A stretch of DNA of 47,859 bases, taken from assembly GCA_902515765.1 (NCBI GenBank), contig CABXVZ010000008.1, positions 1 through 47,859 on the forward strand. The letters are read 5' to 3'. Position 1 is the stretch's first letter. Each line of letters starts with the position of its first letter. Below are positions 1 to 47,859 of the stretch, one piece after another. Under the pieces are notes generated by a model. It had not been told where the DNA came from, made no database searches, and saw only the letters and a list, made by a program, of their open reading frames with translations. This stretch comes from an uncultured Alphaproteobacteria bacterium. Its GTDB lineage: Bacteria > Pseudomonadota > Alphaproteobacteria > HIMB59. The translations under genes and the position numbers were made by a program.

Positions 1-1
1 T

Positions 2-586
2 ACAATGAACTCAGGTCTTGAGTCATCTGCTTCTCTAGGCGCACTAATGCACGTTGGTCAGCCTGAATATCTTGCTGGTCAATCAGCTGGTGCGAGAGCA
101 AAAGCAGAAGGCGCTACTAAAGCTCTTTGTATGATTCAAGAAGCTTACAACACTGCTTTAACAGATAGATGTGGTGGTTATGCCGAAGCTGTTCCTACTG
201 AATTGGTAGATAGCTCAAATGACCCAGCTACTATCCCAACAAGAGCTGCTGCTGGTTTACAAGCTAACCCAGATGTTGATGCAGTTCTATCAGTTGGCCC
301 ACACGTATGTGTTGGTGTTCAGCAAGCAATCGATGAATTAGGTATGTCCGTTCACCATTCTTGTTTTGACTTAAGCCCACCAGTTATGGACTTAATCAAC
401 GAGGGTAAAGTTGCTTTCACAATTGATCAGCAACAACGTTTACAAGGTTATATGCCTATTATCGTAATGAGTTTATACAACAATGGCGCTGGTCTCCTAC
501 CAGGTGCTAACATTCCTTCAGGTCCAGGATTTGTTGATAAATCAAACGCATCTTCAGTTGCTGCTTTAGCAGGTGTTGATAGATAA
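2..586 (+). CDS. Sugar ABC transporter periplasmic binding protein, 3' part
   Basis: C-terminal part (about 194 residues) of a periplasmic binding protein of the ribose/galactose-binding (Peripl_BP_4, RbsB-like) type. The reading frame is open to the window edge, so the signal peptide and first lobe lie outside; the first visible ATG (position 5) is internal rather than the true start. The residues show the alternating strand/helix pattern of the second lobe, with segments such as NPDVDAVLSVG and AIDELG that correspond to the hinge and ligand pocket of the family. It would capture a sugar or cyclitol in the periplasm and hand it to the permease and ATPase encoded just downstream. A strong hairpin separates it from the permease gene, as is common for binding proteins made in excess. 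The substrate cannot be read from sequence; myo-inositol is possible because iol genes follow. Confidence 0.85.
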   Translation, partial: TMNSGLESSASLGALMHVGQPEYLAGQSAGARAKAEGATKALCMIQEAYNTALTDRCGGYAEAVPTELVDSSNDPATIPTRAAAGLQANPDVDAVLSVGPHVCVGVQQAIDELGMSVHHSCFDLSPPVMDLINEGKVAFTIDQQQRLQGYMPIIVMSLYNNGAGLLPGANIPSGPGFVDKSNASSVAALAGVDR

Positions 587-605
587 TATTAATATTTAAA
601 TCATT

Positions 606-629
606 AAGTGGGCATTTTTCTGCCCACTT
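606..629 (+). terminator. Hairpin terminator or mRNA-stabilising stem between binding protein and permease
   Basis: A perfect 9-bp stem, AAGTGGGCA (606-614) and TGCCCACTT (621-629), closes a T-rich 6-nt loop and is followed by a T-rich run. It lies 19 nt after the stop of the binding-protein gene and 45 nt before the permease ATG. It can act as a partial terminator or 3' mRNA shield that raises binding protein over permease. It is the clearest intrinsic-terminator-like structure I found in the window. Confidence 0.8.
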
Positions 630-674
630 TATTTTCAAAAAGTTTTAAAAAGATAAATTGTAAATAACAAATCT

Positions 675-2264
675 ATGGTAACTTCATCAACTCCCCAAAG
701 ACAAGAGTCAGATAGACACCAAAAGAAAACTTGGCTTAATACATTAATTTCTAGACCCGAAGTTGGCCCGATTGGTGTGATGCTTCTACTCTTTGGCATG
801 CTAGGGTATTTTTCCATCCCAGCTGGTGAAATGTCCTGGAACCCTTTTACGGGAGAGGGTTTTAATGCTTTAGGTATAAGAAATTTTCTAAGAGTTATTT
901 CCCAATTGGGAATCATTGCAATTGGTGCAGGTTTATTAATTATTTCTGGGGAATTTGACTTATCTATTGGCTCGATGATTGGCTTTGCTGGAGCTTGTAT
1001 GGCCATGATTTTAAGATGGGGTTTCTCTGTCATCATTCCTTATTTTTCTTTTGACGGCGGTTTTCATATTGAATTTTATACCTTATTTCACTTGTCTGAT
1101 GTCTCGCCTATAATTGCAATTCTTATCACATTATGTTTCACACTTTTCTTTGGCTGGATCCAGGGAACCATTGTAGTTAAATCTGGTTTACCATCTTTTA
1201 TCGTAACTCTTGGTGGTCTCTTTTTCTTAAGAGGGTTGACGGAGGTGTCACTTCGTTCATTTAATCATAGAGCTGATCAAGCAAAAGGAGCAACAACAGT
1301 TACAGAAATACCTGATATAAAAAATATTGTAAGCGTTCCAGGCCACGGTGAAATGGTGAGAGAAAAAGCAAAGGCACTTCCTGAGGCAGATTTAGTTTCA
1401 ATCGCCCAAAATATACCTACTGATACTGTTTCCACAATTACAGAAAGACTAGAATATACCTATCAAAGAGTAGCCGATGCAAAAACAGAAATTTTAATTA
1501 AAAAAGGAACCAAACCACTTCAAGAAGCTCTAGCTAACGCTCAACAATCGGGTAATGATTATATGGTGGGAGTGATACAAGAAAAAATTGCTAACTTTAA
1601 AATTGATCCTTCGGTTGCTAAGACTGTAACCGATGTAGATGTTGCTAGAGTATATATTGACTCTCTTTACTCATCTCAACCTGTAGCAAACTTTTTTGGT
1701 GGTAATATTTTAGAGCCAATTTTTAATTGGTTATATTTTCCTATTGACTGGAACACCAATAACTTTGGCAATCAATTTGCACCAGGTCTTTATTCCTGTG
1801 TGATGATTTGGTTAATTATAGCCCTTGTCTGCTACGTTGTTCTTAGTAGAACTCAGGCAGGAAACTGGATTTACTCTACGGGAGGAAATCTTAATGCTGC
1901 AAAGGCAAATGGAGTACCTACCGATAAAGTCAAAGTATCTTTGTTTATGTTCTCAGCATTTTGTGCAACTGTCTTTGCAACTTGCCAGGTCTTTGAAGTT
2001 AACACTGCTGATGCGGCGAAAGGAAATTTGAAAGAACTTGAAGCCATTGCAGCTGCCGTTATTGGAGGAGTTGTCCTGACGGGTGGCTTTGGCACTATTC
2101 TTGGAATTTGTGTTGGAGCTTTTATATTTGGAATAGCTAAAGAAGCATTCTTTTACATCCCAGGTATTGATGGTTCGTTTTATCGTGTCTTCTTAGGGCT
2201 TGTCATTATTGCATCTGCTCTAACCAATGAGAATATTCGAAAACGAATTATAGGAAGCATATAA
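675..2264 (+). CDS. Sugar ABC transporter permease with a large inserted soluble domain
   Basis: Inner-membrane permease of the BPD_transp_2 (RbsC/FrcC-like) family, forming the channel for the adjacent binding protein and ATPase. Hydrophobic segments occupy about residues 30-195 and 370-525, and the family signature (GGNLNAAKANGV, about 403-414) is in place. It is 529 residues long against about 320-350 for the family. The excess is a hydrophilic, charged, helical insert at roughly residues 198-345, rich in Ala, Lys, Glu and Gln, splitting the membrane core. The insert is in frame and the protein is otherwise intact, so it looks like a real lineage-specific domain, probably periplasmic, although the topology is my inference. 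No clear ribosome site precedes the ATG. The ATPase gene follows after 2 nt. Confidence 0.88.
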   Translation: MVTSSTPQRQESDRHQKKTWLNTLISRPEVGPIGVMLLLFGMLGYFSIPAGEMSWNPFTGEGFNALGIRNFLRVISQLGIIAIGAGLLIISGEFDLSIGSMIGFAGACMAMILRWGFSVIIPYFSFDGGFHIEFYTLFHLSDVSPIIAILITLCFTLFFGWIQGTIVVKSGLPSFIVTLGGLFFLRGLTEVSLRSFNHRADQAKGATTVTEIPDIKNIVSVPGHGEMVREKAKALPEADLVSIAQNIPTDTVSTITERLEYTYQRVADAKTEILIKKGTKPLQEALANAQQSGNDYMVGVIQEKIANFKIDPSVAKTVTDVDVARVYIDSLYSSQPVANFFGGNILEPIFNWLYFPIDWNTNNFGNQFAPGLYSCVMIWLIIALVCYVVLSRTQAGNWIYSTGGNLNAAKANGVPTDKVKVSLFMFSAFCATVFATCQVFEVNTADAAKGNLKELEAIAAAVIGGVVLTGGFGTILGICVGAFIFGIAKEAFFYIPGIDGSFYRVFLGLVIIASALTNENIRKRIIGSI

Positions 2265-2266
2265 CC

Positions 2267-3055
2267 ATGCCAGATAACCAAAATCCATTTATTGAAATCA
2301 CAGATTTAGTAAAGAAATTCGGTACTTTTACTGCTCTCAATGGTGTTTCTTTAAACGTTATGCCCGGTGAAGTGCACGCTCTTTTAGGTGACAACGGCGC
2401 GGGAAAATCAACTCTTATAAAAGTATTATCTGGAGTACATAAGCCCACTTCAGGAACAATTAAAGTTGATGGCAGTGAAGTCAAATTTGGATCTCCGAGA
2501 GAAGCAACTAGCGCTGGCATTGGAACTGTCTATCAAGATTTAGCACTTAATGCCTTAACTTCTGTTACTAGAAATTTCTTTTTAGGTAACGAATTAAAAA
2601 AAGGGCCTGGTCCACTTGGAATTTTAAATTTTAAAGATATGGATGAGATTACTATTTCTGAAATGGGAAAGATTGGTATCAATATTTCTGATCCTACTCA
2701 GTTAGTTGGTACAATGTCTGGTGGTCAAAGGCAAACTTTAGCCATCGCTAGAGCTATATATTTTGGAGCAAAGGTTTTAATTTTAGATGAACCCACATCT
2801 GCTCTTGGACAAAAACAACAAATGGAAGTTTTAAAGACTATTAAAAAAGTTCAACAATTGGGAAATATAGCAATCATTTTAATTACACATAACGAAATCC
2901 ATGCCAGACTCATTGCAGATCGTTTTACTTTTCTAAGCCTTGGTGAAGTTATCGGTTCTGGTAAATCTTCAGAGCTTGGCGGAGATGATGTGAAGAGATT
3001 GATGGCTGGTGGTGCCCAAATAGGCGATCTCGCAAAAGAGCTAGAAGCAGTTTAA
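2267..3055 (+). CDS. Sugar ABC transporter ATP-binding protein, single cassette (FrcA-like)
   Basis: Cytoplasmic ATPase (262 residues) that powers the importer encoded by the two preceding genes. Visible motifs are Walker A GDNGAGKST (residues 41-49), signature MSGGQRQ, Walker B VLILDEPTSAL and the switch histidine in LITHNE. Sugar importers of this class often use an ATPase with two fused cassettes (RbsA, about 500 residues). This one has a single cassette, as in fructose-type FrcA systems, so it should work as a homodimer. The start lies 2 nt after the permease stop, suggesting translational coupling. The gene ends 6 nt before the stop of the convergent aldolase gene with no terminator visible. 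Confidence 0.93.
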   Translation: MPDNQNPFIEITDLVKKFGTFTALNGVSLNVMPGEVHALLGDNGAGKSTLIKVLSGVHKPTSGTIKVDGSEVKFGSPREATSAGIGTVYQDLALNALTSVTRNFFLGNELKKGPGPLGILNFKDMDEITISEMGKIGINISDPTQLVGTMSGGQRQTLAIARAIYFGAKVLILDEPTSALGQKQQMEVLKTIKKVQQLGNIAIILITHNEIHARLIADRFTFLSLGEVIGSGKSSELGGDDVKRLMAGGAQIGDLAKELEAV

Positions 3056-3061
3056 TTTTAA

Positions 3062-3883
3062 CTAATAAGAACTAGGGTTTGTGTCTTTATCAGACTCATC
3101 GTGATCTTGATTTGTTAACTCTTTAAATTTTTTTACATGAGCTCCAGCAGCTCCTGCAAGTAATCTAACATCATTGGTTATAGTTACTAAATCAAAACCC
3201 CACTCAGTAGCTTGAGCGGCATATTCTGGTGTGCCACAATGAAGACAAGCAACCTTTTCGTGCTTATGTGCTGCCTCTAATATTTTCTTTTTGGATTCAA
3301 TCATCTCAGGTTCTTTTCTATCAAAACCAGGTACAAGCTTTCCTTGATTAAGGCCAATAGTTAAATCAGCCGTTCCAATATAGAGACCATCAAGTCCTGG
3401 AGTTGATGCTATCTCGTCCAGATTGTCAAATGCCTCTTGTGTTTCAATCATAGCTAGACAAAATGTTCCTTCATTTGCTTCATAAAAATAATTAGAGCTA
3501 ACTGAAAAATTTGCTCGAGTGGGCCCAAAACTTCTAATACCAACAGGGGGATATTTACAATCTTGAACTAGTTGTTCTGCCTGTTGACGAGTATTTATCA
3601 TAGGACAGATAACTCCTAAAGCACCAGCATCCATAACTTTAGATATAACCGCATGATCTAAACTAGATACCCGACAAATCGGTGTCACTCCACTATTTCG
3701 TATGCTTTGCAACATAGTAAATAAGTCATTAAATCCAATCATACCATGTTGGAAGTCTATAGTTAAAGCGTCGTATCCTTGTTCAGACATTATCTCAGCA
3801 GTGAAAGTATTAGGAATAGATAAGAAGCTATTTAGAACAGTTTGTTTTTTTAACCATTTAGTTTTAACTATGTTGTTTATCAT
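3062..3883 (-). CDS. HpcH/HpaI-family aldolase (2-keto-3-deoxy acid aldolase type)
   Basis: Class II, metal-dependent aldolase of the HpcH/HpaI (RhmA/GarL/HpaI) family, which splits 2-keto-3-deoxy sugar acids into pyruvate and an aldehyde. Its 273 residues match the family length. The catalytic His is H46 in DFQHG, the pyruvate-binding Arg is R71, and the metal ligands are E147 (AMIET) and D173 (GTADL). The Arg-containing GIRSFGPTRA stretch is also present. The tail beyond about residue 255 is charged (DHDESDKD) and probably disordered. It lies on the same strand as iolG, 63 nt downstream of it, and may act on a keto-deoxy acid from a sugar or cyclitol route. The exact substrate is not visible. 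Confidence 0.9.
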   Translation of the reverse strand: MINNIVKTKWLKKQTVLNSFLSIPNTFTAEIMSEQGYDALTIDFQHGMIGFNDLFTMLQSIRNSGVTPICRVSSLDHAVISKVMDAGALGVICPMINTRQQAEQLVQDCKYPPVGIRSFGPTRANFSVSSNYFYEANEGTFCLAMIETQEAFDNLDEIASTPGLDGLYIGTADLTIGLNQGKLVPGFDRKEPEMIESKKKILEAAHKHEKVACLHCGTPEYAAQATEWGFDLVTITNDVRLLAGAAGAHVKKFKELTNQDHDESDKDTNPSSY

Positions 3884-3946
3884 TTAAATATTAGTAGTGC
3901 TTATTATAGTAATAACAATTTATTATTAATCATTAATTGATTTCTT

Positions 3947-4954
3947 TTAATTATCAATGCTCTCCATTTTTCCAGATTGTATGGATTTGTATGCAGTCTC
4001 TGCAAGAACTAAAGCTTTTCGTCCATCTTCAAAGTCTACACTAGGATTAGTTTTATTTATAACCACCTCAGCAAAAGCAGTAATTTCATGCATATAGGCT
4101 TCTTGATATCTCTCTATAAAAAAATTAAGAAGTGGTGCTTGTTTATCAACATAATCAGCATTAAATTTTCTTACCTCATGAGGTTTCCTATTTTCACTGA
4201 TAGTCATTCCTTCGCTACCAAAGAGTTCTACTCTTTGATCATATCCATAGGAAGCAGATCTGGAATTATTGATATGGCATTGTTTGCCAGATTTAGTTTC
4301 CATAATGATCATTAAGGTATCACTGTCATTTAATTCTGTCTTAATTTTGGGATTTATCAGAGCATTAGAGATTGCAAAAACCTTAATAGGCTCTTCACCT
4401 AGCATAAACCTAGCCAAATCAAAATCATGAATAGTCATATCTCTGAATTGACCACCAGAGCCTTGAAGGTACTCCCAACTGGGCAATCCTGGATCTCTAG
4501 AAGTAATAATGCATTGGTGAAGATCTCCAATTTCACCATCAATCAAAGACTGTTTTGCGGATTGATGACCAGGATCAAATCTTCTATTAAAACCTAACTG
4601 AATTGGAACAGTGTTACCCTTTAATCGATCCGCGCATTCATTAACAAGTTTAATATCTAAATCAATCGGCTTTTCACACAATACAGGTTTTTTGGCAGCA
4701 ACAGATTTTTCAATAAACTCTATATGTGTATTAGTAGCTGATGAAATAAGAATGGCATCAATGTCTGGATTAGAAAAAATTTCTTGGTCATTGTTAACAG
4801 CTGGAACATTTAAATCTGTTGCAACTTTATTGGCAAATTCAGAATTGATATCATACACACAGCTTAATTGAGTCTTCTCATGAAGGGTAATATTTTTTGC
4901 ATGCATTTGACCAATTCTGCCACAACCCAGCACTGCAATTCTAACTTTGTCCAT
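3947..4954 (-). CDS. iolG: myo-Inositol 2-dehydrogenase
   Basis: NAD-dependent oxidation of myo-inositol to scyllo-inosose, the first step of inositol catabolism, in the cytoplasm. It is a Gfo/Idh/MocA protein of 335 residues with the Rossmann motif GCGRIG near the start, the EKP motif (94-96, Lys95), GFNRRFDP, ITSRDP and the RDMTIHDFD block (171-179) with D172 and H176. These blocks are typical of IolG rather than of generic Gfo/Idh/MocA enzymes. It is transcribed away from iolE, and the 102-bp gap between them carries a palindrome that could serve both genes. The aldolase gene follows downstream on the same strand. Confidence 0.92.
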   Translation of the reverse strand: MDKVRIAVLGCGRIGQMHAKNITLHEKTQLSCVYDINSEFANKVATDLNVPAVNNDQEIFSNPDIDAILISSATNTHIEFIEKSVAAKKPVLCEKPIDLDIKLVNECADRLKGNTVPIQLGFNRRFDPGHQSAKQSLIDGEIGDLHQCIITSRDPGLPSWEYLQGSGGQFRDMTIHDFDLARFMLGEEPIKVFAISNALINPKIKTELNDSDTLMIIMETKSGKQCHINNSRSASYGYDQRVELFGSEGMTISENRKPHEVRKFNADYVDKQAPLLNFFIERYQEAYMHEITAFAEVVINKTNPSVDFEDGRKALVLAETAYKSIQSGKMESIDN

Positions 4955-4998
4955 TTGGAAATTTATAAACTACTTTAATTTCAAAAAAATAAAAAAGT

Positions 4999-5050
4999 TT
5001 TTAATTTGAAATAAATTTCAGTATGATCCATTTCATATAAAGTTTGGAGG
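4999..5050 (+). promoter_or_regulatory. Putative iolE promoter with palindromic operator and ribosome site
   Basis: In the divergent iolG/iolE gap, TATGAT (5022-5027, 5 of 6 matches to the -10 consensus) sits 17 nt after TTTTAA (4999-5004, a weak 3 of 6 -35). Between them lies an inverted repeat TGAAAT-AA-ATTTCA (5007-5020), exactly where a repressor would block RNA polymerase. A second short repeat, TATGA/TCATA (5022-5026 and 5033-5037), overlaps the -10. A TTGGAGG ribosome site (5044-5050) precedes the GTG start of iolE. The arrangement suggests inducer-controlled expression; no regulator gene is seen nearby. Confidence 0.45.
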
Positions 5051-5056
5051 AATTTA

Positions 5057-5968
5057 GTGAAAGCAAAATTAGGTATAGCACCAATAGCTTGGTCAAATGA
5101 TGATTTGCCTGAATTAGGTGGTGAAACGACTTTAGAGACTTGTCTATCAGAATCAAAATTAGCTGGTTTTTCTGGAGTAGAAACTGGAGGTAAATTTCCT
5201 AAGAAATCCGAAGAACTAGGCCCCATTCTTAAAGATAATCAATTATATCTAGCCTCAGGATGGTATTCAGGCACCGTATTAACCAATGATTTAGAAAAAG
5301 AAAAAGATCAAGCATTTAATCAGTTAACCCTTTTTAAAGAACTAGGAGCATCTTGTTTGGCTTATGGGGAAACAGCAGGAACAATACAAAATGTTCGGCA
5401 TGCACCTTTAAATACCAAAATAAAAATTCACCAAGAGGATTTTAAAGAATATGGGAAAAAATTAACTGCTTTTGCAGAGTATTGTGAAGAATTTAGTATG
5501 CCTATCTCTTTTCATCATCACATGGGAACTGCTATTGAAACAGAGGAAGAACTAGATAATTTAATGAATAATACTGGTGAGGCTGTTAAATTATTATTTG
5601 ATACAGGGCACATGACCTTTGCTGGTGGAAACTCTTTAAATGTAATTAAAAAATATGCTCATAGAATAAACCATGTCCACACCAAAGATATAAGATCAGA
5701 AGTAATTAATACCTTAGATAAAAGTAAAGAGAGTTTTTTGGATGCAGTACTTAAGGGTGCATTTACTGTTCCAGGTGATGGCAATATAAACTTTAAAGAA
5801 GTAATTGAGGTTCTAGCTCAAAACAACTATGAGGGATGGTTTATTGTAGAGGCTGAACAAGATCCTGCTAAAGCCAATCCTTTTGAATATGCCAAGATTG
5901 GCAACAAGGAATTATTAGAATGTCTTAGTCTATATGGATATCAAATAGAAGAATACCTAGATGAATAG
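5057..5968 (+). CDS. iolE: myo-Inosose-2 dehydratase
   Basis: Dehydrates scyllo-inosose to the trihydroxycyclohexanedione (diketo) intermediate, second step of the inositol pathway. The 303-residue protein belongs to the sugar-phosphate isomerase/AP endonuclease TIM-barrel family. Its N-terminus carries the family block PIAWSNDDLPELGGET, followed by AGFSGVETGGKFP; later metal-binding stretches include FHHHMGT, LLFDTGHM, NHVHTKD and WFIVEAEQDP. The start is GTG at 5057, supported by GGAGG seven to ten bases upstream. The 3' end overlaps the next gene by 8 nt. This is one of the most secure calls in the window. Confidence 0.94.
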   Translation: MKAKLGIAPIAWSNDDLPELGGETTLETCLSESKLAGFSGVETGGKFPKKSEELGPILKDNQLYLASGWYSGTVLTNDLEKEKDQAFNQLTLFKELGASCLAYGETAGTIQNVRHAPLNTKIKIHQEDFKEYGKKLTAFAEYCEEFSMPISFHHHMGTAIETEEELDNLMNNTGEAVKLLFDTGHMTFAGGNSLNVIKKYAHRINHVHTKDIRSEVINTLDKSKESFLDAVLKGAFTVPGDGNINFKEVIEVLAQNNYEGWFIVEAEQDPAKANPFEYAKIGNKELLECLSLYGYQIEEYLDE

Positions 5969-6785
5969 AATTGATGGAAAGTTTGCTTTAGTTACAGGTG
6001 GTACACAAGGACTTGGTGCAGCTATTGCTCGATGTTTTGCGGATAATGGTGCTGCAGGAATTGTTACTATTGGTAGAAATGAGAATAAAGGCATTGGAGT
6101 TGCTGAGAAAATCAAAAGTGATACAGGCTGCAATGTAATTTTTGTAAAGACTGATTTATCTGAAGTTAAACAATGTAGAAATGCTGTATCTATTGCAAAA
6201 AAAGAGTTTGGTAAATTGGATATACTTGTAAATGCTGCAGGCATTACGGACAGAGGCGATATAGTAAATACTTCGGAAGAGCTTTTTGATAAAATGATAG
6301 GGGTAAACGTAAAAGGCCCTTATTTTCTTATTCAAGATACAGTAAAGATTATGATTGAACAAAAAATTCAAGGATCAATTATCAATATAGGATCAGTATC
6401 CGCCTTGACAGGGCAGCCTTTTATTTCAGCATATAGTACATCTAAAGGCGCGCTTGCGACTTTGACGAGGAATACAGCATTTGCATTATTAAAAAATAAA
6501 ATAAGAGTCAACCAATTAAATATTGGATGGATGGCTTCAGATGGCGAACATGATATTCAAACAAAATACCACGGGGCACCAGAAGACTGGTTAAAAGAAG
6601 CTGGTAAATCTCAGCCTTTTAAGAGGCTCCTTGATCCTAAAGAAGTAGCCAAGGCAGTCACATTTTTAGCTTCAGATGACTCTGGTATGATGACAGGATC
6701 GGTTGTCAACTTTGATCAATCTGTCTGGGGAGGTTATCCATTTTCTCCACCCGTTCCTGAAGATAAAATTAATTTAGATAAATAA
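5961..6785 (+). CDS. Short-chain dehydrogenase/reductase in the inositol cluster
   Basis: NAD(P)-dependent oxidoreductase of the classical SDR family, 274 residues. It shows the cofactor motif TGGTQGLG (12-19), NAAG (91-94) and the catalytic Ser145, Tyr158 and Lys162. The start overlaps the end of iolE by 8 nt, so translation is probably coupled and the protein likely works on an inositol-related or sugar-derived polyol or ketone. Candidate roles are oxidation of another inositol isomer or reduction of a pathway intermediate; neither is readable from sequence. The C-terminal PFSPPVPED stretch after the SDR core is an added tail. Confidence 0.88.
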   Translation: MNRIDGKFALVTGGTQGLGAAIARCFADNGAAGIVTIGRNENKGIGVAEKIKSDTGCNVIFVKTDLSEVKQCRNAVSIAKKEFGKLDILVNAAGITDRGDIVNTSEELFDKMIGVNVKGPYFLIQDTVKIMIEQKIQGSIINIGSVSALTGQPFISAYSTSKGALATLTRNTAFALLKNKIRVNQLNIGWMASDGEHDIQTKYHGAPEDWLKEAGKSQPFKRLLDPKEVAKAVTFLASDDSGMMTGSVVNFDQSVWGGYPFSPPVPEDKINLDK

Positions 6786-6872
6786 AAAGTGAATATATTA
6801 GAAATTGATAATATTGGAGTAGGCGGCAAAATTGTTACTGAAGTATAAATACAGAACTGCTATAAATAAAAT
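6786..6872 (+). promoter_or_regulatory. Gap before the aldehyde dehydrogenase gene, possible internal promoter
   Basis: An 87-bp gap in an otherwise tight gene series. TATAAA (6861-6866, 5 of 6 to the -10 consensus) ends only 6 nt before the ATG of the aldehyde dehydrogenase, and no purine-rich ribosome site is visible there, so a near-leaderless transcript is possible. No good -35 box is found at the normal distance. A 19-codon GTG frame (6789-6848) is also present but is too short to call a gene. Confidence 0.3.
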
Positions 6873-8330
6873 ATGAAAATCACAGAGTCAAAACTTTATA
6901 GAGACAAATGCTATATTAATGGAGAGTGGATTGAGGCAGACTCCCGTGAAACAATTTCTGTCAACAACCCTGCAAATTTAGAGGAAATTGGAACAGTTCC
7001 AAAATGCGAAACAGCTGAAACTAAAAGAGCTATAGAAGCTGCAAACGAAGCATGGCCAGAGTGGAGAGCAAAATCAGCTAGACAACGATCTGATATCCTC
7101 CGTAAATGGTTTAATTTAATGATTGATAATAAAGAAGAATTAGCCCAAATAATGACAATTGAACAAGGGAAACCTATTAATGAATCCAGAGGTGAAATTG
7201 GCTATGGAGCTTCATTTGTAGAATGGTTTTCTGAAGAAGCAAAAAGAATATATGGCGATACTATTCCTGACCCTCTAACCGACCGAAGAATAATAGTTTT
7301 AAAACAACCTGTTGGAGTAGTAGCATCTATTACTCCTTGGAATTTCCCTAACGCCATGATTACAAGAAAATGTGCTCCAGCATTAGCTGTAGGATGCCCC
7401 GTAGTAATCAAACCTGCAAGTCAAACTCCTTTTTCAGCTCTAGCCTTGGCTGTGTTAGCCGAAGAAGCGGGTTTTCCTAAAGGAACCTTAAATGTTATTA
7501 CAGGAAAAGCATCAGCTATTGGAGATGAATTAGCCTCAAACCCAATTGTTAGAAAATTATCATTTACAGGATCAACTGAAATTGGAAAAATTTTATTACA
7601 AAAATGTGCAGGCACTGTCAAAAAAGTTTCAATGGAATTAGGTGGCCATGCTCCCTTCATTGTTTTTGACGATGCCAACATTGAGGATGCTGTAACTGGT
7701 GCAATGCAAAGTAAATTTAGAAATACAGGTCAAACATGTGTCTGTGCAAATCGTATTTATGTTCAAGAAAAAGTTCATGAGGAATTTTGTAAAAAGTTTG
7801 TAGATGCTGTTTCCAAAATGAAAGTAGGAGATGGATTAAATGAAGAAAATTCTTCAGGCCCCATGATCGATGAACACTCTTTAAGTAAAGTGGAAGAACA
7901 CGTTGAGGATGCAGTTGCCCTTGGAGCAAAAGTTGCAATAGGTGGCTCAAAGCATTCCCTTGGATTAAACTTTTATCAACCAACTATCCTGACAGATGTA
8001 ACTCCTCAAGCAAAAATTACTACAGAAGAAACCTTTGGTCCTGTGGCTCCTGTTTATAAATTCAAAGATGAAAAAGAAGTCATCGATTTGGCAAACAATT
8101 CTCCTTATGGACTAGCTTCTTACTTTTACTCTCGAGATATAGGTAGAATTTGGAGGGTTTCAGAGGCACTTGAATATGGCATGGTTGGTGTTAATACAGG
8201 CTTAACCTCAAAAGCTGAAGCTCCTTTTGGAGGAATAAAAGAGTCTGGTCTTGGAAGAGAAGGCTCAAAGTATGGTATTGATGATTTTATTGAAATCAAA
8301 TACGTCAATATGTGCGGCCTAGATAAATAA
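6873..8330 (+). CDS. NAD(P)-dependent aldehyde dehydrogenase, succinate-semialdehyde dehydrogenase type
   Basis: Oxidises an aldehyde to the carboxylic acid in the cytoplasm. The 485 residues and the family blocks match GabD-like enzymes: PWNFPN with Asn157, Lys180 in VVIKPASQTP, FTGSTEIGK, the general base Glu255 in MELGGHAP, and the nucleophile Cys289 in NTGQTCVCANR. It ends with PFGGIKESGLGREG. It is not the CoA-acylating methylmalonate-semialdehyde dehydrogenase (IolA) usually found in inositol clusters. Succinate semialdehyde or a related short semialdehyde or sugar aldehyde is therefore more likely, and the exact substrate is open. The next gene starts 9 nt downstream. Confidence 0.9.
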   Translation: MKITESKLYRDKCYINGEWIEADSRETISVNNPANLEEIGTVPKCETAETKRAIEAANEAWPEWRAKSARQRSDILRKWFNLMIDNKEELAQIMTIEQGKPINESRGEIGYGASFVEWFSEEAKRIYGDTIPDPLTDRRIIVLKQPVGVVASITPWNFPNAMITRKCAPALAVGCPVVIKPASQTPFSALALAVLAEEAGFPKGTLNVITGKASAIGDELASNPIVRKLSFTGSTEIGKILLQKCAGTVKKVSMELGGHAPFIVFDDANIEDAVTGAMQSKFRNTGQTCVCANRIYVQEKVHEEFCKKFVDAVSKMKVGDGLNEENSSGPMIDEHSLSKVEEHVEDAVALGAKVAIGGSKHSLGLNFYQPTILTDVTPQAKITTEETFGPVAPVYKFKDEKEVIDLANNSPYGLASYFYSRDIGRIWRVSEALEYGMVGVNTGLTSKAEAPFGGIKESGLGREGSKYGIDDFIEIKYVNMCGLDK

Positions 8331-8339
8331 ATTTCTCAT

Positions 8340-9497
8340 ATGAACAAGGTTTTCAATGTTGGATTAATTGGATGTGGGCATATATCTGAAACATATTTTC
8401 GTGGTCATGATTACTTTAATAATTTTAAAATAGTCAAATGTGCAGATATTAATCTAGAAAATGCGAAAAAATGTGCTGATACCTATGGAATTACTTCATG
8501 TTCTGTCGAAGAGTTATTAAATGACCCAGAGATTGAAATCATTTTAAATTTAACAATACCTAGAGCTCACTATGAAGTTGCCAAAAAATCTCTCGAAAAT
8601 GGAAAGCACGTTTATAGTGAAAAACCAATGGCTGTCAATTTCTCAGAGGGAGAGGAGCTACTAGCTTTATCAAAATCTAAAGGCTTATATATCGGAAATG
8701 CTCCTGATACATTTTTAGGAGGAGGTATTCAAAAATCCATAGATTTAATTAATAAAAATAAAATAGGCAATGTTAGACTTGGAAGTGCAATCTTTGCTTA
8801 TCCAGGAGTTCAATCCTATCATCCCAATCCAGAGCCTTGGTTTGCCAATAATGAAGGTGGCCCCGTAATGGATATGGGACCATACTATCTTACTGCTTTA
8901 GTAAATCTACTAGGCCCAGCTAAAAGTGTTCATGGCATCTCTACTAAAGTATTTGAAAAAAGAGTCATTGGCATAGGCCCTAAAAAAGACCAAGAATTTT
9001 CTGTTGAATGCCCTACAAGTTATTTGGTTAATTTAGAGTTTCATAACCAAGCTTTAATACAAATTACCCTTTCGTTTGATGTCGTAGCACACCAACGTAA
9101 TCACATAGAGCTCTATGGAGATAGAGGCTCAATGATAGTTCCAGACCCAAATATGTTTGGAGGCTCAGTAATGACAACTAATGATGACTCTGGAGTATGG
9201 GAAGAACACAAAACAAACGATCTTCCTTTAGGCAGAATTAATATTACTTCTCAAAGCGGAAGAGCCAATGAGTCTCCCACAAATGCAAATTATCGGGGAG
9301 TGGGTCTTGCTGAAATGGCATATTGTATTGAAAATGGCTTATATCATAGGTGTAATGGAGAATTATCTTTGCATGTTCTAGATATTATTAAATCTACAAT
9401 GAAAGCAGCAGACTCAAAAATACCTCAGGAAATTAAAACTACCTGTCAAAAAGCTGAACACTTTTCGCTAGAAGAAATACAAAAAATTCTTAAGTAA
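8340..9497 (+). CDS. Gfo/Idh/MocA-family dehydrogenase
   Basis: Two-domain NAD(P)-dependent sugar or cyclitol dehydrogenase, 385 residues. The Rossmann motif GLIGCGHIS lies near residues 8-16, and the family EKP motif is seen in YSEKPMA. The second domain has GGPVMDMGPYYLTALVNLLGP, which carries the usual Asp and Tyr/His catalytic positions of oxidoreductases acting on glycosides or sugar ketones. It is clearly a different subgroup from IolG (longer, different C-terminal blocks). It could oxidise a different inositol isomer, or a glycoside as in AfrA- and LevG-type enzymes. It sits between the aldehyde dehydrogenase and iolC in a co-directional series. Confidence 0.88.
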   Translation: MNKVFNVGLIGCGHISETYFRGHDYFNNFKIVKCADINLENAKKCADTYGITSCSVEELLNDPEIEIILNLTIPRAHYEVAKKSLENGKHVYSEKPMAVNFSEGEELLALSKSKGLYIGNAPDTFLGGGIQKSIDLINKNKIGNVRLGSAIFAYPGVQSYHPNPEPWFANNEGGPVMDMGPYYLTALVNLLGPAKSVHGISTKVFEKRVIGIGPKKDQEFSVECPTSYLVNLEFHNQALIQITLSFDVVAHQRNHIELYGDRGSMIVPDPNMFGGSVMTTNDDSGVWEEHKTNDLPLGRINITSQSGRANESPTNANYRGVGLAEMAYCIENGLYHRCNGELSLHVLDIIKSTMKAADSKIPQEIKTTCQKAEHFSLEEIQKILK

Positions 9498-9529
9498 TAT
9501 TGATATTTCCTCTAGACTAAATTTTTCCA

Positions 9530-10492
9530 ATGAAATTAGATAAATCAAAAAAAATATTAGTAATTGGTAGAGCAGGTATGGATATTTATCCTGAACCTCC
9601 TGGTACCAAGATATTCGATGTTCAAGAATTTTCTACTCACTTAGGTGGATCTGCTGCCAATACTTGTGTGGCCTTATCAAAGCTAGGTGTGAGTTCAGAC
9701 CTTGTTACCTGTATTTCAGACGATGCTATCGGTGAATACATTTTTAAAAAATTAGAAGATTTTAATGTAGGCAGTAATCTTTGTAGGAGAGTTGATAAAA
9801 AGTTTCAAACTCAAGTAGCTGTTGTAGAAACTATTCTTAAAAATAACCAATCAATTTTATACAGAAATAATTCTTGTGATTTGCAGTTAGACAAGGAAGA
9901 TATAGACAAGATTAATTTTCAAGATTATTCAGCTGTATTTATTTCTGGCACAGCATTGTCATCTAGCCCATCGAGGGAGGCAGTCTTTTATGCTGCTGAA
10001 AAAGCATCCACACTGAGTATTCCCTTAATAATGGATATGGATTATAGAGCTTATAATTGGGAGTCTGATGAAATTAAATCCAATATTTATAAAAAAATTA
10101 TGAAGGAAATGGACATCATTATAGGCAATGACCTAGAATTCAATATTGCAAATAACTCTAATGATGGTTTGCAACTAGCTAAAGACTTTATAAATGAGAA
10201 GCCCTCAATTATAATCTACAAGATGGGTGAAAAAGGATCGCAAGTTTTTACTAAAGAAAAGGAATTAAATTTTGGAATATTTAAGGTCGAAGCTATTAAA
10301 CCCACTGGAGCAGGTGATGCTTTTAACGGTGGTTTTATTAGCTCTCTCTTTCAGGGATTTTCCCTAGAGGATTCAATGAAAAGAGGCTCGGCAAATGCAG
10401 CTATTGTGGTAACCAAAGTGGGCTGCTCCTCAGCAATGCCAGACAGTAATGAACTAGAAAAATTTATTAATCAACAAACAATGGAGATATAG
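9530..10492 (+). CDS. iolC: PfkB-family kinase, likely 5-dehydro-2-deoxygluconokinase
   Basis: ATP-dependent sugar kinase of the PfkB/ribokinase fold, 320 residues. The N-terminal block GRAGMDIYP and the GGSAANTCVALSKLG motif resemble IolC, which phosphorylates 5-dehydro-2-deoxygluconate (DKG). The C-terminal signature with the anion hole and catalytic Asp is PTGAGDAFNGGF. The gene directly abuts iolB (stop at 10490-10492, ATG at 10493), which makes the substrate of this pathway step. I base the IolC assignment on these blocks plus position; a general 2-keto-3-deoxygluconate or fructokinase is the alternative. It is not fused to the DUF2090 aldolase domain seen in some IolC proteins. Confidence 0.8.
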   Translation: MKLDKSKKILVIGRAGMDIYPEPPGTKIFDVQEFSTHLGGSAANTCVALSKLGVSSDLVTCISDDAIGEYIFKKLEDFNVGSNLCRRVDKKFQTQVAVVETILKNNQSILYRNNSCDLQLDKEDIDKINFQDYSAVFISGTALSSSPSREAVFYAAEKASTLSIPLIMDMDYRAYNWESDEIKSNIYKKIMKEMDIIIGNDLEFNIANNSNDGLQLAKDFINEKPSIIIYKMGEKGSQVFTKEKELNFGIFKVEAIKPTGAGDAFNGGFISSLFQGFSLEDSMKRGSANAAIVVTKVGCSSAMPDSNELEKFINQQTMEI

Positions 10493-11335
10493 ATGCATAT
10501 ACCATACTCAGACAACAAGAATATCGCTTTATTTGGGGAGCAAAATGAAACTGTTCCTTTGGTTTACTTTAATATTATCAATTTAAAAAAAGGGGAAAGC
10601 TATAGTTATCAACTTCCTCAACATGAGACTAGCGTGGTGCCTGCTACAGGTTTAGTGGAGTTGACAGTTGATGGAAATAAACTTGGCCAAATTGGAACTA
10701 GAAATACTGATGTTTGGGATGGCGAACCCGAGGGCAGTTATATACCTACTAACTCTGAATGCACAATTACTTGCCTTTCAGACAGTGCCGAGTGTTTTAT
10801 TGCCGGTGGTATTTATGAAAAGAAATTAGAGGCATTTTTAGTTCCCCAAAAAGAAATTGATATGGTTCAGTATGGATCAGATGATACAAAAACTCATCGA
10901 AAAATTAAACATATCTTAGGAGCAAAACAGCATGAACAAGTTGGAAGATTGCTTGTCAATGAGCTCTACACTGTGGGAGCAGGAGGTTGGTCAGGCTTCC
11001 CTCCACATAAACATGATACAAACAGACTTCCTGATGAGACTCGACATGATGAAGTCTATAATTACCGCTTCAAACCAGGACATGGATTTGGAGTCCAAGT
11101 GATGCAATACGAAGAGGATAAAGAAGGTTTTGGTTATCAGTTATTTAACGGATCAACTATAGCCATAGACAAGGGTTATCATCCTTGTGTTGTAGCTCCC
11201 GGATATGAAATGTACTATTTTACTATCTTAGTAGGTCTTTCACAGAGATCTCTTATCCAATATTTTCAAAAAACACATGCCTATCAACTAGAAACAATTC
11301 CTGGAATTAAGGATATGATTGCCAAGTATAAATGA
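10493..11335 (+). CDS. iolB: 5-Deoxy-glucuronate isomerase
   Basis: Isomerises 5-deoxyglucuronate to 5-dehydro-2-deoxygluconate in inositol degradation. It is a bicupin of the KduI/IolB family, 280 residues. The diagnostic stretch is GAGGWSGFPPHKHD, with metal-binding histidines, followed by RHDEVYNYRF and later HPCVVAPGYEMYYFTILVG. Homologues are 260-280 residues, so the protein is complete. It is contiguous with iolC upstream and overlaps the aldolase gene downstream by 4 nt (ATGA), showing one translated unit. The product of IolD would normally feed this enzyme, but no iolD is present in this window. Confidence 0.94.
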   Translation: MHIPYSDNKNIALFGEQNETVPLVYFNIINLKKGESYSYQLPQHETSVVPATGLVELTVDGNKLGQIGTRNTDVWDGEPEGSYIPTNSECTITCLSDSAECFIAGGIYEKKLEAFLVPQKEIDMVQYGSDDTKTHRKIKHILGAKQHEQVGRLLVNELYTVGAGGWSGFPPHKHDTNRLPDETRHDEVYNYRFKPGHGFGVQVMQYEEDKEGFGYQLFNGSTIAIDKGYHPCVVAPGYEMYYFTILVGLSQRSLIQYFQKTHAYQLETIPGIKDMIAKYK

Positions 11336-12168
11336 CCGTCGCCACACTTTCTGATGTTTTACAAAAAGCAAAAAAAGATAAATATGCAGTTGCCGGACTA
11401 GTTGTTCTAGGTTGGGAAGATGCCAGATGTTATGCAGAAGTAGCAGAAGATTTAAATTTACCTGTAATTTTACAAGCGGGCCCTGGCTGTAGAGCCAACA
11501 CTCCGGTGCCAATACTAGGTAAGATGTTTAGATATTTAGCAGACCAATCAAGCTGTCCAGTTGTATGCCACTTAGATCATGGCTATACAAAAGAAGAATG
11601 TATGGAGGGAATAGATAGTGGATTTACCTCAATTATGTTTGACGGTTCTAAACTTTCTCTAAATGAAAATATAGAAAAAACCCATGAAATTGCTGAATTA
11701 GCTCATAAAACCAACATTTCAGTTGAAGGCGAAATAGGATTTGTTGGATACAGTGAAGGAGCAGAGTCTCAAAACACTGATCCAACACAAGCTAAACAAT
11801 TTGCTGAATTATCTGGATGTGATGCCATGGCTATTAGTGCTGGCAACATACATTTACAAACAAACACATCATCTTCTATTGATTTAGAGGTGATTGAACA
11901 AATTGAAAAATTAACTGACGTTCCTTTAGTCTTGCACGGGAGTAGTGGAATTGATTATCCTTTAAGACGCAGTATCGCTAATAATACAAATGTTTGTAAA
12001 TTCAACATTGGGACTGAACTCAGAAAAACATTTGGCGATACCCTCAGGGAAGAGATTACAAATGACCCTTCAATCTATGATAGGATTCAATTAATCAAAT
12101 CTACATTACCTAAATTAAAAGAGACAACTAAAAAGGTATTGGAGAATATCTCTCAATTTAGTCATTAA
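11332..12168 (+). CDS. iolJ: Class II aldolase, likely 2-deoxy-5-keto-gluconate-6-phosphate aldolase
   Basis: Zn-dependent class II aldolase of the FbaA/GatY/IolJ family, 278 residues. Metal and catalytic stretches are CHLDHGYTKEE, SIMFDGSKLSLNENI, VEGEIGFVGY, AISAGNIH and LVLHGSSGIDY, all where the fold requires them. In this context it should cleave 2-deoxy-5-keto-gluconate 6-phosphate to dihydroxyacetone phosphate and malonate semialdehyde. Sequence alone does not exclude tagatose- or fructose-bisphosphate as substrate. The ATG overlaps the iolB stop (ATGA), and its own stop overlaps the galM ATG (TAATG). Confidence 0.85.
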   Translation: MTVATLSDVLQKAKKDKYAVAGLVVLGWEDARCYAEVAEDLNLPVILQAGPGCRANTPVPILGKMFRYLADQSSCPVVCHLDHGYTKEECMEGIDSGFTSIMFDGSKLSLNENIEKTHEIAELAHKTNISVEGEIGFVGYSEGAESQNTDPTQAKQFAELSGCDAMAISAGNIHLQTNTSSSIDLEVIEQIEKLTDVPLVLHGSSGIDYPLRRSIANNTNVCKFNIGTELRKTFGDTLREEITNDPSIYDRIQLIKSTLPKLKETTKKVLENISQFSH

Positions 12169-13118
12169 TGATTAAGTCTCACACAATAGAAAATAATTTT
12201 TTAAGAATTAAGATTTTAAATATGGGTGCAACTCTCTTTGAAGTATTTCATAAAAGAAAAAAAATAAATTTAATTTTAAATCTTGACAAAATTTCCTCAT
12301 ATAAAAATAACAGAAACTATCTTGGTGCAACTTGTGGAAGATATGCCAATAGAATTAAAAATGCACAATTCAGCATAAATCAAACTAAATATAGCTTAAC
12401 TAAAAACGAAGGTAAAAATATCCTCCATGGAGGAAAGAAAGGATTTGACTCAAAAATTTGGGAAATTAAAGATTCTTCTAATTTGCATGTTACATATAAC
12501 TATACTTCTCCTGATGGGGAAGAGGGATTTCCAGGTGAACTAAGGTCTACTTGTAAATATCTGCTTAAAGACAATAACCTTCATATACTTATGACAGCAA
12601 AGTCCTCAAAGACTACCCATGTAAACTTAGTAAATCATGCCTATTGGAACTTAGATAAAGTAAAAAAAAATATCTTTAATCATGAACTTTTCATAAACGC
12701 TGATTATTATTTAGAAAATGATAAAGACAATATTCCTACCGGAAAAAGATTGAGCGTTAAAAACGGACAATTTGATTATAGAAATATCTCAAATATTGGC
12801 GCTAAAATTGAAAAAAAAGGCTCTGGATTTGATGAAAATTACATCATAAAAAAAAATAGTAGTTTAGTTGCAAAACTCATTTCCCCTAGAAGCAAAATTC
12901 AATTGAGTCTATTTTCCGATCAACCCGGTGTTCAATTTTATTCTGGTCAATATTTAAGGTTTAAGTCACAGTCTAAAAAGTTAAGACCTTTTCAAGGTAT
13001 GTGTTTGGAAACACAAAATTTTCCCAATTCTCCTAATAATAAGAAATTCCCTTCTTCTCTTATTAGTCCAGGGCAGACATATCGGCATAAAATGAAATTT
13101 AAGATTAGTGATATTTAA
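12168..13118 (+). CDS. galM: Aldose 1-epimerase (mutarotase)
   Basis: Interconverts alpha and beta anomers of free aldoses. It is a 316-residue beta-sandwich protein of the GalM family: the block GATCGRYANRI near residue 45, LHGG with a catalytic-region His, the acceptor-type His in NHAYWNL, and GVQFYSGQYL near the end. The coding sequence is notably rich in Lys, Asn and Ile, more AT-biased than the neighbouring iol genes. The ATG shares one base with the iolJ stop. As last gene of this plus-strand series it ends 5 nt before the convergent DUF4340 gene, with no terminator visible. Confidence 0.9.
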   Translation: MIKSHTIENNFLRIKILNMGATLFEVFHKRKKINLILNLDKISSYKNNRNYLGATCGRYANRIKNAQFSINQTKYSLTKNEGKNILHGGKKGFDSKIWEIKDSSNLHVTYNYTSPDGEEGFPGELRSTCKYLLKDNNLHILMTAKSSKTTHVNLVNHAYWNLDKVKKNIFNHELFINADYYLENDKDNIPTGKRLSVKNGQFDYRNISNIGAKIEKKGSGFDENYIIKKNSSLVAKLISPRSKIQLSLFSDQPGVQFYSGQYLRFKSQSKKLRPFQGMCLETQNFPNSPNNKKFPSSLISPGQTYRHKMKFKISDI

Positions 13119-13123
13119 AATTA

Positions 13124-14128
13124 TTATTCTGACTTAGCTCGAAGCTTCAAATTATTATTATCAAAAAATACCTGAGGAACACTGTATGCAAAATCAGATA
13201 GCAGGGACACTGAGCTTACTTGTAATTGACCACCATCTAATATGGGATCTATAAATTTTGTTATTTGAACATCATCATTTATATAGTTCCAATCAAAGGT
13301 AGCATGAATACCTCTATCTTTGATATCGTATAATTCAACAAACAAAACCGTGCCGTTTTTAAGAGTATACCTAACCTTCAAATCTGAAGAATTTGGTAAA
13401 TTAGATCTTAGGATAAAACCATTATGTTGTAGGTCAGTTAGAGCACTATGTACTCCGCTAATCTTATCTTCGCTCAATTTAGAAAAACCAAGAGGGAGAT
13501 TTGAATGCCTTAGTGAACTATCTTTTTCTTCAAGGTTAATCATATTTCGATTATAAATCTGTACAGTTTGAATTTGTGATTTTCCAATATTAAGTAAATC
13601 TGTAGGTGTCCAATAAAAACCTGAAACATCTGCAGTTAAATTAGTGTTAACCAAGTATGATTGTGATTCTTGTGTATTTTTTATATAGGATCCTGGGATA
13701 TTGTAATTATAAGTTCCAATATCTAGATCATATAGCACTCTACCATCTGAGGATTTTAATATTAATCGCATCTTGTTATCGTCATCTAATCCTAATTTAT
13801 AAAGTAGATCTGATCGATTAGTCTTAGCTTCTAATATTTTAGCTTCACGTAATTGAATAAAAAAACGACTTAAAAGCTCAGTATTAGCAGGAAAATTATA
13901 AGATGTTTTGATGAGCCATTGGCCTTCAATATCTTCAATAACTGATTTTCCCTGACTGTTTGAAAATTCTATATAGGCAATTTCTTGTAAAATTGACTCA
14001 AAGGTAGGAATTAAACTTTCTGATGGTAATTCAGATTCTGATGATTGTTCATCGAAATACATTCCTGAAGCTAGGACCAATGAACCGAAAGATATCAGAA
14101 GTAATATTTTTAAATTTTTAATAATCAT
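13124..14128 (-). CDS. DUF4340 domain protein, accessory to a Gld-type ABC system
   Basis: Membrane-anchored protein of 334 residues with one N-terminal hydrophobic helix (about residues 5-23) and a large extracytoplasmic part made of repeated beta-rich segments typical of DUF4340 (for example DIEGQWLI and GLDDDNKMRLILKSSDGRVLYDLDIG). It is the last gene of a four-gene minus-strand operon and overlaps the preceding GldG-like gene by 4 nt. DUF4340 proteins are recurrent partners of GldG-like proteins in proteobacteria. Their biochemical role is not established; a part in export or envelope handling is inferred from the ABC partners. Confidence 0.8.
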   Translation of the reverse strand: MIIKNLKILLLISFGSLVLASGMYFDEQSSESELPSESLIPTFESILQEIAYIEFSNSQGKSVIEDIEGQWLIKTSYNFPANTELLSRFFIQLREAKILEAKTNRSDLLYKLGLDDDNKMRLILKSSDGRVLYDLDIGTYNYNIPGSYIKNTQESQSYLVNTNLTADVSGFYWTPTDLLNIGKSQIQTVQIYNRNMINLEEKDSSLRHSNLPLGFSKLSEDKISGVHSALTDLQHNGFILRSNLPNSSDLKVRYTLKNGTVLFVELYDIKDRGIHATFDWNYINDDVQITKFIDPILDGGQLQVSSVSLLSDFAYSVPQVFFDNNNLKLRAKSE

Positions 14129-15963
14129 GCTCTACTTTTTCTTTTTTTAATACCCAACTGTCGTGGAATAATAAACATGAGTAAAATTAAAAGGATAGGA
14201 ATTAAAAATGTATTTAAAATATTAATTTGATTGGCTAGCCTATCTATATTCTTGCTCAAATTTCTTCTAACCTCTCTTAATTGTTGACGTTTTCTTTCTA
14301 CCTCTAATTGAAAATCAGCAAGTTCCATTAATTGTTTATCTGTTAAATTAACTGACTCAGCATCTCTTCCCCCAGACAAATTTTGTATTTTTACTAAAGT
14401 CTCATCTAGTTGTGCTTGTAATTCTTGCTCTTGTCCTAAGTATTTTTGTTCTGCTTCTGCTTGAAGTTTTTGAACAACTACAAAAGGTCTAAACGGGGCT
14501 TCTTTGTTTCGCAAATCAATAAACTCGTCATAACCTGTCATGGAATCTAAAACGTTAGTAACGAGAGTTCCATTATCTGATGTAGCCTCAATGACATTAG
14601 TATCTAGGAACTTTTGTATTCTAGCCCAAAAAGCATTTCTAATAAAATCTGCATCACTAAATAGAACAACATTGATTTCCTTAACCGAACTATAAATATG
14701 ATCTTCTCTTATAAATTCAAATTCGTTAAAGCTACTAGATGTTTTACCGCTTAATTTTACCCCAAAGTCATATGTAATACCGGTCGGCTTAAAATTGTTA
14801 ATTAATTTTATAGGATCGTGAACTTCTCTCATTGGCAAGTCCATAGTGACTTCACTTGAAGATATTAAGGGAATATAAGAGATTTCACTTTCTTCATTTA
14901 AAGGTGCTAATCCCCCAGCAGACACCAATCTGATTAGAGATAGGCCATTACCTATTTCCTCAGATTGATTAATAAACTGGCCCCTGACCTCAGGCCAGTT
15001 GAGTTTAAGAATTGTTTGTAAAGAGGTATTGTCAGAGATGTTTTGCTGGGTTTGAAGCCTTGTTGCTTGGGCTCCATCAAGGATAACATTGCTATTATAG
15101 TTAATATTTAAAGTTTTTAAGATGTTAGTAAGATCAGATGTTTTGTTAGAGTGATCGTTTTTTTCAAAGAAGGGGTCTAGGAATATCACAGTTTCCCCAC
15201 CCTCTAATATAAATTGCTCGATGGCATACTCCGTTTTATCTGTAATATCTGAGGGGTGATAGACGAATAAAAGATCAATATTCTCAAAACTTTCAACATC
15301 AGTATCTAAAAATTCAAAATCATAAAAATAACTTAATTCTTCAAGGATAGTGTATTCACCTTGGCCCAGTTGATTATTGGGCATCATGGGAGGAGCAGTG
15401 TCTACCCAAGATAAAAACCCAATCATAGGTTTTTTAGATCTATTGAGCTTGTAGACAATATCAGTTAACTGTTTTTCTAGAGTAGCCGCTTTAGAAGGAT
15501 CAAAAAACGAAACAACCTCTATATCATCTGTTGTGTTGGAGGCTATCATGCCAAAGTAAATTTTAGATCCCTCCTGGTCAATGGGAAATCCTTGTATCCC
15601 ATATCTGTTGACATAGTCTTCGTCATCAGAATAAGGCTCAGGTTCGATAAAACTCAATTCAATCTTACCTGATGCTAAGTCGGAATACCTATTTAACAAT
15701 CCCTGTACTTGATTTGCATAATTTTGAATTATGGGGATATTTTTTGAGAGATTTCTACTATATACAAAATTAATTTTTATAGGCTCATCTATCTCATCAA
15801 TTACACGTTTGGTTCCATTAGAAAGTGTAAAAGTTTTATTAGATGTAAAATCAATTCCTAGGTTAAAATTAATTTTTTGAGCTATATAATTAAAAGATAA
15901 AAATAAAATAACCGTACTAACAACAGATATTAAAAAATAATTTTTATTAAAGAATTTATTCAT
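14125..15963 (-). CDS. GldG-like ABC-system auxiliary protein
   Basis: A 612-residue protein with one N-terminal membrane helix (about 10-30), an extracytoplasmic ABC_transp_aux (GldG) region, and a C-terminal helix (about 585-605) ending in a basic cytoplasmic tail RQLGIKKRKS. The typical family stretches are present: INFVYSRNL, a YGIQGFPI segment, the FLSWVDTAPPMMPN region and EQFILEGGETVIFLDPF. Before the last helix lies a long charged segment (about 500-570, rich in Glu, Gln, Leu and Arg) predicted as coiled coil. It follows the GldF-like permease gene with a 1-nt overlap. In Bacteroidota GldG belongs to the gliding machinery; here no other gliding gene is present, so a different envelope role is likely. 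Confidence 0.85.
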   Translation of the reverse strand: MNKFFNKNYFLISVVSTVILFLSFNYIAQKINFNLGIDFTSNKTFTLSNGTKRVIDEIDEPIKINFVYSRNLSKNIPIIQNYANQVQGLLNRYSDLASGKIELSFIEPEPYSDDEDYVNRYGIQGFPIDQEGSKIYFGMIASNTTDDIEVVSFFDPSKAATLEKQLTDIVYKLNRSKKPMIGFLSWVDTAPPMMPNNQLGQGEYTILEELSYFYDFEFLDTDVESFENIDLLFVYHPSDITDKTEYAIEQFILEGGETVIFLDPFFEKNDHSNKTSDLTNILKTLNINYNSNVILDGAQATRLQTQQNISDNTSLQTILKLNWPEVRGQFINQSEEIGNGLSLIRLVSAGGLAPLNEESEISYIPLISSSEVTMDLPMREVHDPIKLINNFKPTGITYDFGVKLSGKTSSSFNEFEFIREDHIYSSVKEINVVLFSDADFIRNAFWARIQKFLDTNVIEATSDNGTLVTNVLDSMTGYDEFIDLRNKEAPFRPFVVVQKLQAEAEQKYLGQEQELQAQLDETLVKIQNLSGGRDAESVNLTDKQLMELADFQLEVERKRQQLREVRRNLSKNIDRLANQINILNTFLIPILLILLMFIIPRQLGIKKRKSRA

Positions 15964-16682
15964 TATTCTCGATTTAAAAATTTAACAATTGTTAAATAGT
16001 TCCAAAGTGTAATAAAAGATAAAAAGAACATTAGCCCCTTTATAGAAAAGAAACCTGTTTGAATGCTTGAAAAATGTGTCAAAAAACTGAAGCTAGATAT
16101 GAGCTCTACTATTTCGATTGGAAGAACTCCCGTAATGAAATTGACCATCAAAGGAAAGCCACTTATTGTAAAAAGAAAAGAAACTAAGATGGATAAAATA
16201 AAGGCAATTATTTGATTGTTGGTAAGAGAGGAGAAGAAAATTCCCAAAGAAACATAGGCACCAGCCATTAAGATAACACCCAAATATTGGCCAATTATAA
16301 CAAGATTATCAGGATTTCCTAAATAGTTAACTGTTATCCAAATTGGAAAAGTTAAGATAATTGAGAATGTAACAAAAGCCCAAGTCGCAAAAAATTTACT
16401 TAGAACTATTTTCCATAAAGGAATTGGTAAAGTCATTAAAAGTTCAATTGTACCCAGTCTTTTCTCTTCAGACCAACTCTTCATAGTTACAGCTGAAATA
16501 AAAAAAATATAAACCCAAGGAATAAAGCTAAAAAATACTGTTAAGTCTGCTACACCTGATGAAAAAAAAGATCCAAAATAAAAAGTCAAGGACATAGAGG
16601 TTAAAATAAATATAGCTGTAAAAATGTATGCAACTGGAGTGATAAAATATAATTTTAATTCTCTTTTAATTAAAGCTAACAT
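15963..16682 (-). CDS. ABC-2 type permease, GldF-like
   Basis: Integral membrane protein of 239 residues with about six hydrophobic helices and no large soluble loop, matching the ABC-2/GldF permease family. The N-terminal LIKRELKLYFITPVAYIF and the VTMKSWSEEKRLGTIELLMT stretch, the coupling region facing the ATPase, are characteristic. It forms the channel or membrane partner of the ATPase encoded just upstream (1-nt overlap) and of the GldG-like protein downstream (1-nt overlap). The transported substrate is unknown. Confidence 0.9.
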   Translation of the reverse strand: MLALIKRELKLYFITPVAYIFTAIFILTSMSLTFYFGSFFSSGVADLTVFFSFIPWVYIFFISAVTMKSWSEEKRLGTIELLMTLPIPLWKIVLSKFFATWAFVTFSIILTFPIWITVNYLGNPDNLVIIGQYLGVILMAGAYVSLGIFFSSLTNNQIIAFILSILVSFLFTISGFPLMVNFITGVLPIEIVELISSFSFLTHFSSIQTGFFSIKGLMFFLSFITLWNYLTIVKFLNRE

Positions 16683-17383
16683 TAGCTGACCAGCTTTCTA
16701 AATTTTTCATCAAGGGACTTACCCAGTTTTCGTTTCAATTGAGTAGGGGTTCCCTCGAATACCTTTTCCCCATTATTAATAATAAGACATTTATTACAGA
16801 CTTCTGGTACCTCATCGAGAATATGAGTAGATATTATAATTGCTTTTGTCTTAGAGAGATTTTTAATTAATTTGCGAACTTCAAATTTTTGAAGAGGGTC
16901 TAGGCCATCCGTAGGCTCATCTAAGATTAAAAGTTTTGGGTTGTGTATGAGTGCTTGAGCTATTCCCACTCTTCTCTTAAAACCCTTAGATAAAGTTTCG
17001 ATAGGTACATCTTTAACCTCTTCTAACTGAAGATCACTGATAACTTTTTTAATAGCTTTACTAGAATTTTTGATATTTCTAACTTGGCAAACATAATCCA
17101 GATATAGATAAGGTGAAAAATCCAAATACAAAGGTACACCCTCTGGTAAATACCCAATCATGGATTTAGTAAAAATAGGATCTTGCTCAATGTCTTTATT
17201 ATTGATTAAAACTGTGCCCCCATCTGATCTTAGATATCCGGTAATTACTCTCATGGATGTAGTTTTTCCAGCACCATTAGGACCTAAAAAACCCATGACA
17301 TCGCCAACTTTTACCTCAAAAGAGAGATGGTTTATGGCTTTAAATTCACCAAAATTTTTAGATATATCTTTTACAATTAACAT
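16682..17383 (-). CDS. ABC transporter ATP-binding protein, GldA-like
   Basis: ATPase of a four-gene GldA/GldF/GldG/DUF4340 operon, 233 residues. Walker A is GPNGAGKTT (34-42), the signature is degenerate LSKGFKRR, Walker B is LLILDEPTDGLDP and the switch His is in STHILDE. The 'KGxxRR' signature and the EVPEVCNKCLIINNGEKV region are typical of exporters and ABC-2 partners rather than importers. The first gene of the operon has a 75-bp AT-rich upstream gap (17384-17458) that probably holds its promoter, though I could not pick convincing -35/-10 boxes. Confidence 0.9.
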   Translation of the reverse strand: MLIVKDISKNFGEFKAINHLSFEVKVGDVMGFLGPNGAGKTTSMRVITGYLRSDGGTVLINNKDIEQDPIFTKSMIGYLPEGVPLYLDFSPYLYLDYVCQVRNIKNSSKAIKKVISDLQLEEVKDVPIETLSKGFKRRVGIAQALIHNPKLLILDEPTDGLDPLQKFEVRKLIKNLSKTKAIIISTHILDEVPEVCNKCLIINNGEKVFEGTPTQLKRKLGKSLDEKFRKLVS

Positions 17384-17458
17384 TTTTAATAATATTTAGT
17401 TTAAAATCATAATATTTCAAGATTGAGAGCTATTGAATATTTGACAAATAGATCCACC

Positions 17459-18622
17459 CTACCAAGCAGACTTATAAATATCATATGCATCTTTTTCCGT
17501 TATTTCCTTTGGATTGTTAATTAATAGACGAGTCTGCTTCATTGCATCTTTTGCCATTGTCTCACAGGCTGTTTCGGGAATACCAACATCTCTTAGACGT
17601 TGTTCTAGGCCTAAATTTGAAGAGAGTTTAGATAAATTTTCTATAAAGTTTGAAGCTATATCCTGAGTACTTGTAGTCATATCTATTTCTGGGAAGATAA
17701 TAGGGGCTATCTCGCTATAGAGTTTAGCCGCACTTTGATCTTTAATGTTAAATCTTAAAACATAAGGGAGGACTATTGCGTTTGATAAGCCATGCGGTAC
17801 ATGAAACGTTCCTCCAATAGGATAAGCCAAAGCATGAACCCCAGCTACAGGGGAGTTACCAAATGAGGCTCCTGCTAACATCGAACCCAGAAGCATATTA
17901 GATCGAGCTGTCACATCTTTCCCATTAGTTACGGCAGTCGTGATTGATTCACCTAAAAGATTTAAAGCCTCTTTAGCTAACATTTTAGAAATTAAATTAT
18001 TATTCAAACTTTTTGAAGCATATGACTCTATAGCATGAACCATTGCGTCTATTCCAGTCGCTGCAGTTATATGGGGAGGAAGTCCCAAAGTTAGAAGGGG
18101 ATCCATAATAGCTAAGTCAGGTAATATTAAAGGAGACGACACACCTTTTTTTTCTAAATCATCTTGAGTAATAATTGAGATGGGAGTTATCTCAGATCCA
18201 GTTCCAGAGGTAGTAGGGTAGAGAACTAAAGGTAATCTTGGACCTTTCGCATTAGCAACCCCCCAAGCCTCATGAATATTTTCACCTGAACCTAATAACA
18301 ACGCTGTAAGTTTAGCAGTATCCATAGAGGAGCCACCGCCGAAACCAATAACTCCAGATGCTTTAAAATTTTTACCTTCTTCTACACATAGCATTAGTGT
18401 TTTTAGTGAGGGATCGGCTTCGACACTATCAAAAATTAAGAACTCAGAATTCACCTTCAAAGCCTTAATGGTATTGTCAATCAAACCTAATTTTACTAGG
18501 CCTGGATCGGTTACAAAGAGTATTTTAGATCCTAATTTTTTACATACCTCCTCAGCAGATTTCACAGATAAATCCTCACCAAATCGGATTCCCGGTGTGG
18601 TATTAAAATTGAACGATTGCAT
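17459..18622 (-). CDS. Iron-containing alcohol dehydrogenase
   Basis: Group III, metal-dependent alcohol dehydrogenase of 387 residues, complete for the family. The NAD-binding loop GFGGGSSMDTAK and the PTTSGTGSE motif are present, with metal-ligand histidines in DAMVHAIESYAS and the HALAYPIGGTFHVPHG block. It would reversibly oxidise a primary alcohol or short-chain hydroxy compound with NAD; the exact substrate cannot be told. It reads away from the ParA gene, with a 129-bp AT-rich divergent gap between them. It may not be cotranscribed with the GldA-type operon 75 nt downstream. Confidence 0.93.
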   Translation of the reverse strand: MQSFNFNTTPGIRFGEDLSVKSAEEVCKKLGSKILFVTDPGLVKLGLIDNTIKALKVNSEFLIFDSVEADPSLKTLMLCVEEGKNFKASGVIGFGGGSSMDTAKLTALLLGSGENIHEAWGVANAKGPRLPLVLYPTTSGTGSEITPISIITQDDLEKKGVSSPLILPDLAIMDPLLTLGLPPHITAATGIDAMVHAIESYASKSLNNNLISKMLAKEALNLLGESITTAVTNGKDVTARSNMLLGSMLAGASFGNSPVAGVHALAYPIGGTFHVPHGLSNAIVLPYVLRFNIKDQSAAKLYSEIAPIIFPEIDMTTSTQDIASNFIENLSKLSSNLGLEQRLRDVGIPETACETMAKDAMKQTRLLINNPKEITEKDAYDIYKSAW

Positions 18623-18751
18623 GCGAGCAATATAAATTATGTATCAATTTTTCCTATCAAAAACATCTTAAAATCAATAATTATAAAGACAAACCCACAA
18701 TATTTTATAAATAAGACTTTCTTCTAATTCTTTATTTTTTATACTTAAATT
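18623..18751. promoter_or_regulatory. Divergent AT-rich gap between alcohol dehydrogenase and ParA genes
   Basis: Must hold promoters for both directions. On the plus strand TATACT (18740-18745, 5 of 6) ends only 6 nt before the ParA ATG at 18752, and the bases between lack a ribosome site, so a leaderless or near-leaderless ParA mRNA is possible. No matching -35 box is convincing. No palindrome stood out. Confidence 0.35.
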
Positions 18752-19390
18752 ATGTCTAAAGTAATTACCATTGCCCAACAAAAAGGTGGCTCTGGAAAGA
18801 CAACAATAGCTGCTAATTTAGCTACGGTATTTTCCTTAAAAAATAATTTCTCGACAACTCTCCTAGATACAGATCCGCAAGGAAGTTTGGGAAAGTGGTT
18901 TATGACAAGGAAAGAAAAACTTAAAGATAAGAATACTCTTCAGTTTAAAACAGCGAGTCTTTGGGGAGCACAATACGAAGCTAAAACTTTAAAAGAAAAA
19001 TGTGATATCGTCATAATTGACACTCCTCCAAAAATTGATGCAGATGGCAGACCCGCAATAGAGATAGCAGATTTAGTCCTTATTCCTATATCTCCTTCTC
19101 AGGTTGATTTTTGGGCAACAGAGTCAATTATAGAGTTAGCAAAAAGAGAAAAAAAAGAAATTCTAATTTTAATTAATCGAGCAAATGCTAAATCAAAACT
19201 AATAAAAGAGGCTGTAAAATTCGTAAAAGACATGGAAGTAAAAAAAGCTAAAACAATTTTAGGTAATAGGCAAATCTTTGTATCCTCAATGGGGCTAGGT
19301 TTAACCGTAGTAGAAAAACAAAGAACAGGTAAAGGATGTCTTGAAATGCTTTCCCTGGCAAAAGAAATAAAGTCTTTATTACAAATTTAA
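18752..19390 (+). CDS. Orphan ParA/MinD-family ATPase
   Basis: Walker-type partition ATPase of 212 residues. It has the deviant Walker A KGGSGKTT (11-18) with the signature Lys11, switch I DTDPQGS, and Walker B VIIDTPP. It lacks the N-terminal helix-turn-helix extension of plasmid ParA and has no ParB or parS-like gene next to it. This resembles short ParA-like proteins that position cytoplasmic cargo such as chemoreceptor arrays or other complexes on the nucleoid. The two following genes are unknown and probably cotranscribed (15-nt and 19-nt gaps), so they are candidate partners or cargo adaptors. Confidence 0.88.
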   Translation: MSKVITIAQQKGGSGKTTIAANLATVFSLKNNFSTTLLDTDPQGSLGKWFMTRKEKLKDKNTLQFKTASLWGAQYEAKTLKEKCDIVIIDTPPKIDADGRPAIEIADLVLIPISPSQVDFWATESIIELAKREKKEILILINRANAKSKLIKEAVKFVKDMEVKKAKTILGNRQIFVSSMGLGLTVVEKQRTGKGCLEMLSLAKEIKSLLQI

Positions 19391-19405
19391 TATTTAATAA
19401 AATTT

Positions 19406-19855
19406 ATGATTGAAAATATTGAAAAAGAGCAACTTCAAGATATTTGTTCAGGGTTACTAAAAGGTTTTATTGAATGGGTTGATATGAATGATGGAGCTGA
19501 AAAGGCTATAATTTTGGATAGCGCATATCAATTTAAACTATCCATGCTCGAGCAAGATCATGTGACATTGCAAAAAAAATATTTTCTTTCATCCCAAGAT
19601 CTCTCCGAAGAGGAGCTAATTATTCTCTTAAATCAATGGAAACAGACATTTTCTCAGTTAGTCAATTCTGATTTAGATAGGGTATCCAAGGACTCTTTCA
19701 AAATTTGGTTTTTAAGTTTAGCTTCTTCCACACTTCCAGCTCTAGAGGCAGATGGAAGAATATTATGGTCTAAATTGATCGAAGGTCTTGAGCATTGTAA
19801 AAATTTTACAATTGAGGATATTCCTTTCCCTCTCAACACAATTACAAAGAATTAA
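19406..19855 (+). CDS. Unknown protein, partner of orphan ParA
   Basis: 149 residues, not recognised. It is mostly helical with no signal peptide or membrane segment. The composition is acidic in the N-terminal half (IEKEQLQD, DMNDGAE) and it contains several Trp residues (IEWVD, LNQWKQTF, KIWFLSL, RILWSKL). It starts 15 nt after the ParA stop and continues in the same direction, so cotranscription is likely. A role as partner or cargo adaptor for ParA is inference from position only. Confidence 0.65.
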   Translation: MIENIEKEQLQDICSGLLKGFIEWVDMNDGAEKAIILDSAYQFKLSMLEQDHVTLQKKYFLSSQDLSEEELIILLNQWKQTFSQLVNSDLDRVSKDSFKIWFLSLASSTLPALEADGRILWSKLIEGLEHCKNFTIEDIPFPLNTITKN

Positions 19856-19874
19856 ATTAATGTTATAATAAATT

Positions 19875-20468
19875 ATGATTAGGATAGTTTTATTAATATT
19901 AAATATATTTTTTATATCTCCTTATTCATTCTCGATTGAACTTTTTGGATACAAACTCTATGAAGATATTAATAGATATCAAAATGATGGAGATATTAAC
20001 TATAAAAAAAATATCATAGATAATATTGTAATTTATGAGGATCGTGTTCTCATTTCTAATAAATATCTTAATCTATACACAATAAAATCTACCAAGAATG
20101 GGAGTATTTTTGAAATACATGGTTCAAATAGAAAGTTAGATATGAGCCCCGTTGAATGTCTAGATGTGCAAAATAAATTCATTACATCTTTCGAAAAAAA
20201 AAACTTGGAACTATTTTTTACCAATGTACAACAATTCCCAAATAAGCTTCAAAGCAAAACAACCTGGGAGATTTATTTACAAGAAAAAAAAAATGATAAT
20301 CAATTAATTTTTAGTGTCACCTGTGACTATAGTTTCAACAACAGAAGAATGGATATAATTTTAAGTGACATAAATTTTTTAAAAAAAGAGAATAAGGTTT
20401 TTGAAAATAAAATAGATGCTGATGAGCAAAAGTCTCAACAAAAGGTTATCGATACAAGTGGAATTTAA
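19875..20468 (+). CDS. Unknown secreted or periplasmic protein
   Basis: 197 residues, not recognised. The N-terminus is a good signal peptide: hydrophobic run of about residues 3-15 ending in SPYSFS before IELFGYKLYE. The mature part is rich in Asn, Lys, Ile and Tyr, and has two cysteines spaced far apart (in VECLDV and VTCDYS) that could form a disulfide. The tail is charged. It follows the preceding unknown gene by 19 nt and ends 1 nt before the convergent 75-residue gene. No function is assigned. Confidence 0.6.
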   Translation: MIRIVLLILNIFFISPYSFSIELFGYKLYEDINRYQNDGDINYKKNIIDNIVIYEDRVLISNKYLNLYTIKSTKNGSIFEIHGSNRKLDMSPVECLDVQNKFITSFEKKNLELFFTNVQQFPNKLQSKTTWEIYLQEKKNDNQLIFSVTCDYSFNNRRMDIILSDINFLKKENKVFENKIDADEQKSQQKVIDTSGI

Positions 20469-20469
20469 A

Positions 20470-20697
20470 TTATTGAAATTTTGTTACTAACGATAACATA
20501 TTAATAATTATATAAGATTTAATTTCAGATTTTAGTTGTTCGTAGGAGTTAGGAATTTTATCAGTTAGCTGCAAGGCAAAATCAATGATTTCATAAGCTT
20601 CTTCTTTATGCATATAAATCTCATTTGAGAGGTCTAGGGCTAATTTTTCTCTAATAATAAATAAAGCTGTAGATTTTTTTTGGAGTTTGCTTTTCAA
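20470..20697 (-). CDS. Small unknown protein
   Basis: 75 residues beginning with a TTG codon, not recognised. It is helical, with alternating basic and acidic stretches and no membrane segment. The start lies 1 nt after the stop of the upstream gene, which suggests coupled translation and supports it as a real gene, although the weak start codon and small size leave doubt. It is the last gene of the long minus-strand series that begins with the binding protein at 27260. Confidence 0.45.
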   Translation of the reverse strand: MKSKLQKKSTALFIIREKLALDLSNEIYMHKEEAYEIIDFALQLTDKIPNSYEQLKSEIKSYIIINMLSLVTKFQ

Positions 20698-20698
20698 G

Positions 20699-21244
20699 TT
20701 ATTCTGATTTTTTTGGTTTTTTAAGTTTCATTTTAGTCCCACCAAGTTGCATACCACCCGAACCTTTACATAAACTTTTCTTTTCTTTATCGCACTTTTC
20801 TGCTTTTTTGGCAGGTTTCTTCTCCTCTTTGGCCTCAGAATTCTTCTCTTCTTTTTTTACTGTCGATTTTTTTTCTACTTGGGATGAGTCAGTAATATCT
20901 GTATTTTTTTGTTCAGTGCTTACTGTTCCAACTTGGATATTTGATAGCATTTCTATTATTTGATCTTGTTTGGATTGTTTCCCTTCTTGCTTTGTTCTCC
21001 ATGACTTAGGTAGTTTAAGATCAACACAATTTTCTGATCCACAAAATAAAACATCACCTGTTTCATTGTCAAAAAGAAAGCCGCCGCAATTTTCTACTCC
21101 TTTTTGAGTACAATTAGGAATATGCATTTCATACTCAGCATTGAGATTTATAGGCATCAGAGCAATCATTGATACTAATAAATAAAAAAGTTTCATTTGT
21201 TTATAACTTATCATGTTTAATTGTTTTTCTAAATATTTATTCAT
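20699..21244 (-). CDS. Unknown exported protein with Lys/Glu-rich tail
   Basis: Up to 181 residues; not recognised. A signal peptide is visible starting at an internal Met (MKLFYLLVSMIALMPINLNA, residues 17-36), so translation may begin at 21196 instead of 21244. The upstream ATG overlaps the end of the GST gene (ATGAATAA), so either start is possible. The mature part has six Cys: four in CTQKGVENCGG and CGSENC, arranged as two pairs, then two near the C-terminus (KCDKEKKSLCKG). The middle holds a charged low-complexity stretch of Lys and Glu. It could be a small envelope protein with disulfides. Confidence 0.6.
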   Translation of the reverse strand: MNKYLEKQLNMISYKQMKLFYLLVSMIALMPINLNAEYEMHIPNCTQKGVENCGGFLFDNETGDVLFCGSENCVDLKLPKSWRTKQEGKQSKQDQIIEMLSNIQVGTVSTEQKNTDITDSSQVEKKSTVKKEEKNSEAKEEKKPAKKAEKCDKEKKSLCKGSGGMQLGGTKMKLKKPKKSE

Positions 21245-21851
21245 ATTTAAAACTTACCCCCGGCTTTGTGCTTTTCATAAAATCATTTTCTGAAATATTT
21301 TCTAGCCAAGCTTTGAGTTTTGGATTTTCAACTCCCCAATCAGCCGTGTAACGAAATGATGTGTAATCTAGAGCGCAAGCAATAGCTATTTGATCCATAG
21401 TTATTTCATTACTGAAAATTTCCTCAAATTTATTCTCAATCCAGCTTATAGATCTTAAAATCTTTTTTTCATATCTCTCAATGGCTTTTTTTCTTTGTTC
21501 TTCTTCAGAGATGGCTGACATTTCTATATATCGATTGACAGCATTCTCCATAATTCCATTAGTAACGCTAATCATAGTCATACAATCCCAATATCTATCT
21601 TTTGGATAAAGAGATTTTTCATTGGAGAGATTATCCAAGTATAGACAAATATTATCACTATCTGTAATTGCCTTACCTTCAGCAATAAGAGTCGGCACTT
21701 GCCTTAGAGGATTAAATTCATCAAGAAACCTTGATTTGTAAATATTTATTTTTTCTTCTTTATGCTCAATATTTAAAATAAGAGCGACAACCTTACATTT
21801 TCTTCCAAAGGGCGAAGTGGGACCATTATATAATATTAATTCACTGCTCAT
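21237..21851 (-). CDS. Glutathione S-transferase family protein
   Basis: 204 residues with an N-terminal thioredoxin-like domain (LYNGPTSPFGRKCKVVALIL) including the glutathione-site Ser in SPFGRK, and DSDNICLYLD with the conserved Ser/Asp pair. The helical C-terminal domain ends in a block with AIACALDYTSFRY, equivalent to the folding module of the GST C-domain. It abuts the biotin carrier gene upstream with no gap. It could conjugate or isomerise a reactive intermediate of the pathway encoded upstream, or have a general detoxification role. Confidence 0.85.
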   Translation of the reverse strand: MSSELILYNGPTSPFGRKCKVVALILNIEHKEEKINIYKSRFLDEFNPLRQVPTLIAEGKAITDSDNICLYLDNLSNEKSLYPKDRYWDCMTMISVTNGIMENAVNRYIEMSAISEEEQRKKAIERYEKKILRSISWIENKFEEIFSNEITMDQIAIACALDYTSFRYTADWGVENPKLKAWLENISENDFMKSTKPGVSFKYE

Positions 21852-22070
21852 TTATTCTATTAAAATAGCTACCGTGCCTGGATCAACACCTTCTTGATCA
21901 TTATGAATGTTGATTTCAATTATAGTACCACCAATAGGGGCATTGTGATTTACCTCTGATTTCATAACTTCCATTATAAAAAGAACATCTCCCTCATTCA
22001 CGATATCACCAACGTTTACAAGTACTTTCCATATATTTCCAGGAACTGATGTTAAGACTTCAGTTGCCAT
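21852..22070 (-). CDS. Biotin carboxyl carrier protein (short, stand-alone domain)
   Basis: A 72-residue biotinyl-lipoyl domain that carries the activated carboxyl group between the biotin carboxylase and the carboxyltransferase. The biotinylation site is Lys37 in FIMEVMKSE, a variant of the usual EAMKM. The flanking glycine turns and the final PVGG-like PIGG turn match the hammerhead fold. It lacks the Ala/Pro-rich linker of the fatty-acid-synthesis AccB (about 150 residues), so it belongs to the short carriers found with urea-carboxylase-like or 5-oxoprolinase-like systems. It lies between PxpC-like (3-nt gap) and the GST gene (no gap). Confidence 0.88.
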   Translation of the reverse strand: MATEVLTSVPGNIWKVLVNVGDIVNEGDVLFIMEVMKSEVNHNAPIGGTIIEINIHNDQEGVDPGTVAILIE

Positions 22071-22073
22071 TTT

Positions 22074-23042
22074 TTAAATAATACTTCCATGTGAGCATAA
22101 TGATGTTTGAAGAGACCGCATTTCTTGAGACTCCTCAACAGAAATTTCTTTAAATTTGAATTTTTCGCTAGGTTTAGCCTGACCTAATTTCCAAAAAGAA
22201 GCAGAAGGAACAGTGTAGGGAACGATGAAGCCACCCATACTCGGGCCATCATTCACTAAAATAATAGGGGTCTGGCCTGCCAAATTAATACCACCTACCG
22301 GATACCCTTGATCAATAATATTTGATGGTTCGTATCCATGCTCAGGAGACTTATCTGTTGCTTTTTCAGTAAAAGTTAAAGGGGGTCCATCGAGTCTAAA
22401 ACCTGTCCTATCGCTTCGTGCTTGCAGCTTCCATTCTGCTTGAAGAAAAGTCTTATAACCATTTTCATCTAACCAATCATCATTGGGGCCCCTCACAACT
22501 TCAATTTCCCACAACCCTGACTTGGTCATTTCTGGAATCGATTCACTTTTTATTCTTTTACCAACGACACCTTCAGATTTCTTTAAAGATATTTTTTGTC
22601 CCTCTTTAAGAGCATACCCATCAACACCTCCTACACCTGCTTTATGAAATGTAGATTTAGAACCCAACCAAGATTGAATATCAATACCACCAGAAAAAGC
22701 GATATAAGATCTAGCTCCACTTAAACAAAAATTTAATTCTAGAGTCTGTCCTGATTTTATTAATACACTCTCCCAAAGGGGAATTGATTGACCATCAATT
22801 TTAGGTTGCATATCAGCACCACAAATAGCAATTACATGCTCCGACTCAAATTTTAAAGTTGGACCAGTAAACTGACATTCAAGGGCACCTTCATTTGGAT
22901 TATTTCCAACAAGTAAATTGGCCAGACGAAACGACCAACTGTCCATGGGTCCTGAAGGAGGAAAGCCTTGGTTTAAAAATCCAACTCGACCAGGATAATC
23001 TTGAACAGAGGTTTCTAATCCTTTTTTAATTACTTCAAACAT
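22074..23042 (-). CDS. pxpC: Biotin-dependent carboxyltransferase, PxpC/KipA (AHS2) family
   Basis: 322-residue protein of the AHS2 (allophanate hydrolase subunit 2) family that includes PxpC/KipA and the carboxyltransferase domain of urea carboxylase. Family blocks include the N-terminal TSVQDYPGRVGFLNQGFPP, SGPMDSWSFRLAN and LVGNNPNEGALE. Later come ICGADM, the LSGARSYIAFSGGID stretch, RVGVGG-like GVGGVDG, and NLAGQTPIILVNDGPSMGGF near the end. In PxpABC it pairs with PxpB to cleave 5-oxoproline; in urea carboxylase the joined domain transfers CO2 from biotin to an amide nitrogen. Here a biotin carrier and a biotin carboxylase are encoded in the same locus. Confidence 0.9.
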   Translation of the reverse strand: MFEVIKKGLETSVQDYPGRVGFLNQGFPPSGPMDSWSFRLANLLVGNNPNEGALECQFTGPTLKFESEHVIAICGADMQPKIDGQSIPLWESVLIKSGQTLELNFCLSGARSYIAFSGGIDIQSWLGSKSTFHKAGVGGVDGYALKEGQKISLKKSEGVVGKRIKSESIPEMTKSGLWEIEVVRGPNDDWLDENGYKTFLQAEWKLQARSDRTGFRLDGPPLTFTEKATDKSPEHGYEPSNIIDQGYPVGGINLAGQTPIILVNDGPSMGGFIVPYTVPSASFWKLGQAKPSEKFKFKEISVEESQEMRSLQTSLCSHGSII

Positions 23043-23045
23043 TTC

Positions 23046-24302
23046 TTAAAATTTTTTTTGATAATCTAACTTAGATAACCATTTTTTATATTTTTTAATT
23101 GAAAATTTATGATCTTCCATGACATCAAAATTATAACTTCCTTCTTCTACTTTTCTTTCAATTGACTCAAACTCCTCATAGCTACAAGGATCAAATTTAA
23201 TTCTATCTCCAGGTCTAAATAAACAAATACTATCCTTGAAAATATCAAATCTCTTTTTGGGGTCCCAGATGGGAACAGGAGTTCGACCAAAGATTTGGTA
23301 GCCCCCGGGTAGCTTATCAGGATATATAGCGGTGGATGAACCTCCCATACCAACTGTGCCTTTAGGAGTCCATGTTCTTGGAGGGTTATACTTAGGTGCG
23401 GTTAATTTACATCGAGGATCAAGCGGCATTGTAAATGGTAATCCAGGCCAAAACCCAAGCGATGCTACCCAATATTCTGTTCCAGAATGAACTCTGACGA
23501 AGTGGTCAACATTATCTAAATTATTTAACTCGACTATAAATTCAGGGTCTGATTTTTTAAAAGCAATTTTGGAGACATAATCGTTTACAGCTTCTTTCGT
23601 CCATTTATCAAGGTAGACAGTAGGAAATCTAAATAATCTACTTTCTACAACGACATCATCTGAGGATTTTAGATTTTTAACAAGTTGAGCAAGTTCTGTT
23701 TTCAAGTCATTAAACTTTATTTCATCAGGATTATAGTGAACTATCATTGAAGCAAAACAGGGAAGAGTTTCATAGACGCCTTTTATATTAGCAGTCTCAA
23801 TAGCTTTAGCTAAACCTTGAGCTTTAAAATTAAGCTCTAAATTCATTACATTCCCAAATTCAACAAGGAGATATTTATCACCTCCCGGAAGGTATTTTGG
23901 TTCAGCATACTCTCCATGAAATATATTTGACTTAATATTATTAGTTTCGTGTATTTGAAGTTTAGGATAGCTTCCATCAGGATTAATATGTCTTTTAATA
24001 GAGGGTTTATGTATTTTTGGTTTGGAAGTTTTTAAATTATGAGGGTACATTTTTTTAAATGCAGAATAATCATCAATATTTTTTTGAGAAAAAAATAAAG
24101 CCTCCTCTTTTTTAAAGTCATTATTAACCAAGTTATTTTCAAGAAGGTCAAACTTACTTGTATCTTTATTTTGATAGGTAAATTTTAGTTTCTTAACTTC
24201 TTCTTTTTGGTAAGCATTTTTTTTAACAAGGGGATTTACATTCTCTGACAAATTAATTTTACCAAATAAATCGATATCTGATGTTTTATATTTTTGGACC
24301 AT
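23046..24302 (-). CDS. pxpB: PxpB/KipI (AHS1) family protein with long N-terminal extension
   Basis: 418 residues, of which roughly 133-418 are the AHS1 (PxpB/KipI) domain. Recognisable blocks are YLPGGDKYLLVEFG, IVHYNPDEI, the VRVHSGTEYWVASLGFWPG stretch, PRTWTPKGTVGMGGSSTAIYP, and PGGYQIFGRTPVPIWDP. It would pair with the PxpC-like protein. Homologues are about 220-240 residues. Here about 130 additional N-terminal residues are highly charged (Lys, Asn, Glu), low in hydrophobics and without a recognised domain, and the C-terminus is also longer (YEEFESIERKVEEG onwards). The reading frame is continuous, so the extension is real unless the true start is internal. The gene follows the ATPase with a 5-nt gap. 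Confidence 0.88.
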   Translation of the reverse strand: MVQKYKTSDIDLFGKINLSENVNPLVKKNAYQKEEVKKLKFTYQNKDTSKFDLLENNLVNNDFKKEEALFFSQKNIDDYSAFKKMYPHNLKTSKPKIHKPSIKRHINPDGSYPKLQIHETNNIKSNIFHGEYAEPKYLPGGDKYLLVEFGNVMNLELNFKAQGLAKAIETANIKGVYETLPCFASMIVHYNPDEIKFNDLKTELAQLVKNLKSSDDVVVESRLFRFPTVYLDKWTKEAVNDYVSKIAFKKSDPEFIVELNNLDNVDHFVRVHSGTEYWVASLGFWPGLPFTMPLDPRCKLTAPKYNPPRTWTPKGTVGMGGSSTAIYPDKLPGGYQIFGRTPVPIWDPKKRFDIFKDSICLFRPGDRIKFDPCSYEEFESIERKVEEGSYNFDVMEDHKFSIKKYKKWLSKLDYQKKF

Positions 24303-24307
24303 TTAAT

Positions 24308-26086
24308 CTAAAAGTATTTAATTTTAATTTTATCTGTCTGATCTGATTTTTTTTTGAAATCGACTACTTTAATATTAGTAGGTTTTGAAGGAGCTTGAGT
24401 TACCTTAGCTGCAATAACTTTATCATCATCATTAGCCTGAATATTTTTTGTAGTAACATTTTGGCTTGAGAGAGATGTCTTTTTTGTATGACCAAACATT
24501 CCCTCTAAAATAATATTAGGATCAATATCTTCTTTTTCAAATGTTTCAAAAATACTTCCATCCCTAAAAACAAGCACGCGGTGACAAAGGCCAATAAATT
24601 CTTCTAGTTCACTTGAGAGAAATATCACTGTTCCTCCTTCATTTACAAAGATCCTTAAATGTTTGTAAAGATCCCTCTTGGCGCCTACATCAATACCTCT
24701 AGCTGGATCGTTAAGAATTAAAATTTTAGGTGTAGTTGTAAAAGCCCTGGCAATCATAACTTTTTGTTGATTACCGCCACTTAGTGAGGTTATGAGATTA
24801 TTTTTAGGCCCAGTTTTTATGCTTAGTCTCTCAACTTCCCAATCAAAAATTCCATTTAATTCTATCCATTTAATAAAACCTAAAAATCCCCCTGAGGTTT
24901 TTGCCTGCTTGCCTTTATAAAGGGGAATAACCATATTTTCATAGATACTCATATTTGGAAATATTCCCTCTTTTTTTCTATCCCCTGAGACATACCCAAT
25001 ACCACTTTTTTTAGCTTCTAATAAGCTTTCAACTTTTTTAAATTCTTTTTTTGTTAATTCTCTTTCCTCATCAGATTGCTTAACAACTACTTCTCCACTT
25101 AAGGGTTGATCGATACCAGATAAAGCTTTTACAAAATTATCTTGCCCTTGTCCATCAAGGCCAGTCACCCCTAGTATTTCACCTTTTGGAAGTTCGAAAT
25201 TTATTTCTTCACCATTCTCCCATACTTTTAAATTTTTGGATGATAAGACTATCTCATCAGTTTTAGAAAGAGGGGGTGCCGATCTATTTTCTGAAGCAGT
25301 CGAAAATTTTTTGTCTCCTGTCATTAGGCGGAGTAAGTTTTTTTCTGTTATTTCATCTCCAGCTAAAACTCCAACATCTTTCCCGTCTCTCATAACAGTT
25401 GCTCTATCGCTTATTCGGACTAATTCTGCAATTCGATGAGTTACAATAAATATTGCAGCACCCTGATCACGTAATGATCTCATTTTTGCAAAAAGCCTTT
25501 CTGTTGAATCGAAGTCTAAAGCAGCTGAAGATTCATCTAAGATTAAAACTTTTGGATTTCTTAAAAAAGCCCTTCCAATTGTGATCCAAGCCTTCATCCC
25601 TAAAGAAAGTTGGCTAGCAATAGTGTAGGGATCCACAAACTCACCAGCAAGCTCCAACATTATAGAGGCTGCTTTTTCAACTTTTTCTCTATGACTTAAT
25701 TTTTTTCCAAAAAATGAGTCATATCCTATAAATAAATTTTCATAGACAGTTGCCTCTTCTGCAATCATAACTTCCTGGAACACTGTTGAAATTCCAACTT
25801 TTTGAGCCTCAATGGGAGAGTTAGGAGAATGACCCATTATTGAAACTTTTCCTTTATCTAATGGAAGAACTCCAGAAATTACTTTAGCTAAAGTGCTTTT
25901 ACCGCATCCATTGCCGCCAACAATGGCGTGTATTTCACCAAAATTTGCTTTGAAATTAACTCCGTTTAGAGCTTTTGTAACGCCAAAAGATTTATCAGCA
26001 TCCTGGACGTATATATCCCCTCCGGCTTTTGGAGAAGATAGCGCTTGATCTTCAGAAGCGCTATCTTGAATTTTTTCCTCATTCAT
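24308..26086 (-). CDS. Sugar-type ABC transporter ATPase with two fused cassettes (RbsA-like)
   Basis: 592-residue cytoplasmic ATPase with two ABC domains, the RbsA arrangement. Walker A in the first is GGNGCGKST (57-65). The first signature is degenerate (LSLGMKAWI instead of LSGGQ) and its Walker B reads LILDESSAALDF, not the usual DEPTAAL. The second cassette has the reduced Walker A region typical of RbsA (TGLDGQGQ), an intact LSGGNQQKV signature and a Walker B LILNDPARGIDVG. About 20 residues precede the first cassette and about 55 charged residues follow the second. It powers the importer formed with the two large permeases on the opposite arm and the binding protein just upstream (13-nt gap). 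Confidence 0.92.
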   Translation of the reverse strand: MNEEKIQDSASEDQALSSPKAGGDIYVQDADKSFGVTKALNGVNFKANFGEIHAIVGGNGCGKSTLAKVISGVLPLDKGKVSIMGHSPNSPIEAQKVGISTVFQEVMIAEEATVYENLFIGYDSFFGKKLSHREKVEKAASIMLELAGEFVDPYTIASQLSLGMKAWITIGRAFLRNPKVLILDESSAALDFDSTERLFAKMRSLRDQGAAIFIVTHRIAELVRISDRATVMRDGKDVGVLAGDEITEKNLLRLMTGDKKFSTASENRSAPPLSKTDEIVLSSKNLKVWENGEEINFELPKGEILGVTGLDGQGQDNFVKALSGIDQPLSGEVVVKQSDEERELTKKEFKKVESLLEAKKSGIGYVSGDRKKEGIFPNMSIYENMVIPLYKGKQAKTSGGFLGFIKWIELNGIFDWEVERLSIKTGPKNNLITSLSGGNQQKVMIARAFTTTPKILILNDPARGIDVGAKRDLYKHLRIFVNEGGTVIFLSSELEEFIGLCHRVLVFRDGSIFETFEKEDIDPNIILEGMFGHTKKTSLSSQNVTTKNIQANDDDKVIAAKVTQAPSKPTNIKVVDFKKKSDQTDKIKIKYF

Positions 26087-26099
26087 TAATGACTGAGTA

Positions 26100-27260
26100 C
26101 TAAATTAAAGGCTCACCATTATCAAAGAAGTTGTTTAGATAATCGTCACTTGCCCAGTTTTCGATTCCAACAGTTCTAAACTCACTAGAGTTTCTGTCAC
26201 AATCTTCAGGTACAAATGATTGAATAGTTTCTACATCTTCTTCATATGGAGGCACAAGAATAGATTGTATCTTTAAACCTTGACCCTTCATTGTCTTTAA
26301 AAGAACGTTCATTGCAAATTCTGCGTCGTCCCCTGGAGGCCAAGCATAAACAGCTCTATCGATGAAATCAGGATTATTTCTCCAATAACAGAAAGCTCCA
26401 ATCTCTCCACCTAGGGCCATTGGCACCATTGGTCTACCAGAAGATTCTAATGCATTTAAAGCACCAGACTCACCAGAAGATTGAACTGCAAATCCATCTA
26501 CTTGAGTAGTATTTGCAGATAGCCATTTCTGAAGTTCTGCTTGAGCAATTTGTGGAGTCCACATATGTGCAATTTCAGCTACAACAGTAATGTCAGGATA
26601 TTCTGCAAAACCTTTTAACATACCAGCATGCTGGGAGTCAGAGGCTGAAGCGCCTGGAATACCTTCCATGATAATAACGTTTCCTTCACCACCAATACTC
26701 TCGGCTAACCAAGAAGCAATATAGTAACCAGTTAAAGCATAATTAACTGAAGTACTGATTGCATATTCTGATGTCAAAAAACCAGTCATAGAAGCTGTTG
26801 GTACACCTTTACCATATGCATATTCAATAGTAGGGTTTAAAGCTACAGGGTTTGAACAACATACGATAAGTCCATCAACACCTTGGTCAACTAGTTGTCT
26901 CATTTGTTGAATTTGAACAGCATCTTTTAGGTTAGATTGAGTAACTACGATATCATTTAAGATACCTGCTTCCTTCATCTTTGGAAGGTAGTCACCGTAT
27001 AATCTTTCCATAACACCTTTTCTCCAAAGGTTACCAGCATAAGAACTTGCGTATCCAATAGTCCATGGAAGAGGTCTATCACTTTTCCAATTTCTATAAA
27101 CACTTTCACCCAAAGGCTGCATAGGATCCATAAAATCAGGATCATAAACATAGTCCCTAATGTCGGCAGGTATTTCATCTAGGATATCAGCATTTGAAGT
27201 TCCTGCGATACCGATGAAACTAATAGCAAAGATTGCGATAAATTTTCTTAACATTGCCAT
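26100..27260 (-). CDS. Periplasmic substrate-binding protein of the central ABC importer
   Basis: 386 residues, with signal peptide MAMLRKFIAIFAISFIGIAG and likely cleavage after SNA at residue 24. The mature part belongs to the ribose-binding (Peripl_BP_4) group: the strand-turn QGVDGLIVCCSNP, EGIPGASASDSQHAGMLKG, and a hinge region around residues 250-330. The start at 27260 is supported by AAGGAGG located 6 nt upstream, the strong type of site seen for abundant proteins. It heads the minus-strand arm; its permeases are on the plus-strand arm across a 140-bp gap. The substrate is unknown; the linked carboxylase/lactamase genes argue for a nitrogen heterocycle or amide rather than an ordinary sugar. 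Confidence 0.9.
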   Translation of the reverse strand: MAMLRKFIAIFAISFIGIAGTSNADILDEIPADIRDYVYDPDFMDPMQPLGESVYRNWKSDRPLPWTIGYASSYAGNLWRKGVMERLYGDYLPKMKEAGILNDIVVTQSNLKDAVQIQQMRQLVDQGVDGLIVCCSNPVALNPTIEYAYGKGVPTASMTGFLTSEYAISTSVNYALTGYYIASWLAESIGGEGNVIIMEGIPGASASDSQHAGMLKGFAEYPDITVVAEIAHMWTPQIAQAELQKWLSANTTQVDGFAVQSSGESGALNALESSGRPMVPMALGGEIGAFCYWRNNPDFIDRAVYAWPPGDDAEFAMNVLLKTMKGQGLKIQSILVPPYEEDVETIQSFVPEDCDRNSSEFRTVGIENWASDDYLNNFFDNGEPLI

Positions 27261-27400
27261 TTTATTCCTCCTTACTTATTTTTAAGTTTTAATAATAATA
27301 CAGAACATTCAATTTAATTTATAAAAAACGTTCCAGTATGTGGATAAGAATTTAACAATAAATCTCTAATTTCTGTAAATTTATAGTGTAAGGAGGATGC
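27261..27400. promoter_or_regulatory. Divergent regulatory gap of the central locus
   Basis: This 140-bp, very AT-rich gap is the longest in the window and lies between two divergent operons that together encode one importer and one enzyme set. It carries a strong ribosome site at each end: AAGGAGG read on the minus strand for the binding protein (about 27267-27273), and AAGGAGG (27390-27396) for the plus-strand PxpA gene. TATAGT (27382-27387) on the plus strand lies too close to the start to be a normal -10. I found no convincing -35/-10 pair and no long palindrome. Confidence 0.5.
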
Positions 27401-28180
27401 TTGGTAGACCTAAATTGTGATATGGGTGAAGGATTTGGTATATATTCCTTTGCTGAAGACTCCGAAATAATGCCCTTCATAGATGCAGCCAACGTTGCTT
27501 GTGGATTTCATGCATCTGATCCTAATACAATGCGAAAAACTGTTGAATTGGCAAAAAAACATAATGTCAAAGTTGGTTCTCATCCCGCATATCCAGATTT
27601 AGTAGGTTTTGGCCGAAGACCTATGAAAATGCAAAGAGAAGAAATTAAAAACTTAGTTATGTATCAAACAGGGGCTCTGAAAGCTTATTTAGAAGAATTT
27701 AAGCTTCCCTTGAATCATATCAAACCCCACGGCTCTTTATATGGAGTGTCTGCCAAAGAAGAAGATGTAGCTCATGGAATAGCTGATGCTGCAGAAATTT
27801 TTGGAGTAGGCATTTTTGGAATGGTGAATACTTTTCATGAAAAGGTTTACAAAGAAAGAGGTATTAAATTTATAGCGGAGTTCTATTCGGACTTAGAATA
27901 CGACGAGACAGGATATTTAGTTATTGCTAAAGGAAGAAATAAATATTACCCAGCAGATTTAGCTGTTGAGAGGTGTATGAGAGCTATTAAAGAGAATAAG
28001 GTTAAGACAGTTAATGATACAGATATTGATGTTGGATGTGAAACTATATGCGTTCATTCGGATACACCCAATGCCATTGAAATACTTCAAGCATTGAGAA
28101 AAAATATGTCTCAAAACAATCTCCCAAAAGAACCAAAAGATATAACTGATAAAAAAATGCCATATATAGTTTCCGATTAA
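27401..28180 (+). CDS. pxpA: PxpA-like protein (LamB/YcsF family)
   Basis: 259 residues of the LamB/YcsF family, whose characterised member PxpA is the third subunit of bacterial 5-oxoprolinase. Diagnostic blocks are VDLNCDMGEGFG at the N-terminus, NVACGFHASDP, GSHPAYPDLVGFGRR, IKPHGSLYG and CVHSDTPNA near the end. The start must be TTG at 27401: the conserved VDLNCD begins at the next codon, a stop lies in frame upstream, and AAGGAGG sits 4 nt before. The 3' end overlaps the biotin carboxylase ATG by one base (TAATG). Position opposite PxpB- and PxpC-like genes supports one functional set. Confidence 0.92.
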   Translation: MVDLNCDMGEGFGIYSFAEDSEIMPFIDAANVACGFHASDPNTMRKTVELAKKHNVKVGSHPAYPDLVGFGRRPMKMQREEIKNLVMYQTGALKAYLEEFKLPLNHIKPHGSLYGVSAKEEDVAHGIADAAEIFGVGIFGMVNTFHEKVYKERGIKFIAEFYSDLEYDETGYLVIAKGRNKYYPADLAVERCMRAIKENKVKTVNDTDIDVGCETICVHSDTPNAIEILQALRKNMSQNNLPKEPKDITDKKMPYIVSD

Positions 28181-29688
28181 TGAAAAAAATTTTAATAGCC
28201 AACCGAGGAGAAATCGCAATTAGGATTATCAAGAGCTGCAAGGTACTCGGATATAAGTCCGTAGCTGTTTATTCAGATGCAGATAAAAATGCTAAGCATG
28301 TTAAAAGGGCTGATGAGGCTTTTCATATCGGGCCAAGTAAATCACAAGAAAGCTATCTTAATGCAGACAAGATAATAAAAGTTGCTATGGAGGCTAAAGT
28401 AGATGCTATACATCCAGGCTTTGGTTTTTTATCCGAAAATGATCAATTTGCTCAAAAAGTAATAGATAATCAAATTATATGGATTGGGCCTAAGCCAGAA
28501 ACTATTCGATCAATGGGAAACAAGGATGTTGCAAGAGACCTAGCCCTTAAATCTCATGTTCCCATCTGTCCTGGACTTAATGAAATAGATAAATTGAGTA
28601 AGCAACATTTAAAAACCGAATGTGAAAAGATAGGATTTCCAATTTTAGTAAAATCTAGTGCCGGTGGTGGAGGCATTGGAATGAATATCGTAAGTAACTA
28701 CGAAGACTTAGAAAAAGCTATAGAAAAAACTTCTACCTTAGCCAAAAAAGCATTTGGTGATGGGAGTATTTTTTTAGAAAAATTTATTACTAATGCCAGA
28801 CATATCGAAATCCAAGTATTTGGTTTTGGTAAGAAGGGCTCTGTTCATTTATTTGAGAGAGATTGTTCAATGCAACGAAGGTATCAAAAAATAATTGAAG
28901 AGTCTCCAGCACCTAAAATCTCTAGAGACACTATAGATAATATGGCTTTATCGGCTATCAAATTAGCATCTTATGTAAATTACCAAGGTGCAGGAACAGT
29001 TGAATTTATTTATGATATGGATGAACAAAAATATTATTTTCTGGAAATGAATACACGTATTCAAGTAGAACACCCCGTAACAGAATTAGTTACAAATAAC
29101 GATTTAATTTCTATGCAAATAAATTTTGCTTTTAATAGAAAAATCAAATTTTTAAATCAAGAAAAGATTTCTAGCTATGGCCACGCAATAGAGTGTCGAG
29201 TATATGCAGAGGATCCAGAAAAAAATTTTTTACCTTCTCCTGGAAAAATTTCAAAGATGATATTCCCTGATCCTCCAAATGGTATTCGTCTTGATTGGGG
29301 TTTTGAGGAAAATGAAGAAATAAGTTTTTATTATGATCCCATGATTGGAAAAATTATATCTCATGATTTAGTTAGAGAGGATGCCATCGATAAATTAATT
29401 GCATACTTAAAAAAAATTCAAATTAAAGGTATTAAAACGAATATCCCATTTTTAATTTCACTCTTGCAAGACAAAAACTTTCAAGAAGGCAATCATAATA
29501 CAAAATACATTGAGAATAATTTAAATTTATTGATCTCCAATATTGCCCCTAATAATAATTTAGAAAATTTAAATAGCGTGGATCCCAAAAAAATTAAAAT
29601 ATCAGAAACTGATAAATTAGGCATAATGAGAAAAGAATCTAAATCTTTAGACAATGGAGAAAAAATGAAAGTAGTATTCTTCGATTAA
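28180..29688 (+). CDS. Biotin carboxylase subunit, urea-carboxylase/PxpABC-associated type
   Basis: 502-residue ATP-grasp enzyme that carboxylates biotin on the small carrier protein using ATP and bicarbonate. Blocks: KKILIANRGEIAIRI, the ATP-binding glycine loop AGGGGIGM, ERDCSMQRRYQK with Tyr in place of the common His, and FLEMNTRIQVEHPVTELV. The loop GGGGIGM, rather than GGGGRGM of acetyl-CoA carboxylases, is as I recall it in urea-carboxylase-type enzymes; this is from memory and should be tested by alignment. About 50 residues beyond the normal 450 form a C-terminal tail of low complexity (NLNLLISNIAPNNNLENLN). It starts on the PxpA stop and precedes the large permease by 3 nt. Confidence 0.9.
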   Translation: MKKILIANRGEIAIRIIKSCKVLGYKSVAVYSDADKNAKHVKRADEAFHIGPSKSQESYLNADKIIKVAMEAKVDAIHPGFGFLSENDQFAQKVIDNQIIWIGPKPETIRSMGNKDVARDLALKSHVPICPGLNEIDKLSKQHLKTECEKIGFPILVKSSAGGGGIGMNIVSNYEDLEKAIEKTSTLAKKAFGDGSIFLEKFITNARHIEIQVFGFGKKGSVHLFERDCSMQRRYQKIIEESPAPKISRDTIDNMALSAIKLASYVNYQGAGTVEFIYDMDEQKYYFLEMNTRIQVEHPVTELVTNNDLISMQINFAFNRKIKFLNQEKISSYGHAIECRVYAEDPEKNFLPSPGKISKMIFPDPPNGIRLDWGFEENEEISFYYDPMIGKIISHDLVREDAIDKLIAYLKKIQIKGIKTNIPFLISLLQDKNFQEGNHNTKYIENNLNLLISNIAPNNNLENLNSVDPKKIKISETDKLGIMRKESKSLDNGEKMKVVFFD

Positions 29689-29691
29689 AAT

Positions 29692-31962
29692 ATGGTTTCT
29701 CAAATCATAAATACTATCAAGCCTTCACAAATCTCTGGCTCTGACCCTCAATCTTCAAAGTATTTAATCGTTCCTATCTTCATATTTTTTGCTTTAATTA
29801 TTTTTGCTCTTATAAGAGGTCCTCAAATTATATCTCCTTCTGGAATAGGAACTGCCATAATGGTCTCTACACCTTTAATACTAGCTACGTATGCACTTAC
29901 CGTATTAGCTCTTGCAGGCCGAGTAACAGTGGACTTATCAATGGGTCCCTTGATCGGTTTTATAAATGTAACCACAATCCAATTATATGGAGCGGGGTAT
30001 ATTCAATCGCCCGTTGCATACTTTGTTTGTGCTATTGCAATTGGAGTTATTTATCAATTCTTATACGCCTTGATCGTTTTATTTGTTCGTGTCCAACCCA
30101 TTATCGTTGCATTAAGTATGTTTTTGGCTTTTTCTGGGATAAATCTAGTAATTTTACCCAGACCAGGGGGAAGGGCTCCTGACTGGATGTTATCTTGGAG
30201 TGCTGGAACTGAAATTATACAACCTGTTCTCATACTCCTCATATTCTCAACATTAATTTGGTATGCGCTAACTCATACAGCATTCTGGCAACATTTAAAG
30301 TTAATGGGCTCTGATGAAAAATCAGCTTATACCAGTGGCGTTAGAATTTATTTAGTTAGAATTGGTGCTCATATAATAGGTGGCGTATACGCAGCTCTTG
30401 CAGCCATTGCTTTTACCGGTTTGATTGGTTCTGGTGATCCTACCCAAGGCACAACATATACACTTATGGCAATAACAGCATTAGTGCTTGGAGGTTCTAG
30501 TTTAGTAGGGGGTCGAGGAGGTGCTTTCGGGGCAATCCTTGGAGCGCTCAATATCTATTTAATTAATTTTATATTATCTACTTTTCGATTTGAAAGGTTT
30601 CAAAGTTTTGTAACAGATTTATCTTACGGAGCTGTTTTAGTAGCCTCGCTATTAATACTAATTGCCCTTCCTTACATCCAAAAAGCTTTAAAAAATTTAT
30701 CTGTCTTTGTTTTCTTTATAATAGGTATGTTGAGTGCCGCTGCTGTTCAAATTCACATGAAATTTGATCAAGTTACGCGAGGAACAGTCGGCGGGTTTGG
30801 CGGAAAGTCAAAAGATGCAGAAATTTTTGAAAAAGCCCTCGAGTCGGGCAGTGATTGTTTAATCACAGGTAAAGCATGTGCAGAAGGAGGTAACTCGACA
30901 GTATGGTTGTTTATTGCTATAGGAATTGCCTCTTTAATTTACCTTATTTACCTTTTGGTCAAGCATAGAGATGCACCCACAGTTTCTTTTATAATTGCAT
31001 CAATTGTAATATTTTTTGGATGTGTCTTTAGCGGAACTAGAGCTGTTAACTTTGTTAATCAAGACCTAGGATCCAACTTACAGTATATCTTAAATTACGC
31101 ACCACAGTATTTTTCATCAGATTATTTAAGAATTGGATCTGGATTACCTGACTTTACTTCCTCAAGCTTTTTAGTAGGCATTACCTATGCAATAGCAACA
31201 CTTGCAGGAATAGTATTTTTCACCTCAGCTATTGTTATCATTGCCTTACCAAAGTTTAGAAAAGAAATAAAAACTCAAACGTTAGTTCTCTTTGCAATCG
31301 TAGTTTCAATTATTGTTTTTGCTGGTGTCGCATATTATGGTGTTGAAGCTAATAGACAGAGTTTCTTTGGCATAGATGGATATGCGGTTATTCTTATATG
31401 TCTTTTATTATTTCTTCTTACAGCTCCGACATTATTAACTCAGGTTAATTTAAATAATATATTTATTGTATTCTTAGGAATACTAGCAATTTTAGGAGTT
31501 TATTTTTTAGCATCTCCTTCAGGTACAATTATATCAGATGATGGTTCAAAATATTTCACTCCTATTATAACAGAACTTAATATTGGTGATACCTCATCAG
31601 TTGCCTATAGTAGGCCTGTAAGAGGAGATTTCTTAGGAGAAAATATTACTTTCCTCAAGGAAACAGGTTTAATCATATTTGCAATTTTTGTGTTCCAATT
31701 TTTTACTTACCTGACCCTGCAAGGAAGAGTTACTTATGCTAGATTTAAGTCATACATACCCTTATTAAGCATAGCGGCTCTTACTTGGTCAGCTTTATTT
31801 TATGGAGTTGGTTATCCATTTTGGAAAATGCTCTTAATTACTTCCGCAGGTATCTTATCTGCTCCTTTAGTATGGCAGGCATTTAGTGTTTATAAAGTGA
31901 AGCTTAAATCTCAGGAAGGGCTTGAAAAATGGGGAGGCCTAACAGAGGATAGGGAAAACTAA
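29692..31962 (+). CDS. ABC importer permease with a 400-residue membrane extension
   Basis: The N-terminal part (about residues 25-338) is a BPD_transp_2 permease: repeated helices, LAGRVTVDLSMGPLIGF, the LKLMGSDEKSAYTSGV coupling loop and ALVLGGSSLVGGRGGAFGA. The C-terminal 410 residues contain about ten further predicted helices, linked by a soluble loop with two Cys (DCLITGKACAEGG) and by NQDLGSNLQYIL and SSDYLRIGSG regions. At 756 residues it is more than twice the family length. I do not recognise the second half; it may be an additional channel or a dimerisation module. The gene is co-directional with biotin carboxylase (3 nt) and the second permease (5 nt). Confidence 0.85.
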   Translation: MVSQIINTIKPSQISGSDPQSSKYLIVPIFIFFALIIFALIRGPQIISPSGIGTAIMVSTPLILATYALTVLALAGRVTVDLSMGPLIGFINVTTIQLYGAGYIQSPVAYFVCAIAIGVIYQFLYALIVLFVRVQPIIVALSMFLAFSGINLVILPRPGGRAPDWMLSWSAGTEIIQPVLILLIFSTLIWYALTHTAFWQHLKLMGSDEKSAYTSGVRIYLVRIGAHIIGGVYAALAAIAFTGLIGSGDPTQGTTYTLMAITALVLGGSSLVGGRGGAFGAILGALNIYLINFILSTFRFERFQSFVTDLSYGAVLVASLLILIALPYIQKALKNLSVFVFFIIGMLSAAAVQIHMKFDQVTRGTVGGFGGKSKDAEIFEKALESGSDCLITGKACAEGGNSTVWLFIAIGIASLIYLIYLLVKHRDAPTVSFIIASIVIFFGCVFSGTRAVNFVNQDLGSNLQYILNYAPQYFSSDYLRIGSGLPDFTSSSFLVGITYAIATLAGIVFFTSAIVIIALPKFRKEIKTQTLVLFAIVVSIIVFAGVAYYGVEANRQSFFGIDGYAVILICLLLFLLTAPTLLTQVNLNNIFIVFLGILAILGVYFLASPSGTIISDDGSKYFTPIITELNIGDTSSVAYSRPVRGDFLGENITFLKETGLIIFAIFVFQFFTYLTLQGRVTYARFKSYIPLLSIAALTWSALFYGVGYPFWKMLLITSAGILSAPLVWQAFSVYKVKLKSQEGLEKWGGLTEDREN

Positions 31963-31967
31963 AGAAT

Positions 31968-33359
31968 ATGGAAAAAAGAATATTTAATTTTTCTAAGGGT
32001 TTAGGAATTTTCTTTGCGGTGGCTGCAGGAATTGGGACGGCCGTATTAGGGTATGTCGATAGAACTGACTGGATACAGGTTGCATTCTACTCCGTTGCAG
32101 TCACGGCATTAGTCCTATGGGGTTGGCATCATTTCTCCATTAAGTGGTCCTATAAGTTATCTGAAAAAAAAGATATCTCAGAGCAAATTGATGCAATTGA
32201 AGAATCTGCTAAAAGAAGTTTATTCTGGGAATTAATCTCTCGAAATTGGATTGCTGTCACAGGATTTCTCCTTTTATTAGCATTATTCATTCTATTATGT
32301 TTTCTAGTTCCGGGATTCTTTTCCGGAAGAACAGTTGTATCAGCAATAATTTTTTTAGGTTTTTTAATACTTGCCTTTGTTGCCTATAAATTCTTAAACA
32401 TAAATAGAAGTGTCATCATAGGTGTATCAGTGTTGATAGGTCTTTTTATTATAGGTTCAGTTTCAATTGATGGTTTCTTGTCTATTCAAAATATAAAATC
32501 AATGTTGGTCTTTGCATCCTTCTTAGGTCTTGCCACAATAGGACAAACACTTGTTGTGATGCTTGGAGGTCTTGATCTTTCTATTCCCTTTTTAATTGGC
32601 TCATCGAACTTAGGTTTAATGTCAATGATTTCTCTGGGTGTTCCCCCTTGGCTAGCTTTCATAGTTATTTTAGTCTTTGGAATTCTTGTCGGTTTGTTTA
32701 ATGGACTAATAAGTTTTAACCTCCAAGGACAGGCGCTCATTGTTACCCTGGGTGTAGGTTTTATGTGTGTGGGAGGAGTTCAAATTTTAGTTTCTCTACC
32801 AACTGTTACCGGTGGTACAGTTTTCGGAGTTGTCCCAGATTGGTTAAAAAATCTAGCATCCTTAAATGGAAAATTTTTTGGTCTTCCAATACCACCTGTC
32901 ATTTTAATTTGGATTCTTGCTTCCATCGTATTGATTGTTGGCATGAGACATACTAAATGGGGAAGAAACTTATATGCTGTTGGAGGTAAAAGACTTTCAG
33001 CTGATAGATTATCAATATCTGAGAGAGTTTATTGGGTAGGAGTTTTTGTTATTAGCGGTTTTACATCAGCGGCCACCGGAGCCATGCTTTTAGGATGGAG
33101 TGGAGGAGGTTTTATTGGAGTAGGTGACCAATACCTATTTTTAACAGTTGCAGCAGTAGCAGTTGGTGGCACTTCTTTATTAGGAGGATATGGAGGATAT
33201 GGATATACCGTTATAGGCTGTTTAGCCCTTCAAGTTATAAGTACATTTCTTGCAGGTCTTGGTTTAAGTTTTGAGGGACAGCAATTTATTTTTGGCTTAT
33301 TGATTCTTCCACTTGTTGCGCTTTATTCTCGAGCCCCTCATATAAGAGAGCAAATATGA
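31968..33359 (+). CDS. Second ABC importer permease, extended N-terminus
   Basis: 463 residues. The C-terminal part (about 165-455) is a BPD_transp_2 permease: TIGQTLVVMLGGLDLSIPFLIGSSNLG, GQALIVTLGVGFMCVGG, the GRNLYAVGGKRLSADRLSIS coupling loop and GGTSLLGGYGGYGYTVIG. The first about 165 residues hold four predicted helices and a short charged segment (KLSEKKDISEQIDAIEES) between them, which common family members lack. It forms a pair with the 756-residue permease. Its TGA is overlapped by the ATG of a possible 43-residue ORF (ATGA). Confidence 0.88.
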   Translation: MEKRIFNFSKGLGIFFAVAAGIGTAVLGYVDRTDWIQVAFYSVAVTALVLWGWHHFSIKWSYKLSEKKDISEQIDAIEESAKRSLFWELISRNWIAVTGFLLLLALFILLCFLVPGFFSGRTVVSAIIFLGFLILAFVAYKFLNINRSVIIGVSVLIGLFIIGSVSIDGFLSIQNIKSMLVFASFLGLATIGQTLVVMLGGLDLSIPFLIGSSNLGLMSMISLGVPPWLAFIVILVFGILVGLFNGLISFNLQGQALIVTLGVGFMCVGGVQILVSLPTVTGGTVFGVVPDWLKNLASLNGKFFGLPIPPVILIWILASIVLIVGMRHTKWGRNLYAVGGKRLSADRLSISERVYWVGVFVISGFTSAATGAMLLGWSGGGFIGVGDQYLFLTVAAVAVGGTSLLGGYGGYGYTVIGCLALQVISTFLAGLGLSFEGQQFIFGLLILPLVALYSRAPHIREQI

Positions 33360-33487
33360 TCAACAGTTTTTTTATACATATATATAAGACAGAGGGAATA
33401 TTCGTTTCATTTGCTGAAACAAAAACTTATAATGCTATTGTTTTAGGTAATATATTTAATACAAGAGGAATAAGTAAGGTAAAATGA
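33356..33487 (+). CDS. Possible 43-residue ORF joining permease and rhodopsin genes
   Basis: ATG overlaps the permease stop by 4 nt (ATGA at 33356-33359) and its TGA overlaps the rhodopsin ATG by 4 nt (33484-33487), so the short frame exactly fills the gap with couplings on both sides. The encoded peptide begins MINSFFIHIYKTEG and has no clear membrane segment. The double overlap is suggestive of a leader or coupling ORF, but AT-rich sequence produces such frames by chance, and no family is recognisable. Confidence 0.3.
   Translation: MINSFFIHIYKTEGIFVSFAETKTYNAIVLGNIFNTRGISKVK
33428..33433 (+). promoter_or_regulatory. Possible -10 element upstream of the rhodopsin gene
   Basis: A perfect TATAAT lies 50 nt upstream of the rhodopsin ATG. 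The hexamer 17 nt before it (TTTCAT, 33405-33410) is a poor -35. The element could give light- or growth-dependent expression of the rhodopsin and flotillin genes separate from the upstream operon. Confidence 0.35.
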
Positions 33488-34182
33488 ATAAAATGTTATT
33501 ACCCTACGATATCGTAGGAGGATCTTTCTGGTTAATTTCAGTTGCTATGATTGGTGCAACCTTATTCTTCTTTTTTGAGAGAAGTAAAGTTAGTGTCCGA
33601 TGGCATACCCCAATGACAATGATTGCGGTTGTCTGCCTTATGTCTTCAATTCACTACTTTTTCATTAAAAATTTATGGGTCGTTAGTGGAACAGCCCCAA
33701 CTATTTTGAGATATGTAGATTGGTTTTTAAACTTTCCAATGCAGGTATTAATTTTTTACGCAATGCTGACTTCAGTAGTGAAAGTCAAACAAGGAATGTT
33801 TTGGAGGCTTTTAGTTGGAACATTAGTTTTTATCGTAGCTGAATTTTTAGGTGCTGCTGGATATATGAGCAAAACACTCGGTTTCATTGTTGGATTAGTT
33901 GGATGGCTTTACGTTCTTGGAGAGCTTTATGTTGGAGAAGCTGGAAGAGCAAATGCAAAATGTGGTAACGAAAATATCCAAATGGCTTTTTTCTCAAACA
34001 GATTAATACTGACTATTGGATGGGCTATATATCCTATGGGATATTTTATAGAGCATCTGGGTGGAGGTATAGACCCAAACAGTGTTAATATAATTTATAA
34101 TTTAGCAGATTTTTTAAATAAAATTGTCTTTGGATTGATTATCTATAAGGCAGCAACACAGGACACAAGAGCTAATGCTTAA
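33484..34182 (+). CDS. Proteorhodopsin-family protein with non-canonical Asp-Asn-Ile helix C motif
   Basis: Seven-helix retinal protein of 232 residues. The retinal Lys is K213 in NLADFLNK, with counter-ion partner D209. His57 matches the proton-acceptor-linked His of proteorhodopsin (PR H75) and R76-Y-V-D79-W matches PR R94-D97. The helix C motif differs from canonical pumps: Asn83 takes the place of PR Thr101 and Ile90 replaces the proton donor Glu108. The spectral tuning position (PR 105) is Gln87, as in blue-absorbing variants. A missing carboxyl donor usually means slow Schiff-base reprotonation, so a weak pump, sensor or regulatory function is plausible. Nothing but a short peptide precedes helix A; no retinal-synthesis gene lies in the window. 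Flotillin follows after 30 nt. Confidence 0.93.
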   Translation: MNKMLLPYDIVGGSFWLISVAMIGATLFFFFERSKVSVRWHTPMTMIAVVCLMSSIHYFFIKNLWVVSGTAPTILRYVDWFLNFPMQVLIFYAMLTSVVKVKQGMFWRLLVGTLVFIVAEFLGAAGYMSKTLGFIVGLVGWLYVLGELYVGEAGRANAKCGNENIQMAFFSNRLILTIGWAIYPMGYFIEHLGGGIDPNSVNIIYNLADFLNKIVFGLIIYKAATQDTRANA

Positions 34183-34194
34183 AAAAATCAATCT

Positions 34195-34204
34195 AGGAGG
34201 TGAT
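34195..34204 (+). promoter_or_regulatory. Very strong ribosome site for the flotillin gene
   Basis: AGGAGGTGAT is a 10-base perfect match to the complement of the 16S rRNA 3' end. Its GGAGG core ends 12 nt before the flotillin ATG (34213), slightly long, with a second AGG close to the start. This is the longest anti-Shine-Dalgarno match I found in the window and predicts high translation of the flotillin. Confidence 0.7.
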
Positions 34205-34212
34205 AAATAGGT

Positions 34213-36198
34213 ATGAACATTACAAGCGGAGCAGACATAATTGCAGTCATTATTTTAATAGCTTTAGCTATAGCTATTATCGTTTACTTACTTCATTGGT
34301 TATACAGAAGATCCTCTAAAGAAGTAGCATTTGTTAGAACTGGAATGGGTGGCGAGCAAGTCGTAATTAGTGGCGGTGCTTTTGTATTACCTATTGTTCA
34401 CAATATTACTTCTGTCGGAATGAAGACCTTGAGTATTGAAGTTCAAAGAAATGGAAATAAGTCTTTTATTACAATGAATAGGATGAGAGCTGAAGTCACA
34501 GCAGAATTCTATGTTAGGGTTGCCCCTAATAAAGAGGCTGTTTCTATAGCAGCACAAACACTTGGAAACAGAACCTTAGAACCGGATAGTTTGAAAGAAC
34601 TAGTTCAAGGTAGATTTGTTGATGGTTTAGGCGTAGTGGCTGCTAAAATGAGCTTAGATGAAATTCAGGAAAATAGATCAGAATATATTAAAAAAGTAGC
34701 AGCTCACGTTGAAGAAGCTATTAAGCATACAGGGTTAGAACTTGAGACAGTTTCCTTAACCTCTCTGAACCAAGCACCTGTAAATGTTTTTGACCCATCT
34801 AACACTTTCGATGCTGAAGGATTAACGCAAATCACAGAGTTTACTCAATCCAGAAAGAAAAAAAGAAATGATATTGAAAAAGATACTGAAGTTAGTATTA
34901 GAAATAAAAACCTTCAATCTATTAAACAAACACTCGAAATAGAGAAAGAAGAAGAATTTTCTAAGTATCAGCAAAAAAGAGAAATTGAACAACAAAGAGC
35001 TATTGAAAACACTGAAACTATAAAAACAAAATCTGAAAAAGAAAAAGAGTCTGAGTTAGCTGAAATATCTTCTCAAAAGGATATTGAAATAGCAAGAATA
35101 GGTAAAAAAGATTTTGTCGAAATGGAAAAAAGTATTCAAGAAACAAAACTTATTCAAGAAATTGAAAAAAGAAGAAAAGAACAAAATGAATTTAGGAAAC
35201 AAACCGATATTGAAATAAAACAAAGAGACGTTGATACTGAAAAATCAATTCTTGAGTTAGAGCGTGATGTCGAATTTAGCCGTTTGGAAAAACAAAGATC
35301 TGTTGACATAAAACTAGCAGAAGAAAAAGCTCAAACAGCAAAAGAAGAAGCCAGAAAGAGATATGAGTCTGAAGAGGCTTACATTATGGCTGAAGAGCAA
35401 ATTAAAAACGCAAAAACTGCTCAACAAAAAAATGTTGACTCTTTTAAAATTGCTGCTGAACAGGAAACTAGAGTTTTAGATATTGAAAAAGCTAAGAGAA
35501 TTGAAATTGAAGAGAAGCAAAAACAACAAGAGGTTCTCGAAAAGTCTAAAAATGTCTTAAAAACTAAAATGGAAGAAGAGGTTGCTCGAGCGAAGGCTGT
35601 AGAGGCAGAGGAAAAAGTTAATTCTATTAGAGATATCGAACAAGCTGAAAAAGCAAAAGCTCTTGGAGTAATTGATGCTAGTAAGAATGCTGAAAGAGAA
35701 AAACTGGCTGCTATGGCTGCTAAAATAAGATATGAGATTGAAGCTTCTGGCAAAAAAGCCCTTAATGAAGCTGAAAACTTAAGAAGTGATGCAAGTAGAA
35801 GAAGTGCATTAAGATTAAAATTAGCAGAAAAAATCGAAGGCATTATTAGAGAGTGGGTCAAGCCAATGCAGAATATCGACTCTATCAAAGTTGTAGATGT
35901 TAACGGCTTACCTGGTTTTAGCCAAGGTGGATCTTCAGGCGATAAAACCGGATCAGAAGGTTCTTCGGCAAGTTATGGTGGAGACTCCAAAAAAGGCTCT
36001 CTTGCAGATAACGTAGTTAACTCAGCTCTAAGATATAGAGCTCAACAACCTTTCTTAGATAGTTTACTAAAAGAAATCGGGATGTCCCCTGGGGAAGCCA
36101 GTAATATAAGAAATATTTTAGGAGACTACGAAGATCCTAAAAAAGATAAACATATGAGATTTGACGAAGATACAAAAAAAAATCCAAAAAAGAAATAA
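34213..36198 (+). CDS. Flotillin/YqiK-type SPFH protein with long coiled coil
   Basis: 661 residues. A single membrane helix lies at about residues 8-30, followed by basic YRR and an SPFH/band-7 domain to about residue 215, then a coiled coil to about 540 dominated by Glu, Lys, Gln and Ile. A Gly/Ser-rich linker (GSSGDKTGSEGSSASYGG) separates it from a C-terminal helical segment with a basic end. Domain order matches bacterial flotillins of the YqiK kind, which assemble large membrane scaffolds or microdomains. The usual small NfeD-type partner is not adjacent. Its neighbour is the rhodopsin, 30 nt upstream, and the SCP2-like protein 10 nt downstream, suggesting a membrane-organising role for these partners. 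Confidence 0.9.
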   Translation: MNITSGADIIAVIILIALAIAIIVYLLHWLYRRSSKEVAFVRTGMGGEQVVISGGAFVLPIVHNITSVGMKTLSIEVQRNGNKSFITMNRMRAEVTAEFYVRVAPNKEAVSIAAQTLGNRTLEPDSLKELVQGRFVDGLGVVAAKMSLDEIQENRSEYIKKVAAHVEEAIKHTGLELETVSLTSLNQAPVNVFDPSNTFDAEGLTQITEFTQSRKKKRNDIEKDTEVSIRNKNLQSIKQTLEIEKEEEFSKYQQKREIEQQRAIENTETIKTKSEKEKESELAEISSQKDIEIARIGKKDFVEMEKSIQETKLIQEIEKRRKEQNEFRKQTDIEIKQRDVDTEKSILELERDVEFSRLEKQRSVDIKLAEEKAQTAKEEARKRYESEEAYIMAEEQIKNAKTAQQKNVDSFKIAAEQETRVLDIEKAKRIEIEEKQKQQEVLEKSKNVLKTKMEEEVARAKAVEAEEKVNSIRDIEQAEKAKALGVIDASKNAEREKLAAMAAKIRYEIEASGKKALNEAENLRSDASRRSALRLKLAEKIEGIIREWVKPMQNIDSIKVVDVNGLPGFSQGGSSGDKTGSEGSSASYGGDSKKGSLADNVVNSALRYRAQQPFLDSLLKEIGMSPGEASNIRNILGDYEDPKKDKHMRFDEDTKKNPKKK

Positions 36199-36208
36199 GG
36201 TATAAGAT

Positions 36209-36598
36209 ATGAGTATAGATATAAAATCTTGGGCTAAGAAATTTAAGGACCTCACTGAAAGTGACGAAACCATTAAAGCTATGGCTAAATATTATACCTG
36301 TTCATTTCTATTTGATATGGAAAGTGTCAAAGTCATAATTGAAATGCATGATGGTAAAGTTAAGAACATTAATACTAGCCCTGGGGGATTAGATCCTTAT
36401 GACTTTGCTTTAAGAGCATCTGAAAAAACATGGAGGGAATTTGCAAAGCCTATTCCAAAACCAATGTATCATGGTATCTATGCAGCTTCTTTTAGAAGAG
36501 ATCTTTTAATTGAAGGCAATCATCTTATATTGATGCAAAATATCAGAAACTTTGTTGTACAATTTGAGCTTCTCAGAAAATCAGGAGTTCCAGTTTAA
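36209..36598 (+). CDS. SCP2-like small protein
   Basis: 129 residues. The pattern of a beta-rich middle (VKVIIEMHDGKVKNINTSPG), followed by DFALRASEKTWREF and a glycine-helix region ending GNHLILMQNIRNF, resembles the sterol-carrier-protein-2 fold. In that fold such domains bind lipids or other hydrophobic ligands. No membrane segment or signal peptide is present, so it is probably cytoplasmic. It sits between flotillin and an alpha/beta hydrolase (28-nt gap to the hydrolase). The SCP2 call is from the sequence pattern and position, not certain; a ligand-binding accessory for the hydrolase is inferred. Confidence 0.65.
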   Translation: MSIDIKSWAKKFKDLTESDETIKAMAKYYTCSFLFDMESVKVIIEMHDGKVKNINTSPGGLDPYDFALRASEKTWREFAKPIPKPMYHGIYAASFRRDLLIEGNHLILMQNIRNFVVQFELLRKSGVPV

Positions 36599-36626
36599 TG
36601 ATTATATATTCTAAGGAGACTTTTTA

Positions 36627-37490
36627 ATGGCAGTTAAACATCACGACCCCATCGGTAGATACGTAACAATAGAAGTTGATGGACAGCAATATAAAGTATT
36701 TTATCTTTCAAATGGAAAAGGTACTCCTTTAGTTTGTCAGCATACTGCCGGTTGCCATAATCACCAATGGAGAGGATTGCTGGAGGATGATGAAATTACT
36801 CAAAACTACCAAGTAATAGCATACGACCTTCCAAGGCATGGTAAATCAGACCCAGCTCATAATACTGAATGGTGGAAAGAAGAATATAAGCTTACAGCAG
36901 AACACTATTGTAATTTTATATTAGAACTTTGTAAGGCTTTAGATCTAGATAACCCTATATTTATGGGGTCTTCTTTTGGTGGAAATGTTGCTCTCCAGCT
37001 CGCATTAAAATATCCAAATAAATTTAAAGCAGTTATTCCAGTCGAAGCTGCCCATTATTCTCCAGGCTTTTATATTGATTGGTGGAGACATCCTCATGCT
37101 AACGCAGCCCAAGTTTGTGGAAGTGGAGTATGGGATTTAATGGCCCCTCAATCTCCTGATATGGACAGATGGCTTACATGGCATTATTACACTCAGGGCT
37201 CAGAGGCCTTTAAAGGAGATCTCCATTTTTATTCTGTTGATCACGACTTAAGAGATGAACTGCAAAATATAGATGGCCATAAATGCCCTGTTATTATGCT
37301 AACTGGTGACTATGATTACTTAACACCACCTGAGGCAACTGAAGATACAGCAAGACAAATCAAAGGAGGTGTATATATCGAGATGAAGGATATTGGTCAC
37401 TTCCCTATGAGTGAGAACCATGAACTTTTCCGAGTATATCTTTTAGAAGCCCTAAGAATAATTAAGGAAAAAACTGAATATAATTCTTAA
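36627..37490 (+). CDS. Alpha/beta-fold hydrolase
   Basis: 287 residues. The nucleophile elbow is GSSFGG with Ser116, the acid is Asp228 or Asp230 in LTGDYDYLTP, and the His is H258 in DIGHFP. The oxyanion-hole region HTAGCHNHQW (39-48) is unusual in having many polar residues. It shows no signal peptide. The ATG is preceded by AAGGAG with 8-nt spacing. Family members hydrolyse esters, amides, carbamates, lactones or C-C bonds, so the substrate is open; the neighbouring symporter and dimethylformamidase-like genes favour an amide or ester of a small compound. Confidence 0.9.
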   Translation: MAVKHHDPIGRYVTIEVDGQQYKVFYLSNGKGTPLVCQHTAGCHNHQWRGLLEDDEITQNYQVIAYDLPRHGKSDPAHNTEWWKEEYKLTAEHYCNFILELCKALDLDNPIFMGSSFGGNVALQLALKYPNKFKAVIPVEAAHYSPGFYIDWWRHPHANAAQVCGSGVWDLMAPQSPDMDRWLTWHYYTQGSEAFKGDLHFYSVDHDLRDELQNIDGHKCPVIMLTGDYDYLTPPEATEDTARQIKGGVYIEMKDIGHFPMSENHELFRVYLLEALRIIKEKTEYNS

Positions 37491-37504
37491 TTTAACATTG
37501 TTTT

Positions 37505-39559
37505 ATGTTAGCTAATTTATATTGGTTTTTTTTCTTCCTAGTTGTCTATTGGAGCTTTTGCCTATTTTGGGGAGCCAGAACTCTTAGAAAGAATTCTTCA
37601 CCTGAATCATATTATTTAGCGGATAGAAGTATTTCATCCTGGGTATTCTTTTTTTCTGCAACTGCTGCAACTTTCGCTGGTATCACAATTATTAGTTACC
37701 CTTCACTAATTTATGCTGATGGGTATTCTTTTTTAGCAACAGCTGCAATTGTTATTACTATCCCCCTAGGGAGTATTTTATTTTTCAAACGTCAATGGAT
37801 GTTGAGTAGAAAATATAATCTTATAACTCCAGGTGAAATGTATTTTAAATATTACAGAAGCCATACCCTTCGAATTACAATTTTAATTATAGGTTTATTT
37901 TTTGCTGTCCCGTTTCTAGGAATAATTATTGGAGCAACGGGTAGTATGGTTGAATTTGTGAGCGCAGGTGAATTGGGAAGAGACTCAGCGATGTGGGTTT
38001 TAACTGCAGTTGTTTTATTCTACGTTGTCTCAGGAGGTTTCAAATCCATGATCAGTATTGGTGTAGTTCAATCCTGGTTATTTTTTGTTTTATTCATATC
38101 GATCGGACTTGGTACTTTTTATTATTTGGGCGGATTAAGTTTTTTTGATGATTTAGCAACCGCAAACAGCTTTATATCTTTTGGAACTTGGGGCACCACT
38201 CAAGGATATGGGGGAGGTGACCTCTCTGGTTTCTTCAACGTACCAGGCGTAATTCAATGGGTAGGGGGTTTAGGTAAAAATAATCCCTCAGGAGGTCCTT
38301 GGACTGCTGTGATGATTTTATCTTTTACTCTTTCTTATATGGGAATAGTTCTATCACCTACGTTTTCAATGTGGAGCTACAGTGTTAAATCTCCTAAATC
38401 ATTTTATTATTACCAAATATGGGGATCTGGAGCCATAGTGGGTATATTTTTATTTATTTTTGCCGCTTTATTAGGTGTAGGGGCTAACTTACTTGGTGCC
38501 AATCCTTTAATAAATCTTAATGGTTTTGCTCTTAACCAAATTCTTCCAGAGTTAGATATTAATAATATTTCATCACTAATTTTTTCATTTATTGGCAGTC
38601 TAGGCTCAGCTTCACCTATCTTAGTTGGCTTATTAGCAATTTGTTTAATAGCAGCATTGCAATCTACCCTTGCTGCTTTTTTAATGACCTCTGGTAGCAT
38701 GGTCGCTAGAGATCTTTACAGACCTTATATTGATAAAGAACCAACTTGGAAAAGAGAGTTGTTAGTAGCAAGATTAGCAATGTTGCTCATTTGTCTTGCA
38801 GCTCTTTATCTTGCTACATTTTTTGAAACATCTTTAATTCTTTTAGGGGGATTAGCAATTGCTTTTGGATTTCAATTATTTCCGGTTTTATTAGGAATGA
38901 TTTGGTTCCCTTGGATTACTAAAACGGGAGCCACTCTTGGCCTTATCACTGGTATGTTTTTTGTAATTCTAGCTGAGACTTTTGGACATAAGTTAACTGG
39001 AAATGCTCTTCCATGGGGTAGATGGCCTCTTACAATATATTCAGGATTGTGGGGTTTATTTTTTAATGTGATTGTATGTTTTTTATCATCTGCTTTTTCA
39101 AGTAATGATGCTGATAAAGAACATCGAAAAAGTTTTCATGATTTTATGAATGATCATATGGGAATTCACCCTTCAAGAAAAAAAATTAAATCTTTAGCTT
39201 ATGTATTATTTCTTATCTGGGCATTTTTCTCTATTGGCCCTGGATTAATTTTTGGAAATCTAATTTTTGGAAGTGCCGATTTGTCTTATGATAAGTGGGT
39301 TATGGGCATACCTTCCCTTTGGGCATACCAAATCATATGGTGGGCGGCTGGAGTACTGTTAATCTGGTTTATGGCTAACAAATTGGACCTATCAACACTC
39401 CCCAAAAAACCTATTTTAAATGGAGACGAATACTCAGCTCCTGATGACGTCGAAGATAAAGGAAATTATATTGATAAGATGGGCGGAGGCTATGGTTGGC
39501 CTTTGATACTAATAGGTATGGCCGTTGCTACGGTTATACTATCTGTTTATGCTTTATAA
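37505..39559 (+). CDS. Sodium/solute symporter (SSS family)
   Basis: Integral membrane transporter of 684 residues, with about 13-14 predicted helices. N-terminal residues YYLADRSISSWVFFFSATAATFAG are typical of SSS proteins, and the Na+-site region is seen near SLGSASPILVGLLAICLIAALQSTLAAFLMTSGSMVARD. It is longer than the common 500-550 residues: a loop of about 40 residues (about 215-255, with GTWGTTQGYGGGDLSG) and an extended C-terminal part with additional helices. It would import a small organic solute with sodium. Neighbours suggest an amide or amine-type solute. It ends 2 nt before the 35-residue small ORF. Confidence 0.92.
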   Translation: MLANLYWFFFFLVVYWSFCLFWGARTLRKNSSPESYYLADRSISSWVFFFSATAATFAGITIISYPSLIYADGYSFLATAAIVITIPLGSILFFKRQWMLSRKYNLITPGEMYFKYYRSHTLRITILIIGLFFAVPFLGIIIGATGSMVEFVSAGELGRDSAMWVLTAVVLFYVVSGGFKSMISIGVVQSWLFFVLFISIGLGTFYYLGGLSFFDDLATANSFISFGTWGTTQGYGGGDLSGFFNVPGVIQWVGGLGKNNPSGGPWTAVMILSFTLSYMGIVLSPTFSMWSYSVKSPKSFYYYQIWGSGAIVGIFLFIFAALLGVGANLLGANPLINLNGFALNQILPELDINNISSLIFSFIGSLGSASPILVGLLAICLIAALQSTLAAFLMTSGSMVARDLYRPYIDKEPTWKRELLVARLAMLLICLAALYLATFFETSLILLGGLAIAFGFQLFPVLLGMIWFPWITKTGATLGLITGMFFVILAETFGHKLTGNALPWGRWPLTIYSGLWGLFFNVIVCFLSSAFSSNDADKEHRKSFHDFMNDHMGIHPSRKKIKSLAYVLFLIWAFFSIGPGLIFGNLIFGSADLSYDKWVMGIPSLWAYQIIWWAAGVLLIWFMANKLDLSTLPKKPILNGDEYSAPDDVEDKGNYIDKMGGGYGWPLILIGMAVATVILSVYAL

Positions 39560-39561
39560 CT

Positions 39562-39669
39562 ATGAATAAATTAGAAAAACCTTTATTTTTGGCATCTTTT
39601 TTCGTATTCTGTTTCAAATACTGGAACGAAAAACTGTTTGAAGGGATAAGAGGAACTACAATAAAATAA
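39562..39669 (+). CDS. Small 35-residue membrane-type protein
   Basis: A short frame beginning 2 nt after the symporter stop; its TAA shares one base with the next ATG (TAATG at 39667-39671), so it fills the 109-bp gap exactly. The N-terminal half is hydrophobic (LFLASFFVFCFKYW), enough for a single membrane pass, and the C-terminal half is basic. It may be a small accessory of the symporter or a translational link to the dimethylformamidase small subunit. The position makes it more likely real than chance, but it is too short to identify. Confidence 0.5.
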   Translation: MNKLEKPLFLASFFVFCFKYWNEKLFEGIRGTTIK

Positions 39670-40094
39670 TGTCAGATTATAGCTATAAGCAACCTTCAAG
39701 TGTGCAATTAAATAAAGGCCATAAGCACACAGATGATTTTATTACAAAGAAATATATCTTACCCATGCTAAGAGATCCTCAAAAATTGAAGTCTTTAATT
39801 GAAGAACATAGAGCCACACCGGTTGGAAGAGCGGCAACAAGAGATCATCCCGTGGTACAACATAGTCAAGATCTTCAAACTCTATTAGATAAATTAAGAA
39901 GAGGAAGCAAGGAAAATGGTTTTGTTACTATTTGTCTAAAGCTTCATGAGGACTACCGTATTGGAATTACCACAGGTGTAAGGGGAGAGCCAGTAGAAAT
40001 TACCGAGGATTCCTATTCATCTGAAGAGGCATGTGAACATGCTATTTTTTTAAAAAGAGTTAATAGATTATTAGAAGAGTATAGTGGAGAATAA
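39669..40094 (+). CDS. dmfA1: Dimethylformamidase-like small subunit
   Basis: 141 residues, soluble and helical at both ends. It resembles the small (alpha) subunit of N,N-dimethylformamidase: a helix and EEHRATPVGR region (compare the family pattern EEHAANPFG), a central strand LHEDYRIGITTGVRGEPVEI, and a final SEEACEHAIFLKRVNRLLEEYSGE pattern with the family-like HA(V/I)FL(R/K)R. The catalytic chemistry belongs to the large subunit, encoded 2 nt downstream. The match is recalled from sequence patterns; overall identity is low, so I rate the assignment as moderate on its own and higher given the neighbour. Confidence 0.7.
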   Translation: MSDYSYKQPSSVQLNKGHKHTDDFITKKYILPMLRDPQKLKSLIEEHRATPVGRAATRDHPVVQHSQDLQTLLDKLRRGSKENGFVTICLKLHEDYRIGITTGVRGEPVEITEDSYSSEEACEHAIFLKRVNRLLEEYSGE

Positions 40095-40096
40095 GA

Positions 40097-42451
40097 ATGT
40101 TAAAAATAACAGGGTATAGTGATAAATATTCAGCTCATCCGGGCGAAGAAATAAAATTTTATATAAATGCAGAGAATAATGACAAATTTGATGTCCAACT
40201 TGTCAGACTTATTCATGGAGACACAAACCCTGAGGGCCCAGGTTATAAGGAAGAAGAAATTAGTGCTTCTTGTAATGGTTCATACCAAGGTAAAAATCAA
40301 AGAATTCATGGTGGTTCCTACATAGTTGTTCCTCAGCACGATAATTTAAATATTGAAAGCTTTACAATGCAAGCTTACATTTTCCCAACTACCCCAGATA
40401 AAGGTAGACAAGGAATTTTTACTAAATTTAATGAACAAGACAAAAAAGGTTTTGGTCTTTTTGTTGATGATAATGGATTTTTATCTGTTGAAATTGGCGA
40501 TGGTTCACAGGTTACTACTATTTCCTCTGAAAAAAAACTTCTTAGAAAAGTATGGTACCTTGTTATTGCTACTTTTGATGCGAAATCTAGAAGACTAACC
40601 CTACATCAAGAGCCAAGAGTTACATCCACTAATGGTGGATTGGGAATGGCTATCTTAAACCCTATTGAGGAAACCTCAGCTATTATTGAAACCACAAGTT
40701 CTGTTATACCGGCACCAAATGACTCTCCTGTTCTTATTGCAGCTACCTCTCTTCATAACAGATCTGGTAGAAAAATATCAGGAGGACATTTCAAGGAAGT
40801 TTTAGAGCCAATTGAATTACCCGAGCAAACTAAAATATTCAACGGTAAAATTGATAGACCAAGATTATCAAATGTTGCTTTATCAAAAGCTGAAATTGAG
40901 TCTTTAGCTTCGAGTTATGATGAGTGTAATACTCATATAAGATCTACTGTAGTGGCGGCATGGGATTTTCATGCCAATATTGGCAAAAATATTTCTTCAA
41001 CTAAAATTGTTGATACATCACCAAATAATCATCATGGCTTCATAATTAATATGCCAAATAGAGGTATGACTGGACATAACTGGACAGCAGACGAAATGGT
41101 TTTTCATCATAAGCCTGAAGAATATGGAGCTATCCATTTTCATGATGATGATATAGATGATGCCCGTTGGGATGTTGATTTTACTTTAAAAGTTCCTGAA
41201 AATTTAAAAAGTGGAGTTTACGGTGCTAGGTTAAGAGTTGATGGAAGAGAAGAATCTGAATTTGAAGATTACATTCCCTTTTGTGTAAAACCTCCCAAAG
41301 GTAAAGCGACATCAAAAATTTTATTTTTACTTCCTACTAATAGCTACATGGCATATTCAAATGACAACTTAGGTACTAATTCAGTTGTTGCACAATTATT
41401 AGCAGGAAAAGTTCCAGTCTTAAACCCTTCTGATTTATATTTAAATGAACACAGAGAGTATGGACTATCTACTTATTCATTACACTCTGATGGACATGGT
41501 GTTTCTATTTCATCAAGGTTGAGACCTATTTTGAATATGAGACCTAAATACAGACACTGGCTATCTCCTTCTCTTTGGCAATTAAACGCCGATCTTCATT
41601 TAACAGACTGGTTAGAAGAAAAAGGTTTTGAATTTGATGTTTTAACAGACGAAGACTTAGAGCATGAAGGTGTTAATCTTTTAAATAGATACAAAGTAGT
41701 TTTAACAGGCAGTCATCCTGAGTATTCTTCAGAGAAATATATGGATGCACTTGAGTCTTATCAAATGCAAGGTGGAAGATGTTTCTACCTTGGTTCAGAC
41801 GGCTTTTATTGGATCAGCGAATATCATCCTGATAACTCGAACATAACAGAAGTTAGAAAAGGTGAAGCTGGAACGAGAGCGTGGACCGCTAATCCAGGGG
41901 AGTACAATAATGCGTTTGACGGTAAATACGGAGGTATGTGGAGAGCAAGAGGAAGAATACCTTCTAAGGTATGTGGACTAACTTTTACTTCTTATGGTTT
42001 TGATGTTTCCTCATATTATAAACGAGAAGAGGATAGTTTCAAACCTGAGTGCTCATGGATCTTTGAAGGCATTGGTGCCGATGAGGTCATTGGAGATTTT
42101 GGATTAGTGGGAGGTGGAGCAGCTGGAGTAGAACTTGATCGTTATGACTTAGAATTTGGTACTCCTCATAATGCATTTTACTTAGCACGATCCCAAGATC
42201 ATTCAAATATGATGCTTCAGGTAAATGAAGAAATTCACTTTGCAGTGAGAGGCTATCATGGTGGTGGCCATGAAAACCCAATGGTTAGAGCGGATATGAT
42301 TTATTACAAAACTCCAAATAATGGAGCAATGTTTGCTCCAGGCTCTTTGGCCTGGTGTGGTAGTTTATCTCACAATAATTATAATAATAATGTATCTAAA
42401 ATTATGGAAAATACTCTCAAAGGTTTTCTAAAGGATGGACCTTTACCATAA
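40097..42451 (+). CDS. dmfA2: N,N-dimethylformamidase-like large subunit (iron amidohydrolase)
   Basis: 784 residues, near the family's about 760. Order: N-terminal strand domain with LVRLIHGDTNPEGPGYKEE (about 35-55), a LamG/concanavalin-like domain with FPTTPDKGRQGIF (about 96-108), then the DMFA2 C-terminal catalytic domain (about 370-780). In the Paracoccus enzyme a mononuclear iron is held by two Tyr and one Glu; equivalents here are Y460 in GLSTYSLHSDG, Y417 or Y420 in NSYMAYSND, and E542 with H540 in LTGSHPEY. The tail block VGGGAAGVELDRYDLEFGTP and GSLAWCGSLSHNNYNNNVSK also match. It should hydrolyse a small N-substituted amide; the natural substrate in marine bacteria is not known to me. 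Confidence 0.88.
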   Translation: MLKITGYSDKYSAHPGEEIKFYINAENNDKFDVQLVRLIHGDTNPEGPGYKEEEISASCNGSYQGKNQRIHGGSYIVVPQHDNLNIESFTMQAYIFPTTPDKGRQGIFTKFNEQDKKGFGLFVDDNGFLSVEIGDGSQVTTISSEKKLLRKVWYLVIATFDAKSRRLTLHQEPRVTSTNGGLGMAILNPIEETSAIIETTSSVIPAPNDSPVLIAATSLHNRSGRKISGGHFKEVLEPIELPEQTKIFNGKIDRPRLSNVALSKAEIESLASSYDECNTHIRSTVVAAWDFHANIGKNISSTKIVDTSPNNHHGFIINMPNRGMTGHNWTADEMVFHHKPEEYGAIHFHDDDIDDARWDVDFTLKVPENLKSGVYGARLRVDGREESEFEDYIPFCVKPPKGKATSKILFLLPTNSYMAYSNDNLGTNSVVAQLLAGKVPVLNPSDLYLNEHREYGLSTYSLHSDGHGVSISSRLRPILNMRPKYRHWLSPSLWQLNADLHLTDWLEEKGFEFDVLTDEDLEHEGVNLLNRYKVVLTGSHPEYSSEKYMDALESYQMQGGRCFYLGSDGFYWISEYHPDNSNITEVRKGEAGTRAWTANPGEYNNAFDGKYGGMWRARGRIPSKVCGLTFTSYGFDVSSYYKREEDSFKPECSWIFEGIGADEVIGDFGLVGGGAAGVELDRYDLEFGTPHNAFYLARSQDHSNMMLQVNEEIHFAVRGYHGGGHENPMVRADMIYYKTPNNGAMFAPGSLAWCGSLSHNNYNNNVSKIMENTLKGFLKDGPLP

Positions 42452-42811
42452 ATGAAAAAAGAAAATATGCAGGAAATTCCATTTGGTAAAGAAACCCTTG
42501 GAGCTCTTGATACTCCAATTAACGATCTAGAAAAAAAAGCACTTCAAAACCTTGATATCGACAAATTAAACGATATGGCTGAATGTCTTTTTTTTTTGAA
42601 TAATAGACATTACGGACCAATCCCAGGAACATATATGGTTATGTGTGTTGACCCTGGAAAAACATGGTGTGTTGGTCAGTTGAGTGCAGATAGAGCAAAA
42701 CCATTTGTTCTTTTTCCAGACATGGTCTATGAAACAGAAGTTGAGGCAACAAAGGCTGCAGAGGCTCTTAAAGCTGAAAAAGCTGAGAGCGTTCCTTGTA
42801 GAAATATTTAA
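42452..42811 (+). CDS. Unknown 119-residue protein in the amidohydrolase cluster
   Basis: Begins directly after the large-subunit stop with no gap, so probably cotranslated. Not recognised. It is soluble with no signal peptide. Notable stretches are NNRHYGPIPGTYMVMCVDPGKTWCVGQLSA, with two Cys and several Gly, and a Glu/Ala/Lys-rich C-terminal helix. Possible accessory or small-subunit-like partner for the amidohydrolase; this is position-based inference only. Confidence 0.6.
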   Translation: MKKENMQEIPFGKETLGALDTPINDLEKKALQNLDIDKLNDMAECLFFLNNRHYGPIPGTYMVMCVDPGKTWCVGQLSADRAKPFVLFPDMVYETEVEATKAAEALKAEKAESVPCRNI

Positions 42812-42815
42812 TAAA

Positions 42816-43091
42816 ATGGCAAAAGCCAACGTTATGATTGATAACGACAAGACCCGAGTTACCGAATGGTCTTTTGAAGTTGGCGATGAAACGGGACAGC
42901 ATATTCATGAATATGATTATGTAGTTGTACCTATGTCAGATGGAGAACTAAAAATAATTAACCATGATGGCGAGATAGCTATTTCAAAGTTACAAAAAGG
43001 AAATTCTTACTTTAGGCAAAAAGGGGTTAACCATAATGTTTTGAATAATAATAATTTCCCCTACAGTTTTGTTGAGATAGAAATTAAGTAA
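42816..43091 (+). CDS. Cupin-domain protein
   Basis: Frame from the ATG at 42816 gives 91 residues, starting MAKANVMIDND. A longer in-frame start at 42684 lies inside the preceding gene and is less likely. The single-cupin pattern is present: GQHIHEYDYVVVPMSDGE (motif 1, with the two His or His/Glu equivalents) and FRQKGVNHNVLNNN (motif 2 with His). Such small cupins bind a metal and act as isomerases, or act as substrate sensors. It lies 4 nt after the unknown protein and directly abuts the metallo-hydrolase gene. Confidence 0.85.
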   Translation: MAKANVMIDNDKTRVTEWSFEVGDETGQHIHEYDYVVVPMSDGELKIINHDGEIAISKLQKGNSYFRQKGVNHNVLNNNNFPYSFVEIEIK

Positions 43092-44036
43092 ATGAAAAAA
43101 CCCCCAATTACAAACTACAAGAAATCAGATCTAGATAAATTTGATGATATTATTCGAAATAAAAAAAAAGAAATTAAGGAAGATTATTCTATCAAAGAGG
43201 CAATTGCTCAATCAAAAGCAGAATATATTAATCTCTCAAATACCTCATCAGAAATAAGACTTTATATGTTTCAAACTGGAACTCTTAAAACAAAAATGAA
43301 ATATATTAAGATGAATCAATCAAACGAGGAGTTTGAAATCCCAGTACCATGGTTTTTAATTAGGCATCCTAAGGGAGACGTTGTAATTGATGGAGGAAAT
43401 GCAAAAGAAGTAAGCGAGGATATGCATGCACATTGGGGATCAGTAGTTGCAGCTTACGAGCCTGTAATGGGAAAAAAAGAAAATTGTGTTGACCAATTAA
43501 ACAATATTGGAGTTGACCCCTCTAGTGTTAAATATGTTTTACACTCACACTTACATCTTGATCACTCTGGTGGTATTGGTAGGTTTCCAAATGCAACTCA
43601 TTTAGTTCAACAAAGAGAATATGACTATGCCTTTAACCCTGATTGGTTTTCTAAACCTGCGTATATTAGAAAAGATTTTGACAAACCTAATATTAATTGG
43701 AAATTTCTAGACCATAAAAATGATGATTTTTATGACCTTTTTGGAGACGGTTCAATTATTTTAATTTTCACACCAGGTCATGCACCAGGTCACCAATCCT
43801 TTTTAGTTAAGCTTCCTAATACTGGATATGTTTTGTTAACTATTGATGCTGCTTATACTATGGATCACTGGAATAATTTAACCTTACCTGGATTGGTTTG
43901 CTCCGCAGTAGACGTTGTTGACTCTGTTAAAAAACTAAAAAAAATTGCCAAAGAAAAAAAAGCAATTATAGTCACTGGTCATGATCCAGATGCATGGGAA
44001 GATTTTAAAAAGGCCCCCATGTTCTATTATGACTAA
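43092..44036 (+). CDS. Metallo-beta-lactamase-fold hydrolase, AHL-lactonase type
   Basis: 314 residues. The metal motif is HSHLHLDH (151-158) with H153, H155, D157 and H158, and a downstream GHAPGHQSFLV segment supplies another His. Final metal ligands include Asp in LLTIDAAY and His in VTGHDPDAWEDF. Residues 1-55 are a charged N-terminal extension. The overall layout resembles quorum-quenching N-acyl homoserine lactonases (AttM/AiiA type). In this setting hydrolysis of a lactone or a small amide product is a possible role; no AHL synthase is present in the window. Confidence 0.88.
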   Translation: MKKPPITNYKKSDLDKFDDIIRNKKKEIKEDYSIKEAIAQSKAEYINLSNTSSEIRLYMFQTGTLKTKMKYIKMNQSNEEFEIPVPWFLIRHPKGDVVIDGGNAKEVSEDMHAHWGSVVAAYEPVMGKKENCVDQLNNIGVDPSSVKYVLHSHLHLDHSGGIGRFPNATHLVQQREYDYAFNPDWFSKPAYIRKDFDKPNINWKFLDHKNDDFYDLFGDGSIILIFTPGHAPGHQSFLVKLPNTGYVLLTIDAAYTMDHWNNLTLPGLVCSAVDVVDSVKKLKKIAKEKKAIIVTGHDPDAWEDFKKAPMFYYD

Positions 44037-44039
44037 ATT

Positions 44040-45347
44040 ATGACAGATTATTTTCAAAATATTCCAAATATAAAGTATGAAGGAAAAGACTCTAAAAATC
44101 CTTTATCATTTAAATACTATGAAGCTGATAAAAAAATTTTAGGAAAGACTTTAGAAGAGCATTTAAGGATGGCCACATGTTATTGGCATTCCTTTAACTG
44201 GCCAGGTAGTGACCCATTTGGAGGTCAGACTTTTCTTAGACCATGGATGGAGTCAGGAGATCCTATAGAACAAGCTAAAAATAAACTTAACAATGCCTTT
44301 AGTTTTTTCGAAAAATTAGGAATACCATTTTTTTGTTTCCATGATGTTGATGTAGCTCCAGAAGGTTCAAGCTTTTCTGAAACAGAAAAAATTCAAAAAA
44401 CTATTGTTGATGAAATGTCTAAAAAATTAGAGACATCTAAGGTTAAACTATTATGGGGAACCGCAAATCTCTTTAGTCATCGTAGATATATGTCAGGTGC
44501 AGCTACAAATCCTGATCCAGATGTTTTTCAGTATGCTGCCGCTCAAGTCAAGATGTGTCTAGAAAATACAAAATTTCTTGGGGGACAAAACTATGTACTT
44601 TGGGGAGGTAGAGAGGGCTATGAAACAATTCTTAATACCAATATGAAGCAAGAGCTTGATCAACTTGGTAGGTTTTTAAATTTAGTAGCAGAACACAAGC
44701 ATCAAATAGGATTTAAAGGTTCACTTTTAATAGAACCTAAACCACATGAACCAACAAAACATCAATATGACTTTGACTCTGCTAGTGTTTTTGCCTTTTT
44801 ACAGAAGTATGGTCTAGAAAAAGAATTTAAGTTAAATATTGAAGTAAATCATGCAATTTTAGCTAAACACTCCTTCGAGCATGAAATCGCATATGCTCTA
44901 GCTAACGATATATTTGGAAGTATTGATGTTAATAGGGGAGATTATTTAGTTGGGTGGGATACTGATCAATTCCCCAATAATGTCGAAGAGTTAGTCCTCC
45001 CTTTTTATTATATCTACGAAAATGGCGGTTTTTCATCTGGAGGTTTAAATATGGATGCTAAAATTAGACGACAGTCCATAGATCCAGAAGATTTATTTTA
45101 TGCTCATATTGGATCAATGGATACTTGTGCCAGAGCTCTCATAGCTGTTGAAAAAATGATCAATGACGGAGGCTATAAAGATTTTTTAAGCCAAAGATAC
45201 AAATTATGGAGCCAAAAAACAGATATTATGCAATCTCTATCGTTGAAGGATATGCATCAAAAAGTTATTAATGAGAATATAAACCCTGAGCCTAAATCAG
45301 GCCGACAGGAATATCTTGAAAATCTCCTAAATACATTCATAGACTAG
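44040..45347 (+). CDS. xylA: Xylose isomerase
   Basis: Converts D-xylose to D-xylulose with two divalent metals. 435 residues, matching the class II family, with E. coli-like numbering: H101 and D104 in FHDVD, E232 and K234 in IEPKPHEP, E268 and H271 in NIEVNHA, D296, D307 and D309 in GWDTDQFP, and D339. The usual NIEANHA is NIEVNHA here, a conservative change. It begins 3 nt after the lactonase-type hydrolase and is followed by a HAD phosphatase and an aldo/keto reductase. No xylulokinase is present in the window. Confidence 0.96.
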
Positions 45348-45350
45348 TTA

Positions 45351-45956
45351 ATGGTTATAAAAAAATTTCTATTTGATTTAGGTAATGTATTTTTCGATTG
45401 GAGTCCCAAACATGTTTTCAAAAATTATATCCCTGATGAAAACAAACTTGACGAATTTCTTAAAAATATCGCTTTTCCCCACCTAGACATGCGTTGTGAT
45501 GCAGGTATCAAAATTGATGTTGCTGTTAAGGAAGCTGTAGAAAAATTTCCAGAACATGAAAAAGAGATTAAACTTTATTATCCCAATCACAGAAAAATGG
45601 TCAATGGTGCCTATCAAGATACCATTGATGTTTTCAAAGAAATAAAATCTCTGGGACATCCTTGCTATGTTTTATCTAATTGGTCTGATGAAACTTACCA
45701 AGGCATGGAAGAAGAATATCCTTTTTTGAAAGAATTTGATGATAAGATTATTTCTGGTCGAGAGTTTTTAGTGAAACCTGATCCTAAAATTTATGAATTA
45801 GCTATATCTCGTTTTGATCTTAATCCAAATGAAACATTATTTATAGATGATCGTGCAGATAATATTGAAGCTTCCATAAAATTGGGATTTCAAACAATTC
45901 ATTTAACAGATCCATCTATTATAAAATCAGAAATTAAAAAATTTTTAATTGTTTAA
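45351..45956 (+). CDS. HAD-superfamily phosphatase (YihX-like)
   Basis: 201 residues. The nucleophile motif is FDLGNVFFDW with Asp9; motif II is in VLSNWSDE, motif III the KPDPKIYE Lys, and motif IV is LFIDDRADNIEAS. The DLGNV form (Gly in place of the second Asp) and the helical cap between about 20 and 85 are typical of YihX-like alpha-D-glucose-1-phosphate phosphatases. It likely dephosphorylates a sugar phosphate in the same pathway as XylA and the aldo/keto reductase. It overlaps the next gene by 8 nt. Confidence 0.88.
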   Translation: MVIKKFLFDLGNVFFDWSPKHVFKNYIPDENKLDEFLKNIAFPHLDMRCDAGIKIDVAVKEAVEKFPEHEKEIKLYYPNHRKMVNGAYQDTIDVFKEIKSLGHPCYVLSNWSDETYQGMEEEYPFLKEFDDKIISGREFLVKPDPKIYELAISRFDLNPNETLFIDDRADNIEASIKLGFQTIHLTDPSIIKSEIKKFLIV

Positions 45957-46902
45957 GCTCGACAACAAGATCGGCTTAGGTCTTGCCTCTCTAGGAAGGC
46001 CCGGATACATTAACATAGGACATGATACGGACTTAGGTGGTGATAAATCTAAATCAAAAATGAGAGAAAACTGCCATCAAGTTTTAGATTTTGCCTACAA
46101 TAATGGTATTCGTTATTTTGATACAGCCAGAGTCTATGGTGAAGCTGAGGAATTCCTTTCAACTTGGATTAGAAAACAAACTAAGTTTAATGGATTTGTT
46201 GGTTCTAAATGGGGATACGAATACTTAGCTAATTGGAAAATAAATGCTGACAAACATGAAAGAAAAGACCATTCTGCAGCTTTTTTAAAGCATCAATGGA
46301 TAGAAACTAGAATGAATTTAGGCAAAAGCATTGACCTTTATCATATTCACTCTGTAACACCTGACAGCAATGTCTTAGATGACCCAGCTGTTATAGCTGA
46401 ACTAGAAACGATCAAAAAAAGTGGAATAGATATTGGCATTTCAACTAGCGGTCCTGATCAAAGAAAAACGATTGAACAATTTATTAAGGTGAATGAAGGA
46501 TTAAAACTTTTTAGTTTTTTGCAATCCACAATCAATATCTTTGATCAATCATGCCTTTCAGTATTAGAAGAAGCTTCAAATCTAAAAATAAATGTTATAG
46601 CAAAAGAAGTTTTTTCTAATGGAAGACTGACAAGTGCAAATAAAAACCTCCACAAGGACGAAATTGATAGTTTAATGGAGATAGCAAAAAAATTAGACAT
46701 GAGTTTGGAAGAATTATCCTTCCTTTGGGTCTACCAAATACCATTTATCAAAATAGTATTAACTGGTGCATCTACTATTTCTCAAATAAAAGAAAACATT
46801 AATTCTTTGGAAAAAAAAGATTCTCAAATTCCAAATTTAGATGAATTTGCTCTTCCCGTTAATGACTATTGGTCTACTCGTAGCTTACTGAATTGGAATT
46901 AA
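45949..46902 (+). CDS. Aldo/keto reductase
   Basis: 317 residues starting with TTG at 45949, which overlaps the end of the HAD gene by 8 nt; no better start exists in frame before the conserved GLGLASLGRPG. TIM-barrel NAD(P)H oxidoreductase: catalytic Asp in RYFDTARVYG with Tyr in the same block, Lys in VGSKWGYE, and His in LYHIHSV. The cofactor segment is VLTGASTISQIKENINSL near the end. It would reduce or oxidise a sugar aldehyde or ketone. It ends 1 nt before the convergent Gfo/Idh/MocA gene. Confidence 0.85.
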   Translation: MFKLDNKIGLGLASLGRPGYINIGHDTDLGGDKSKSKMRENCHQVLDFAYNNGIRYFDTARVYGEAEEFLSTWIRKQTKFNGFVGSKWGYEYLANWKINADKHERKDHSAAFLKHQWIETRMNLGKSIDLYHIHSVTPDSNVLDDPAVIAELETIKKSGIDIGISTSGPDQRKTIEQFIKVNEGLKLFSFLQSTINIFDQSCLSVLEEASNLKINVIAKEVFSNGRLTSANKNLHKDEIDSLMEIAKKLDMSLEELSFLWVYQIPFIKIVLTGASTISQIKENINSLEKKDSQIPNLDEFALPVNDYWSTRSLLNWN

Positions 46903-46903
46903 T

Positions 46904-47859
46904 CTAGAAATTAACCCAACTGGAGTCAGAAGAGCTGGAGGCAATAGATCTCTCTATAAATCTAATACCCTCTAATCCATCTTCAACGGTCGGAAAGCAA
47001 TATTTAGTTGCATCATAATTATTTTTAGATTTATCAGATAAAGCATTAGCGACATCTGAATAGATATTAGCAAAACCCTCTAAGTATCCTTCAGGATGAC
47101 CAGGTGGTATTCTTGTAACATCATTGGCAGCATCCAGAGATCCAGCTCCCCCTCGTGTAAGTTTTTGTTTTGGAGAGCCAAACTTAGTAAAGTAAAGATA
47201 GTTAGGATCTTCTTGGCACCACTCCAGTCCTCCTTTTTCTCCATATATTCTAATCATGAGATGATTTTCATTACCGGGAGCAACTTGAGAAGACCAAATA
47301 GATCCTTTGGCCCCACCGTTAAAGCGAATAGATATCTGAGCATTATCATCTAATTGTCTTCCTGAAACAAAACTAGTGAGCTCTGCAGAGAGTTGTTGAG
47401 GCTGTAGACTTGTTATAAATCTGACCAGATTAAAAGCATGAGTTCCAATATCTCCAATGCATCCTCCACCACCTGATTGTGCAGGATCTGTTCTCCAAGC
47501 AGCTTGTTTATTCCCGCCACTTTCTGATTTATTTTCAATGTCTTCTGTCAACCAGTCTTGAGCATATTCTGCCTGAATAACTCTAATATTTCCTAAATCT
47601 CCTTGCTCGCACATGGCCTTAGCATTTCTAATCATAGGGTATCCAGTATAATTATGAGTTAGAGCGAATATTATATCTTTTTCTTTTGTGGCTTTAACTA
47701 ACTCCTCACACTCTTTTAAATTCATAGCTAGTGGTTTATCGCAAATTATATGAAATCCTTTTTCAATAAAAGCCATAGCAATAGGGTGATGCATATGATT
47801 AGGAGTTACAATAGCGACAGCATCAATTTTATCAGTTCTTTCAGACTCTTTAGATGCCA
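46904..47859 (-). CDS. Gfo/Idh/MocA-family dehydrogenase, 5' end outside window
   Basis: The frame stays open to the window edge, and the residues before the first internal Met at 47794 (IDAVAIVTPNH) continue the Rossmann domain, so the true N-terminus is beyond position 47859. Visible: the catalytic-Lys motif DKPLAMN (usually EKP), the GGGCIGDIGTHAFNLVRFITSL block with the catalytic Asp/His region, and typical C-terminal sheet residues. About 318 residues are present of an expected 380. It probably acts on a sugar, sugar acid or cyclitol together with the XylA-associated genes, although it is transcribed towards them. Confidence 0.88.
   Translation of the reverse strand, partial: ASKESERTDKIDAVAIVTPNHMHHPIAMAFIEKGFHIICDKPLAMNLKECEELVKATKEKDIIFALTHNYTGYPMIRNAKAMCEQGDLGNIRVIQAEYAQDWLTEDIENKSESGGNKQAAWRTDPAQSGGGGCIGDIGTHAFNLVRFITSLQPQQLSAELTSFVSGRQLDDNAQISIRFNGGAKGSIWSSQVAPGNENHLMIRIYGEKGGLEWCQEDPNYLYFTKFGSPKQKLTRGGAGSLDAANDVTRIPPGHPEGYLEGFANIYSDVANALSDKSKNNYDATKYCFPTVEDGLEGIRFIERSIASSSSDSSWVNF

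Follow-up and report, generated by a model that had tools for sequence, protein, structure and literature searches.

What does a bacterium do with a rhodopsin that lacks the proton donor carboxylate when its genome already encodes a canonical proteorhodopsin? The question is raised by an open reading frame at 33484-34182 (plus strand) in a 47,859-nucleotide stretch of DNA from an uncultured marine alphaproteobacterium; we refer to this whole stretch as the window. The first-pass annotation had read the product as a proteorhodopsin relative that is not an ordinary pump, and had suggested that it could be a sensor, a light-gated scaffold partner, or a protein of new ion specificity.

Identity and relatives of the window rhodopsin

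The frame translates into 232 amino acids with no internal stop, and the product is matched by the Pfam profile Bac_rhodopsin (E 3.5e-30). Residues 76-90 read RYVDWFLNFPMQVLI, which confirms the annotated Asp79, Asn83, Gln87, and Ile90 of helix C; the alignment table likewise bears out His57, Asp209, and Lys213. Ile90 occupies the position of proteorhodopsin Glu108, which leaves the window protein without the carboxylate donor of proton-pumping proteorhodopsins, and the helix-D Glu of proteorhodopsins (position 124) is likewise lost, being Ala124 here. The acceptor Asp, the Arg, the Trp/Tyr residues, and the Lys are retained. Compared with the 254-residue canonical rhodopsin of the same genome, the protein is short at its N terminus, where the difference in length lies; FArhodopsins characteristically lack about 23 aa there relative to proteorhodopsin. 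We discarded an artefact or a pseudogene given the open frame and a dN/dS of 0.010-0.048 against eight HIMB59 relatives, which indicates strong purifying selection, these ratios being rough because dS (1.4-2.0) is near saturation.

The protein is almost certainly a FArhodopsin (flotillin-associated rhodopsin) of the DNI type from a HIMB59-lineage marine alphaproteobacterium, since its best PDB matches are PsFAR entries, it falls in a single clade with 100/100 support, a flotillin gene lies downstream, and DNI has been published for HIMB59. Its closest solved relatives are 9r21 (E 7.9e-99) and 9r23 (E 1.6e-97), both named flotillin-associated rhodopsin. According to the PDB titles, 9r21 is PsFAR, 9r23 is the PsFAR double mutant H84V/E120G, and 9r22 is the light-driven proton pump PsPR. 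An AF2 model of the window protein (mean pLDDT 84.6) superposes on 9r21 with a Z of 33.0 and an rmsd of 1.4. Our literature search, which had preprints and most subscription papers outside its coverage, found no paper on PsFAR; the outcome of 9r23 is therefore known to us from its PDB title alone.

FArhodopsins have been described in Pelagibacterales, HIMB59, and Pseudothioglobus by Haro-Moreno et al. (2023, mSystems, PMC10308929), and the available text of that paper gives DNI as the replacement of the DTE motif in HIMB59. Because it names this motif and its gene cluster matches that of the window, both the family and the exact motif are already in print; our finding adds no new kind, and a new rhodopsin class was rejected on this ground. 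Searches on rhodopsin, HIMB59, and flotillin found nothing beyond this paper and PMC10308909 (2023), which, as far as its available text goes, names FArhodopsin solely in the reference list, and a search on flotillin and rhodopsin in sponge symbionts found no paper. New in this analysis are the comparisons of distribution, pocket sites, and gene order, which bear on the open question of what FArhodopsins do.

We scanned 84,980 species genomes and analyzed the best 80 of 344 relatives, of which 78 loci encode FArhodopsins and two (L124 and L126) canonical rhodopsins. One of the two scan patterns required the Lys and Lys-less freshwater FArhodopsins were not recovered; divergent members may be missed because of this pattern and because the best 80 of 344 were used. 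Viral carriage was also considered and set aside: a single scan of viral contigs gave 14 stretches that fitted a pattern, and none encoded a relative.

The tree was built from 82 distinct rows; a branch with 100/100 support separates its 56 FArhodopsins from the 26 canonical rhodopsins. Such an alignment and tree had been proposed in the first-pass annotation as a check, and they uphold its view that this is not an ordinary pump: the donor Glu and the helix-D Glu are absent in 56 of 56 FArhodopsin rows drawn from the best 80 of 344 relatives. The same 56 rows all contain Lys213, Arg76, Trp80, Tyr183, and Asp209, and Asp79 is Glu in two of them. Asn83 is found in 14 of 14 distinct HIMB59 rows and Ile90 in 13, with Val in the remaining one (L056); a DNI-type motif is common to the lineage.

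Beyond the three published groups, our tree contains a further FArhodopsin clade of large-genome alphaproteobacteria (records titled Rhodospirillaceae, Kiloniellaceae, Hyphomicrobiales, and Alphaproteobacteria), which is sister to all other FArhodopsins when the canonical rows serve as the outgroup. One of its records is named Spongia_Bin9, and others of this clade may also come from sponges. A gamma clade holds L053, from a Chromatiales MAG, and L052, from a MAG with the title CSMAG_266, and it is here that the Pseudothioglobus sequences nest. According to the available text of PMC10491686, CSMAG names come from a catalogue covering 165 samples of cold-seep sediment. A separate case of altered proteorhodopsin is the rhodopsin at L149 1498-2241 (minus strand) in genome G457 (record AG-464-B04), which sits on a long branch (0.67). 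In it, Arg94 is replaced by Lys, Asp97 by Glu, and Glu108 by Gln, and the S141 site is Trp; its locus also contains genes for a 2Fe-2S ferredoxin (PF00111) and for a pyridine-nucleotide reductase (PF07992). This sequence is in the tree but not among the 25 canonical rows used for pocket-volume and conserved-site counts.

Flotillin, ABC importer, and the parent genome

A domain scan covered 37 of the 40 open reading frames of at least 90 amino acids between 8340 and 47794; three antisense frames and the 11 frames to the left of 8340 lay outside it. The FArhodopsin gene stands among the following features.

22074-23042, minus strand: carboxyltransferase subdomains A and B (domain search)
23046-24302, minus strand: carboxyltransferase subdomains C and D (domain search)
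24308-26086, minus strand: ATPase of a sugar-type ABC importer, two ABC domains, scoring under the NCBIfam equivalog cut-offs
26100-27260, minus strand: periplasmic substrate-binding protein (Peripla_BP_4)
27401-28180, plus strand: LamB/YcsF (PxpA) family protein (domain search)
28180-29688, plus strand: biotin carboxylase (domain search)
29692-31962, plus strand: ABC permease 1, 756 aa, BPD_transp_2 only at residues 56-319; the long C-terminal remainder has no confident Pfam match
31968-33359, plus strand: ABC permease 2, sugar type (BPD_transp_2), immediately upstream of FArhodopsin
33484-34182, plus strand: FArhodopsin, 232 aa; D79/N83/I90, Q87, and K213, with F84, F116, and E120 at presumed retinal-pocket sites
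34213-36198, plus strand: flotillin, 661 aa (Flot PF15975 and Band_7 PF01145)
36209-36598, plus strand: conserved 129-aa protein, matched in 65 of 80 loci (best 80 of 344), no confident Pfam match
36627-37490, plus strand: alpha/beta hydrolase, present in 65 of 80 loci (best 80 of 344) at 80-100% identity
37505-39559, plus strand: sodium:solute symporter (SSF; domain search)
40097-42451, plus strand: N,N-dimethylformamidase-like protein (domain search)

NCBIfam gave no match for the rhodopsin, the flotillin, the 129-aa protein, or the dimethylformamidase-like protein, and a promoter and terminator scan of 33200-34400 yielded nothing above shuffled sequences. A sterol-carrier-type gene is reported in the FAR cluster in the available text of PMC10308929; the 129-aa protein is a putative counterpart. 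To the left of the cluster, 8340-13118 holds a run of genes of sugar/inositol catabolism type (GFO/IDH/MocA, PfkB, KduI/IolB, class-II aldolase, and aldose epimerase).

Flotillin lies directly downstream, at a distance of 21-150 bases, in 78 of 78 FArhodopsin loci among the best 80 of 344 relatives, the two loci without it being the canonical L124 and L126. In the window, the FArhodopsin stop ends at 34182 and flotillin starts at 34213 on the same strand, a gap of 30 bases. Within it, eight bases upstream of the start, lies a long Shine-Dalgarno-like AGGAGGTGAT at 34195-34204, which suggests that flotillin is strongly translated. FArhodopsin would be cotranscribed with the flotillin behind it, as has been published for a Pelagibacterales relative.

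Upstream, the large-genome alphaproteobacteria carry on one strand, in this order, the binding protein, ATPase, permease 1, permease 2, FArhodopsin, flotillin, 129-aa protein, and hydrolase (L123 begins inside the ATPase gene and L125 just upstream of FArhodopsin). Among the best 80 of 344 relatives, 32 of 33 HIMB59 loci have permease 2 directly upstream (the copy in L122 is broken), as do six of seven large-genome alpha loci (the sequence of the seventh stops 34 bases upstream), two of seven gamma loci (L052 and L053), and one of 31 Pelagibacterales loci, the basal L085. In the same set it is not adjacent in 28 of the 31 Pelagibacterales loci, two others having too little upstream sequence, nor in five of the seven gamma loci. 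A sugar-type ABC permease is thus found directly upstream in some loci of every main clade, but not in most Pelagibacterales or Pseudothioglobus. Since the four groups with adjacent copies span the tree, the adjacency would most simply be ancestral, with losses in Pseudothioglobus and most Pelagibacterales. Of the genomes without an adjacent permease 2 we searched 15, and 14 still have one, at 55-64% identity (the miss is G448), and 12 of these copies share a contig with FArhodopsin.

The parent genome (G000; 964,858 bases, 63.8% complete) has two rhodopsins. The second, canonical gene that the first-pass annotation had advised looking for is present at L001 1402-2166 and encodes a DTE proteorhodopsin of 254 aa whose tuning site is Gln. 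It is flanked by a polyprenyl synthetase (PF00348) on one side and an FAD amine-oxidase-type protein (PF01593), read as phytoene desaturase, on the other.

In the HIMB59 family, with FArhodopsin called at 90% identity or more, 38 of 52 genomes carry FArhodopsin, 44 a canonical rhodopsin, 31 both (parent included), and one neither. All 38 FArhodopsin-bearing genomes have flotillin. Permease 2 occurs in 40 of the 52, including the same 38, and the other two (G003 and G032) have a partial copy. Among genomes without FArhodopsin, G028, G032, and G035 retain only the C-terminal part of flotillin, G002 has a 42% relative, and G001, which is 99% complete, lacks FArhodopsin, flotillin, and permease 2. 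The FArhodopsin island is present or absent as a unit in HIMB59, apart from partial copies that may be contig breaks. The HIMB59 MAG casp150-mb.165 (G008/G442) has a second FArhodopsin, at L033 6377-7072 (minus strand; the same as L110), which groups inside Pelagibacterales and is probably contamination of the bin.

Genomes without another rhodopsin and the retinal-pocket sites

We searched 41 genomes, which come from 43 of the best 80 of 344 loci (L119 is left aside, and L056 and L110 share one genome). FArhodopsin is present in 39 of them; G471 and G473 have a canonical rhodopsin only. Another rhodopsin accompanies FArhodopsin in 22 of the 39, counting the split copy of G436 and the odd L149 of G457. 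The split copy, in a SUP05-cluster MAG, is a canonical proteorhodopsin broken into two frames at G436:C1:354002-354659. One genome (G442) has two FArhodopsins, and the remaining 16 have FArhodopsin alone. Seven of these 16 are small marine genomes, where the missing second rhodopsin may reflect incompleteness. The other nine are genomes of 3.4-5.4 Mb in which FArhodopsin is the sole PF01036 match (G438, G439, G454, G464, G466, G467, G468, G470, and G472), and they include alphaproteobacteria and a cold-seep gamma MAG.

In the genus of G235, six of seven genomes have one rhodopsin each, the FArhodopsin, at a completeness of 95-97%; five of these six are among the nine, according to contig coordinates. 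PF01036 matches are found in three of 40 other genomes of the family of G438 and in none of eight of the family of G454. The Kiloniellaceae FArhodopsin is on a contig of 394 kb; the cold-seep contigs measure 16 and 4 kb, and misbinning is possible there because they are short. No BCD/Blh was found in any of the nine. Across the 41 genomes BCD occurs in 18: 16 of the 22 with both kinds, none of the 17 without a canonical rhodopsin, and both with the canonical kind only. Its absence is a weak sign, since it is also missing from six of the 22 genomes that do have a canonical rhodopsin. Five of the nine carry a carotenoid oxygenase (PF03055), which might supply retinal by another route; the other four lack it. 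Relatives in large genomes without another rhodopsin suggest that the real job of FArhodopsin may not involve light.

The presumed pocket sites 84, 116, 120, and 137, which we take to correspond to bacteriorhodopsin T90, M118, G122, and S141, are F/F/E/G in the group of the window protein and F/F/G/W in its sister HIMB59 group. They are F/W/Q/G in Pelagibacterales, together with W180F and P184H, H/M/E/G in the gammas, and V/M/A/(S, A, or G) in the large-genome alphas. As read from these residues, bulky side chains may crowd the retinal site, the kind differing by clade. Of the 13 glycines conserved in 90% or more of 25 canonical rows, those at 120, 137, and 190 are replaced by E, Q, or W, and site 190 is not a presumed pocket site. 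The residues at these sites suggest an obstructed pocket, but the volume control is not significant: when the total volume of 16 presumed pocket residues is compared with random helix positions, the fraction as high is 0.21, 0.22, 0.37, and 0.91 in four clades and a marginal 0.052 in the W137 clade. The 9r23 mutations fall exactly on sites 84 and 120, which suggests, judging from the title of that entry, that the PsFAR authors saw these sites as an obstacle to retinal. In the large-genome alphas the pocket may be open, because sites 84 and 120 are small and position 141 is Gly.

Possible roles and comparison with known systems

The window protein has probably lost light-driven pumping. We tentatively favor a non-pumping, probably retinal-less opsin that works with flotillin on a microdomain of the ABC importer. 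FArhodopsin descends from the proteorhodopsin fold and has lost the donor, and pumping is most likely gone; retinal would probably be excluded by bulky side chains near the ring end of its site. The protein would then serve as a light-independent seven-helix membrane partner of flotillin, and the pair would gather or stabilize the upstream-encoded sugar-type importer in a membrane microdomain. This role is proposed because the gene order is common to distant clades and because of the genomes without another rhodopsin; the distribution data point to importer and flotillin as candidate partners. Physical contact among FArhodopsin, flotillin, and importer is putative, and island genes travel together for many reasons. 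The main unexplained point is the invariant Lys213, whose retention is odd if the protein never binds retinal; it may be kept, for example, to form a salt bridge with the counterion Asp residues. An evolutionary extension of this reading is more doubtful: FArhodopsin may have arisen in ordinary-sized heterotrophs as a light-independent seven-helix subunit of a flotillin-organized ABC importer and later passed to streamlined ocean plankton beside a real pump, the opsin having been recruited as a transporter or microdomain organizer that keeps the Schiff-base Lys for another reason.

Alternatively, the protein could be a photoreceptor that binds retinal (or another aldehyde or a carotenoid), runs a slow photocycle, and signals via flotillin rather than a classical transducer. 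The strong purifying selection and the conserved Schiff-base Lys, Arg, counterion Asp residues, Trp80, and Tyr183 fit this reading, which we nevertheless consider unlikely: none of the 37 scanned window proteins has a transducer or histidine-kinase domain, and the available text of PMC10308929 argues from predicted clashes that the pocket is blocked, mentions freshwater relatives without the Lys, and recounts that a DTT relative bound no retinal in E. coli (Olson et al.). Together with the Blh-less genomes, these points leave the suggested sensor without support. The suggested light-gated scaffold partner divides: the adjacent flotillin fits a scaffold, and light gating is left without support by the published case for a blocked pocket and by the relatives in genomes without Blh.

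The available text of PMC10308929 itself hypothesizes a helper of the canonical proteorhodopsin, which would assemble with the DTE pump into hetero-oligomers within flotillin microdomains and tune it in dim light. The co-occurrence of both kinds in 31 of 38 FArhodopsin-bearing HIMB59 genomes and in 22 of 39 across the wider set agrees with such pairing. As a general explanation, however, it is rather unlikely, because nine large genomes have no other rhodopsin and relatives occur in near-complete genomes of this kind, such as the six FArhodopsin-only members of one genus, five of which are among the nine; in HIMB59 itself, the 94% complete G029 has FArhodopsin and, at E 1e-10, no further rhodopsin match.

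A lipid- or fatty-acid-binding opsin, in which a lipid in the former retinal cavity sets the composition of the flotillin microdomain, is quite unlikely. By its title, PDB 8cnk is a retinal-free proteo-opsin with decanoate bound, and the neighboring flotillin fits a membrane role; yet a ligand role for the window protein is purely putative, and the residues of the presumed site vary by clade, which would alter such a site. That the protein still pumps protons or another ion in the light, using a new motif, is very unlikely despite the acceptor Asp79 and Lys213, as the donor carboxylate is missing throughout the FArhodopsin rows, the genome already has a DTE rhodopsin, and, to our knowledge, DNI matches none of the Na+ or Cl- pump triplets. 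The published argument for a blocked pocket and the relatives without Blh likewise give no support to the new ion specificity once suggested.

With canonical proteorhodopsins (GPR, Med12 4jq6, and PsPR 9r22) the window protein shares the fold, Lys, Arg, counterion Asp residues, and Trp80. It differs from them in lacking the donor Glu, the helix-D Glu, and the N-terminal leader, and in having bulky residues at 84/116/120, a flotillin neighbor, and a separate clade. PsFAR (9r21), which groups with the Pseudothioglobus FArhodopsins in our tree, is 60-62% identical to the window protein, has the same fold, and retains Glu120 in the wild type; it has T83/H84/M90 where the window protein has N83/F84/I90, and Phe at the position of His57. 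The HIMB59 FArhodopsins of PMC10308929 are the closest counterpart. As far as the available text goes, they share with the window the lineage type, the DNI motif, the adjoining flotillin, the canonical rhodopsin elsewhere in the genome, Gln or Leu at the tuning site, and a cluster with PxpA, biotin-dependent carboxylase/transferases, a translocator, a symporter, and a dimethylformamidase. The window shows the separate clade, the same-strand flotillin, DNI in place of DTE, a canonical DTE gene elsewhere, the short N terminus, and the FAR cluster; we found no difference from the HIMB59 FArhodopsins as that text presents them, and the window is an instance of them.
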